Origin: Rhynchopus sp. YZ270_cl-10
Lineage: Eukaryota; Euglenozoa; Diplonemea; Diplonemida; Diplonemidae
Reading direction: 5' to 3'
Assembly: GCA_964035575.1 (NCBI GenBank)
Contig: OZ037932.1
Location: 868,001-932,000 of the forward strand
Length of the DNA: 64,000 nt
Made by a program: the position numbers and the translations under genes
Shown: positions 1-64,000 of the stretch, in pieces
Layout of the letters: every line of letters starts with the position of its first letter
How positions within the stretch are numbered: position 1 is the stretch's first letter
The notes under the pieces: generated by a model
The model's input: the letters and a program-made list of their open reading frames with translations, nothing else
What the model was told of the DNA's origin: nothing
Database searches by the model: none

Positions 1-2089
1 TGTGCCTTCCCAGCTTCCCCCTCCCACTGCCCCATCTCTGTTCTCTCCTACTCCACCTTTGCAGACTCAATCATTTCAAAATGAAATCATCGGTTGGCAT
101 TCCCCTCCCCACCCCAATAAAGCGACAATACAAAAATGTGTTGTGCTCTGTTGAAAAGCCGGCAAAGAGTGATCCTAAGCCGGATTAGGTAGTCACCCTA
201 ATCTGGCTAGTATCGCTATTAATGTGGGACAACGGCATCTCACGCAAAAAGCATCACTATATTAGAACCAATTTCACAGCCATTTTACCTACCGTCCACA
301 TGCTTAGTCAAAAACCTGAAGCTGGTTTATCACTGCAACGAACCTCTCTAGAGAGACCCCTTTCCCCTCCCCATGCCTACACTGTACAAACAGAAGAGTG
401 TCCACCAGGGTGTTCTGTCACTACTGATCCACCGCTGCACAGAACTCAACAACAAAACTCATGCTCGACTCCGTTACCGGGAGGTGACGGGTGTGCAAAA
501 AGTCTGAAGTGGTGTGTGTGGTGTGTGTCCACATCCCCTCAACCAACATCACCCGATCCCAACCAAAAAAAAAGTGAAGTTATTAATGCAGGCACCTCCG
601 ACTGACCCACGTACGATGCCAGCCCTGGATGAAAGCACAAGTACCCTGCGGCCAACAACAGAAGATGTAAAAAGGAAACCTAATGACTGGCCCGTACCGT
701 AAGAGAACGAGGGCGGTTCACAACCGCTCGTCAGCCGGCGGCCCACCTTCCGTTGAAGAGTTGTGAGCTTACAGGTACTGCAGTTCGCTGCACCCAACGC
801 TTGATGCACGATAGTCTACACAAGAGAGCAGAAACCCAAAAACACAAAAAGGGGTGGGCGGGGGGGTCACAACATCTCTCTCTTGGCGCCCCATGCTGTA
901 CCGACAGTTGGGCCTCACCCTTTCTCTTAGGGATATACATGGACGTCCTTACAGGCAGCACACCGTAACCCAAAGGCGTGGCAGAGAGACTCCGTAGAGC
1001 GACTCTGGCCTGACCGCTGGCCATTTATGCTCCGGGTGCGAGCACCCATCATAGCATAGGGGGGCCAGCCTGACCCAGCATTTATATACCCTGCCAGGGT
1101 TAACTTGCATAAAAGAGGGCAGGGGCGTTTAGACCCTGAGGACTAGGGGAAGTCCCGCATACCCCAACAGAAAGACAAAGGCTATGCACTGGTGATATAG
1201 GAGAGGCAGGGTTGCTGAAAAACAAAAAGACCCTGAAGGCACCAAAACGCCCCGCATACCCCTCCTCGCCTCCTGTTTTGTAATCTCTCAGGTAGGAGAC
1301 ATCGGTTCGAGCGGTCAACACCTTCATAGAGTTTCTGGAGGAACGGACCCCCGGATGCAATTTAAGGTCCAGCCCAGGACCTTAATTAAAAAAAAGAGAG
1401 GCTTTTCATCCAGCAGAGTTGAGAGCGCACTTCATGAACATTCCTCAGATACAGAGGGAAGAAGCAGTTTTTTGAACAGTTTGTAAAATATGAAAAATCG
1501 GGGGAATAGGGATTTTTTTTTTGTTTCCTTGTTTTAATTGCATCCACAAAAGAATTGTGTTTTAACAATAACAGAAAAGAAAAAAAAAGAGGGGTAGGCG
1601 AGGGGGGGCGTGAGAGGGACAAGGGATATTGGGGTTTGGTGGGATTACGGGGGGGGTTATGGATTATGGTAAAGCGGGATTACTGTGGAGGGTGTTGAAG
1701 AAATCAAAAGTGTCACTTGTCGTTCCCTCACCCCCCCTTCTTGTAGTTGTTTGATGCGTTGAAGATTCCACACACACGGTCTCTCACCTATTGGGGTGGT
1801 GGTGTTGCGGAGTATGGTTGGGGTGAGAACGACGTGACACTTTCCGCTCACAAAGTAGTGTGCGTAAAAAGAAAAAGAGTGGAGTTGATAGAGCAAAACA
1901 CCTCTGGGACACACACACTGACACCCCCTCAATCTTGCCCCCTCCCTCTCCTTTTCTCCGATTTAAGAGACACAGACCCTTTCGGTACATAGATATAGTG
2001 AATTACAATTTTTTTTTTGAAAAAAATCCTGGTTGCATTAAATGCCACCCGAGGCTGTGTTTCGCTATTTAAAAAAAATAATTTTAATT
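1..2089. other. No gene recognised; low-complexity intergenic DNA
   Basis: I see no coding region with recognisable domains here. The stretch has homopolymer runs (A and G tracts near 1390-1400, 1510-1520, 1575-1610), short open frames without domain content, and one diverged copy of a dispersed repeat near 1879-1919 (see 8953-8994). The pyrimidine/purine skew resembles intron and spacer DNA elsewhere in the window. Confidence 0.5.
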
Positions 2090-2095
2090 ATTATT

Positions 2096-2796
2096 CACGG
2101 CGTACGAAAGCGCTTCGAGGAGTTTTTTGAGAAATTTTCAAAAAAAAAAAAGCGCTTGAATTTTTAGGAAAAAGCGCTTTTTTTTCCTGAAGGGGTTTGT
2201 TAAGGGGGTTTAAGTCCACACTACAAGTGACCCAAACCAAATTTATCGAGTCGCCGATTTCCCGCTGTGGGCATTTTTCTGACAAAAATTACGAACGCAG
2301 TGCCATTTTATGGCAACATTTTTTAGAAATGTTGCGTACCGTGGCTTCGCCAGGAACCTTTGGGTGCCATGACCGCTGTTTACTGATAAGAAGGCTGACA
2401 TCCACTGCGGCTTGTGGACGGCCACCTGCACCGGCCACGGAAGAGTACAATGTACATGCCTCCTGCATAACAGCCCGGTAGGAAGTGAGAAGGAGCGAAT
2501 GTCGCTGATTCGGAAGAATTCTGACTGTGCTTGGGTAACATTCGTCTCTCTGCCGGAGGCTACGATTGCAGGGGGTTTTTTTTGGGACCATCCAACAGAA
2601 GTTTTTCAAAACTCAAAAATCCTGGCGGCGGGGCTGACCCCAACCAAAATATCAATAAAATCATGAGAACAGGTACGCCTTACCAAAAACCCCACACAAA
2701 AAAAAAAAAAGCGCTTTTTTTTTTTCATCAAGCGAAAAGTGCTTTTTTTTCCCCCCGAAAAAAAAAAAAACGCTTCAAGCGCTTTCGTACGCCGTG
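2096..2796. mobile_element. Non-autonomous TIR element, 701 bp, with 6-bp target duplication
   Basis: The left end reads CACGGCGTACGAAAGCGCTT and the right end is its exact reverse complement apart from one base in the last few positions. The flanks are ATTATT on both sides (2090-2095 and 2797-2802), which fits a 6-bp target-site duplication. The interior has repeated AAGCGCTT palindromes set in A and T runs near both ends, and about 450 bp of unique sequence in the middle. No transposase-like frame is present, so this is a deletion derivative or a MITE-like element. The superfamily is not assigned. Confidence 0.8.
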
Positions 2797-2802
2797 ATTA
2801 TT

Positions 2803-3613
2803 AGTTTTGCTGTGAATGTTCACACATTCAAAGACCATATCCCCCTCCCCAGGTCTGGGAACAAAGCATGGGGTAGGGGGTTTAGTGGGCAACCGAACAA
2901 AAATGTGGCTTTTGTTTGGAATAGAATGTCTCCTCTCACATTTTCACAGACAGGATAAAGAGAAATAGAAGCTCAAAAAAAAAAAATTGTCGTTTTCCTC
3001 CTCCTCCCTCTTCTCTCCTTCATCTCAGAGAAAGAACACATTTACAGCAAAAACGATTATTACAATAAAAAAGGAAGGGAAAAAACGCACTGACGATTCT
3101 CGATTCCAATCCAATCCATCTGGTGGAATAAAAAAAATTTAGGCAAAAAAAGGGGGGGAGGAGGGAGGGAGGGAGAAGAAAAAAAAGATAATTTGTGCAC
3201 GTTAGGCGCATGTATCTCGTCAAGAGAGGGGTTGGGCTAGTGGCGGGGAGAAAGACAAAAGAATGGTTGCCATTTCGGCAAAATTAGGTTTTTTTTTTTT
3301 TTTTTTTTTTTTTTTGTGTTTTTTTTTTTTGTATTTTTTTGGGAAAGTTGGGGAAAAGCAAACAAAAAACAAAATCGAGATTATTTGGTAGGAAATAAAA
3401 ACAAATTTGGGGAGAAAAAATCTGCAATGTAACTTGCAATATCATCATCGTCGTCATCATCGTCATCACCATATCATCGTATTGAATCCGCGGAAAATAC
3501 ATCCGGGAAAAAAAATGGATAATATTGTTTTGCTAAATACTCTCTTTTGACCGGAAATTCACCGCAACACCGAGTCAAAAAAAACCCCTTGATACCCATT
3601 GCACGAGACCCCC
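2803..3613. other. Homopolymer-rich spacer, possible 3' part of the downstream transcript
   Basis: This stretch contains long A, T and G tracts (T run at about 3291-3317), a TCA/TCG microsatellite near 3436-3480 and no recognised protein. The membrane-protein exon just above 3614 ends in a GTAAGT that would be a strong splice donor on the minus strand, so a further 3' exon may lie here. I could not identify it. Confidence 0.35.
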
Positions 3614-6017
3614 TTACTTACCCCCTGAGGTTGCAGATCTGAGGGGGAACTCAGCTTGGGAGTGTCTCCGGCCTGTGTCGAGCGAGGTTTTGTGGATGAG
3701 TTCTGCGACCACGTCGTCGGTCTCGGAGCCGAAGGGGAGGTTGCTCTCTGAGGGTGCGACTTCCTCCTTGCCGAACATGCTGAGGAGCATTGCACAGATG
3801 CCGATGCAGATGGACAGCCCAATCACGGCAATCACAATCCACAGCCAGATGAGGTCGGTGTTGCAGCGCAGCTCAATCTGGTCCAGGTCCACTGCGAACA
3901 TCCCGGTCATGAACCACATGTGCGACGTGTGCTTCACATTCTTCAAACAGCAGTACCCCTCAGTCTGGTACTTCTGCACCTTCTCATCGTACTTCTCGCG
4001 TGCATCCTCGTCCATTGCCTCCAAGTCAGCGATCTTCCAGAATTGGTCAAGGTATGTCTGTGAAGGGCAAGGTGTGGTTGGAAGAGGAAAAAGAGGGAAA
4101 AGTGGTGGTTGGAAGGGGAAAAAGTTGATAAAGACGAACCTAAGCCTTATGTGAATAATCAAATCTAAAGTGAAGTTGCGAGTGCAAAACGTCTCTGGGA
4201 CGCAGGCGCTGACGCTCCGCGGGTTACCCTCAAAAAAGATCGGATCTTTTGTTTCTGCGCTCAAAGCCGGAAAACAAAAAGATGAAAAAAAATGTGTTAA
4301 ACTGAAGTACGGTTGTTGTGGTTAATTGAGTACTCAAAGAAACAAGCATGCTTCTGTCTTTTTTTCAATCCGTTTTGTTTGCCCGCAGCGCTGCCTCCAA
4401 AAATTTTAGAATTAACAACAAGTTGTTTCATCAAAAAAATGCGGTTGTCATTGCTGACCCACTGATCTCCCTCGTGACGGTGCGGGGAGGAAATGAGGAC
4501 GGAGCATCGGTACTTAAAAAAGGAGATCAAAACAAAGCGGGGGTTTTTGGGGGAGGGAACGGTTTAAAAAGTACTTGCGGGTTTGCGGGTTCACACAGAG
4601 GTAGTCACCCCGTCGAACCAACCACCTGTGGTGCCATTGTGGCCCCGCTCAACGCACTGCAGTTGCCGTACACGCTGGAGAACACGAAGAAGGCGGGCGT
4701 GGTTGCGCTTATTCTCCCCCCGAGGACGAGTACCGGGCGCAGCGGCGCATTGGCAGAGAAGGTATACTTTGGCTTCCAGGCCTCCCGCGTTGCCCTACGG
4801 CAAACACGACGGCTCGTCTGCATAGAGACGAGAGTCCTGATGAGCTGATCGAGAACATCCTCCCCCTTCTCAAGTTCGAGGAAGTGCGCACGGGGTGCCT
4901 CCTCACACTCTACACTCTCACCTTCATCTCACACACAATGAGAACCTCGAAACCCATCGGCATCTTTGAGGGAAAATACTATTCTTTCTTGGGAGTGGCA
5001 TTCTTGGTCGTGGTTCTTGGCGGCGGTGGTCCCGCGCCAGATGCGGTAGTGGGCCTCGTGCCGGCGCAGGCTGTCGGCGGACCCCCAGGGGACGCCCCTG
5101 CCGTTGACGGTGTAATTGCACCGCGGCTCCTCTCACACTATCTTCTTCACAACACCCGGGCGTCGAAACCCACGGGGAGTCTGGAGACTGGGGACGGATT
5201 GCTTGAGGGTTTGGATGGGGGCATCGTTAGCGCCCATCAACCGAGCAAGAAGGGGCGTTGTTCGGCGGTGAAGGCCGTCAGGGTATGTTGAGGATATTCC
5301 TCCTGAGGTTCGACGTCCACGGGGGAGGCACGGACGTGACAGCCCTCCAAGAGCATACTGGGTAGCCCACGTCGCCTCCGATGAAGCGGGTGCATGCGGA
5401 CTGCGTGTTTCCCTTCACGCATATAACAGGGGCACGCATATCCACGCAATGCGCCAAGACACATCCGTTTACTTAGTAATAAATATTCTGTGTTGATATT
5501 TGATTACTGCAATACGCTCCCATTGACTACCTGGCCGAAGTCTTTGAGGCGTTCCCACGCTTCTGTGCACTTTGAACACAACCTTGACGTTCTTGAACGC
5601 ACATTTGAAAGCACAAGAGCAACCTATACGAAATGGTCTAGATTTTACAACAGGCATGTAAGCCCCCACAGCAAAAAACAGGTACAATCGCAGGATGGCA
5701 AAAATACCACTGACGATTAAGAAGTGGTCGGAAAATGCTCTTGACGAGTAAGTGAACTCCCCCGCCCCCAAGCACAACTCTTTTGGATACACAATCTGCG
5801 TGAACAACCTTCCCGCACCATCCCAAGGGGGTCAACCTTGGCATCACAAAAAGAGAAGGTGAAAGTGCAAAAGGTGCATGGGTAATGGGGATGGGATGCT
5901 AGGGATGTATTGCGAGCATACCGTAAGCTTCTGGAACTGGCTGCTGCACCTTGCAGGGTACTTCAGGTGTGTGACGGCAGGGTGGCTCAGAGGCGCCTTC
6001 TTGCATTTTCCGGGGCC
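3614..6017 (-). CDS. Multi-exon membrane protein of unknown family
   Basis: This is a split gene that I assembled by eye from short coding islands separated by introns of roughly 35-60 bp and a few longer ones. The clearest exons, in transcript order, are 5922-6017 (32 codons, acceptor TTTCGCAG, donor GTATGC), 5531-5591 (CSKCTEAWERLKDFG, donor GTAGTC), parts of 5230-5410 (FIGGDVGYP then EEYPQHTLTAF), 4950-5135 (NYTVNGRGVPWGSADSL), 4628-4905, and 3614-4069 (acceptor CCTTCACAG). The last exon carries one strong membrane span (WLWIVIAVIGLSICIGICAMLL) followed by an acidic and serine-rich tail of about 50 residues. The ectodomain has scattered Cys and an NYT glycosylation site. I do not recognise the family. 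The 5' end is not seen, and a perfect GTAAGT at the stop leaves the 3' end open. The intron between 4070 and 4628 holds a copy of a dispersed repeat. Confidence 0.55.
4070..4628 (-). other. Probable intron of the membrane-protein gene
   Basis: On the minus strand the upstream exon ends ...ATGGCACCACAG and is followed by GTGGTT. The downstream exon starts after CCTTCACAG with ACATACCTTGACC. Joining the two keeps the frame (MAPQ then TYLDQFW). The interior is low-complexity and contains repeat motifs at 4133-4150 and 4170-4210 that recur elsewhere in the window. Confidence 0.5.
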
Positions 6018-6109
6018 CTGCGAAAGAAAGGGAAAAGAGTTGATTGGCAATGCCACCTGATTGGCTTGAATATCATTGCAAGCTCCATAACACGTAGTGC
6101 CAGAAGTTA

Positions 6110-6272
6110 CTATTTCTCTTCGCTGCCTCAGCAGTGTTGCTATTGGGCAATTTGCGCGCCTGCTGCCATCCTTAGATGCGGTAGCCGTTCCTCAGGCTCC
6201 CTCTCCGGAATCGAACCCTAATTCCCCGTTACCCGTTACAGCCACGGTAGTCCACTACACTACCGTCAAAAG
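6110..6272 (-). rRNA. 18S rRNA fragment, euglenozoan type (partial, displaced copy)
   Basis: Read on the minus strand, this follows the small-subunit rRNA core from TTTGACGGTAG through GGGTAACGGGGAATTAGGG, TTCGATTCCGGAGAGGG, AGCCTGAG, GGCAGCAGGCGCGCAAATT and TGAGGCAGCGAAGAGAAATAG. The AAATTGCCCAAT plus GAGGCAGCGAA blocks are the kinetoplastid-type form; most eukaryotes have AAATTACCCA followed by GGGAGGTAGTGAC at that place. Only about 160 bases are convincing. It is not part of an rDNA unit here, since the exon at 5922-6017 follows directly and no other rRNA core blocks are nearby. It is either a fragment inserted in or near an intron, or an inserted pseudogene. The homology may extend some tens of bases further on either side. 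Confidence 0.8.
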
Positions 6273-7426
6273 CCAAGCCCTACGTTGTGTCACCTAAAGC
6301 GAAAAGCGTGTTTTACATTTGGATCATTTTCAATAAGTGTTAGACATTTATCGAATAACCAAATGCAAAAATTGAGGGCACGAAAACATGCTCCTGTGGT
6401 CTGGGAGCGACAAAACGGCCTTTGGAAAGCCTCCCGACTGAAGTACCCCTTCCCATCCTTCTCCCACCCCTCGATCCTGCACGCACGACGCAGTTTGCGA
6501 ACTACCAAACAGCCTCCCCACACAAAAACTCATCACACCACATAGCCCAGGTCGAGACACAAAACTGCCATCACTTAAAGCGAAGGCGTTCACGTGACCC
6601 ACCGTTGCGAACAGGCAACCAGGCAAGATTCGTTGAAACAATGGCCTACCACACGACAGCCCCGCTGACTTGGGTGTAGCACATCGGACAACACACACCA
6701 CACACCTCTACCAAGAGCGCACGGCAACGCCTATCCCGTTTCGCTTGCAACATGAAGCTGCATGCTTCAGCATACCCACCCCCACCCCCACCCTCACTAC
6801 ATCATCTCCACACGCACCTCACACGGCAGCAACAGCAGCGTGGTCATGATGCGCGGTGCATCACCACCACGAGTTTGGTGTACCAACCCCACCCACCCCA
6901 CCCCATGCAGTAGTATTGCCAACCACTGTCGAGACCCATCTCCATGGCGACAGGCCTGCCCAGCATGCCGCAGGGACACAGCGAAAGCAACACTCCCGAA
7001 GTGTGCCGCACCTTCCACAATCAGGTCTCGCTACATCGTTGTTTTACTTCCAATGGTAGGGCGACACCTGCCAATATTCGTCTGACAGCGTTTTCCCAAA
7101 GGAGAGCATGTACAGTCGAAACAGCGTTAAACAAAGAATAGCCCTCCCAGCCCCCGGCCTCATCAGTGCATAAAAACCCCCACCCACCCACGCCCCCCAC
7201 ATCCTCCTGCTCACTGCTCTCGACTCGACGCAAATATCTCAACAACGTACCACCATCGGCTGGCCCCAACCCTACCCTGCCCACAGTCATTCTCATATGG
7301 CACCGTCAGTCTTCCTATTAGGTGACTGGAAGGCAGAGAATCACATAGCTGGGGGGGAATGCCGCAAGGGTTCCCACAACGAACAACACGCACGCACGCA
7401 CGCACGCACACGCAGACCACGCCTCC
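6273..7426. other. Gene-free or undetermined spacer; possible 3' exon of the Cys-rich gene
   Basis: No protein family is recognisable. A minus-strand open stretch around 7211-7356 follows a CCCCCCCAG acceptor and could be a 3' exon of the Cys-rich gene above, but codon content alone does not prove it. A GCGT microsatellite lies at about 7388-7410. The rest is C-rich with CA and CCCA tracts. Confidence 0.35.
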
Positions 7427-8686
7427 TCACAGCAAAGACACGCACCTAGAAGGGCTTCCGTTGCACTCACCCCGGATAGCACAGTCAAATGGTGGTAGGA
7501 TTTTGAAAAAGAAAAGAAAAAGAAACCCATACTCCAAGACCGTTCGCGTCAGAGCACATGCACAAGGCGCGTCCTGTGTCCAGAGAGGACGAGTCGCACT
7601 CGGCCGAGCTGCTACAGGACTGGTCAACCTGTGGAAATGATATGGGGTGGGGTGGTGGGGTGGTCCACAAACAACACATGCCTTTGCCGACTCCATGCAC
7701 ATGTCGGTGACGGGGTTGAGGTAGAGGCCCCACTTGCAGTACCCCTCGAAGAAGGCCTTGCCACCCTCAGGGACGGAGTGCACTGAGGTGCAGGTGCCCT
7801 CCACCCATGTGTCGTTCACGTCGGGCTTTGAGTCCGGGTGGCAGCCAAGGCCGTACGCACAGGTCGCGATGCTGTCAGCAAAGCCGTACGGGAGGTACGT
7901 GCTGCAGCGTGCACCCTCCTCGAGCAGGGGGTGGCAGACACCCTCCGCCGCACAGAAGGCGTTTCCACGGAGGCACTGCGGGCGTGCATCGCCAGAAGAC
8001 GCATCCCACGGGCAGGGGGTTCCCTCGGAGCCGTAGTCGGGACGCAGGCACTTCGGTGTGCCGTCAACGTTGGTGCACAACAGCCCTGCCGTGCACTGGA
8101 TGGATTCATGCGGCCCTGGAAGGGTTGTCGTGTGGTCGTCGACCATTGTGCACGCGTGGTCCAGCTCTGTGCGCGGCACACAGTGTCCTGCACTGCACCA
8201 ATCCTCATGTCTGCAGTAGTCGTTGCCTGCACAGGTCGCGTTGTCGCCTTGGCTGTGCGTCGCCTCGCAGCGCCATTCTCCTGGGGTGTCCTTCTGCACA
8301 CAGACGCCTGAGACGCAGGCATGCGGGGCACCTACCACATTCCCGTTGGTGTCGGGCATGCCACAGTCCTCACCTGCAAGGAGCAGCTCGATGCAGGTGT
8401 TCTTGAAGCACGCCAGGTCGCCATCGTCGCTGCGGTCCTCCTCATCACGCAGGGGCAGGTTCAGCACTGCGTTCATGCAACGTGGCGCCGTGCCGCCACT
8501 GAGGTAGCCACAGGGCTCGCCCTTCTCTGCCACCTTCCCGAGGTACATATACTGGTCGTTGGAGAACACAGGACAGCTCTGCTTCGCCCCACCATCATAC
8601 TGCTTGCTCAACGACACAGCAGCAAGGGCAATGACAACAACAAGCAGCGACACCGATGCAATGCCTGCAGCACCACCAGAACCCAT
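7427..8686 (-). CDS. Cys-rich secreted or membrane-anchored protein, two or more exons
   Basis: The ATG at 8686 opens a protein whose first 30 residues contain one hydrophobic stretch (IASVSLLVVVIALAAVSL), a signal peptide or type II anchor. About 300 residues follow with regularly spaced Cys pairs (CVSGVC, CRHEDWCSAGHC, CAYGLGC, CAAEGVC), which looks like a disulphide-rich extracellular module array. Exon 1 ends at 7682 after codon 335. A 53-nt intron (7629-7681) begins GCATGT and ends TTTCCACAG, so it would be a GC-AG intron. Exon 2 restarts in phase as VDQSCSSSAECDSSSLDTG, and continues the Cys pattern. Reading straight through the intron gives a Pro/His-rich tail without that pattern, so splicing is the better reading. 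The 3' end is unsure: a second intron beginning GTATGG near 7525 is likely. The family is not recognised, and a surface or extracellular role is inferred. Confidence 0.7.
   Translation of the reverse strand: MGSGGAAGIASVSLLVVVIALAAVSLSKQYDGGAKQSCPVFSNDQYMYLGKVAEKGEPCGYLSGGTAPRCMNAVLNLPLRDEEDRSDDGDLACFKNTCIELLLAGEDCGMPDTNGNVVGAPHACVSGVCVQKDTPGEWRCEATHSQGDNATCAGNDYCRHEDWCSAGHCVPRTELDHACTMVDDHTTTLPGPHESIQCTAGLLCTNVDGTPKCLRPDYGSEGTPCPWDASSGDARPQCLRGNAFCAAEGVCHPLLEEGARCSTYLPYGFADSIATCAYGLGCHPDSKPDVNDTWVEGTCTSVHSVPEGGKAFFEGYCKWGLYLNPVTDMCMESAKACVVCGPPHHPTPYHFHRLTSPVAARPSATRPLWTQDAPCACALTRTVLEYGFLFLFFFKILPPFDCAIRGECNGSPSRCVSLL
7629..7681 (-). other. GC-AG cis-intron, 53 nt
   Basis: The donor reads CAAAG/GCATGT and the acceptor reads TTTCCACAG/GTTGAC on the minus strand. 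Removing it joins codon 335 to VDQSC in phase 0 and restores the spacing of Cys residues. Confidence 0.65.
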
Positions 8687-10047
8687 CTTTACTGTCTTTT
8701 TTTATTTGTGTAATTGAAGAGAGCTGTTGTGGAATGAAGGTTGTTTTACTCTTTGGGTTCAAAAAAGGAGAGAGAAAAACCGGATTTTTTTTCGGGAAAG
8801 GGGAATGGAGATGAAGACGTGGGGTGGGTGATATGCCGATGTCTCCACAGGGGGGAGTCGGCACAGCAGTTCCATACACAAAAAAGACAGTGTTGGAAAT
8901 GGGTGTGACGGGAGGCCGGGGTAGGGATCCACGTTTTAAAAAAAAAAAAAAAGTGAAGTTGATAGTGCAAAAACGCCTCTGGGACGCAGGCACTAAAAAA
9001 CTAAAAAAAAAGGGGGTATGATGCAAAGTGCTCCCTCTTCTGCATAGGATTTGCGGTTTTATGCCATTATTAAACGCATAATTTTTTTTTACGATTTTTT
9101 TTCGAATTTTACGAATCCAAAAATTTGCGACAAAGCAAAAAACCTGAATAATATGACAGAGAGAGGAAGAGGGTTTTACTGCAATGCCGTTGCTTCCCAA
9201 TCTTCCTTTTTTTGTAGCATCACACAAAGTGCTATATGGCGTGATCTAAGCGCAAGCTTTTACAAAGTCTTTACAAAGTGTTCACAGGGTAAAAAGGGGG
9301 TCGCGGTCAAATAGGGGGGAAAACCCACCAGACCAAGTTTTTACAAAGTCTTTATAAAGTCTTTACGGTATCCTGTGCGTCCTTTGACCACACCAAATTT
9401 AACAAAACAAAAAAAAAAAAAAAAGAAGAAGAAAGCAAAAATCGAAGGCGATGCAATAAAACAAAACAAAAAAAGTGTTTGATTTTGGACTACTATCACA
9501 GGGTAGCAGCCACAATTTTTTCTTTTCATCTTCAACAAACCAAAAAAAAACAATGTAGATGAATAAGGTATCACCCTGAATACAACATCCCGACAATTGG
9601 TTGGAATCGAAGGTCAATTCTTCGCTAAAAAAGGCTCGCAAAGGACTCAAAAAAAGAAAAAAGAAAAAAGTCTTGTCACGACAAGACAATGTGTTCTTGT
9701 GGCTTTCACCACACTTTTACAAAGACATCTGCCATCCGCACTCCTTCTAGATGAAGACAGAGATCGGATAACGAAAAAAACTGTGCTTTCGTTTTTGCAA
9801 CTCGCTGAGACAAACAAAGGCGACCAAAGCGAGTCAATAAAAAATATGCGAAATGACTTTTGAAGAAAGAGGAGTTTAGCTTATAGGTGGGAAACTACAC
9901 TAGGTTCAACAAAATTGTCAAAAAAAAAAGACACAAAAAGTAGTTCTTGCAGAAGACTTTTGAATGAAGATAAAAAACATTGGCTTCGCGCCGACCAATA
10001 ACCTACTAGACCTAGGTATGCAATATTCACAACCAACGCTTCGTTGC
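8687..10047. other. Intergenic spacer with A/T tracts and short repeats
   Basis: No gene is recognised. The stretch holds a copy of a dispersed repeat (8953-8994), several copies of a TTTACAAAGTCTTTA-type motif (9255-9365), and a GACTACTATCAC...TAGCAGCCAC motif near 9488-9527 that recurs near 12907-12948. The start codon of the Cys-rich gene at 8686 is preceded on the minus strand by AAAAAAAGACAGTAAAG; the AG there or the CCACAACAG 30 bases upstream could serve as a trans-splice acceptor. Confidence 0.45.
8953..8994 (-). repeat. Dispersed 42-bp repeat, best copy
   Basis: Plus-strand core GTGAAGTTGATAGTGCAAAA, continuing through CGCCTCTGGGACGCAGGCACT. Further copies lie at 4170-4210 (same core with a few changes) and 1879-1919 (more diverged), and a short remnant near 570. 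The better copies adjoin A runs on the plus strand (T runs on the minus strand). The copies may be remains of a small transposed sequence. Confidence 0.6.
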
Positions 10048-10052
10048 AGTGA

Positions 10053-10214
10053 ACACGGATACTGCCAGATGTGGCCAGATTTTAGAAGCCAGATCCCAGA
10101 TCTGACTCGTTTTCCAGATGGTGAAATCTGGAAATCTGGTTTCCAGATCTGGGAATAAGTTGCGAATCTGGATTTTCATTTATTTATTTTCTCCCAGATC
10201 TGGCAGTATCCGCG
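10053..10214. mobile_element. Small foldback element with CCAGAT repeats, about 162 bp
   Basis: The inverted ends CGGATACTGCCAGAT lie at 10056-10070 and 10198-10212. AGTGA flanks on both sides (10048-10052, 10215-10219) fit a 5-bp target duplication. The interior is almost wholly made of CCAGAT/ATCTGG words, so the whole unit can fold in several registers. It has no coding capacity. It is MITE-like, superfamily unknown. Confidence 0.65.
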
Positions 10215-10300
10215 AGTGATCAAACAAAAAAATAAAAAATAAAAAACGAGGATTGACATACTACTGTACTCTCTTATAATTATCTCTCCTTTAATACACA

Positions 10301-10438
10301 CAATGCAGCGAGGCCGACTACGCCGAAAATAGGCATGTCTGGAAAATCTATCCGAGGCGAGGCTGACTAATACTTACCATCACGCCTCAGCCACGTCTGA
10401 GCTGGCTTTAGCGAGGCCGATTCGGCCTCGTTGCATTG
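10301..10438. mobile_element. Small foldback element, about 138 bp
   Basis: The ends are CAATGCAGCGAGGCCGA (10301-10317) and the near-perfect inverse (10422-10438; one mismatch in 17). GAGGC/GCCTC words recur inside. No clear target duplication is seen and there is no coding capacity. Confidence 0.55.
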
Positions 10439-11137
10439 CATGTTAATATTTGCGCAAAAACAATAAGATACCATGTAAAATAAATAACAAAAATAGAAAC
10501 TGACTTATGAAGGGGTATAAAACATAAACAAGAAAAAAAGGGAGGGAGGTTTTTGTTTATCGCTCCGCAAGTTAGTTGTTTTCTTTTTCACAAAGTGTGT
10601 TCGTGTGTGAAAAAAAGAAGGCCAGCGGGCAATCACCTGTAGTCAAGAGTTGATAAGTTTAAAAAAATATATATTTTTAAGATGAACCTAAGCCTCTCGT
10701 GTTTAGACACCTTAAAAAGTACCAAGTAATAAAAATACAAATAAATAAATAATGATAAAACAAAAGGGGAGAGAGAGAGAGAGAGAGACAAAAGGGGAAA
10801 AAAACCCCCCTCATATTTTATATTGCTTTCCTCATAACATCATTACTTTAGTTTAATTCTAGAAACACCTTTCTCTTTTTTTCAACCCCAGAAAAAGAAA
10901 ATGGCACTTGAATAACCTAGACCCTTATAATATGTTCGCTATTTGATCGTCGGTAATGAAATGGAAAAGAGAGGACCTTTTTTGTTGTGTCAAAAATAAA
11001 TTCGTGAACAGCCAAAAAAGGGTTTTTAACTTGATTGGCGCAATGTGAGAAATGGGATGGTAAGGTTGAAGGAGGCGACGGTCATACAGCACAACACTCC
11101 CCCGATGTTGGTGTAAGTACTGTAGTTTTTCTCAAAA
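10439..11137. other. AT-rich spacer, no gene
   Basis: The stretch has a GA microsatellite near 10770-10788, A runs, and one copy (10681-10715) of a short dispersed motif that begins GATGAACCTAAGCCT and ends TTAGACACCT; other copies are at 13796-13830 and 4133-4150. Nothing else is supported. Confidence 0.45.
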
Positions 11138-11238
11138 ACGATGGTGAAGCAAATAACTTGATTTGTGATTTTACTTGTAGTTTCACCGTGGTAAACCAAC
11201 GGTGAAACCATAAATCAAGTCATTTACTTCACCGTCGT
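11138..11238. repeat. Foldback sequence, 30-bp arms
   Basis: Arms at 11138-11167 and 11209-11238 are inverted copies (about 26 of 30 matching), each holding GGTGAAG..AAATRACTTGATTT. The 41-bp centre carries a second inverted pair, GTTTCACCGT and ACGGTGAAAC, so the whole 101 bp can form one long hairpin. It has no coding capacity. Confidence 0.6.
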
Positions 11239-14200
11239 GTAACATTCACGGAGGGGGAGGAGAAACCTCGAGACAGTGTTCTGTTTCTTTTAGCGAAGTT
11301 CAGGGGGGAATGAGCTTTTTTTTTTCCCATTTTTTTTAGAAAGCCTGCTAACGGGCAGCCACCATGCAAATAGTATGCACGCAGCCTGGCTGTGTATTGA
11401 CTGTCACAAACGAAGCCAAAAAACCCGCCTGGAGTAGAGTCTGTACTAATAGCAAAGCCTCTGTTGTGGACGGCACAAGAGACGTCTTGATAAGTACAGA
11501 CACGATACTTTTGTTCACACCGGCAAATCATACAACAGAGTTTTGGGTAGGCTATGTCATCGGGCTATAACTAATGTTTACCAATGATGTGCAGAAGCTG
11601 ATGTCCAAAAAAGAAAAAGAAGAAAAGAAGAACATAAGACACAGTTCGTGCTTAGTCACCTTAAAATATGCTCAGTGAGGGTCAGAATTTGGCTCATCTT
11701 GGCGCTTTATCTGAAAACTGGCACTGTTGTGTGCTCTTGCATTGGGAAAGACATTAGAAATACGACGTTCTGAGGCATACGTACAGGAAAGCTACGCTCG
11801 CTAAAGAAGGGGCTAAAACAAAACGGGAAAAGGCTTATGTTTGCTTGTGCACTCAAAAGCCTGGCTATGCGCTATGTGGTGAAATCCATTGTTCAAGAGG
11901 CACATAGGTCCTCTTTGTTGCTGGATTGTTTACACATGGCAGGGGGAACAATGAAAGAAGAAAAAAAGGGTTTAAAAATGAAAATGTGTCTCATGGCCTG
12001 AAGGGGGGGCATTGGCAGTATGGTCCTCGTCCTTGTATCACCTTTAAAAATTGGGGGGATTTTTTTAACTATTATTACCTACAGTGTAGGCGGGTTTAGT
12101 GCATGCACTTAACCTGGCAATGACTCCGACCACGTTTTCTTGTTCTACGTGGGGTTCCACACCACTCAAGGCAGTGGGGGGGGACAGTTTCCCTGTTCTT
12201 GTTTTCGAGGGGGACTACACAGACAGCACACATCTCCCCTACTATGTGGTAATAAAGCCTTATTGAGGTGGCTCCCTGTCCTGACTTTGGACTCTGTTGC
12301 AACCTTAAACGAGGCTAAACGCAGAGTAAACAAAATGATTGCATGTTCTAGTATAGACGCGCAAAAATATTAAGTTGAAACACACTATTTTTGGGGTAAA
12401 AGAGGGGAAATCGTTGAACAAAGATGCCTGGAATGCCGTAGTGGAAATACAAGCACCTCATTTTTCGTTTTTTTTTAAGCGTAAGGGTGGACAAACTAAA
12501 AGAGAAAAAAGTTTGTTTACCCTAGTCAAGTATGGTGTGGGGCCATCATAAAACACACAATGCGTGAAATTGTACCTCCTTTGTAGCCATAGCCATATCT
12601 GCCGTTGAATTATCTCGGATGGGCAGTGTTTCGTAGTGTCATCAATCATATTAAAAAAAGTTGATTTGAACTACAAAGCCCTCTCCTTACAGTGTACCTT
12701 GGTACATGACCGGCTGTACCGGAGTGGACACCCAACCTTGCAGTCCTACATCCATTTCGTGGTTTACATCTGATTTAAAAAAAACTGAAGGATGGTTCGA
12801 TTACATAGGGACGTACACACGCACCTCATCCCAAGGGTTGGCAGAGATGAAACAATAGAAATTTGTCCCTTTCGGAAAAAAGGGAAACATAAAAAATTTT
12901 GCTCGACTATAGACTACTATCACTAGATAGCAGCCACGATATTTTTCTTCGTAGGGTCCTTAAAAGAGAGCACATAAAACAATGAAACAAAAGAAAAACT
13001 TTATGTAATGTACAACCTCTCACCTTGGTCACCTTGAACATAAACAAGCATCCCCAAAATAAAAAAACTTTGCTTCTGTACTTGACGTCCTTCTTCCTGC
13101 CTTTCTACCAACGAGCGGGAGACTATTGGACACACAGTATAGAGCAAACACCCTGTGTGAAGCGAACCAAGCACCATGTGGCAAATGTACTGTACCTTTG
13201 TGTCAGTGCTGAAAAATACCAACTAATTGAGCCAGATTCTCAACAGTGGTGCAAAAAAAAATGGCACTTGGTGTTAAGTTCCGTATCAACAAATCAATCA
13301 TAAAATAAAAGAATTGAAACATGAATGTGCCTCTCATGCACACTACACAACACACTAGACAACTGTCCAACCTTGACTCACAAGGTAAAAAAAAAACTAA
13401 GACAATTTAGAAAATATGAGCCTCACGAGGCGGACACGCACACACACACACAGGCAACCCACACCTGCTTTCACGCACAAACCTTATTTAAAGGGGTGAG
13501 ACCACTCCCAATCCGCATGACCCCCTCACCTAAGAAAGCTAAAAGACAGAAATGCAGAGTCCAGAAACCTTACAAAAAAATTTTGTGGTCCGATCTTATA
13601 TTTCAACTTTCACTTCTTCAAAGAGTGAGGGTACATGCGGGGGGATGTGGGATGGAGAAGAGGAAGTAGGGGGATAGGGAGTGACGACACTAAATGTGTT
13701 GCGAAGTTGTCTTGCTTTATTCGTTGGATCAAAAGAAATAGTTGAAACAAATAGAATTAAATTATTTCTTTCAAAACAGAAGAAACGTTTCGTCAGATGG
13801 GCCTAAGCCTGTCTGTGCATTAGACACCTACAAGAATGATGGGTACCATGATACGTTTCACTTTGGAATGAAAAAAAATATTGACAACGCGACAAAAAAA
13901 AATGTACAAAAAAAATTGGTCTTGGAGGAAAAAGAAATGATAATCTGAAAACGGTTCAATACCCTCCTCCCCTATCTCGGTTTCATAGAACGCTGTGAAC
14001 GTCCTTATACCACTTTCCCCTCCGTAATGAACCGGGATCAGTGCAAACGGATCACCCATTGGAGGGATAACCTGGGTGAGATAGGTTTGGCTGTTGTAAA
14101 ATACTTTATTTTTATTTTGTGCCGCTCCTTGAGGTTTTTTTTGTTGTATCGGAGACTGTACTGGCGCCGTTCATTTCGTTGTGCTTTCCTGCAACATTAA

Positions 14201-15215
14201 AGGGCTGGAGAATAAACAAAATGGGGTTGAAAAACGAACGGATGCCTCTCCAGATACGGGCAAAAGCCATATCTATTCGGCAGAAAAATTCTCGTTTGAT
14301 TGATCATAAGTTTTTATTTTATATGTGTGATCCCACATACAGTACAAAAGAGAAATGGTGAAGTTTCGAACGAAATTTTCAGTCTCAAAGAAATATGTAG
14401 GCTACAGTGATAACCACTGAAGGAAACCTTTCCGTCATGTGACATAACAAAAGAAGGGGGAGGGGGAGGGGAAATGGGTACGTCCACACCTCTTTGAGGC
14501 GTGGGCCTAATAAAGCTTGAAAGAGGGTGGCTCTCTCTTCAGTAGAAATCACAAAATGCACGCTAAAGCTTAAAAACAAAACAAAACAGCATGAAATAGA
14601 TAAAACAAAAGGCCGTCCTTTTCTTTGAGACAAAGGAAATGGACAACAGATGACCAATGGACCTCGATACTGAAGGGTTGTTGCTTTCAGCAGAAAGTGT
14701 AATACAAAAAGTAAGGGGCGCCGCGGTGAGTACAAATAACTACGGGGGGGAAAGGGAAGGGGAAGGGGTTGTGTGGGAGAGGCAATGAGCAACACTCCTT
14801 TTAAAATGGAGTGGAGATAAGACGTTCTGAATATATTTCCAATGTTCAACAAGAGAGGGAAAAAAGTGGGGGACTAAGGGTGGGGTGTTGACAATTCAAC
14901 CTTCTGCGTGGGCCTGATGAAGGCGTGGTAAACCACACCAAAAAAAAAAAAAAAAACACAGGGAGTGACAAAGAATGACTGAATCAGACAACAAAACTGA
15001 CCCAAAGTGGGGAAGTGTTCTTGTGTTCCTTTTGTTTTCAAAAAAATGAAAAATACTGTGACAATCTTGAACCCCGCAAAACATTCAGGGGAGGATTTAA
15101 AAAAAAAAAAAAAAAAATGGAAGTTGAAACGTTGTCGCTTGCCGACTTCCCCATCCCCGTGATCATGGTTAATGACTATTGAGGTGGGGAGGAGTTGTGG
15201 CTTCTTGCCCAAAGC
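11239..15215. other. Long spacer without recognised genes
   Basis: Both strands carry only short open frames of biased composition. There are A/T homopolymers, poly-purine stretches (14445-14475, 14740-14765), a CA microsatellite near 13438-13452 and further dispersed motif copies (12907-12948, 13796-13830). The downstream end of the oxidase gene adjoins at 15216, so the last part probably includes its 3' UTR. Confidence 0.45.
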
Positions 15216-18200
15216 TCACAGTTGTGCACGGCTCAACGCAGGGTAGACCTCTTGAGGATCCTCCTCCTCGAGTTCGTGTGCTAGCTCCATGATCTCGTTC
15301 AGGGTCACGTTCTCTCGCTGACGACTCTTCTGTACAGCAAATATCGCACCACCCAAACACAAAAACACACCGCCAATCACCACCAACACCCACCATGGGA
15401 ACGAGCTCCCATCATCGTTGTCATCGACGTTGTCCCCAGCGCCCTGGTTCGGAGCGTAGGTCTCCCCTTCGGGCAGCGGTGTGGCATGTGCAGGAACGAG
15501 AGTGCTTCCAGCAGGCAATGAAGTTGGTGCAGAGGTTGGCACTACTGTCGGTGCGGCAGACGCTCCAGCGGGTAATGAGGTGGGCACAGCCGTTGGTACT
15601 GCAGTTGGTGCAGCAGAGGCGCCAGCGGGCAGTAACGTTGGCGCTGAGGTTGGTACAGCTGTTGGTGAAGCAGACGCTCCTGCGGGCAGTGACGTCGGTA
15701 CTGAGGTTGGTGACACAGTTGGTACAGCAGACGCTCCTGCAGGCAGTGATGTTGGCACAACGGTCGGGACAGCTGTTGGCGCGGAGGTCGGTACTGCGGT
15801 TGGTGCAGCAGACACTCCTGCAGGCAGTGAAGTTGGTACAACGGTCGGGACAGCTGTTGGCGCGGAAGTTGGTACTGCAGTTGGTGCAGAAGACGCTCCA
15901 GCAGGAAGTGATGTTGGCACGACCGTTGGCACAGACGTTGGCACCACCGTGGGTGCAGCAGACACTCCTGCGGGCAGTGAAGTTGGTACAAGCGTCGGGA
16001 CAGCTGTTGGCACAGACGTTGGTACTGCAGTTGGTGCAGCAGATACCCCTGCAGGCAGTGATGTTGGTGCGGCTGTGGGCACAATAGTTGGAACAAGTGT
16101 CTCTGCCACCGGCAAGGATGTTGGTGCAATTGTATCACACGTGGTGAGGACAACATCAATACTTTCTGCGCTCGTGTGCATATTACGTGAGGTTGTGACA
16201 AGACCCCCTCCGACAGCTACCGCAAGGTTAATGGTGCTTCCTTTCACAAATGAAAAGTCATTGCTATCCCCAGTTGTCATCTTCCTGAAGAACACACTTG
16301 TTGTCCTTGCACCACTGACACGCGACACAAATGTAACGTCCTGCGCAGCATCTGCAGGTGAAAGAGCAAACCCTGTGGCAATAGTGCGATCCGTTGCTCC
16401 GTCCTCTGTAGAGGAAACAGTAATGATATCCAACTCAGCCATGCCAGCTGCACCAGGCGCTGCCCTCAGACCGAGTGCCCCCCACCCCGCTGAAGGGGTG
16501 TCGTATTCCAATGTGAACCTGATAGCATCTTCGCCGTCCACACTTCCCACTTCATACGACAGCGACACTGCGGGCTTTGTGAGTGCCACCGGTGCACCGT
16601 TGCATGCTTTCACAAACGTCCCTGCTGGTGGCGGAACCAACGTTTCCGGCACAGTTGTGTCTGGTGCTGTGGTGTCAGGCGCCACTGTATCAGGGGCAGT
16701 TGTATCAGGTGCTGTGGTGTCAGGTGCAGTTGTGTCGGGTGCAGGTGTGTCAGGTGCGATTGTGTCTGGTGACACTGTATCGGGTGCAGTAGTATCTGGT
16801 GCTGATGTTGGGGGTGCTGACGTCGCCGGTGCCGTTGTGTCTGGCGCAGTCGTATCGGGTGCGGATGTGGGCGCTGTTGTTGGCACAGCTGTTGGCACCG
16901 TTGTGGGAATGGCAGTTGGAGCAGGTGTCTCTCCAACAGGCAGAGCGGTGGGAGATGCAGTTGGGTTTGCTGTTTCCGGTGACATCGTCTGTGGTGCTGT
17001 GGTATCGGGCGCTTGAGTCATAGGTGCTAGTGTATCCGGAGCTGCTGTTTCAGGGAATGGGGTTGCCGGCGCATCTGTCGGGGGTGCGTTTGTATCACAC
17101 GTGGTGAGGACAACATCAATGCTCTCAGCGCTCGTATGTTTACTTAATTCGGATGCAACAACAGTTCCGACAGCCACCGCAAGGTTAATGGTGCTTCCTT
17201 TCACAAATGAAAAGTCATTGCTATCCCCAGTTGTCATCTTCCTGAAGAACACACTTGTTGTCCTTGCACCACTGACACGCGACACAAATGTAACGTCCTG
17301 CGCAGCATCTGCAGGTGAAAGAGCAAACCCTGTGGCAATAGTGCGATCCGTTGCTCCATCCTCTGTAGATAAAACAGTAATGATATCCAACTCAGCCATG
17401 CCAGCTGCACCAGGCGCTGCCCTCAGACCAAGTGCCCCCCACCCCGCTGAAGGGGTGTCGTATTCCAATGTGAACCTGATAGCATCTTCGCCGTCCACAC
17501 TTCCCACTTCATACGACAGCGACACTGCGGGCTTTGTGAGTGCCACCGGTGCACCGTTGCATGCTTTCACAAACGTCCCTGCTGGTGGCGGAACCAACGT
17601 TTCCGGCACAGTTGTGTCTGGTGCTGTGGTGTCAGGCGCCACTGTACCAGGGGCAGTTGTATCAGGTGCTGTGGTGTCAGGTGCCACTGTGTCGGGTGCA
17701 GTTGTGTCTGGCGCAGTTGTGTCTGGTGCAATTGTGTCAGGTGCAATTGTATCAGGTGCTGTGGTGTCAGGTGCTGTTGTGTCCGGTGCCGGAGTATCAG
17801 GGGACGGCGTTTCTGGAGCGGGGGTATCAAATGGCGAAAGGGTGGGCTCCAGCGTTGGGTTGCAGTTCTTGACATTGTACAAGGCCATCATTCCCCTGTC
17901 CTCGTGCTGCAAGATGTGGCAGTGCACGACAACATCACCCTCGTAGTCGACAGGACGCCACCGCATGTACAGCTCCCACTCTGGGGCAACGTCCCTCCAC
18001 TCATTGGTGCGCAGGACAGTGCCAGAAGGATCCAAACTGTCCTGAATCTGGAAGTGGTTGATGTGGTGGTGGTAAGGGTGGGGCGGAGTCGGCGACAAAG
18101 CAGGCCCTGCAATGTTGTCGGGTGCACCGTTCCCACCAAGCTTCGTCTGGTACACTTCTCCAAGACAGAACTCGTCCAGGTACTTCAGATCTGGGTCGGG

Positions 18201-19472
18201 CTCGTCAAAGCCTGCAAAAGCTGCTCCGTTCACACCCAGGTTCACGTTCTTGTCGCTCGAGAACCCCACGCCCTTGATGCCTTTTAAACCGCCACGGTTG
18301 TACTGAGTAAGCTGCGAGAGGTCGTCCAGGTAAGTAGGGAGAGGAGCCTGTGATGTCGGAATCGGCACTGCATTGCTTCCAGCAACTACCTCAATCTGGA
18401 AGAACGAGGTTTGGTCGTGTCCGTTCGCAGAGGAGGGCTGGATGCCAACCGCAGTGCTTGACTTCACGTTTATCGTCTGTCCTGCAAGGGACGCGGGACA
18501 CAGAATGGCGACGTCAGAACGTGTCCCCTGGATCATTGCAATCGACTCAATCTCGAGGTATGGCGTGTAATGAAAAACCCCGTCTCTTGCCAAGAGTGTC
18601 ATGGTGCACCCTGGAGTGTCTAAAGAGAGACTGATATGGCGTGCGTGTCCAGCATGCACCATTCTCAACAAAGCAGCCTTGCCTGCAGTCACCGTCAGTG
18701 TCGGGTTAAACTGCCCGTTTACTGTATAGAAATCTTGCCCCGAAACAGAATCGTCGATCCAGTTGAGGTTCAAGGGGACGTTGTTTTCTGTCTGCTCCAA
18801 CAGAGTGGGGTAGTCCATGAAGGTGAAGAGGTTGTCTCTGTACACAGTGCTCATCTGCAGGTGGTGGAAAACCAATGGAGGAAGTGCGTCTGGTGCCTCG
18901 TAGAGTGCTGCCAGGTCTGCAGGGAGGCTGTACGACGCGTGCGGCATCACGTATAAGACTCCCACCATCCCGCCACTTACTTGCATGGCAGTGCTGCCGT
19001 GGTGGTGTGCGTGGTACCAATGCGTCCCCATCAAGTGGTTCTCGGGGATGTTGTACGTGTAAGTATATTCGCCTCCATTCGGCTCGACGTGAGTGTCGAT
19101 GTTGTCATCGTTAGGCGAGACGTGCAAACCGTGTGTGTGCAGTGTTGTTGTATCAGGGCAGTGGAAGGTGTTCTCATGTGCCCCATTACAGGCAGTCCCG
19201 ACAAGATTGTTCACCACCCTCACAGAGCACGTCGCCCCTGCCGTCATTTTAATGAGCGCGGACGGCACGGAGGGTGTTGACTTCCCGTTCACGTGGTACG
19301 CGCGCACATCAAAGGACACTATGTCTGGAATAGTCACAGTGCCAGCCTTGACCTCAAGCGTGACTACTCCGCCCGTAGCAGCGCAGTCCACCTCTTCCAG
19401 CGCCTGCAGCGGGGCAGCAAGAGTGTGCACTGCATACATCAACAACAAGCACAGCAGAGCACTGTGACCCAT
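15216..19472 (-). CDS. Multicopper oxidase with two DOMON-like domains and C-terminal membrane anchor
   Basis: A single open frame of 1418 residues starts with a signal peptide (about residues 1-20, LLCLLLMYAVHTLAAP). Residues about 35-540 form a multicopper oxidase. Its copper motifs are all present: HTHGLH (112-117), HWYHAHHHG (151-159), HPYHHH (465-470) and HCHILQHEDRGM (517-528), so the trinuclear site and the type 1 copper site look complete. Two nearly identical beta-rich modules of about 155 residues follow (starting about 632 and 950; each begins GTFVKACNGAPVAL), which I read as DOMON-like domains. Linkers are long APDTT and PTSLPAG/PTAVPT repeats, likely O-glycosylated. A membrane span lies at about 1360-1381 (WWVLVVIGGVFLCLGGAIF), with a short acidic cytoplasmic tail. 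The protein probably oxidises phenols or metal ions at the cell surface, and the DOMON modules may bind haem or sugar. The substrate cannot be told from sequence. No intron is needed. Confidence 0.85.
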   Translation of the reverse strand: MGHSALLCLLLMYAVHTLAAPLQALEEVDCAATGGVVTLEVKAGTVTIPDIVSFDVRAYHVNGKSTPSVPSALIKMTAGATCSVRVVNNLVGTACNGAHENTFHCPDTTTLHTHGLHVSPNDDNIDTHVEPNGGEYTYTYNIPENHLMGTHWYHAHHHGSTAMQVSGGMVGVLYVMPHASYSLPADLAALYEAPDALPPLVFHHLQMSTVYRDNLFTFMDYPTLLEQTENNVPLNLNWIDDSVSGQDFYTVNGQFNPTLTVTAGKAALLRMVHAGHARHISLSLDTPGCTMTLLARDGVFHYTPYLEIESIAMIQGTRSDVAILCPASLAGQTINVKSSTAVGIQPSSANGHDQTSFFQIEVVAGSNAVPIPTSQAPLPTYLDDLSQLTQYNRGGLKGIKGVGFSSDKNVNLGVNGAAFAGFDEPDPDLKYLDEFCLGEVYQTKLGGNGAPDNIAGPALSPTPPHPYHHHINHFQIQDSLDPSGTVLRTNEWRDVAPEWELYMRWRPVDYEGDVVVHCHILQHEDRGMMALYNVKNCNPTLEPTLSPFDTPAPETPSPDTPAPDTTAPDTTAPDTIAPDTIAPDTTAPDTTAPDTVAPDTTAPDTTAPGTVAPDTTAPDTTVPETLVPPPAGTFVKACNGAPVALTKPAVSLSYEVGSVDGEDAIRFTLEYDTPSAGWGALGLRAAPGAAGMAELDIITVLSTEDGATDRTIATGFALSPADAAQDVTFVSRVSGARTTSVFFRKMTTGDSNDFSFVKGSTINLAVAVGTVVASELSKHTSAESIDVVLTTCDTNAPPTDAPATPFPETAAPDTLAPMTQAPDTTAPQTMSPETANPTASPTALPVGETPAPTAIPTTVPTAVPTTAPTSAPDTTAPDTTAPATSAPPTSAPDTTAPDTVSPDTIAPDTPAPDTTAPDTTAPDTTAPDTVAPDTTAPDTTVPETLVPPPAGTFVKACNGAPVALTKPAVSLSYEVGSVDGEDAIRFTLEYDTPSAGWGALGLRAAPGAAGMAELDIITVSSTEDGATDRTIATGFALSPADAAQDVTFVSRVSGARTTSVFFRKMTTGDSNDFSFVKGSTINLAVAVGGGLVTTSRNMHTSAESIDVVLTTCDTIAPTSLPVAETLVPTIVPTAAPTSLPAGVSAAPTAVPTSVPTAVPTLVPTSLPAGVSAAPTVVPTSVPTVVPTSLPAGASSAPTAVPTSAPTAVPTVVPTSLPAGVSAAPTAVPTSAPTAVPTVVPTSLPAGASAVPTVSPTSVPTSLPAGASASPTAVPTSAPTLLPAGASAAPTAVPTAVPTSLPAGASAAPTVVPTSAPTSLPAGSTLVPAHATPLPEGETYAPNQGAGDNVDDNDDGSSFPWWVLVVIGGVFLCLGGAIFAVQKSRQRENVTLNEIMELAHELEEEDPQEVYPALSRAQL
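16141..17650 (-). repeat. Internal near-identical duplication in the oxidase gene
   Basis: About 485 bp covering one DOMON-like module (16205-16690) recurs at about 17160-17650, 957-960 bp away, with only a handful of base changes. The flanking linkers are less alike. The high identity implies recent duplication or ongoing gene conversion within the gene. Confidence 0.85.
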
Positions 19473-19485
19473 ATTGTCTGGCTTG

Positions 19486-19508
19486 TTACTAAACAGAAAG
19501 CACAGCTC
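19486..19508 (-). promoter_or_regulatory. Candidate trans-splice acceptor of the oxidase mRNA
   Basis: On the minus strand a pyrimidine-rich run ending TTTCTGTTTAG lies 16 nt before the ATG. A very short 5' UTR after such an AG is what spliced-leader addition would leave. A normal cis-intron in the 5' UTR is the alternative. Confidence 0.4.
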
Positions 19509-20590
19509 TCTTTTTACTTGTGTCCTAAATTCTGTGGTGAGAGGAATACTGGTAGGACTAATTTCAAAACCATTTCAAGGAGGGGAGGCGGGCAGGTGCA
19601 AACACAAGCCGTCAAAGATGTAGAGGTTTGCGAGATACTTAATAAAAATAAAAATAAAAAGAGTTGGAGTTCATCATCTGGAATCTACACTAATACAACA
19701 TAATTTTCAAAAGAAGAAGAAAAAAAAAACAAAAGATGAAGATGCAGAAAACATGGAGAAGGGGGAGACCGGTCATTTAGTATTTTTCATTTGCGTGGCT
19801 GCGCGCACCCCTCCGGATGAACAAGTTTGATAGTATAATTATTCTCACCTAGATGTGTACACGAGAGACACATTCCACACAAAAAAAAAAAAAAAAGCCA
19901 CACGCAACACCATATCACCCAGATTATTGTTATCTGGGGGGGAAACTAGCGACACCACAATGCCAACCCGCTAGGCCAATAGCAGCCCACGCAGGAATAA
20001 AAACACAGGCGCAGGCTGAAAAAAACGGAGATGATGTGAGTGACAGTCCGACATTGCTAACAATCAAGCACCAACCTCTATAATGCAAAGAAAAGAACGC
20101 GTAAGTAATGCACCACAAGGCAAATCGCACCCGCATTGACGTCTTTGGGATAAAAGATACAAAATCTGTGTTTTGCTTCGAAAACACTTCCCAACTAAAT
20201 GTTGTCCACAGGGGCATCTAAGATAACAAAACAAACACCTTTTCAAAGTACTGACTGCGCTCAATCTCCTTACCAAAAGTATCCCACTACCCTACGGACG
20301 ACCAGCTCCAGTAGTCTGTTACATTTGAAAAAAGTGCTACAAAATGCTCAACGTACGGAAACTTAAGCCCTTACAAAAAGAATGTCCCAACTCAGCGCTG
20401 AGTTCACTTTGACCCACGAAATCACAAATTCCTTAACACTTTGTGGTAAGTATCTTACGGTTGTGTTTGCAGCATACCTACCCACTTCATAGTGTCTGCA
20501 ATGCGGTGGAATAGTTACAGAAGGCTGCAGAGTCTTCACAAAACAGCATCAGGCAAACAACTCTCTTCCATACCAGCCTACGGGCAGAAG
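19509..20590. other. Spacer between the oxidase gene and the satellite
   Basis: No gene is recognised. There are A runs near 19720-19730 and 19880-19895. The last 15 bp lead into the satellite through a diverged first unit (AGAAGACGGGCCC in place of AGAAAACGGGCCC). Confidence 0.45.
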
Positions 20591-23500
20591 ACGGGCCCTT
20601 TTGAACGGGCTGTTCTGTTGCACAGAAAACGGACCCTTTTGAACGGGTTGTTCTGTTGCATAGAAAACGGACCCTTTTGAACCGGTTGTTCTGTTGCATA
20701 GAAAACGGGCCCTTTTGAACGGGTTGTTCTGTTTCATAGAAAACGGGCCCTTTTGAACGGGCTGTTCTGTTTCATAGAAAACTGACCCTTTTGAACGGGC
20801 TGTTCTGTTGCATAGAAAACGGGCCCTTTTGAACGGGTTGTTCTGTTTCATAGAAAACGGGCCCTTTTGAACGGGCTGTTCTGTTGCATAGAAAACGGGC
20901 CCTTTTGAACGGGTTGTTCTGTTTCATAGAAAACGGGCCCTTTTGAACGGGCTGTTCTGTTGCATAGAAAACGGGCCCTTTTGAACGGGTTGTTCTGTTT
21001 CATAGAAAACGGACCCTTTTGAACGGGTTGTTCTGTTGCATAGAAAACGGGCCCTTTTGAACGGGCTGTTCTGTTGCATAAAAAAGGACCCTTTTGAACG
21101 GGTTGTACTGTTGCATAGAAAACGGGCCCTTTTGAACGGGTTGTTCTGTTTCATAGAAAACGGGCCCTTTTGAACGGGTTGTTCTGTTGCATAGAAAACG
21201 GGCCCTTTTGAACGGGTTGTTCTGTTTCATAGAAAACGGGCCCTTTTGAACGGGTTGTTCTGTTTCATAGAAAACGGGCCCTTTTGAACGGGTTGTTCTG
21301 TTTCATAGAAAAAGGACCCTTTTGAACGGGCTGTTCTGTTGCATAGAAAACGGGCCCTTTTGAACGGGTTGTTCTGTTTCATAGAAAACGGGCCCTTTTG
21401 AACGGGTTGTTCTGTTGCATAGAAAACGGGCCCTTTTGAACGGGTTGTTCTGTTTCATAGAAAACGGGCCCTTTTGAACGGGCTGTTCTGTTGCATAAAA
21501 AAGGACCCTTTTGAACGGGCTGTTCTGTTGCATAGAAAACGGGCCCTTTTGAACGGGTTGTTCTGTTTCATAGAAAACGGGCCCTTTTGAACGGGTTGTT
21601 CTGTTGCATAGAAAACGGGCCCTTTTGAACGGGTTGTTCTGTTTCATAGAAAACGGGCCCTTTTGAACGGGTTGTTCTGTTTCATAGAAAAAGGACCCTT
21701 TTGAACGGGCTGTTCTGTTGCATAGAAAACGGGCCCTTTTGAACGGGTTGTTCTGTTTCATAGAAAACGGGCCCTTTTGAACGGGTTGTTCTGTTTCATA
21801 GAAAACTGACCCTTTTGAACGGGTTGTTCTGTTGCATAGAAAACGGGCCCTTTTGAACGGGCTGTTCTGTTGCATAGAAAACGGGCCCTTTTGAACGGGT
21901 TGTTCTGTTGCATAGAAAACGGGCCCTTTTGAACGGGCTGTTCTGTTGCATAGAAAACGGGCCCTTTTGAACGGGTTGTTCTGTTTCATAGAAAACGGAC
22001 CCTTTTGAACGGGCTGTTCTGTTTCATAGAAAACGGGCCCTTTTGAACGGGTTGTTCTGTTGCATAGAAAACGGGCCCTTTTGAACGGGCTGTTCTGTTG
22101 CATAAAAAAGGACCCTTTTGAACGGGTTGTACTGTTGCATAGAAAACGGGCCCTTTTGAACGGGTTGTTCTGTTTCATAGAAAACGGGCCCTTTTGAACG
22201 GGTTGTTCTGTTGCATAGAAAACGGGCCCTTTTGAACGGGTTGTTCTGTTGCATAGAAAACGGACCCTTTTGAACGGGTTGTTCTGTTGCATAGAAAACG
22301 GGCCCTTTTGAACGGGCTGTTCTGTTGCATAGAAAACGGACCCTTTTGAACGGGTTGTTCTGTTGCATAGAAAACGGACCCTTTTGAACGGGTTGTTCTG
22401 TTGCATAGAAAACGGGCCCTTTTGAACGGGTTGTTCTGTTTCATAGAAAACGGGCCCTTTTGAACGGGTTGTTCTGTTGCATAGAAAACGGGCCCTTTTG
22501 AACGGGCTGTTCTGTTGCATAGAAAACGGACCCTTTTGAACGGGCTGTTCTGTTGCATAGAAAACGGGCCCTTTTGAACGGGTTGTTCTGTTTCATAGAA
22601 AACGGGCCCTTTTGAACGGGTTGTTCTGTTGCATAGAAAACGGGCCCTTTTGAACGGGTTGTTCTGTTGCATAGAAAACGGGCCCTTTTGAACGGGTTGT
22701 TCTGTTGCATAGAAAACGGACCCTTTTGAACGGGTTGTTCTGTTTCATAGAAAACGGGCCCTTTTGAACGGGTTGTTCTGTTGCATAGAAAACGGACCCT
22801 TTTGAACGGGTTGTTCTGTTTCATAGAAAACGGGCCCTTTTGAACGGGTTGTTCTCTTGCATAGAAAACGGACCCTTTTGAACGGGTTGTTCTGTTTCAT
22901 AGAAAACGGGCCCTTTTGAACGGGCTGTTCTGTTTCATAGAAAACGGGCCCTTTTGAACGGGCTGTTCTGTTGCATAGAAAACGGACCCTTTTGAACGGG
23001 TTGTTCTGTTTCATAGAAAACGGGCCCTTTTGAACGGGCTGTTCTGTTGCATAGAAAACGGGCCCTTTTGAACGGGTTGTTCTGTTTCATAGAAAACGGG
23101 CCCTTTTGAACGGGCTGTTCTGTTTCATAGAAAACGGGCCCTTTTGAACGGGCTGTTCTGTTGCATAGAAAACGGGCCCTTTTGAACGGGCTGTTCTGTT
23201 GCATAGAAAACGGACCCTTTTGAACGGGTTGTTCTGTTTCATAGAAAACGGGCCCTTTTGAACGGGCTGTTCTGTTTCATAGAAAACGGGCCCTTTTGAA
23301 CGGGCTGTTCTGTTGCATAGAAAACGGGCCCTTTTGAACGGGTTGTTCTGTTTCATAGAAAACGGGCCCTTTTGAACGGGCTGTTCTGTTGCATAGAAAA
23401 CGGGCCCTTTTGAACGGGTTGTTCTGTTGCATAGAAAAAGGACCCTTTTGAACGGGTTGTACTGTTGCATAGAAAACGGGCCCTTTTGAACGGGTTGTTC

Positions 23501-26500
23501 TGTTTCATAGAAAACGGGCCCTTTTGAACGGGTTGTTCTGTTGCATAGAAAACGGGCCCTTTTGAACGGGTTGTTCTGTTTCATAGAAAACGGGCCCTTT
23601 TGAACGGGTTGTTCTGTTTCATAGAAAACGGGCCCTTTTGAACGGGTTGTTCTGTTTCATAGAAAAAGGACCCTTTTGAACGGGCTGTTCTGTTGCATAG
23701 AAAACGGGCCCTTTTGAACGGGTTGTTCTGTTTCATAGAAAACGGGCCCTTTTGAACGGGTTGTTCTGTTTCATAGAAAACGGGCCCTTTTGAACGGGTT
23801 GTTCTGTTTCATAGAAAACGGGCCCTTTTGAACGGGTTGTTCTGTTTCATAGAAAACGGGCCCTTTTGAACGGGTTGTTCTGTTTCATAGAAAACGGGCC
23901 CTTTTGAACGGGCTGTTCTGTTTCATAGAAAACGGGCCCTTTTGAACGGGTTGTTCTGTTTCATAGAAAAAGGACCCTTTTGAACGGGCTGTTCTGTTGC
24001 ATAGAAAACGGGCCCTTTTGAACGGGTTGTTCTGTTTCATAGAAAACGGGCCCTTTTGAACGGGTTGTTCTGTTTCATAGAAAACGGGCCCTTTTGAACG
24101 GGCTGTTCTGTTGCATAAAAAAGGAGCCTTTTGAACGGGCTGTTCTGTTGCATAGAAAACGGGCCCTTTTGAACGGGTTGTTCTGTTTCATAGAAAACGG
24201 GCCCTTTTGAACGGGCTGTTCTGTTGCATAAAAAAGGACCCTTTTGAACGGGTTGTTCTGTTGCATAGAAAACGGGCCCTTTTGAACGGGTTGTTCTGTT
24301 TCATAGAAAACGGGCCCTTTTGAACGGGTTGTTCTGTTTCATAGAAAACGGGCCCTTTTGAACGGGTTGTTCTGTTTCATAGAAAAAGGACCCTTTTGAA
24401 CGGGCTGTTCTGTTGCATAGAAAACGGGCCCTTTTGAACGGGTTGTTCTGTTTCATAGAAAACGGGCCCTTTTGAACGGGTTGTTCTGTTGCATAGAAAA
24501 CGGGCCCTTTTGAACGGGTTGTTCTGTTTCATAGAAAACGGGCCCTTTTGAACGGGTTGTTCTGTTTCATAGAAAACGGGCCCTTTTGAACGGGCTGTTC
24601 TGTTTCATAGAAAACGGGCCCTTTTGAACGGGTTGTTCTGTTTCATAGAAAAAGGACCCTTTTGAACGGGCTGTTCTGTTGCATAGAAAACGGGCCCTTT
24701 TGAACGGGTTGTTCTGTTTCATAGAAAACGGGCCCTTTTGAACGGGTTGTTCTGTTTCATAGAAAACGGGCCCTTTTGAACGGGCTGTTCTGTTGCATAA
24801 AAAAGGAGCCTTTTGAACGGGCTGTTCTGTTGCATAGAAAACGGGCCCTTTTGAACGGGTTGTTCTGTTTCATAGAAAACGGGCCCTTTTGAACGGGCTG
24901 TTCTGTTGCATAAAAAAGGACCCTTTTGAACGGGTTGTACTGTTGCATAGAAAACGGGCCCTTTTGAACGGGTTGTTCTGTTTCATAGAAAACGGGCCCT
25001 TTTGAACGGGTTGTTCTGTTGCATAGAAAACGGGCCCTTTTGAACGGGTTGTTCTGTTTCATAGAAAACGGGCCCTTTTGAACGGGTTGTTCTGTTTCAT
25101 AGAAAACGGGCCCTTTTGAACGGGCTGTTCTGTTGCATAGAAAACGGGCCCTTTTGAACGGGTTGTTCTGTTTCATAGAAAACGGGCCCTTTTGAACGGG
25201 TTGTTCTGTTGCATAGAAAACGGGCCCTTTTGAACGGGTTGTTCTGTTTCATAGAAAACGGGCCCTTTTGAACGGGTTGTTCTGTTGCATAGAAAACGGG
25301 CCCTTTTGAACGGGTTGTTCTGTTTCATAGAAAACTGACCCTTTTGAACGGGTTGTTCTGTTGCATAGAAAACGGGCCCTTTTGAACGGGCTGTTCTGTT
25401 GCATAGAAAACGGGCCCTTTTGAACGGGTTGTTCTGTTGCATAGAAAACGGGCCCTTTTGAACGGGCTGTTCTGTTGCATAGAAAACGGGCCCTTTTGAA
25501 CGGGTTGTTCTGTTTCATAGAAAACGGGCCCTTTTGAACGGGTTGTTCTGTTGCATAGAAAACGGGCCCTTTTGAACGGGTTGTTCTGTTTCATAGAAAA
25601 CGGGCCCTTTTGAACGGGTTGTTCTGTTTCATAGAAAACGGGCCCTTTTGAACGGGTTGTTCTGTTGCATAGAAAACGGGCCCTTTTGAACGGGCTGTTC
25701 TGTTGCATAAAAAAGGACCCTTTTGAACGGGTTGTACTGTTGCATAGAAAACGGGCCCTTTTGAACGGGTTGTTCTGTTTCATAGAAAACGGGCCCTTTT
25801 GAACGGGTTGTTCTGTTGCATAGAAAACGGGCCCTTTTGAACGGGTTGTTCTGTTGCATAGAAAACGGACCCTTTTGAACGGGTTGTTCTGTTGCATAGA
25901 AAACGGGCCCTTTTGAACGGGCTGTTCTGTTGCATAGAAAACGGACCCTTTTGAACGGGTTGTTCTGTTGCATAGAAAACGGACCCTTTTGAACGGGTTG
26001 TTCTGTTGCATAGAAAACGGGCCCTTTTGAACGGGTTGTTCTGTTTCATAGAAAACGGGCCCTTTTGAACGGGTTGTTCTGTTGCATAGAAAACGGGCCC
26101 TTTTGAACGGGTTGTTCTGTTGCATAGAAAACGGGCCCTTTTGAACGGGCTGTTCTGTTGCATAGAAAACGGACCCTTTTGAACGGGTTGTTCTGTTTCA
26201 TAGAAAACGGGCCCTTTTGAACGGGTTGTTCTGTTGCATAGAAAACGGACCCTTTTGAACGGGTTGTTCTGTTGCATAGAAAACGGGCCCTTTTGAACGG
26301 GTTGTTCTGTTTCATAGAAAACGGGCCCTTTTGAACGGGTTGTTCTGTTGCATAAAAAAGGACCCTTTTGAACGGGTTGTACTGTTGCATAGAAAACGGG
26401 CCCTTTTGAACGGGTTGTTCTGTTTCATAGAAAACGGGCCCTTTTGAACGGGTTGTTCTGTTGCATAGAAAACGGGCCCTTTTGAACGGGTTGTTCTGTT

Positions 26501-29329
26501 TCATAGAAAACGGGCCCTTTTGAACGGGCTGTTCTGTTGCATAAAAAAGGACCCTTTTGAACGGGTTGTACTGTTGCATAGAAAACGGGCCCTTTTGAAC
26601 GGGTTGTTCTGTTTCATAGAAAACGGGCCCTTTTGAACGGGCTGTTCTGTTGCATAAAAAAGGACCCTTTTGAACGGGTTGTTCTGTTGCATAGAAAACG
26701 GACCCTTTTGAACGGGTTGTTCTGTTGCATAGAAAACGGACCCTTTTGAACGGGTTGTTCTGTTTCATAGAAAACGGGCCCTTTTGAACGGGTTGTTCTG
26801 TTGCATAGAAAACGGGCCCTTTTGAACGGGTTGTTCTGTTGCATAGAAAACGGACCCTTTTGAACGGGTTGTTCTGTTTCATAGAAAACGGACCCTTTTG
26901 AACGGGTTGTTCTGTTGCATAGAAAACGGGCCCTTTTGAACGGGTTGTTCTGTTGCATAGAAAACGGGCCCTTTTGAACGGGTTGTTCTCTTGCATAGAA
27001 AACGGACCCTTTTGAACGGGTTGTTCTGTTTCATAGAAAACGGGCCCTTTTGAACGGGTTGTTCTCTTGCATAGAAAACGGACCCTTTTGAACGGGTTGT
27101 TCTGTTTCATAGAAAACGGACCCTTTTGAACGGGTTGTTCTGTTGCATAGAAAACGGGCCCTTTTGAACGGGTTGTTCTGTTGCATAGAAAACGGGCCCT
27201 TTTGAACGGGCTGTTCTGTTGCATAGAAAACGGGCCCTTTTGAACGGGTTGTTCTGTTTCATAGAAAACGGACCCTTTTGAACGGGTTGTTCTGTTTCAT
27301 AGAAAACGGGCCCTTTTGAACGGGTTGTTCTGTTGCATAGAAAACGGGCCCTTTTGAACGGGCTGTTCTGTTTCATAGAAAACGGGCCCTTTTGAACGGG
27401 TTGTTCTGTTGCATAGAAAACGGGCCCTTTTGAACAGGCTGTTCTGTTGCATAAAAAAGGACCCTTTTGAACGGGTTGTACTGTTGCATAGAAAACGGAC
27501 CCTTTTGAACGGGTTGTTCTGTTGCATAGAAAACGGACCCTTTTGAACGGGTTGTTCTGTTGCATAGAAAACGGACCCTTTTGAACGGGCTGTTCTGTTG
27601 CATAGAAAACGGGCCCTTTTGAACGGGTTGTTCTGTTGCATAGAAAACGGACCCTTTTGAACGGGTTGTTCTGTTGCATAGAAAACGGGCCCTTTTGAAC
27701 GGGCTGTTCTGTTGCATAGAAAACGGGCCCTTTTGAACGGGTTGTTCTGTTGCATAGAAAACGGACCCTTTTGAACGGGTTGTTCTGTTGCATAGAAAAC
27801 GGGCCCTTTTGAACGGGCTGTTCTGTTGCATAGAAAACGGGCCCTTTTGAACGGGTTGTTCTGTTGCATAGAAAACGGACCCTTTTGAACGGGCTGTTCT
27901 GTTGCATAGAAAAAGGACCCTTTTGAACGGGTTGTTCTGTTGCATAGAAAACGGACCCTTTTGAACGGGTTGTTCTGTTTCATAGAAAACGGGCCCTTTT
28001 GAACGGGTTGTTCTGTTGCATAGAAAACGGACCCTTTTGAACGGGCTGTTCTGTTGCATAGAAAACGGGCCCTTTTGAACGGGTTGTTCTGTTGCATAGA
28101 AAACGGGCCCTTTTGAACGGGTTGTTCTGTTTCATAGAAAACGGGCCCTTTTGAACGGGCTGTTCTGTTTCATAGAAAACTGACCCTTTTGAACGGGTTG
28201 TTCTGTTTCATAGAAAAAGGACCCTTTTGAACGGGTTGTTCTGTTGCATAGAAAACGGGCCCTTTTGAACGGGCTGTTCTGTTGCATAGAAAACGGGCCC
28301 TTTTGAACGGGCTGTTCTGTTGCATAAAAAAGGACCCTTTTGAACGGGTTGTACTGTTGCATAGAAAACGGGCCCTTTTGAACGGGTTGTTCTGTTTCAT
28401 AGAAAAAGGACCCTTTTGAACGGGTTGTTCTGTTGCATAGAAAACGGGCCCTTTTGAACGGGCTGTTCTGTTGCATAGAAAACGGGCCCTTTTGAACGGG
28501 CTGTTCTGTTGCATAAAAAAGGACCCTTTTGAACGGGTTGTACTGTTGCATAGAAAACGGGCCCTTTTGAACGGGTTGTTCTGTTTCATAGAAAACGGGC
28601 CCTTTTGAACGGGTTGTTCTGTTGCATAGAAAACGGGCCCTTTTGAACGGGTTGTTCTGTTTCATAGAAAACGGGCCCTTTTGAACGGGTTGTTCTGTTT
28701 CATAGAAAAAGGACCCTTTTGAACGGGCTGTTCTGTTGCATAGAAAACGGGCCCTTTTGAACGGGTTGTTCTGTTTCATAGAAAACGGGCCCTTTTGAAC
28801 GGGTTGTTCTGTTGCATAGAAAACGGGCCCTTTTGAACGGGTTGTTCTGTTTCATAGAAAACGGGCCCTTTTGAACGGGTTGTTCTGTTGCATAGAAAAC
28901 GGACCCTTTTGAACGGGCTGTTCTGTTGCATAGAAAACGGGCCCTTTTGAACGGGTTGTTCTGTTGCATAGAAAACGGGCCCTTTTGAACGGGTTGTTCT
29001 GTTTCATAGAAAACGGGCCCTTTTGAACGGGCTGTTCTGTTGCATAGAAAACGGGCCCTTTTGAACGGGCTGTTCTGTTTCATAGAAAACGGGCCCTTTT
29101 GAACGGGTTGTTCTGTTGCATAGAAAACGGGCCCTTTTGAACGGGCTGTTCTGTTGCATAGAAAAAGGACCCTTTTGAACGGGTTGTTCTGTTGCATAGA
29201 AAACGGACCCTTTTGAACGGGCTGTTCTGTTGCATAGAAAAAGGACCCTTTTGAACGGGTTGTTCTGTTGCATAGAAAACGGACCCTTTTGAACGGGTTG
29301 TTCTGTTTCATAGAAAACGGGCCCTTTTA
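20591..29329 (+). repeat. 38-bp satellite array 1, about 230 units
   Basis: The unit has the form GGRCCCTTTTGAACGGG, then YTGTTCTGTTKCATAGAAAAC, 38 bp long. Nearly all variation is at a few two-state sites: GGGCCC or GGACCC, GGGTTG or GGGCTG, GTTGCA or GTTTCA, plus a rarer shortened form with ATAAAAAAGG. Order of variants repeats over long distances, e.g. the blocks at 22024-22672 and 25629-26277 share variant patterns 3605 bp apart, and a rare GGAGCC unit occurs at about 24121 and 24803. These show segmental duplication inside the array. The minus strand is free of stops over long runs, but see the findings for why I do not call it coding. Confidence 0.97.
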
Positions 29330-30144
29330 GGTCCTGAGTATGACCTTAAACTGCTAAGTCGTGAGCGAATGTATCCTGGTAGGTATGGGGAAGGGGGAAG
29401 GAGTTCTTTGACCGCCCGAAGGCTTTGGCTGGGAAGGTATGGGGGGACTTCAGAACCTTTCTTGACCGCCCGTGGATGCATTCTCAAGGATTGGACATGG
29501 ACACCCCTCCGTAGCGCAACGTCCCGCTGACTTAGGGTGAGGCAATGTATTGTGGCCCCAAAGTCAGTGCAAAAAGACCCTAGGCTCACCTTTGGAAACT
29601 GCATGTGTCTACCTGGTGCATGTGGACAAACTTCTGGAGACGGGCAGGTTGACGGCGACTACTACGGTAGATCTTTCCAGAAACCGTTGATGCGGCCACC
29701 CGGACATGATGACACACAACACACGTTTACTTTCTCTTTGGGTCATAAGGTACGCCCTTCTCTGACCACGACATGAAACACAAAGCCAAAACAATTGATC
29801 ACCGGAAAAGGGTTTATACACATTACACAACACCACGTGCCACCCTGTTTTTACTTATTTACTTTTTACCACCTCACCCCTTTTATACCTACCGCAGTCG
29901 CCTCCCCGTGGCAACCCTGGACGGTCAAGAAGAGTGACCGACTAAGAACTGCGATCAGGAGAAACAGGGTCTTCTAACATTACTTTATTTTTATTTTTAT
30001 TTTTATTTTTATTTTAAGTGTAATACCTATTATACTTTTGCCTGCTATTCGCTTTTGACCTGGTAAGTCTGCTTTTGTTTCCTTTCCCCCCTTCAACAAC
30101 CTCCGCACGCCCACCTACCCTTTGCTAATCCCACCCCCCACAAC
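29330..30144. other. Spacer, possibly the LINE 5' UTR or promoter region
   Basis: The satellite breaks off in the middle of a unit (…CCCTTTT/AGGTCCTG). The next 815 bp are unique, with a direct repeat of a GACCGCCCG motif (29410-29475) and a TTTTA repeat at about 29980-30015. The part just before 30145 could be the LINE leader. I cannot fix the 5' end of the LINE. Confidence 0.35.
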
Positions 30145-30415
30145 ATGACCTCACCGGATCACGCCATGGACGTAGATGCAGAGACGCAGCCGGCACCCTC
30201 CCTCACGCTCCGGAACCCGGCGGCAACGCCAGCAGCCGCGGCACGGCTAGCGGAAGCAGAAGGCTTCCTGCTGGAAGTGTCGCGGTCGGCGCATGACGCG
30301 CACGAGTGGGAGAAGAACGCAGACGAGAAGGCGAGGCAAGTCCTCTCGCAACACCGTATGTCAGTCTCCCCCCTCACCCTCAAAAGAAGAGAACCCTCCT
30401 CTCAACATATTTGAG
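30145..30415 (+). CDS. LINE ORF1, N-terminal segment (interrupted)
   Basis: The ATG at 30145 opens an acidic, Ala-rich segment (MTSPDHAMDVDAETQPAP, later AAAARLAEAEGFLLEVSRS). Near the C run at about 30369-30374 the coding phase shifts by one base: the phase that fits the downstream segment reads KEENPPLNIFE up to 30415. So this copy has either a one-base indel or a short intron-like skip there. It ends at the insertion 30416-31256 and resumes as GIPSPEAPILSF. The first Met was chosen because the GC-rich coding-like composition begins there. Confidence 0.6.
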
Positions 30416-31256
30416 TTGACGGTCTTGAAAACACTTCGCTGGCTGGTGTGTCAACCGGTATGTGTATGGTTTGCACGTAACGCTCTACGTATACGATACA
30501 CACAACGCTATGCATAAGCGATACACGGTTCGTGTGCAGCGTAACGCATGCAACGCAACGCAACCGATGTGTACGTAGCGATCTGTACGAAAGCATGCTA
30601 CGGGTTTAACGCCATCGCGTTAACGCAACACCTGCGCCGCTGTGACACTTCGCTGGCTCGTGTGGTTGTGATAACGGAACGGTCTACACGTGCGTTACAC
30701 ACAACGGTCTTCGTATACGATACACACAACGCTATGTATATGCGATACGCGCGTTAACCGCAGCGGGTGGTTACCAAACGCAGCCCACCTTCGGTGGGCT
30801 GCTGCAACTCGTGCCGTGTGTGGTCCATGCATGGTTCTCACACCGCGCTGGCACGTTTCCCAAGCCGCAAACACGTTTACCTGTCTGAAAAACGGGGTTT
30901 TTGGCCAAAACGCCTGTTTTGCCTGTAGAACCCTGTAGAACCCTTAAGAAACACGTGTATAAAAGGGGTACTCGTGACACCCTGGTGTCAGGGTCTCTAA
31001 CGGTTTAACGCTTCGCTGAGCCTATACACCCCCCAAAAAGTGTCCGATCTTTCCAAAGAAAAAGTTTTTTCGGCTGTGCGAAGCTTCTACACCCTCTAAA
31101 AAAAACCGGTTTTTGGTCGGATCCAGCAGGGGGGGGTGAGACTGAAGGGGTTAGAGGAGGATAGAGGAGGACTGAGGGGGTTAGACCGGGGTGGCGAGAA
31201 AAGCAACCTTTAAAAACTAGAAAACACAAGTGTTTTCTAGAATTTTTAAATTTTAT
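30416..31256 (-). mobile_element. GTTGCG-family element C, 841 bp, inserted in LINE ORF1
   Basis: TTTGAG occurs on both sides (30410-30415 and 31257-31262), consistent with a 6-bp target duplication, and the LINE frame resumes directly after it. The element is the inverted relative of copies A (39260-40474) and B (56549-57336): it shares the CAGGCAAAACAGGCGTTTTGGCC block, the GGTTCTCACACCG block and CGTTGCG-type runs. One end carries a palindrome CTAGAAAACACAAGTG, continuing TTTTCTAG (31218-31241). It holds a perfect hairpin GCAGCCCACC/GGTGGGCTGC at 30780-30802. No coding capacity is recognised. Confidence 0.65.
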
Positions 31257-31262
31257 TTTGAG

Positions 31263-32507
31263 GGAATCCCATCCCCCGAAGCCCCCATACTATCTTTCTC
31301 CGGTGTGAACGGGGTGTTCATACGCCCCGCCCGCACCAACTCAAATGACGGACTTACGTCGGTCATTTGGCCAGAAGCGTCCTACGACGAAACGCTGGAG
31401 CACTCGGAAAGAGTACAGGGGAGGGTGGTAATGGGTAGATTAGGGGATTTCGGGATCGTTGTCCCAAAAAAGGACGAAGTGAAGGCATGGGAAACAGTGG
31501 GAAAGGCGGAAAGGGCAGGGGAGGCAAGCTACAGGCTCACCGGCTTACCCACCACGTGCACACCCGAGGACCTAGTGTCGGCAATTTCCCAAACGGGACG
31601 CCACATCAGAGGGAGAAGCACTCGCAGGGAAACAGCACCCGGGGGCACACACACACACACACTCCTGGTCGCAATGCATGCACAACCACCACCCCCACCC
31701 TCCTTCACATTTGGGGAGCATGTGATCGTCTGCACACCAGCGATCCATGCAAAATTCCCCCCACACAAAAAAAACACGACCTCACAGACACAAAAAGGAG
31801 GAAAGGGGAGGGGGAGAGGAAAGGGCTACCAAAGCCCAGGAGCAAAGGGTCAGGGCGGGGGCAGGGGAGGAGCAAAGAGCGGGGAAGGGGGGAAGCAGGC
31901 ACACAGTGCATCCCTCCCAATGGGAGTAGGGCTCGGCCAGAATGCAACGTCCCCCAAAACGGTGGGAGGCGATGGGAACGAGAACATGGGTGGAAAGGGA
32001 AGCGGGAAGGGGAACAAGGGAGGCAAGGGAAAGGGGAGCGTACCAGCGACCGGACCCTCAGTTTGGGACGCGAGGTTTTCCGATTTGGAAAAGAGAGTGG
32101 AAGCTCTCTCTACAAATCAGGAAAACCTCGCGTCACAATTGAGGGTGGGCTTAGCCGAAGGCTTCGAACAAATCAGCCAAGGGTTATCGCTAAGCCTAGA
32201 AAAGCTCCTCCCCAAGAGCACAAGACCCGGAAAGAAAGGCGGTGCAAAACTAAGTGTCGACACCAACATCGGCACAGAAGACGACGAAGAAATGACAGAA
32301 GGCAAAACGCCTTCGTCAAAGACACCGCTACCGTCTGGATCCCCCAGGAAAACGCCCAAAGGGAAAAGGGCGAGGGTGGGAGAGGAGCACGCGCGGAACA
32401 CGTCCGCCAAGACTGGGGACAGCTCCCCCACAGCCCGGACGATACCGGGGGGGATAACGGTGCGGTCGCCGCGGTCCAGCAACAAGGGGATCAAACTCGT
32501 CGTGTAG
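31263..32507 (+). CDS. LINE ORF1, main segment: basic nucleic-acid-binding protein
   Basis: About 414 residues in the phase of IFE/GIPSPEAP. The first third is globular (FSGVNGVFIRPARTN, VVMGRLGDFGIVVP). The middle is a Lys/Gly-rich low-complexity stretch (KGGKGRGRGKGYQ, KGSGKGNKGGKGKG) suited to binding RNA. A short amphipathic helix with a coiled-coil look follows (FSDLEKRVEALSTNQENLA). The tail is Ser/Pro/Lys-rich and ends KGIKLVV. No CCHC knuckle or RRM motif is evident. By position it is the ORF1p of the element, expected to coat its RNA. The stop at 32507 lies about 430 bp before the 2A peptide, which is in another frame. Confidence 0.7.
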   Translation, partial: GIPSPEAPILSFSGVNGVFIRPARTNSNDGLTSVIWPEASYDETLEHSERVQGRVVMGRLGDFGIVVPKKDEVKAWETVGKAERAGEASYRLTGLPTTCTPEDLVSAISQTGRHIRGRSTRRETAPGGTHTHTLLVAMHAQPPPPPSFTFGEHVIVCTPAIHAKFPPHKKNTTSQTQKGGKGRGRGKGYQSPGAKGQGGGRGGAKSGEGGKQAHSASLPMGVGLGQNATSPKTVGGDGNENMGGKGSGKGNKGGKGKGSVPATGPSVWDARFSDLEKRVEALSTNQENLASQLRVGLAEGFEQISQGLSLSLEKLLPKSTRPGKKGGAKLSVDTNIGTEDDEEMTEGKTPSSKTPLPSGSPRKTPKGKRARVGEEHARNTSAKTGDSSPTARTIPGGITVRSPRSSNKGIKLVV

Positions 32508-32509
32508 AC

Positions 32510-33123
32510 CATACCACCACCCCCCTCCCTATCTCTCCAACCCCACCCTCCCTAATCCAACCTCCTCCAACTACACACAAACTCATCCCCCTTACACCCC
32601 ACAAAACAAAACATGTACCGGTACAGCAGCACCAACAACAACAACATCAGCAGCAACAACAGCAGAGGCACCTAATACGACAGCAACAACAACAACATCA
32701 CCAGCAGCAACAACAGCAGCATCAACAGCAGTGGCCGCTTACACGACAACAACAACAGCAACATCACCAGCAGCATCAACAGCAGCAACGACAGCTACAA
32801 CAACAACGGCAACAGCAACAACAACAACGACAACATCACCAGCAGCAGCAACAGCAACAGCACCAACAACTGCACCAACAGCTGCAACCATCTGAGGGAC
32901 GACGCCACCTCCTACACCTGAGACGTCTACTTCTCCTGAGGTGCGGCGACGTAGAGCAGAACCCCGGACCAGAGGAAGCCCTGAAGCTGATCAGCTTCAA
33001 CTGCAACGGGCTGACCGAGCAACGGGAAGAGGAGCTGCAGGAGTTACTGAACTCGGAGCACTTCGATGTGGTGGCTCTGCAGGAGCTGAAGGAGGCGCAG
33101 ACAGCACTGCCCGCGTTCCCGGG
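32510..33123 (+). CDS. LINE ORF2 segment 1: Gln/His tract, 2A peptide and start of the endonuclease
   Basis: The frame of the 2A peptide is open from here, and also far upstream through ORF1, but contains no Met between 32510 and the 2A. About 85 residues of Gln with His and Arg (CAG/CAA repeats, 32621-32890) lead into LRRLLLLRCGDVEQNPGP. The last part is a canonical 2A sequence, with separation expected between Gly and Pro (32968/32969). The endonuclease starts at once: LISFNCNGL, then VVALQELKE, the Asn and Glu metal-site motifs of the apurinic-type family. The segment is cut at 33123 by the 17.8-kb insertion. Confidence 0.8.
32939..32971 (+). other. 2A ribosome-skipping peptide (RCGDVEQNPGP)
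   Basis: This matches the D-V/I-E-x-N-P-G-P signature exactly and is preceded by a Leu-rich helix, as in known 2A sequences. In L1Tc-type elements a 2A lies at the same place, just in front of the endonuclease. It would release the upstream Gln-rich peptide from the enzymes during translation. Confidence 0.9.
33117..33123. repeat. Target-site duplication TCCCGGG (left copy)
   Basis: The right copy is at 50949-50955. With one copy and the insertion removed, LINE codons TTC CCG GGC TAC ACC run on without a break. Confidence 0.85.
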
Positions 33124-36100
33124 CATGGCTAGGAGTGTGGCAGCCACACGTGGCAGCGTGGCTGCCACGTGGCTGCCACGTGGCAGCCACACAGGTGGTC
33201 AAAAAGCCAAAAAATAGATGTCCATTTTGAGACACTTTTGGTACCAACTTTTCCTTAGGGATTTTAACTTTTGTGTTAGCAAAAAAAGCAAAAAAGTTTG
33301 GTTGCTCTACGGTCAACCTGGAAATCTACTAACGTAGAGGACATGGCTAGGAGTGTGGCAGCCACACGTGGCAGCGTGGCTGCCACGTGGCTGCCACGTG
33401 GCAGCCACACAGGTGGTCAAAAAGCCAAAAAATAGATGTCCATTTTGAGACACTTTTGGTACCAACTTTTCCTTAGGGATTTTAACTTTTGTGTTAGCAA
33501 AAAAAGCAAAAAAGTTTGGTTGCTCTACGGTCAACCTGGAAATCTACTAACGTAGAGGACATGGCTAGGAGTGTGGCAGCCACACGTGGCAGCGTGGCTG
33601 CCACGTGGCTGCCACGTGGCAGCCACACAGGTGGTCAAAAAGCCAAAAAATAGATGTCCATTTTGAGACACTTTTGGTACCAACTTTTCCTTAGGGATTT
33701 TAACTTTTGTGTTAGCAAAAAAAGCAAAAAAGTTTGGTTGCTCTACGGTCAACCTGGAAATCTACTAACGTAGAGGACATGGCTAGGAGTGTGGCAGCCA
33801 CACGTGGCAGCGTGGCTGCCACGTGGCTGCCACGTGGCAGCCACACAGGTGGTCAAAAAGCCAAAAAATAGATGTCCATTTTGAGACACTTTTGGTACCA
33901 ACTTTTCCTTAGGGATTTTAACTTTTGTGTTAGCAAAAAAAGCAAAAAAGTTTGGTTGCTCTACGGTCAACCTGGAAATCTACTAACGTAGAGGACATGG
34001 CTAGGAGTGTGGCAGCCACACGTGGCAGCGTGGCTGCCACGTGGCTGCCACGTGGCAGCCACACAGGTGGTCAAAAAGCCAAAAAATAGATGTCCATTTT
34101 GAGACACTTTTGGTACCAACTTTTCCTTAGGGATTTTAACTTTTGTGTTAGCAAAAAAAGCAAAAAAGTTTGGTTGCTCTACGGTCAACCTGGAAATCTA
34201 CTAACGTAGAGGACATGGCTAGGAGTGTGGCAGCCACACGTGGCAGCGTGGCTGCCACGTGGCTGCCACGTGGCAGCCACACAGGTGGTCAAAAAGCCAA
34301 AAAATAGATGTCCATTTTGAGACACTTTTGGTACCAACTTTTCCTTAGGGATTTTAACTTTTGTGTTAGCAAAAAAAGCAAAAAAGTTTGGTTGCTCTAC
34401 GGTCAACCTGGAAATCTACTAACGTAGAGGACATGGCTAGGAGTGTGGCAGCCACACGTGGCAGCGTGGCTGCCACGTGGCTGCCACGTGGCAGCCACAC
34501 AGGTGGTCAAAAAGCCAAAAAATAGATGTCCATTTTGAGACACTTTTGGTACCAACTTTTCCTTAGGGATTTTAACTTTTGTGTTAGCAAAAAAAGCAAA
34601 AAAGTTTGGTTGCTCTACGGTCAACCTGGAAATCTACTAACGTAGAGGACATGGCTAGGAGTGTGGCAGCCACACGTGGCAGCGTGGCTGCCACGTGGCT
34701 GCCACGTGGCAGCCACACAGGTGGTCAAAAAGCCAAAAAATAGATGTCCATTTTGAGACACTTTTGGTACCAACTTTTCCTTAGGGATTTTAACTTTTGT
34801 GTTAGCAAAAAAAGCAAAAAAGTTTGGTTGCTCTACGGTCAACCTGGAAATCTACTAACGTAGAGGACATGGCTAGGAGTGTGGCAGCCACACGTGGCAG
34901 CGTGGCTGCCACGTGGCTGCCACGTGGCAGCCACACAGGTGGTCAAAAAGCCAAAAAATAGATGTCCATTTTGAGACACTTTTGGTACCAACTTTTCCTT
35001 AGGGATTTTAACTTTTGTGTTAGCAAAAAAAGCAAAAAAGTTTGGTTGCTCTACGGTCAACCTGGAAATCTACTAACGTAGAGGACATGGCTAGGAGTGT
35101 GGCAGCCACACGTGGCAGCGTGGCTGCCACGTGGCTGCCACGTGGCAGCCACACAGGTGGTCAAAAAGCCAAAAAATAGATGTCCATTTTGAGACACTTT
35201 TGGTACCAACTTTTCCTTAGGGATTTTAACTTTTGTGTTAGCAAAAAAAGCAAAAAAGTTTGGTTGCTCTACGGTCAACCTGGAAATCTACTAACGTAGA
35301 GGACATGGCTAGGAGTGTGGCAGCCACACGTGGCAGCGTGGCTGCCACGTGGCTGCCACGTGGCAGCCACACAGGTGGTCAAAAAGCCAAAAAATAGATG
35401 TCCATTTTGAGACACTTTTGGTACCAACTTTTCCTTAGGGATTTTAACTTTTGTGTTAGCAAAAAAAGCAAAAAAGTTTGGTTGCTCTACGGTCAACCTG
35501 GAAATCTACTAACGTAGAGGTCATGGCTAGGAGTGTGGCAGCCACACGTGGCAGCGTGGCTGCCACGTGGCTGCCACGTGGCAGCCACACAGGTGGTCAA
35601 AAAGCCAAAAAATAGATGTCCATTTTGAGACACTTTTGGTACCAACTTTTCCTTAGGGATTTTAACTTTTGTGTTAGCAAAAAAAGCAAAAAAGTTTGGT
35701 TGCTCTACGGTCAACCTGGAAATCTACTAACGTAGAGGTCATGGCTAGGAGTGTGGCAGCCACACGTGGCAGCGTGGCTGCCACGTGGCTGCCACGTGGC
35801 AGCCACACAGGTGGTCAAAAAGCCAAAAAATAGATGTCCATTTTGAGACACTTTTGGTACCAACTTTTCCTTAGGGATTTTAACTTTTGTGTTAGCAAAA
35901 AAAGCAAAAAAGTTTGGTTGCTCTACGGTCAACCTGGAAATCTACTAACGTAGAGGTCATGGCTAGGAGTGTGGCAGCCACACGTGGCAGCGTGGCTGCC
36001 ACGTGGCTGCCACGTGGCAGCCACACAGGTGGTCAAAAAGCCAAAAAATAGATGTCCATTTTGAGACACTTTTGGTACCAACTTTTCCTTAGGGATTTTA

Positions 36101-38196
36101 ACTTTTGTGTTAGCAAAAAAAGCAAAAAAGTTTGGTTGCTCTACGGTCAACCTGGAAATCTACTAACGTAGAGGACATGGCTAGGAGTGTGGCAGCCACA
36201 CGTGGCAGCGTGGCTGCCACGTGGCTGCCACGTGGCAGCCACACAGGTGGTCAAAAAGCCAAAAAATAGATGTCCATTTTGAGACACTTTTGGTACCAAC
36301 TTTTCCTTAGGGATTTTAACTTTTGTGTTAGCAAAAAAAGCAAAAAAGTTTGGTTGCTCTACGGTCAACCTGGAAATCTACTAACGTAGAGGTCATGGCT
36401 AGGAGTGTGGCAGCCACACGTGGCAGCGTGGCTGCCACGTGGCTGCCACGTGGCAGCCACACAGGTGGTCAAAAAGCCAAAAAATAGATGTCCATTTTGA
36501 GACACTTTTGGTACCAACTTTTCCTTAGGGATTTTAACTTTTGTGTTAGCAAAAAAAGCAAAAAAGTTTGGTTGCTCTACGGTCAACCTGGAAATCTACT
36601 AACGTAGAGGACATGGCTAGGAGTGTGGCAGCCACACGTGGCAGCGTGGCTGCCACGTGGCTGCCACGTGGCAGCCACACAGGTGGTCAAAAAGCCAAAA
36701 AATAGATGTCCATTTTGAGACACTTTTGGTACCAACTTTTCCTTAGGGATTTTAACTTTTGTGTTAGCAAAAAAAGCAAAAAAGTTTGGTTGCTCTACGG
36801 TCAACCTGGAAATCTACTAACGTAGAGGTCATGGCTAGGAGTGTGGCAGCCACACGTGGCAGCGTGGCTGCCACGTGGCTGCCACGTGGCAGCCACACAG
36901 GTGGTCAAAAAGCCAAAAAATAGATGTCCATTTTGAGACACTTTTGGTACCAACTTTTCCTTAGGGATTTTAACTTTTGTGTTAGCAAAAAAAGCAAAAA
37001 AGTTTGGTTGCTCTACGGTCAACCTGGAAATCTACTAACGTAGAGGACATGGCTAGGAGTGTGGCAGCCACACGTGGCAGCGTGGCTGCCACGTGGCTGC
37101 CACGTGGCAGCCACACAGGTGGTCAAAAAGCCAAAAAATAGATGTCCATTTTGAGACACTTTTGGTACCAACTTTTCCTTAGGGATTTTAACTTTTGTGT
37201 TAGCAAAAAAAGCAAAAAAGTTTGGTTGCTCTACGGTCAACCTGGAAATCTACTAACGTAGAGGACATGGCTAGGAGTGTGGCAGCCACACGTGGCAGCG
37301 TGGCTGCCACGTGGCTGCCACGTGGCAGCCACACAGGTGGTCAAAAAGCCAAAAAATAGATGTCCATTTTGAGACACTTTTGGTACCAACTTTTCCTTAG
37401 GGATTTTAACTTTTGTGTTAGCAAAAAAAGCAAAAAAGTTTGGTTGCTCTACGGTCAACCTGGAAATCTACTAACGTAGAGGTCATGGCTAGGAGTGTGG
37501 CAGCCACACGTGGCAGCGTGGCTGCCACGTGGCTGCCACGTGGCAGCCACACAGGTGGTCAAAAAGCCAAAAAATAGATGTCCATTTTGAGACACTTTTG
37601 GTACCAACTTTTCCTTAGGGATTTTAACTTTTGTGTTAGCAAAAAAAGCAAAAAAGTTTGGTTGCTCTACGGTCAACCTGGAAATCTACTAACGTAGAGG
37701 ACATGGCTAGGAGTGTGGCAGCCACACGTGGCAGCGTGGCTGCCACGTGGCTGCCACGTGGCAGCCACACAGGTGGTCAAAAAGCCAAAAAATAGATGTC
37801 CATTTTGAGACACTTTTGGTACCAACTTTTCCTTAGGGATTTTAACTTTTGTGTTAGCAAAAAAAGCAAAAAAGTTTGGTTGCTCTACGGTCAACCTGGA
37901 AATCTACTAACGTAGAGGACATGGCTAGGAGTGTGGCAGCCACACGTGGCAGCGTGGCTGCCACGTGGCTGCCACGTGGCAGCCACACAGGTGGTCAAAA
38001 AGCCAAAAAATAGATGTCCATTTTGAGACACTTTTGGTACCAACTTTTCCTTAGGGATTTTAACTTTTGTGTTAGCAAAAAAAGCAAAAAAGTTTGGTTG
38101 CTCTACGGTCAACCTGGAAATCTACTAACGTAGAGGACATGGCTAGGAGTGTGGCAGCCACACGTGGCAGCGTGGCTGCCACGTGGCTGCCACGTG
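33124..38196 (+). repeat. 218-bp tandem array, left part (about 23 units)
   Basis: Each unit starts CATGGCTAGGAGTGTGGCAG, i.e. with the element's own terminal sequence, continues with a GTGGCTGCCACGTGGCAGCC palindrome, and ends TACTAACGTAGAGGA or TACTAACGTAGAGGT. Units appear identical except for that one A/T site, which points to very recent amplification or strong homogenisation. Confidence 0.97.
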
Positions 38197-38505
38197 CATG
38201 GCTCTAAGTCGGTAGAATCGACCAGATGGGCGGTTTTACCGTACGGGGGGGTCGACCTGCCGAAAAACTTGGCCAAAATCACATTTTTAAAAAATCAATT
38301 TTGGTTTTTTTTTTTCCTAGGGAAATTTTCCGTGTACTTAGCGAAATTTTCAAAAAATAGGTGGTTATTACCATGGCTCTAAGTCGGTAGAATCGACCAG
38401 ATGGGCGGTTTTACCGTACGGGGGGGTCGACCTGCCGAAAAACTTGGCCAAAATCACATTTTTAAAAAATCAATTTTGGTTTTTTTTTTTCCTAGGGAGA
38501 TTTTC

Positions 38506-38583
38506 CGTGGCTGGGCGCCGAAGGGCTACGGGCGGCTCCGCTTCGCTACGCTTTCGCCCTGCGCCCTTTGGCGCCCAGCCACG
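38506..38583. repeat. GC-rich hairpin
   Basis: Arms CGTGGCTGGGCGCC (38506-38519) and its exact inverse (38570-38583) enclose a second imperfect pair GAAGGGC/GCCCTTT. It interrupts the second tandem copy of the element's left end and may itself be a small insertion. Confidence 0.7.
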
Positions 38584-39259
38584 AAAAATTTTCCCACGGA
38601 AAAAGCAACGCGCTACGTACTTAAATCAGCAGTATAACTTGGTATCGCCAACAAGGGGAAGGGCACCGCTGTCTGGTCCACTTGGTCTCTTCAACATGAT
38701 GAGACTATGTACCAAAACCCGCACCTTGTGTGACTCTAGCTCACCCCTTTGGAGGTAGCAGTTCGCTACTTAACTGACGGCTTCCTAGATGGATCTTCGC
38801 AGTGACTAGCATGCACCTGTCATTAGTTTCGCCATGACCCCCCATCAAGAGTAGTGTCCTCTGCCTATTACCTGATGTCTTAGGGTACGCAAACTTAAGC
38901 GCTTTTCAGTGCACAGGCAATGTACTGTCCCGCAAACCCGGCACAGGGTATGACCAAATGGACCGTATTTTGGCTAAAATTTTGACTTGAACATTTTGTT
39001 CACAATTTGCCCAATCTGAGGTTTTCATGGGATTCTTTGCTCCATTTTATGACGTACCACACCCGATTTTGGGAAACCACTGTATTGATGTAGGCTTGTA
39101 CCCAGGTGTATTTTTTCTAGCTACCTCAGTACACAAGGTATGACCAAAATAGCCGTATTTTGGTTGAAAATTTGAGTTGAAAATTTTATTCATAATTTGC
39201 CCAATCTGAGGTTTTCATTGGATTCTTTGGGCCATTTTATGAGGTACCACGGCAAATTT

Positions 39260-40474
39260 CCTTAACACTCAGTGTTAAGGTCTTTAAGGTTGCTGATCAC
39301 CCCACCCTCCCCGCGCGGGGTGGGTTTCGGCCATTTTTTTTCAGGTCTCTAAACCTCCAAAGAGGTCAAAAAAGTGGATTCTTGGGAAGATAGGAGGTTT
39401 TTTTTAGGGTTTGCAAATGAGAAAGACCTCCAAACCCTGACAGACCCTGAAACGAGGGTGTCGCGAGTTAGCTATTTCCCTCCCTCCCGCCAGAGCCCGA
39501 GGGCGCCCTTGAGGGAGGTCAGGGCAGCCCGAGGGCCGAAGGCCCGAGGGCGCCCTGACCTCCCGAAAGGGCAGCCCGAGGGCCAAGGGAGGGAGGGATG
39601 TAGCTTTGTGACCCGAAGATCTCGTTTTCGACCCGAACTGCCTGCAAACAAGCGCTTTTGTGGTGTTTTGTGTACAAACACGTAGGTTTTTCGGCCCACA
39701 TGGGTACCATCGTTTGTGGCCTACGGACGCCCAAAAGCATGCGGATACGCTTTTCGAGTCGCAGAAACCAGGTTGTGGGCCGTTTTAAAAAGTTTTTGGC
39801 CGGTTTCAGTCACCAAAACGAACATTCTCTCGCGGGAATTTTTGGTGCTCTCAAGGGAATCCTCTTAGCTCTCAAGGGAATCCCTTGAGACCTCTGGAGG
39901 GTTACAAACCCCTTTTTTACACGTGTTTCTTAAGGGTTCTACAGGCAAAACAGGCGTTTTGGCCGAAAACCCGGTTTTTCAGGCAGGTAACCGGGTTTGC
40001 GGCTTGGAAAACGTGCCAGAGCGGTGTGAGAACCATGCGTGGGGGTTTGTAACCACTCGTTGCGTTGGTTGCGTTGCGTTCGCTACGTTGCGTACACATA
40101 GCTACGTGCACACCGGTTACGTTGTGTTGCATGCGTTGCGTTCGTTGTGTAGAGATCGTTATATACAGAGTGCAACGAACAGAGCGGTTGCGTTGCGTTG
40201 CTTGTGTTCGGTTGGTTACGTTCGTTGCGTTCCGATCGTTTCGTACACATCGGTTGCGTTGCGTTGCATGCGTTGCGTTCGGTGCGTTGCGTTGCTTCCG
40301 TGTCTTTGGTTCGAGACGTTACGTACCGAACGGTTGCGTTGCGTCAGTTGCATTCGTTCCGTACACATCATTCCGATCTGAACGCAAGAAACGTATCGCA
40401 TCGGTTGCGTTGGTTGGCTTGTGTGCGTTGCAAACCTTTCATACATCAACCACACCAGCCAGTGAGTGTTAAGG
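39260..40474 (+). mobile_element. GTTGCG-family element A, 1.2 kb, nested in element 2
   Basis: The ends are CCTTAACACTC and GAGTGTTAAGG, and the left end is itself a palindrome, CCTTAACACTCAGTGTTAAG(G). It shares with copy B (56549-57336) the ACAGGCGTTTTGGCC block, GGTAACCGGGTTTGCGGCTTG, GAACCATGCGTGGGGGTTTG and long CGTTGCGTT-type runs. An extra GC-rich hairpin (39513-39525 with 39552-39564) occurs only in this copy. No clear target duplication and no coding capacity. Confidence 0.7.
39513..39564. repeat. GC-rich double hairpin in element A
   Basis: Arms GGGAGGTCAGGGC and GCCCTGACCTCCC are exact inverses, enclosing a smaller GGGCC/GGCCC pair. Outer CCCTCCCTCCC and GGGAGGGAGGG tracts (39478-39490, 39586-39597) extend the pairing. 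Confidence 0.75.
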
Positions 40475-41022
40475 ATTGCCAAAAAAAACTAAATTTGGGC
40501 GAAAAAAAAAATTTTTTTTTCGTCAAAAATCGCCTTGTATAACCACTGTATTGGTGTAGGCTTGTACACAAAAGTGTGTTTTATGTAACCACAGATGGTC
40601 AAAACACCCGATTTTTGCGTTTTTTTGCAGTTTTTGGTGCCCAAAAACCCAGGTAAGGGGTCGAAATTTTCCCGAAAAAAAAAATTTTTTTTTTGAGATT
40701 TTTCGATTTTTTGCTAAGGTGCTGGCCCATACAAACTGTACAGGGTGGGTATTTTATACACAAAATAGCCGTGGAATAAATTCTAGATGCTCAAAACATC
40801 AAAATTCTGGCTTTATTTGCATTTTTGGTGCAGACATGTGCAAAAAAAAAATTTTTTTTTCTGTGGGAAAAATTTTGTGATGTCGAAAAAAAAAAATTTT
40901 TTTTTGACGGTAGACGGTAGGTGGTCGACCGACGGTAGGTCGACTTGTCGACTGTTTTGACGGTAGGGTCGACAAAGTCGACTCCAGAGTCGACAGCTAC
41001 CGACTTAGAGCCATGCCACGTG

Positions 41023-44000
41023 GCAGCCACACAGGTGGTCAAAAAGCCAAAAAATAGATGTCCATTTTGAGACACTTTTGGTACCAACTTTTCCTTAGGG
41101 ATTTTAACTTTTGTGTTAGCAAAAAAAGCAAAAAAGTTTGGTTGCTCTACGGTCAACCTGGAAATCTACTAACGTAGAGGACATGGCTAGGAGTGTGGCA
41201 GCCACACGTGGCAGCGTGGCTGCCACGTGGCTGCCACGTGGCAGCCACACAGGTGGTCAAAAAGCCAAAAAATAGATGTCCATTTTGAGACACTTTTGGT
41301 ACCAACTTTTCCTTAGGGATTTTAACTTTTGTGTTAGCAAAAAAAGCAAAAAAGTTTGGTTGCTCTACGGTCAACCTGGAAATCTACTAACGTAGAGGAC
41401 ATGGCTAGGAGTGTGGCAGCCACACGTGGCAGCGTGGCTGCCACGTGGCTGCCACGTGGCAGCCACACAGGTGGTCAAAAAGCCAAAAAATAGATGTCCA
41501 TTTTGAGACACTTTTGGTACCAACTTTTCCTTAGGGATTTTAACTTTTGTGTTAGCAAAAAAAGCAAAAAAGTTTGGTTGCTCTACGGTCAACCTGGAAA
41601 TCTACTAACGTAGAGGACATGGCTAGGAGTGTGGCAGCCACACGTGGCAGCGTGGCTGCCACGTGGCTGCCACGTGGCAGCCACACAGGTGGTCAAAAAG
41701 CCAAAAAATAGATGTCCATTTTGAGACACTTTTGGTACCAACTTTTCCTTAGGGATTTTAACTTTTGTGTTAGCAAAAAAAGCAAAAAAGTTTGGTTGCT
41801 CTACGGTCAACCTGGAAATCTACTAACGTAGAGGACATGGCTAGGAGTGTGGCAGCCACACGTGGCAGCGTGGCTGCCACGTGGCTGCCACGTGGCAGCC
41901 ACACAGGTGGTCAAAAAGCCAAAAAATAGATGTCCATTTTGAGACACTTTTGGTACCAACTTTTCCTTAGGGATTTTAACTTTTGTGTTAGCAAAAAAAG
42001 CAAAAAAGTTTGGTTGCTCTACGGTCAACCTGGAAATCTACTAACGTAGAGGTCATGGCTAGGAGTGTGGCAGCCACACGTGGCAGCGTGGCTGCCACGT
42101 GGCTGCCACGTGGCAGCCACACAGGTGGTCAAAAAGCCAAAAAATAGATGTCCATTTTGAGACACTTTTGGTACCAACTTTTCCTTAGGGATTTTAACTT
42201 TTGTGTTAGCAAAAAAAGCAAAAAAGTTTGGTTGCTCTACGGTCAACCTGGAAATCTACTAACGTAGAGGTCATGGCTAGGAGTGTGGCAGCCACACGTG
42301 GCAGCGTGGCTGCCACGTGGCTGCCACGTGGCAGCCACACAGGTGGTCAAAAAGCCAAAAAATAGATGTCCATTTTGAGACACTTTTGGTACCAACTTTT
42401 CCTTAGGGATTTTAACTTTTGTGTTAGCAAAAAAAGCAAAAAAGTTTGGTTGCTCTACGGTCAACCTGGAAATCTACTAACGTAGAGGTCATGGCTAGGA
42501 GTGTGGCAGCCACACGTGGCAGCGTGGCTGCCACGTGGCTGCCACGTGGCAGCCACACAGGTGGTCAAAAAGCCAAAAAATAGATGTCCATTTTGAGACA
42601 CTTTTGGTACCAACTTTTCCTTAGGGATTTTAACTTTTGTGTTAGCAAAAAAAGCAAAAAAGTTTGGTTGCTCTACGGTCAACCTGGAAATCTACTAACG
42701 TAGAGGACATGGCTAGGAGTGTGGCAGCCACACGTGGCAGCGTGGCTGCCACGTGGCTGCCACGTGGCAGCCACACAGGTGGTCAAAAAGCCAAAAAATA
42801 GATGTCCATTTTGAGACACTTTTGGTACCAACTTTTCCTTAGGGATTTTAACTTTTGTGTTAGCAAAAAAAGCAAAAAAGTTTGGTTGCTCTACGGTCAA
42901 CCTGGAAATCTACTAACGTAGAGGTCATGGCTAGGAGTGTGGCAGCCACACGTGGCAGCGTGGCTGCCACGTGGCTGCCACGTGGCAGCCACACAGGTGG
43001 TCAAAAAGCCAAAAAATAGATGTCCATTTTGAGACACTTTTGGTACCAACTTTTCCTTAGGGATTTTAACTTTTGTGTTAGCAAAAAAAGCAAAAAAGTT
43101 TGGTTGCTCTACGGTCAACCTGGAAATCTACTAACGTAGAGGACATGGCTAGGAGTGTGGCAGCCACACGTGGCAGCGTGGCTGCCACGTGGCTGCCACG
43201 TGGCAGCCACACAGGTGGTCAAAAAGCCAAAAAATAGATGTCCATTTTGAGACACTTTTGGTACCAACTTTTCCTTAGGGATTTTAACTTTTGTGTTAGC
43301 AAAAAAAGCAAAAAAGTTTGGTTGCTCTACGGTCAACCTGGAAATCTACTAACGTAGAGGACATGGCTAGGAGTGTGGCAGCCACACGTGGCAGCGTGGC
43401 TGCCACGTGGCTGCCACGTGGCAGCCACACAGGTGGTCAAAAAGCCAAAAAATAGATGTCCATTTTGAGACACTTTTGGTACCAACTTTTCCTTAGGGAT
43501 TTTAACTTTTGTGTTAGCAAAAAAAGCAAAAAAGTTTGGTTGCTCTACGGTCAACCTGGAAATCTACTAACGTAGAGGTCATGGCTAGGAGTGTGGCAGC
43601 CACACGTGGCAGCGTGGCTGCCACGTGGCTGCCACGTGGCAGCCACACAGGTGGTCAAAAAGCCAAAAAATAGATGTCCATTTTGAGACACTTTTGGTAC
43701 CAACTTTTCCTTAGGGATTTTAACTTTTGTGTTAGCAAAAAAAGCAAAAAAGTTTGGTTGCTCTACGGTCAACCTGGAAATCTACTAACGTAGAGGACAT
43801 GGCTAGGAGTGTGGCAGCCACACGTGGCAGCGTGGCTGCCACGTGGCTGCCACGTGGCAGCCACACAGGTGGTCAAAAAGCCAAAAAATAGATGTCCATT
43901 TTGAGACACTTTTGGTACCAACTTTTCCTTAGGGATTTTAACTTTTGTGTTAGCAAAAAAAGCAAAAAAGTTTGGTTGCTCTACGGTCAACCTGGAAATC

Positions 44001-47000
44001 TACTAACGTAGAGGACATGGCTAGGAGTGTGGCAGCCACACGTGGCAGCGTGGCTGCCACGTGGCTGCCACGTGGCAGCCACACAGGTGGTCAAAAAGCC
44101 AAAAAATAGATGTCCATTTTGAGACACTTTTGGTACCAACTTTTCCTTAGGGATTTTAACTTTTGTGTTAGCAAAAAAAGCAAAAAAGTTTGGTTGCTCT
44201 ACGGTCAACCTGGAAATCTACTAACGTAGAGGACATGGCTAGGAGTGTGGCAGCCACACGTGGCAGCGTGGCTGCCACGTGGCTGCCACGTGGCAGCCAC
44301 ACAGGTGGTCAAAAAGCCAAAAAATAGATGTCCATTTTGAGACACTTTTGGTACCAACTTTTCCTTAGGGATTTTAACTTTTGTGTTAGCAAAAAAAGCA
44401 AAAAAGTTTGGTTGCTCTACGGTCAACCTGGAAATCTACTAACGTAGAGGACATGGCTAGGAGTGTGGCAGCCACACGTGGCAGCGTGGCTGCCACGTGG
44501 CTGCCACGTGGCAGCCACACAGGTGGTCAAAAAGCCAAAAAATAGATGTCCATTTTGAGACACTTTTGGTACCAACTTTTCCTTAGGGATTTTAACTTTT
44601 GTGTTAGCAAAAAAAGCAAAAAAGTTTGGTTGCTCTACGGTCAACCTGGAAATCTACTAACGTAGAGGACATGGCTAGGAGTGTGGCAGCCACACGTGGC
44701 AGCGTGGCTGCCACGTGGCTGCCACGTGGCAGCCACACAGGTGGTCAAAAAGCCAAAAAATAGATGTCCATTTTGAGACACTTTTGGTACCAACTTTTCC
44801 TTAGGGATTTTAACTTTTGTGTTAGCAAAAAAAGCAAAAAAGTTTGGTTGCTCTACGGTCAACCTGGAAATCTACTAACGTAGAGGACATGGCTAGGAGT
44901 GTGGCAGCCACACGTGGCAGCGTGGCTGCCACGTGGCTGCCACGTGGCAGCCACACAGGTGGTCAAAAAGCCAAAAAATAGATGTCCATTTTGAGACACT
45001 TTTGGTACCAACTTTTCCTTAGGGATTTTAACTTTTGTGTTAGCAAAAAAAGCAAAAAAGTTTGGTTGCTCTACGGTCAACCTGGAAATCTACTAACGTA
45101 GAGGACATGGCTAGGAGTGTGGCAGCCACACGTGGCAGCGTGGCTGCCACGTGGCTGCCACGTGGCAGCCACACAGGTGGTCAAAAAGCCAAAAAATAGA
45201 TGTCCATTTTGAGACACTTTTGGTACCAACTTTTCCTTAGGGATTTTAACTTTTGTGTTAGCAAAAAAAGCAAAAAAGTTTGGTTGCTCTACGGTCAACC
45301 TGGAAATCTACTAACGTAGAGGACATGGCTAGGAGTGTGGCAGCCACACGTGGCAGCGTGGCTGCCACGTGGCTGCCACGTGGCAGCCACACAGGTGGTC
45401 AAAAAGCCAAAAAATAGATGTCCATTTTGAGACACTTTTGGTACCAACTTTTCCTTAGGGATTTTAACTTTTGTGTTAGCAAAAAAAGCAAAAAAGTTTG
45501 GTTGCTCTACGGTCAACCTGGAAATCTACTAACGTAGAGGTCATGGCTAGGAGTGTGGCAGCCACACGTGGCAGCGTGGCTGCCACGTGGCTGCCACGTG
45601 GCAGCCACACAGGTGGTCAAAAAGCCAAAAAATAGATGTCCATTTTGAGACACTTTTGGTACCAACTTTTCCTTAGGGATTTTAACTTTTGTGTTAGCAA
45701 AAAAAGCAAAAAAGTTTGGTTGCTCTACGGTCAACCTGGAAATCTACTAACGTAGAGGTCATGGCTAGGAGTGTGGCAGCCACACGTGGCAGCGTGGCTG
45801 CCACGTGGCTGCCACGTGGCAGCCACACAGGTGGTCAAAAAGCCAAAAAATAGATGTCCATTTTGAGACACTTTTGGTACCAACTTTTCCTTAGGGATTT
45901 TAACTTTTGTGTTAGCAAAAAAAGCAAAAAAGTTTGGTTGCTCTACGGTCAACCTGGAAATCTACTAACGTAGAGGACATGGCTAGGAGTGTGGCAGCCA
46001 CACGTGGCAGCGTGGCTGCCACGTGGCTGCCACGTGGCAGCCACACAGGTGGTCAAAAAGCCAAAAAATAGATGTCCATTTTGAGACACTTTTGGTACCA
46101 ACTTTTCCTTAGGGATTTTAACTTTTGTGTTAGCAAAAAAAGCAAAAAAGTTTGGTTGCTCTACGGTCAACCTGGAAATCTACTAACGTAGAGGTCATGG
46201 CTAGGAGTGTGGCAGCCACACGTGGCAGCGTGGCTGCCACGTGGCTGCCACGTGGCAGCCACACAGGTGGTCAAAAAGCCAAAAAATAGATGTCCATTTT
46301 GAGACACTTTTGGTACCAACTTTTCCTTAGGGATTTTAACTTTTGTGTTAGCAAAAAAAGCAAAAAAGTTTGGTTGCTCTACGGTCAACCTGGAAATCTA
46401 CTAACGTAGAGGACATGGCTAGGAGTGTGGCAGCCACACGTGGCAGCGTGGCTGCCACGTGGCTGCCACGTGGCAGCCACACAGGTGGTCAAAAAGCCAA
46501 AAAATAGATGTCCATTTTGAGACACTTTTGGTACCAACTTTTCCTTAGGGATTTTAACTTTTGTGTTAGCAAAAAAAGCAAAAAAGTTTGGTTGCTCTAC
46601 GGTCAACCTGGAAATCTACTAACGTAGAGGACATGGCTAGGAGTGTGGCAGCCACACGTGGCAGCGTGGCTGCCACGTGGCTGCCACGTGGCAGCCACAC
46701 AGGTGGTCAAAAAGCCAAAAAATAGATGTCCATTTTGAGACACTTTTGGTACCAACTTTTCCTTAGGGATTTTAACTTTTGTGTTAGCAAAAAAAGCAAA
46801 AAAGTTTGGTTGCTCTACGGTCAACCTGGAAATCTACTAACGTAGAGGACATGGCTAGGAGTGTGGCAGCCACACGTGGCAGCGTGGCTGCCACGTGGCT
46901 GCCACGTGGCAGCCACACAGGTGGTCAAAAAGCCAAAAAATAGATGTCCATTTTGAGACACTTTTGGTACCAACTTTTCCTTAGGGATTTTAACTTTTGT

Positions 47001-49398
47001 GTTAGCAAAAAAAGCAAAAAAGTTTGGTTGCTCTACGGTCAACCTGGAAATCTACTAACGTAGAGGACATGGCTAGGAGTGTGGCAGCCACACGTGGCAG
47101 CGTGGCTGCCACGTGGCTGCCACGTGGCAGCCACACAGGTGGTCAAAAAGCCAAAAAATAGATGTCCATTTTGAGACACTTTTGGTACCAACTTTTCCTT
47201 AGGGATTTTAACTTTTGTGTTAGCAAAAAAAGCAAAAAAGTTTGGTTGCTCTACGGTCAACCTGGAAATCTACTAACGTAGAGGACATGGCTAGGAGTGT
47301 GGCAGCCACACGTGGCAGCGTGGCTGCCACGTGGCTGCCACGTGGCAGCCACACAGGTGGTCAAAAAGCCAAAAAATAGATGTCCATTTTGAGACACTTT
47401 TGGTACCAACTTTTCCTTAGGGATTTTAACTTTTGTGTTAGCAAAAAAAGCAAAAAAGTTTGGTTGCTCTACGGTCAACCTGGAAATCTACTAACGTAGA
47501 GGACATGGCTAGGAGTGTGGCAGCCACACGTGGCAGCGTGGCTGCCACGTGGCTGCCACGTGGCAGCCACACAGGTGGTCAAAAAGCCAAAAAATAGATG
47601 TCCATTTTGAGACACTTTTGGTACCAACTTTTCCTTAGGGATTTTAACTTTTGTGTTAGCAAAAAAAGCAAAAAAGTTTGGTTGCTCTACGGTCAACCTG
47701 GAAATCTACTAACGTAGAGGACATGGCTAGGAGTGTGGCAGCCACACGTGGCAGCGTGGCTGCCACGTGGCTGCCACGTGGCAGCCACACAGGTGGTCAA
47801 AAAGCCAAAAAATAGATGTCCATTTTGAGACACTTTTGGTACCAACTTTTCCTTAGGGATTTTAACTTTTGTGTTAGCAAAAAAAGCAAAAAAGTTTGGT
47901 TGCTCTACGGTCAACCTGGAAATCTACTAACGTAGAGGACATGGCTAGGAGTGTGGCAGCCACACGTGGCAGCGTGGCTGCCACGTGGCTGCCACGTGGC
48001 AGCCACACAGGTGGTCAAAAAGCCAAAAAATAGATGTCCATTTTGAGACACTTTTGGTACCAACTTTTCCTTAGGGATTTTAACTTTTGTGTTAGCAAAA
48101 AAAGCAAAAAAGTTTGGTTGCTCTACGGTCAACCTGGAAATCTACTAACGTAGAGGACATGGCTAGGAGTGTGGCAGCCACACGTGGCAGCGTGGCTGCC
48201 ACGTGGCTGCCACGTGGCAGCCACACAGGTGGTCAAAAAGCCAAAAAATAGATGTCCATTTTGAGACACTTTTGGTACCAACTTTTCCTTAGGGATTTTA
48301 ACTTTTGTGTTAGCAAAAAAAGCAAAAAAGTTTGGTTGCTCTACGGTCAACCTGGAAATCTACTAACGTAGAGGACATGGCTAGGAGTGTGGCAGCCACA
48401 CGTGGCAGCGTGGCTGCCACGTGGCTGCCACGTGGCAGCCACACAGGTGGTCAAAAAGCCAAAAAATAGATGTCCATTTTGAGACACTTTTGGTACCAAC
48501 TTTTCCTTAGGGATTTTAACTTTTGTGTTAGCAAAAAAAGCAAAAAAGTTTGGTTGCTCTACGGTCAACCTGGAAATCTACTAACGTAGAGGACATGGCT
48601 AGGAGTGTGGCAGCCACACGTGGCAGCGTGGCTGCCACGTGGCTGCCACGTGGCAGCCACACAGGTGGTCAAAAAGCCAAAAAATAGATGTCCATTTTGA
48701 GACACTTTTGGTACCAACTTTTCCTTAGGGATTTTAACTTTTGTGTTAGCAAAAAAAGCAAAAAAGTTTGGTTGCTCTACGGTCAACCTGGAAATCTACT
48801 AACGTAGAGGACATGGCTAGGAGTGTGGCAGCCACACGTGGCAGCGTGGCTGCCACGTGGCTGCCACGTGGCAGCCACACAGGTGGTCAAAAAGCCAAAA
48901 AATAGATGTCCATTTTGAGACACTTTTGGTACCAACTTTTCCTTAGGGATTTTAACTTTTGTGTTAGCAAAAAAAGCAAAAAAGTTTGGTTGCTCTACGG
49001 TCAACCTGGAAATCTACTAACGTAGAGGTCATGGCTAGGAGTGTGGCAGCCACACGTGGCAGCGTGGCTGCCACGTGGCTGCCACGTGGCAGCCACACAG
49101 GTGGTCAAAAAGCCAAAAAATAGATGTCCATTTTGAGACACTTTTGGTACCAACTTTTCCTTAGGGATTTTAACTTTTGTGTTAGCAAAAAAAGCAAAAA
49201 AGTTTGGTTGCTCTACGGTCAACCTGGAAATCTACTAACGTAGAGGACATGGCTAGGAGTGTGGCAGCCACACGTGGCAGCGTGGCTGCCACGTGGCTGC
49301 CACGTGGCAGCCACACAGGTGGTCAAAAAGCCAAAAAATAGATGTCCATTTTGAGACACTTTTGGTACCAACTTTTCCTTAGGGATTTTAACTTTTGT
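41023..49398 (+). repeat. 218-bp tandem array, right part (about 38 units)
   Basis: It continues the left array without change of phase once the nested element and one CCACGTG are removed. The A/T state of the single variable site follows a pattern (T T T A T A A T from the unit boundaries near 42043) that is also found in the left part from about 35520 and, in part, in the second array element. Confidence 0.97.
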
Positions 49399-49485
49399 GG
49401 CGCTTCGCGCCTAAGGGCTTCGCCCTTCGGCGCGAAGCGCCACAAAAGTTAAAATCCCTAAGGAAAAGTTGGTACCAAAAGTGTC
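49355..49485. repeat. Perfect long palindrome, 57-bp arms with 17-bp centre
   Basis: The left arm (49355-49411) begins inside a satellite unit at GACACTTTTGGTACCAACTT and runs into GTGGCGCTTCGCGCC. The right arm (49429-49485) is its exact inverse. The 17-bp centre holds another small hairpin AAGGGC/GCCCTT. The array ends at this structure, so about 44 bp of satellite unit are present once forward and once inverted. Confidence 0.95.
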
Positions 49486-49685
49486 CATTCTTTTGCGAGG
49501 AGTGGAGGACTTCTGAAATCCTGCCACTGTCAAAAGAGAGAGTAGGAAGTATTTAGTGTGGTTTCTGTGGTGTAGTGTAAAAAAATGGGTAGGGTTTAGG
49601 GAGGAGAACAGGGGTTGATGTATGAAATGAAAAGTTCAAAAATAATCTTTGTTTTGTATACTCACATATTGTCTGTAGTGATCGT

Positions 49686-50050
49686 GTGGGCTACGAAGGA
49701 CTTCATTTCTGAAGAAATAAATGAAAAATATAATAAAGAATACGACAGACTTTATTTTTCAAAGAGGAGTAGCGAATACAACGAACTTCATTCTTGAAAA
49801 ATAAGGACTCGATTACGACGGACTTCATTATGAACAATGAAACCTCTATTACGACGGGCTTCATTCTGAATGATAAAACCTCGGTTACGACGGACTTCAT
49901 TCTGAATGATAAAACCTCGGTTACGACGGACTTCATTCTGAATGATAAAACATCGGTTACGACGGACTTCATTTTGAAGGATGAAACCTCGATTACGACG
50001 GACTTCATTCTGAATGATAAAACCTCGGTTACGACGGACTTCATTAATCG
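49686..50050 (+). repeat. 36-bp direct repeat, 6-7 core copies
   Basis: The unit reads ACGACGGACTTCATTCTGAA, then TGATAAAACCTCGGTT. As 36 is a multiple of three, both strands stay open: the plus frame 49794-50132 gives a 12-residue repeat of the type NDKTSVTTDFIL. The outer copies are more diverged than the central ones. Coding is not shown. Confidence 0.85.
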
Positions 50051-50055
50051 CGGAA

Positions 50056-50480
50056 TTCGATTTTCCCTTACGATCCTTATATTTTTTTTTTTTGGCCCTT
50101 TTTTCCTAGTTCTGGACCAATCTCTCAAATAAAGCCAGAATTTTCGACTTTTGAGCCTTTTTAAGCAATTTCCCCGCGTATTTCTGCAGGGAATAATCAA
50201 AAAAACGCAATTTTACCTTAGAAAAAGCGAAATTTTCGCAAAGACAAAAAAATTGAAAAATTTGAAAATTGCGAAATTCGGTTTTCCCTTACGATCCTTA
50301 TTTTTTTTTTTTGGCTCTTTTTTCCTAGTTCTGGCCCAATCTTTCAAATAAAGCCAGAATTTTCAACTTTTGAGCCTTTTTAAGCAATTTCCCTGCATTT
50401 TTCTGCAAAAAATCATCAAAATAACTCAATTTTGCCTTTGCGAAAATTGAAATTTTCGAGACAAAAATTTCAAAAATTTC
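50056..50480 (+). repeat. 221-bp direct repeat, two copies
   Basis: Copies start at about 50056 and 50277 with TTTTCCCTTACGATCCTTAT and share TTTTTTCCTAGTTCTGG, CAAATAAAGCCAGAATTTTC and GAGCCTTTTTAAGCAATTTC. They differ by a few per cent. They lie in the unique spacer of element 1. Confidence 0.8.
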
Positions 50481-50783
50481 ACAGTCATAAAAACGCTCAG
50501 GAAAAAATCGGGGTCCGTTTTTTGGGCAGACCCTTTGCGAAAAAAAAAATTTTTTTTTTTCGAAAAATTTTTTTTTCGACAACTACTTTCTGAGGTACCA
50601 GTTAAGGGCGGAAACTCAAAACCGCGTTTTAGATGACCACAGATGCTCAAAAGTGCCCGATTTTGCTTTTAATGAGCTCAAATCGTCAAAATAGGGTGCT
50701 CACAAAAAAATTTTTCAGAGTTCAGTTAGCACAGAAATCGCCGCTCCCACATGTGGCAGACGTGGCAGGTGTGGCAGCCACGT

Positions 50784-50832
50784 CTGCCACACCGTGGCGG
50801 TCGTGGCTGCCACGACCGCCACGGTGTGGCAG
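50784..50832. repeat. Perfect palindrome, 24-bp arms, in the element right end
   Basis: Arms 50784-50807 (CTGCCACACCGTGGCGGTCG...) and 50809-50832 are exact inverses around one T. It lies in a 200-bp stretch with more than a dozen GTGGC/GCCAC words just inside the right TIR, as subterminal transposase sites often do. Confidence 0.85.
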
Positions 50833-50955
50833 GGGTACCGCCACGTTGACCAGGAGAAAGCGTGGCAAGCGTGGCTGCCACGCGACCGCCACGCCCCTGC
50901 CACACCTCGACGTCACCGCCACACGTGGCAGCCACGCTCCGAGCCATGTCCCGGG

Positions 50956-52781
50956 CTACACCCCCTTCCTCCGGAAGCGCACGCAACGCCGCACCCCCAA
51001 TGGCAGCCTGTACTCCGGAGGCGGCATAGCCACGCTGGTGCACACAAGCCACCAAGCCTCCCTCACCTGGGCCAGCGGGGAGCCAAGTGTGACGGAGCGT
51101 CTTGACGTGAGGGTGACGACGGAGCATCGGGAGTACACGGTGACGAACCTGTACCGACCTGGAGGTGTAGGCAGCAGCGCTGATGACCTGCGTGTGGACG
51201 ACTTCTCTGCAGATGACCTCCCCTCCGACGAAGACTCCATCATCCTCGGTGACTTCAACGTCCACCACCCTGCGTGGGACCTCCAAGCGAAGCCAGATGC
51301 CAAAGGGTCACAGCTACACCAGTGGTCGCTGCGCAACGCCATGCAGGTGCTCAACTGCCCCAACACAGTCACGCGCTTCTCCGGAACAGTCTTCTCCTCA
51401 CCGGACATCACCTTGGTACACAGGAACGTAGAAGCCACATGGACCACACTTTGCGCACGAGGCTCCGACCACCTCCCCATCCTAGTCACAGTGCAACCTC
51501 CGACGGAAGGGGAGGAAGTGAACGGAGGCGACGAAGACGCGACAGTGCCCGAACACCTGCTGAGATGGTGCTGGTCACGTGCGGATTGGGAGGCGTACAC
51601 GGCAGAGCTGGAGCGTTACGCCCCCAAGGCCCACAACTGGGGTGGTGTAGATGCGGTGAACAGGTTCACGGGATTGTGCAAAAACATCGCAGAAAAACAC
51701 ATCCCACTCTCCCACCACACCTCCACACCAAGGGTCAGGAAGTCGTGGTTCACTCCTCAGGTCCATGAATTGCTGCAAGAACGCAACGCAGTGACGGAAC
51801 TACTTCTCTCCGCGGAAGAGACGGAACGCGACGTCCAAGCCGAAAAGCTGAAAGAGCTGAAGGTCGCCACCTCCTGTGCCATCATGGATGCGAAGCAGCA
51901 GGCATGGGTGCGTAGCTGCAACGCCGCCACACCACCACCTCTCAGCAGCACTTTCCGGAGGTTGAAGGAGCTCAGTGGTGACCGGGTGAAACCCATCACC
52001 AAAGCAGTCGCTACCCCGGAGGGCCCTCTGACGAACACACCGCAGGAAAAAGCGAACACCCTGGCCCGCTACTTCGCCGCAGTGAGTGGAGACGGCACGC
52101 CCCCTTCTCTCGCCAACCCGCAGCGTACTGCTAGGCGCAACAACACACAGAGCGAGGGCTACACCGGAGCGGCAAGCGAAGCTCCCTTCACCTTGCCGGA
52201 GCTCGATTACGCGATGAGCTCGCTGAAGCTGGGCAAAGCACCTGGGCTGGACGAGATGCACAACGAGCTCTTGCTGCATCTTGGGCCCAAAGGACGAGAC
52301 GCCTTACTCCACGTCCTCAACTTATCCTGGTGCAAAGGTGAACTCCCTACATCGTGGCTGCAGAGCAACATCGTGCCCATCGCTAAGAACGGGAAGGACG
52401 CCAGCATCCCCGCGTCGTACCGCCCCATCTCTCTTACGAGCAACGTCTGCAAACTCTTGGAGAAGATGGTCAAGTGCCGCATCACCCAGATGCAAGACAG
52501 TCCGGACCTGCCGCAGTACAGGGGCCCACACCGCACACAAGCAGGTTTCCGCCGTCGTCTCTCCACGATAGACCAGCTCGCGGCGCTCATGCAGCGGGTG
52601 AATGCGGGGAAGAACCGCCCCACCATCGCACTCTTCTTCGACGTAGAAAAGGCGTTCGACACTGTGTCTCGCAAGCGCATACTCCAGGCGCTGAAGCACA
52701 AGCAGCACCTGCCACCACGCTACCTCAACTGGATTGAAGCCTTCACCAGTGACCGCTCCGCCTGTGTTTCAGTGGATGGAG
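50956..52781 (+). CDS. LINE ORF2 segment 2: endonuclease C-part and reverse transcriptase N-part
   Basis: About 609 residues in phase with segment 1. The endonuclease continues with YTPFLRKR, NLYRPGG, ILGDFNVHHPAW (catalytic Asp/Asn), SSPDITLVH and GSDHLPIL (catalytic Asp-His). A helical linker of about 200 residues follows. The reverse transcriptase begins with LKLGKAPGLDEMHNELL, IVPIAKNGKDASIPASYRPI and SLTSNVCKLLEKMV, and has motif A, FFDVEKAFDTVSR. The segment stops at VSVDG, where the second array element is inserted. No stop codon or frame change lies inside the segment. Confidence 0.88.
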
Positions 52782-54611
52782 CATGGCTAGGAGTGTGGCA
52801 GCCACACGTGGCAGCGTGGCTGCCACGTGGCTGCCACGTGGCAGCCACACAGGTGGTCAAAAAGCCAAAAAATAGATGTCCATTTTGAGACACTTTTGGT
52901 ACCAACTTTTCCTTAGGGATTTTAACTTTTGTGTTAGCAAAAAAAGCAAAAAAGTTTGGTTGCTCTACGGTCAACCTGGAAATCTACTAACGTAGAGGTC
53001 ATGGCTAGGAGTGTGGCAGCCACACGTGGCAGCGTGGCTGCCACGTGGCTGCCACGTGGCAGCCACACAGGTGGTCAAAAAGCCAAAAAATAGATGTCCA
53101 TTTTGAGACACTTTTGGTACCAACTTTTCCTTAGGGATTTTAACTTTTGTGTTAGCAAAAAAAGCAAAAAAGTTTGGTTGCTCTACGGTCAACCTGGAAA
53201 TCTACTAACGTAGAGGTCATGGCTAGGAGTGTGGCAGCCACACGTGGCAGCGTGGCTGCCACGTGGCTGCCACGTGGCAGCCACACAGGTGGTCAAAAAG
53301 CCAAAAAATAGATGTCCATTTTGAGACACTTTTGGTACCAACTTTTCCTTAGGGATTTTAACTTTTGTGTTAGCAAAAAAAGCAAAAAAGTTTGGTTGCT
53401 CTACGGTCAACCTGGAAATCTACTAACGTAGAGGTCATGGCTAGGAGTGTGGCAGCCACACGTGGCAGCGTGGCTGCCACGTGGCTGCCACGTGGCAGCC
53501 ACACAGGTGGTCAAAAAGCCAAAAAATAGATGTCCATTTTGAGACACTTTTGGTACCAACTTTTCCTTAGGGATTTTAACTTTTGTGTTAGCAAAAAAAG
53601 CAAAAAAGTTTGGTTGCTCTACGGTCAACCTGGAAATCTACTAACGTAGAGGACATGGCTAGGAGTGTGGCAGCCACACGTGGCAGCGTGGCTGCCACGT
53701 GGCTGCCACGTGGCAGCCACACAGGTGGTCAAAAAGCCAAAAAATAGATGTCCATTTTGAGACACTTTTGGTACCAACTTTTCCTTAGGGATTTTAACTT
53801 TTGTGTTAGCAAAAAAAGCAAAAAAGTTTGGTTGCTCTACGGTCAACCTGGAAATCTACTAACGTAGAGGTCATGGCTAGGAGTGTGGCAGCCACACGTG
53901 GCAGCGTGGCTGCCACGTGGCTGCCACGTGGCAGCCACACAGGTGGTCAAAAAGCCAAAAAATAGATGTCCATTTTGAGACACTTTTGGTACCAACTTTT
54001 CCTTAGGGATTTTAACTTTTGTGTTAGCAAAAAAAGCAAAAAAGTTTGGTTGCTCTACGGTCAACCTGGAAATCTACTAACGTAGAGGTCATGGCTAGGA
54101 GTGTGGCAGCCACACGTGGCAGCGTGGCTGCCACGTGGCTGCCACGTGGCAGCCACACAGGTGGTCAAAAAGCCAAAAAATAGATGTCCATTTTGAGACA
54201 CTTTTGGTACCAACTTTTCCTTAGGGATTTTAACTTTTGTGTTAGCAAAAAAAGCAAAAAAGTTTGGTTGCTCTACGGTCAACCTGGAAATCTACTAACG
54301 TAGAGGACATGGCTAGGAGTGTGGCAGCCACACGTGGCAGCGTGGCTGCCACGTGGCTGCCACGTGGCAGCCACACAGGTGGTCAAAAAGCCAAAAAATA
54401 GATGTCCATTTTGAGACACTTTTGGTACCAACTTTTCCTTAGGGATTTTAACTTTTGTGTTAGCAAAAAAAGCAAAAAAGTTTGGTTGCTCTACGGTCAA
54501 CCTGGAAATCTACTAACGTAGAGGTCATGGCTAGGAGTGTGGCAGCCACACGTGGCAGCGTGGTCAAAAAGCCAAAAAATAGATGTCCATTTTGAGACAC
54601 TTTTGGTACAT
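52782..54611. mobile_element. CATGGCT-family element 3, 1.8 kb, eight 218-bp units
   Basis: The left end is CATGGCTAGGAG, as in element 1. The flanking duplication is GATGGAG (52775-52781, 54612-54618). Eight full units (boundaries 52782, 53000 ... 54526) are followed by one short unit with an internal loss between two GTGG words. The right end stops inside the unit at TTTTGGTACAT and lacks the inverted CATGGCT terminus. It nevertheless has a clean target duplication, so the shortened end was present when it inserted or was trimmed without loss of the flank. Confidence 0.88.
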
Positions 54612-54618
54612 GATGGAG

Positions 54619-56519
54619 CAAAGAGTGCGCAGTACGTGATGAGAGCTGGAGTACCGCAGGGTACAGTACTGTCACCCCTCCTTTTCCTCGCTGCTATGGA
54701 CGAAGTTGCGGAAGCGCTCGACGACCTCAGTGCAACATATCCCACATTCTTCGCCGACGACATGGCAGTCACCGTGCAAGGGGAAACATTAGGGGAAGTG
54801 CAAGAATTGGCGCAAGCGGTCATCAACCGTGTCACAGCGGCGATGGAGCCACTCGGAATGCGCCTCTCCAGCACAAAGACCGTCTTCACCTTCTTCGGCA
54901 CAAGAAACGTCCTCAACAAGTACCCGTTAGCGGCCGACACAGAACTTTGGCTGAGGAACGGTATTCGGGTGCCCTACTCCGCCACACCCAAATACCTGGG
55001 ATTGACGCTGGATCCGTCCTTGACGATGGAGGCACACACCACCGCAGTCATCACCAGGGTGCAAAAAAGGCTCGGTCTGATGAAGATGTTGTCTGGAACC
55101 ACGTGGGGAGCTAACACACACACCCTCCGCACCACCTATCTCACATACGTACTTCCCCTGATCCGCTATGCTCTTGGCATATACGGTCCACAGCTGTCAA
55201 CACACCTGATGGACAAGCTGGAGGCCGAACACAACGCCGCGGCGCGTATCATCACCGGATGTCCTTTGCCTACGTCTCGCGCCAAATTGCTGTGGGAGGC
55301 ACGCCTGACCCCGATAGTGGACCTGATGCGATTGGACGCCGTAACTGCGTTCGAGTTGTTTCGGCGTCACACCGACACGCCAGGGAAAGCGGCCTGCGGC
55401 TACACCTCCGCCTCCCTCACGCTCAACAACTGGCTCTCCGCCGCCCAGCGACTCTCCTCCGAGGCACACAAGGAGTTCCGCAGACCTGGGGTGCATATGG
55501 CAGATATGCAGCGTCACCTGCCTGTAGACCCGTGGTATTGGAGTGACGTACTGCCCCGCCTAAGTATCACCGCCACGATACCTGGGATACGCCGCTCCGA
55601 CCCTGAGCCAGATGACGAAAAATTCCTGCTCCTCACAGAGGAGGCCCTCCAACGCCTTCCCCCCTGCGAATGGCACGCCTACACCGACGGATCTGTCCAG
55701 GGCAAAAGCGGGGGTGCTGGGGTAGTGCTGTACAAGCTCCCCGAGATGCGAGAACCCAACTGCTCCTTCTCCTACGGGGCCGGCACCGGCGCAAGCAGCT
55801 TTCAAGCCGAAATGATCGCCATAGGCCACTCCATTGACCTTCTCTTTGACAAAGCAACCCCTGGGGCCACCTGCGCCATCCTCACAGACTCGCAATCGTC
55901 CCTGCGTGCGCTAGAGAGCGGTCCCAAGAAGGCCAGAGAGGACTTCGAACACAAACTCTGGAAAGGACTACACCGGCTTGCCGGCAACAACATAAACCTA
56001 ATACTGCACTACGTCCCCTCGCATGTGCAGGTCCTGGGCAATGATGCTGCTGACGCTGCGGCCGCAGAAGGCACCAAGATGGTGCAGAGCCCTGGCCTGT
56101 CCTTCTCTGCCGCCAGATCATGTGCGAGACGTCACCTGGCGAACACCCCTTCCGTCGAGCAGCCCGGCACGAACACGGTGTACGCCAGGAAGGCCGGAGC
56201 GGACGTAGCGGTGCTGCAACCTCCCGTCCACTGCACGGACCTCACCCGCAGGGGGGAAACCACCATCCGCAGCCTCCGAGCTGGCAGCAACCAGCTAACG
56301 TTCGACTTCCGCACCTCGTCGAACACTGCCACATGCCTGCGATGCGACAAGCCCTGCACCCTGAAGCACCTGTTCTTCTCCTGCCGACAAACGTGTAGCG
56401 AAAGCCTCCCGGACCTCCATACCCTCCTCATGCGAGAGCCGGCGACCGCCCTGAAGTACCTCGTCAGCGAGAGTTTCCTGCCTGGCCCGCTTGAGGAGTA
56501 CCTCCGTAACGGTAGTTAG
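54619..56519 (+). CDS. LINE ORF2 segment 3: reverse transcriptase C-part, RNase H, zinc-finger-like end
   Basis: About 633 residues in phase with segment 2 (VSVDGA then KSAQYVMRAG). It starts with motif B, GVPQGTVLSPLLF. Motif C is FFADDM (about 54749-54766), and the thumb has KYLGLTLDPSL. RNase H follows with WHAYTDGSVQ (Asp), SFQAEMIAIG (Glu), AILTDSQSSL (Asp) and VPSHVQVLGNDAAD (His, Asn and last Asp), so all catalytic residues are there. Near the C-terminus, CLRCDKPCTLKHLFFSC is a Cys/His cluster like those of other LINEs. The frame ends with EEYLRNGS and TAG at 56519. All motifs are intact. Confidence 0.9.
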
Positions 56520-56548
56520 TCGTGACTGAGTTGTTGTTGATTAATATT

Positions 56549-57336
56549 CCTTAACACTCTGTGTTAAGGTTTTTAAGGTTGCTTTTGTGGCGTACCCCCC
56601 CACCCCTTGGCACCCCCGACGGGGTACCCCAAAAAATGACATTTCTCGCAGAGGCGCCAAAGTGTAAGATTTTTTCGGCATTGGAAAGATAGGGCCAAAA
56701 ATCGAGTTCTTACTAAATCAGATCGCTGAGAGATTAGTTTTTAATTCCTATTTTCGTGTCGCGAGTTTACGTGTAAAATGCCTTAGGAACCGTGCGTTCC
56801 TTAAGGATTCTTAAGGATTCTACAGGGAAAACAGGCGTTTTGGCCAAAAACACGGTTTTTCAGGCAGGTAACCGGGTTTGCGGCTTGGGAAACGTGCCAA
56901 CGCGGTGTGAGAACCATGCGTGGGGGTTTGTAACCACTCGTTGCGTTGGTTGCGTTGTGTTCGTTACGTAGCGTTCGTTGCATACAGATCGCTACGTACA
57001 CATAGGTTACGTAGTGTTGCATGCGGTTGCATGCGTTGCGTTCGTTGTGTAGAGATCGTTACGTACAGAGCGCAACGTATGGAGCGGTTGCGTTGCGTTG
57101 GTTGTGTTCGGTTGGTTACGTTCGTTGCGTACAGATAGTGACGCACGCATCGGTTCCGTTGTGTTGGATGAGATGCGTTGGTTGTGTTCGGTTGGTTACG
57201 TTCGTTGCGTTCAGATCGTTGCGCACACATCGGTAGCGTTGTGTTGGTTGTGTCGTTGACACATGTTCGTGGGAATCTGTTCGTTTCTTTTCAGATCTTT
57301 GCATACATCAACCACGATCAATAGGGAGTGTTAAGG
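56549..57336 (+). mobile_element. GTTGCG-family element B, 788 bp, in the LINE 3' region
   Basis: Ends CCTTAACACTC and GAGTGTTAAGG; the left end is a palindrome CCTTAACACTCTGTGTTAAG(G). It lies 29 bp behind the ORF2 stop. It is colinear with copy A through the ACAGGCGTTTTGGCC, GCGGCTTGGGAAACGTGCC and CGTTGCGTT-rich blocks. It is flanked by ATT on both sides, which could be a 3-bp duplication; copy A does not share that cleanly. No coding capacity. Confidence 0.7.
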
Positions 57337-57842
57337 ATTAGCAAAACTAAATTATTATGTTCTGTGTTTAATCTTGTGTCATAGGCTGCAGTACGACTTA
57401 CGTCGCGCTGCTAGCCCCTGACAACAAGCGTGTTATTCATGTCCCCCTATTTACAACGGGTATTTTGTTGCTTTTCTGCTGTCTTTCCCCACATGTTACC
57501 CAATCAAAAGCCTTTCGTTCGCTCATTCAGCGTTCCCCCTACCCATTTTTCCACATCTCTACCACACTACTCACACCGTAGAAATCCCTGATGCATAATT
57601 CTCTCTCGCTATTGAAGCCCCAGGTCCCTCCGCACTCGAAGTACGCCCAGAGAGGCGTACTCCACATTTTACCCAGCGGACGCTTCTTTATGCACCTAGT
57701 TATCCCTTTTTTTATGCCGCCACTCCCTACACTCTCTGTACCACAGCACAATGTATTTACCGCTCTTTTGGAGGTCAACAGTCGTTAAACACAAGTAGAT
57801 TAGGAGCATCTGACTGTACATTAATCAATTAAAGCAAACTAT
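57337..57842. other. Spacer, perhaps the LINE 3' UTR in part
   Basis: No gene is recognised. The sequence directly after element B (ATTAGCAAAACTAAATTATT) may be the continued LINE 3' UTR. I find no poly(A) tail or target duplication that would mark the end of the LINE. Confidence 0.35.
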
Positions 57843-58915
57843 ACATGTGCGGACGGAGGTGTACCACACATCTACCCTACGAATGCTCTTCCCGTGCCCC
57901 AATTCCCCCCTATTTAATACTGCCAACACACCCTTCCCCCTTTACACAATACGCACGTGCCGGTGAAGCTGCTTAGGGGTCTACCCGGCCACCTTGCATT
58001 TTCCACCGATTACGCTGCCTGTCAAAACAACAACACAATCTTGAGGGTCACCAGCGACTACCGCGCTGCAGTTACCCCATTGTTCCCCTTCAAAGGGTAG
58101 TGACCCACACTTTTACTTTAACTGCTCACACCTTATCCTCTTTTGAAACTTTTAAAATGCAAAATGTAACCTTTTCTGTCGCAACCAAACACCTCGAGGG
58201 GAGGCGCCAGTGTCTACCGCGCTCTGGTAACCTCCTCTTTTTCATTTATCATTTATTTTTCTTTTACGGAAGCAATTACTGTTAGGTGAAAGGGTGCGTA
58301 GCGACACCCCCGATGCGAGCTACCAACACAACCATCAAAACCCCTTATGACTAAACATGCAAGCACATGCACACACAAACACTACATGTGCCCAAAGAGG
58401 CGTGCGGCGCGTCTTACCATACGGACGTTCTTCCCGCCCACCAAAATCCCAAATTCCCCAACTCCCCTATTTAATACCCCCACCTCACCCTTCCCCCTTT
58501 ACACAATACACACGTGCCGGTGAAGCTGCGTAGGAGTCTACTAGGCCACCTTGCATGCTCCACCAGGTACGCTACTAGCGAAAACAACAGCACACTCTTA
58601 TGGGACACTATGTCAACCGCAGTAGCCCCAAACTTCCCCCCCACGGGTAGTGACACACACTTCTACAATTTGTAACAAAACAAAACTTTAATAACTCAAA
58701 TTTTAATTTTTAAATAAAAAATGTTTTATTTTAAAATATTTTTTTTCGCAATTGCAAACTGAAACAACCTGTCGCTATCAACACCTTGCGGGGAGGCGCC
58801 AGTGGGTACCGCGCCCCTGTAACCTCCCACCTTTTTATTTTCGGCAGCAGTCACTGTAAAGTAGACGGGTGCGTAGCGACACCCCCGATGCGAGCCACCT
58901 GTACTACCATTTAAC
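57843..58915. repeat. Diverged two-copy direct repeat, period about 540-590 bp
   Basis: Both copies share blocks in the same order: ACATGTGC, CCCCTATTTAATAC, CCTTCCCCCTTTACACAATA, CACGTGCCGGTGAAGCTGC, GGCCACCTTGCAT, GGGTAGTGAC, GGGGAGGCGCCAGTG with TACCGCGC and GTAACCTCC, and GGTGCGTAGCGACACCCCCG. The blocks are nearly unchanged while the text between them differs. This could be a pair of RNA genes or promoters, or an old satellite. I do not recognise an RNA family, and protein coding looks unlikely. Confidence 0.7.
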
Positions 58916-59901
58916 CCCCCTTATCCCCATATGCAAGTAAGATACGTTACGCAATGTGGGAACGTACTACTCGTGCCCTACTCACTAGTTTATTTTTCTG
59001 CCACGACAACCCCCAGACTCAGCCCCTGCCCGTGGCCCGATGTAGTACCCTAAGCACACCCGATAGCGGCACAGGCAAATGCGACGACAAGGGGAGGAGG
59101 GGTGGGGAGAGCGATGGGTACCTGAAGTGGAAGTTGCGCCTCTGCTGGGTGTCCGAGTCTCATAGGTAATAACACGAGCCACATGCCCCAAAAGAACGCC
59201 ACCAACACCCCAACAAGGGCAAATCGTGTACGCCGCCACAACACAAACATACCTAAGAGATCAGGGCTCCTGGTGGGGGTTTGCGACTGCCACAGATGCC
59301 TGCCTCTCACTCTGCCCGCCCCCTCGCCCCTAAAGACACACAAACACACCAGTCACTGCATTTTGTTGATGTTAAAATCGATTGCGCCCTGGGTGCTATC
59401 TTGGGATATGAAAGGGGGAAAGCGTGTGATGGGGGCGAGCTGTGTGTACCCTATTTGCTGCCTTACGTTTCACTTTCCACACCGCCCCATATAAATACAC
59501 ACTAGTTATACTTACACAATGCATATTCCCTTTTATTTATTTATTTATTTTTTTTTTTTTTTTTTTTTTTTTGAGTGACTTTTAAGCGTATACCTTTGGC
59601 TAAGCACGCCACGACACCGCTTACATTACTGCGCGCACCACTCCATTTGTATTTTCCAGTTTTAGGGGAGGTATCCTCGCGTACGAGTTGTTTGACTCCA
59701 AAGTGATTCCCCGGCCTCTCAAGCAAGCAGGAGACCAACGTCAGGGGAGGTGTAATGAGATACCCTGGGCCGTGCCCACCTTTTGTGTTCTGTTCATTTT
59801 GTTTGAGTGGTGCGCCCACCTTGCTTTTTGTTCATTGTGTACTAACCTATCGCAATAAAAAGACCACTAAAGGCCAAAGAGAAAAAAAAAAAAAAAAAAA
59901 A
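58916..59901. other. Spacer up to satellite array 2
   Basis: No gene is recognised. ATATAAATA with TTACACAAT about 25 bp behind it (59490-59522) resembles the TATTTAATA...TTACACAAT pair found in both copies of the preceding repeat. A T run of about 23 bp lies at 59550-59572 and an A run at 59882-59901. The satellite begins directly after the A run. Confidence 0.45.
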
Positions 59902-62900
59902 GAAAACGGGCCCTTTTGAACGGGTTGTTCTGTTGCATAGAAAACGGGCCCTTTTGAACGGGCTGTTCTGTTGCATAGAAAACGGGCCCTTTTGAACGGG
60001 TTGTTCTGTTGCATAAAAAAGGACCCTTTTGAACGGGTTGTACTGTTGCATAGAAAACGGGCCCTTTTGAACGGGTTGTTCTGTTTCATAGAAAACGGGC
60101 CCTTTTGAACGGGTTGTTCTGTTTCATAGAAAACGGGCCCTTTTGAACGGGTTGTTCTGTTTCATAGAAAAAGGACCCTTTTGAACGGGCTGTTCTGTTG
60201 CATAGAAAACGGGCCCTTTTGAACGGGTTGTTCTGTTGCATAGAAAACGGGCCCTTTTGAACGGGTTGTTCTGTTTCATAGAAAACGGGCCCTTTTGAAC
60301 GGGCTGTTCTGTTGCATAAAAAAGGACCCTTTTGAACGGGCTGTTCTGTTGCATAGAAAACGGGCCCTTTTGAACGGGTTGTTCTGTTTCATAGAAAAAG
60401 GACCCTTTTGAACGGGCTGTTCTGTTGCATAGAAAACGGGCCCTTTTGAACGGGTTGTTCTGTTGCATAGAAAACGGGCCCTTTTGAACGGGTTGTTCTG
60501 TTTCATAGAAAACGGGCCCTTTTGAACGGGTTGTTCTGTTTCATAGAAAACGGGCCCTTTTGAACGGGTTGTTCTGTTTCATAGAAAACGGACCCTTTTG
60601 AACGGGTTGTTCTGTTGCATAGAAAACGGGCCCTTTTGAACGGGCTGTTCTGTTGCATAGAAAACGGGCCCTTTTGAACGGGCTGTTCTGTTGCATAAAA
60701 AAGGACCCTTTTGAACGGGTTGTTCTGTTGCATAGAAAACGGGCCCTTTTGAACGGGTTGTTCTGTTTCATAGAAAACGGGCCCTTTTGAACGGGTTGTT
60801 CTGTTGCATAGAAAACGGACCCTTTTGAACGGGCTGTTCTGTTGCATAGAAAACGGGCCCTTTTGAACGGGTTGTTCTGTTTCATAGAAAACGGGCCCTT
60901 TTGAACGGGTTGTTCTGTTGCATAGAAAACGGACCCTTTTGAACGGGTTGTTCTGTTGCATAGAAAACGGGCCCTTTTGAACGGGTTGTTCTGTTGCATA
61001 GAAAACGGGCCCTTTTGAACGGGTTGTTCTGTTGCATAGAAAACGGACCCTTTTGAACGGGTTGTTCTGTTGCATAGAAAACGGACCCTTTTGAACGGGT
61101 TGTACTGTTGCATAGAAAACGGGCCCTTTTGAACGGGTTGTTCTGTTTCATAGAAAACGGGCCCTTTTGAACGGGTTGTTCTGTTGCATAGAAAACGGAC
61201 CCTTTTGAACGGGCTGTTCTGTTGCATAGAAAAAGGACCCTTTTGAACGGGTTGTTCTGTTTCATAGAAAACGGGCCCTTTTGAACGGGTTGTTCTGTTG
61301 CATAGAAAACGGACCCTTTTGAACGGGCTGTTCTGTTGCATAGAAAACGGGCCCTTTTGAACGGGCTGTTCTGTTTCATAGAAAACGGGCCCTTTTGAAC
61401 GGGCTGTTCTGTTGCATAGAAAACGGGCCCTTTTGAACGGGTTGTTCTGTTTCATAGAAAACGGACCCTTTTGAACGGGCTGTTCTGTTGCATAGAAAAC
61501 GGACCCTTTTGAACGGGTTGTTCTGTTGCATAGAAAACGGGCCCTTTTGAACGGGCTGTTCTGTTGCATAGAAAACGGGCCCTTTTGAACGGGTTGTTCT
61601 GTTTCATAGAAAACGGACCCTTTTGAACGGGTTGTTCTGTTGCATAGAAAACGGACCCTTTTGAACGGGTTGTTCTGTTGCATAGAAAACGGGCCCTTTT
61701 GAACGGGCTGTTCTGTTGCATAGAAAACGGGCCCTTTTGAACGGGTTGTTCTGTTTCATAGAAAACGGACCCTTTTGAACGGGCTGTTCTGTTGCATAGA
61801 AAACGGACCCTTTTGAACGGGTTGTTCTGTTGCATAGAAAACGGGCCCTTTTGAACGGGCTGTTCTGTTGCATAGAAAACGGGCCCTTTTGAACGGGTTG
61901 TTCTGTTGCATAGAAAACGGGCCCTTTTGAACGGGTTGTTCTGTTGCATAGAAAACGGGCCCTTTTGAACGGGTTGTTCTGTTTCATAGAAAACGGACCC
62001 TTTTGAACGGGTTGTTCTGTTGCATAGAAAACGGGCCCTTTTGAACGGGTTGTTCTGTTTCATAGAAAACGGACCCTTTTGAACGGGTTGTTCTGTTTCA
62101 TAGAAAACGGGCCCTTTTGAACGGGTTGTTCTGTTGCATAGAAAACGGGCCCTTTTGAACGGGTTGTTCTGTTTCATAGAAAACGGGCCCTTTTGAACGG
62201 GCTGTTCTGTTGCATAGAAAACGGGCCCTTTTGAACGGGTTGTTCTGTTGCATAGAAAACGGACCCTTTTGAACGGGCTGTTCTGTTGCATAGAAAAAGG
62301 ACCCTTTTGAACGGGCTGTTCTGTTGCATAGAAAACGGGCCCTTTTGAACGGGTTGTTCTGTTGCATAGAAAACGGACCCTTTTGAACGGGTTGTTCTGT
62401 TTCATAGAAAACGGGCCCTTTTGAACGGGCTGTTCTGTTTCATAGAAAACGGACCCTTTTGAACGGGTTGTTCTGTTTCATAGAAAACGGGCCCTTTTGA
62501 ACGGGCTGTTCTGTTGCATAGAAAACGGGCCCTTTTGAACGGGCTGTTCTGTTGCATAGAAAACGGACCCTTTTGAACGGGTTGTTCTGTTGCATAGAAA
62601 ACGGACCCTTTTGAACGGGTTGTTCTGTTGCATAGAAAACGGGCCCTTTTGAACGGGCTGTTCTGTTGCATAGAAAACGGACCCTTTTGAACGGGTTGTT
62701 CTGTTGCATAGAAAACGGACCCTTTTGAACGGGCTGTTCTGTTGCATAGAAAACGGACCCTTTTGAACGGGTTGTTCTGTTGCATAGAAAACGGACCCTT
62801 TTGAACGGGTTGTTCTGTTGCATAGAAAACGGACCCTTTTGAACGGGTTGTTCTGTTGCATAGAAAACGGACCCTTTTGAACGGGTTGTTCTGTTGCATA

Positions 62901-64000
62901 GAAAACGGACCCTTTTGAACGGGCTGTTCTGTTGCATAGAAAACGGACCCTTTTGAACGGGTTGTTCTGTTGCATAGAAAACGGACCCTTTTGAACGGGT
63001 TGTTCTGTTGCATAGAAAACGGACCCTTTTGAACGGGTTGTTCTGTTGCATAGAAAACGGACCCTTTTGAACGGGCTGTTCTGTTGCATAGAAAACGGGC
63101 CCTTTAGAACGGGTTGTTCTGTTGCATAGAAAACGGACCCTTTTGAACGGGCTGTTCTGTTGCATAGAAAACGGACCCTTTTGAACGGGTTGTTCTGTTG
63201 CATAGAAAACGGACCCTTTTGAACGGGTTGTTCTGTTGCATAGAAAACGGACCCTTTTGAACGGGTTGTTCTGTTGCATAGAAAACGGACCCTTTTGAAC
63301 GGGTTGTTCTGTTGCATAGAAAACGGACCCTTTTGAACGGGCTGTTCTGTTGCATAGAAAACGGACCCTTTTGAACGGGTTGTTCTGTTGCATAGAAAAC
63401 GGGCCCTTTTGAACGGGCTGTTCTGTTGCATAGAAAACGGGCCCTTTTGAACGGGTTGTTCTGTTGCATAGAAAACGGGCCCTTTTGAACGGGCTGTTCT
63501 GTTGCATAGAAAACGGGCCCTTTTGAACGGGTTGTTCTGTTGCATAGAAAACGGACCCTTTTGAACGGGTTGTTCTGTTGCATAGAAAACGGACCCTTTT
63601 GAACGGGTTGTTCTGTTTCATAGAAAACGGGCCCTTTTGAACGGGCTGTTCTGTTGCATAGAAAACGGGCCCTTTTGAACGGGCTGTTCTGTTTCATAGA
63701 AAACGGACCCTTTTGAACGGGTTGTTCTGTTTCATAGAAAACGGACCCTTTTGAACGGGTTGTTCTGTTGCATTGAAAACGGGCCCTTTTGAACGGGTTG
63801 TTCTGTTGCATAGAAAACGGACCCTTTTGAACGGGCTGTTCTGTTGCATAGAAAACGGACCCTTTTGAACGGGTTGTTCTGTTGCATAGAAAACGGACCC
63901 TTTTGAACGGGTTGTTCTGTTGCATAGAAAACGGGCCCTTTTGAACGGGCTGTTCTGTTGCATAGAAAACGGACCCTTTTGAACGGGTTGTTCTGTTGCA
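59902..64000 (+). repeat. 38-bp satellite array 2, at least 108 units
   Basis: Same unit, same two-state variant sites and same orientation as array 1. Unlike array 1, GGACCC units become dominant toward the window end (about 62540-63400). The array runs off the window, so its full length is unknown. Confidence 0.97.

Follow-up and report, generated by a model that had tools for sequence, protein, structure and literature searches.

The DNA analyzed here, a stretch of 64,000 nucleotides from Rhynchopus sp. (the window; C100:868001-932000), contains tandem arrays of a 218-bp unit that begins with the terminal bases of a transposon. Is this a satellite that has grown out of a transposon end, or is it the end of a mobile element in which the terminus itself has been multiplied? 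We analyzed the window together with the genome assembly to which it belongs (152.4 Mb in 126 contigs). We think it likely that the elements form a hAT-related lineage of cut-and-paste DNA transposons, in which complete terminal units of 175-241 bp are arrayed head to tail at the left end.

Three insertions in the window

The window contains 73 copies of the heptamer CATGGCT, almost all of them spaced 218 bp apart inside arrays. A first-pass annotation of this DNA had taken it for the terminus of the elements; this agrees with its spacing in the window, but CATGGCT is only one of several termini, as CAAGGCT and CAATGCT were also found.

Element A (33124..50948, plus strand; 17,825 bp including a nested element, B) consists of an array, followed by a hairpin and a single-copy right arm. 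It is flanked by the 7-bp target duplication TCCCGGG (33117..33123 and 50949..50955; no strand is assigned to this or to the other duplications and hairpins), a sequence that is present in the whole window only at 33117 and 50949, i.e., on either side of A. The array (33124..49399, plus strand) is split by B and the second copy of B's target duplication (38197-41022). After removal of B along with one of the two target-site copies around it, a script counted 61 full 218-bp units, each starting at the element terminus, just as the first-pass annotation had stated. The full units come in two versions (46 versus 15), with A or T at base 218. Unit 62 is cut after position 152 and diverges from the unit sequence at position 153. 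The array is closed by a near-perfect 131-nt hairpin (49355..49485; z -24.8), whose outer arms are an inverse repeat of part of the 218-bp unit; the center of the hairpin is absent from one genome copy, L098. The single-copy right arm comes after the hairpin and ends in AGCCATG (50942-50948), and the right end (50745..50948, plus strand) is rich in GTGGC/GCCAC, as is the left unit.

Element B (38197..41015, plus strand; 2,819 bp) lies inside the A array and is flanked by the 7-bp target duplication CCACGTG (38190..38196 and 41016..41022). Its left end contains two copies of a 175-bp terminus (38197..38509, plus strand; starts at 38197 and 38372), the second of which is cut at 138 bp; the sequence of this unit differs from that of the 218-bp A unit. 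A hairpin (38485..38604; z -10.4) closes the B array, and the 19-bp right inverted repeat (40997..41015, plus strand) matches the left one perfectly. A and B have the same layout: an array, the truncated last unit of which leads into a strong hairpin, then a body and a right end. Besides flanking B, CCACGTG is also common within the A units.

Element C (52782..54611, plus strand) is flanked by the 7-bp target duplication GATGGAG (52775..52781 and 54612..54618) and is made of units only, eight full 218-bp A units and an 86-bp remnant, without a normal right end. Its right junction has one match in the genome when one mismatch is permitted. C was rejected as the product of a single clean deletion of the right arm, which would leave one surplus G; it may instead have arisen with a 6-bp duplication and a CATG end, or with a 7-bp duplication and a CAT end. 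Three further occurrences of GATGGAG are present in the window. One and the same LINE is interrupted by both A and C.

An array body had been described for two of the three insertions. This stands for the 218-bp arrays of A and C, but B carries a duplication of its own 175-bp terminus, and all three insertions therefore show the pattern.

Ends, unit families, and unit numbers in the genome

Both ends were read for 20 elements (10 A, 8 B, C, and one D, a further element described below). Identical 7-mers flank 19 of them, so that target duplications, proposed at first for the three insertions of the window, are found genome-wide; the match never exceeds 7 bp, and none is of 8 bp. The sole element without a target duplication is an A at C10. 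When flanks were compared between different elements, they agreed in 2 of 380 pairs. The duplicated sequence is biased toward C at position 1 (14/19) and position 2 (12/19) and toward G at position 7 (12/19). A degenerate pattern that covers a G followed by an A or B end was found at 41 places, compared with none for the reversed pattern.

Twelve A-type array loci were listed, and 9 of these have an A right end where it is expected (the array at C36 850763 was paired with the right end at C36:860580 by position only). The remaining three are element C; C36:824542, which has a right arm (L098) but no right end among the matches listed; and a hybrid at C95, in which A units lie between doubled B right ends. 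No array lacking every element end was seen among the loci followed and the matches listed, and the stretches examined near C42:521951 and C76:255701 contained no array. An escaped, free satellite appears unlikely, the units at the loci followed being located in elements that have an array of complete termini at the left end. Of the route from transposon end to satellite suggested earlier, one part survives, namely that the array moves with the element; with right ends at so many array loci, the satellite part is weak. That such a block can move is supported by insertions with differing duplications and unit numbers.

The arrangement was seen in at least five unit families, of 175, 218, 228, 229/231, and 241 bp. 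Element D (C76:266059-274094) has 228-bp units, the termini CAAGGCTACC, the duplication CTGGGGG, and an array that, as read by eye, is closed by a small hairpin. Related arrays were found with periods of 229, 231, and 241 bp, the first two being counted as one family because their heads are nearly identical. The leftmost unit of an array starts at the same base as its internal joints in A, in B, and at six loci with units of 228 (two), 229 (two), 231 (one), and 241 bp (one). The two 228-bp loci share one flank and therefore represent one insertion that was duplicated. The C95 array, which has a run of N inside, combines two types of head that share a tail and are joined exactly at the terminus; there, too, a truncated B unit abuts the terminus of another unit type exactly. 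At C50, B adjoins a 231-bp array, the unit of which seems to continue past B.

Right ends were read in A, B, and D only, and in all copies read they are single-copy. The array is thus one-sided, as had been claimed, and foldback elements were rejected as an explanation; the resemblance to them seen by the first-pass annotation is superficial, because only one end is repeated. The left unit and the right end share motifs clearly in A and D and weakly in B. GTGGC occurs 9 times in the A left head and 19 times in the A right end, and GTGTCTTT occurs 3 times in the D head and 6 times in the D right end; neither occurs in any other head or end that was counted. GTCGAC occurs once in the B head and 6 times in the B right end, and also once in D. 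The 6-mer cover of the B right end, due in part to A/T runs, is 0.60 for the D head, 0.59 for the 229-bp head, and 0.50 for the B head itself.

The A, B, D, and E units (E is an element at C38) have a core in common; heads differ by family. The arrangement is therefore probably old, and the exact unit boundary may go back to one event. E apparently has a single unit, so an array would not be essential everywhere.

Unit numbers vary widely. With the truncated unit included, B has 2 units at C100, C91, C65, C29, C22, and C33; 3 at C66, C42, and C12; 4 at C41; 6 at C79; 11 at C50; 18 at C67; 28 at C70; and at least 30 at C95. This list does not include C18, the second C22 piece, or diverged pieces found elsewhere. 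The match to the last B unit stops at position 138 in 14 of 15 loci and at position 96 in C12. The four A arrays counted have 62 (window), 14 (C36:840926), 3 (C85), and 2 (C10) units. Three near-identical B copies, of 1,583 bp (C65), 1,583 bp (C91), and 1,758 bp (C42), differ by exactly one unit: when one 175-bp unit is taken out of the C42 copy, it differs from the C91 copy at 6 of 1,583 bases and from the C65 copy at 8, without any indel. C65 and C91 differ from each other at 6 of 1,583 bases.

A hAT-related transposase and the proposed growth of the arrays

No transposase was recognized within the window, as the first-pass annotation had noted, and the B copy located there has no transposase frame; related elements elsewhere in the genome, however, contain uninterrupted frames. 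The search for an autonomous copy proposed at that stage thus led to complete B copies and to D. The B copy at C66 (365898-371620) has an open frame of 1,100 aa, and the B elements at C70 and C95 have frames of 1,107 aa without stops and with a reported 100% identity to the B frame. These three elements hold 3 (C66), 28 (C70), and at least 30 (C95) units. The D frame at C76 is at least 972 aa long and 35% identical to B, so that an uninterrupted hAT-type frame is present in three B copies and D. Pieces of a relative, 34%-44% identical to B, were found in two A elements, one at C33 and the other, assigned by position, at C36. Where a transposase gene is carried, it reads towards the array.

The whole B protein matches Dimer_Tnp_hAT (PF05699) with 22.4 bits against a curated cut-off of 21.4, i.e., 1 bit over, and DUF659 under its cut-off; in a profile search of the genome, three B copies exceeded the Dimer_Tnp_hAT cut-off. 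In Pfam, no family scored above cut-off for the A pieces or D. A protein search with B returned two proteins, one of them identical; the other (P0002) is 48% identical and has no hAT match at E<=0.1. B, P0002, D, and two A pieces, which jointly cover the region, nevertheless align across the predicted catalytic region. The catalytic motifs of hAT transposases are, in order, the D in LDGAT, the D in ADNA, CxxH, RW, and the E in SExxxERHF. Counterparts of these motifs appear in this order in the alignment, the first of them reading LDAAT in A. The predicted structure of B has a pLDDT of 30.5, and no sequence match to hAT structures was found. By its C-terminal dimerization domain and the order of the catalytic motifs, B would belong to hAT. 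The usual hAT target duplication is 8 bp long, and the duplications observed here, 7 bp in 19 of the 20 elements, depart from it; we therefore call the lineage hAT-related rather than standard hAT.

Hermes, Ac, and hobo, which are all hAT elements, resemble the elements described here in transposase domain and repeated subterminal motifs; they differ in having 8-bp rather than 7-bp duplications and are not known to have arrays of complete left ends, which here extend up to kilobases. GTGGC motifs are binding sites of Hermes, and the A ends are likewise full of GTGGC. The transposase of the present elements would bind the repeated motifs, and the array would therefore amount to a multiplied site of binding and cutting. 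Any unit may act as the left end, in which case the element would tolerate the gain and loss of units. Their number and uniformity could change via unequal exchange, gene conversion, or gap repair. The first duplication, exact to the terminus, would come from an end cut by the transposase. The simplest origin would be the insertion of one element into the left end of another, after which both would move using the outer left end.

A different account, possible but in our opinion rather unlikely, is that the arrays grew by unequal exchange alone and have no role in transposition, the first repeat being a tandem double insertion that was later trimmed. The exact whole-unit difference between the B copies fits this account. 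A review describes growth of the DNA transposon hobo to 16 tandem copies and names insertion-site preference as the main route to dimers (PMC12628747); hobo is a hAT element of Drosophila. In the elements studied here, however, nothing but the left end is repeated, as a unit that has its own private tail, and the arrangement spans families with transposases that are 35% (D) and 34%-44% (A pieces) identical to that of B. The match of the A and D heads to their own right ends also suggests that the heads are used.

A P-superfamily origin was our first guess, from the 7-bp duplications and CATG ends, and was dropped once the B transposase scored as a hAT family; the P element begins with CATG. 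Elements of the Galileo kind within that superfamily, which have 7-bp duplications, CATG-type ends, tandem repeats in the ends, and a THAP/P transposase, now appear to us a quite improbable explanation. Duplications of 7-8 bp are a property of the superfamily that is found here, and the account of Galileo describes 7-bp duplications together with tandem end repeats (PMC4168063). Yet the frame in complete B copies scores with the hAT family, and B, the A pieces, and D have no P-type or THAP family among their listed matches at E<=1. A genome search with one P-type domain gave no match, but control genomes were equally silent, and the search therefore carries no weight. Galileo and our elements have in common 7-bp duplications (8 bp in three Galileo copies), tandem end repeats, and subfamilies, but Galileo has a P-type transposase and repeats inside long inverted ends instead of one-sided arrays of whole termini; in D. 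willistoni, its repeats occur in a single copy (PMC4168063).

Likewise quite improbable is an ordinary satellite with unrelated transposons inserted in or beside it and a unit start that coincides with the terminus by accident: the arrays are long and homogeneous, and B is found within the A array of the window and next to the seemingly continuing array at C50, but the boundaries of leftmost units and joints agree exactly in A and B as well as in the units of 228, 229, 231, and 241 bp, and in 19 of 20 elements the second copy of the duplication sits past the far end of the element.

The nearest case met in our literature search is Tetris/TIR-220 of Drosophila virilis, a DNA transposon with tandem units of ~220 bp (218 on average) in its ends, the arrays of which reach 66 copies and are amplified within the element (PMC4079207). 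Tetris and the multiplied left ends described here have in common variable tandem units of ~220 bp at a transposon end and long arrays. The repeats of Tetris are located in both inverted ends, within an outer flanking domain, its duplications are of 8-10 bp, and it has no known transposase, whereas here the left end alone is repeated, the unit includes the terminus, the duplications are of 7 bp, and a transposase is present (PMC4079207). Xstir on a Xenopus MITE likewise consists of tandem repeats that derive from an inverted end and are carried by a transposon, but its carrier is non-autonomous (PMC9659126). One-sided arrays of complete termini were not met in this limited search.

Clusters of elements and a LINE family

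The elements are clustered. Seventeen contigs have several well-matched elements each, and on 16 of them these span 1.5-58 kb; C33 has an outlier. The 17 contigs carry 56 elements in all, which form 80 same-contig pairs, and 78 of the pairs are at most 65 kb apart (uniform placement: mean 6.7, maximum 19 in 5,000 draws), a count that uses one position per element and omits seven short fragments (79/106 with them) as well as weak or short matches on C2, C30, C31, C41, C64, C79, and C85 and one on C38. When fragments were kept and merged at 10 kb, the count was 28 of 44 pairs (uniform mean 3.8, maximum 12). When nearly all listed matches were restored, 84 of 115 same-contig pairs on 26 contigs were within 65 kb, and for the 22 contigs whose length is known the figure was 83 of 111 (uniform mean 9.3, maximum 23 in 5,000), both counts omitting a few short in-cluster matches and single matches on other contigs. 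Other hAT copies of the genome are more scattered (13 of 108 pairs within 65 kb), and 5 of the 38 present on cluster-bearing contigs are within 65 kb of a cluster.

The frames of the LINE in the window include an RT-RNase H part, along with what we take, from their motifs, to be a 2A-like GDVEQNPGP and an endonuclease-like part. Its family has at least 26 matches at 93% identity or more (19 loci after 6-kb merging). Twenty-one of the 26 are on contigs with a known array element, each of the 21 within 65 kb of one; the other five are on C6, C14, and C87, contigs without a listed array element. Among 41 LINE matches at 35%-40% identity, 20 are on array-element contigs, and 2 of these 20 are within 65 kb. 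By position, the A copy at C36:840926-845418 likewise interrupts the window's LINE.

The clusters of transposons and LINEs may be centromeres. Green algae have centromeric clusters of ZeppL LINEs, in which each chromosome carries a single cluster of a private LINE; unlike these, the clusters here also contain array-bearing hAT-related elements. In a fuller version, which we put forward tentatively and judge less probable than the opposite, the hAT-related transposons with tandem termini would, together with a private LINE family, make up the centromere of each chromosome. The repeated left end would then be a satellite that spreads by transposition, each family would have its own monomer, and the heads would coevolve with transposase specificity. 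We weighed this reading down slightly because restoring the weak matches lowers the clustering and because 5 of the 26 LINE matches are on contigs without a listed array.

How satellite DNA arises and how it spreads are old questions. The presence of uninterrupted transposase frames, arrays of 2 to more than 60 units, and several diverged families with the same arrangement in one genome allows a direct comparison of the steps and a test of what the repeated end does. Should the clusters be centromeres, both the satellite and its spread would come from mobile elements.

Surroundings of the transposon block

The transposon block of the window is bordered on either side by a 38-bp minisatellite (AGAAAACGGGCCC...), present in long arrays of about 230 copies at 20586-29328 and at least 108 copies at 59901-64000. 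Elsewhere in the window, the minus strand carries part of a eukaryotic 18S rRNA (6124-6360, 128 bits), and an open frame of 1,452 amino acids (15216-19574) combines multicopper oxidase domains with long threonine/proline repeats.

Unusual copies of the array-bearing elements

In one copy of the 218-bp-unit element A (L098, C36:826201-826650), the centre of the closing hairpin is missing. Two arrays of the 228-bp-unit element D (L106 and L111, C76:274094 and C76:297052) have identical left flanks and opposite orientations; they are a duplicated stretch of contig C76. A single array (L060, C95:1007559-1010733), which includes a run of N, mixes units of the 175-bp-unit element B with B' units; the two differ in their heads and have a common tail. 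On the same contig, two copies of the B right end are separated by approximately two A units, with the joint at the terminus (L099, C95:1019951-1020800). Within a B element of contig C50, a tyrosine recombinase frame of 357 amino acids (L082, 688-1758; Phage_integrase, 3.3e-9) is perhaps a nested Crypton-like element.

Clustering along contigs and the associated LINE

The LINE of the window (31221-56519, interrupted) encodes a 2A-like GDVEQNPGP motif, reverse transcriptase and RNase H. Of the 26 close matches to this LINE that were listed, 21 are in the vicinity of known array elements and the other 5 fall on contigs where no array element was listed, whereas other LINE families are dispersed. 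Different array-bearing families occur together, mostly in a single cluster per contig (C12, C15, C18, C29, C36, C76, C91, C95, C100 and other contigs), at relative positions of 0.13-0.89. Because array-bearing elements are mostly confined to one cluster per contig, their distribution suggests a centromere-like domain.
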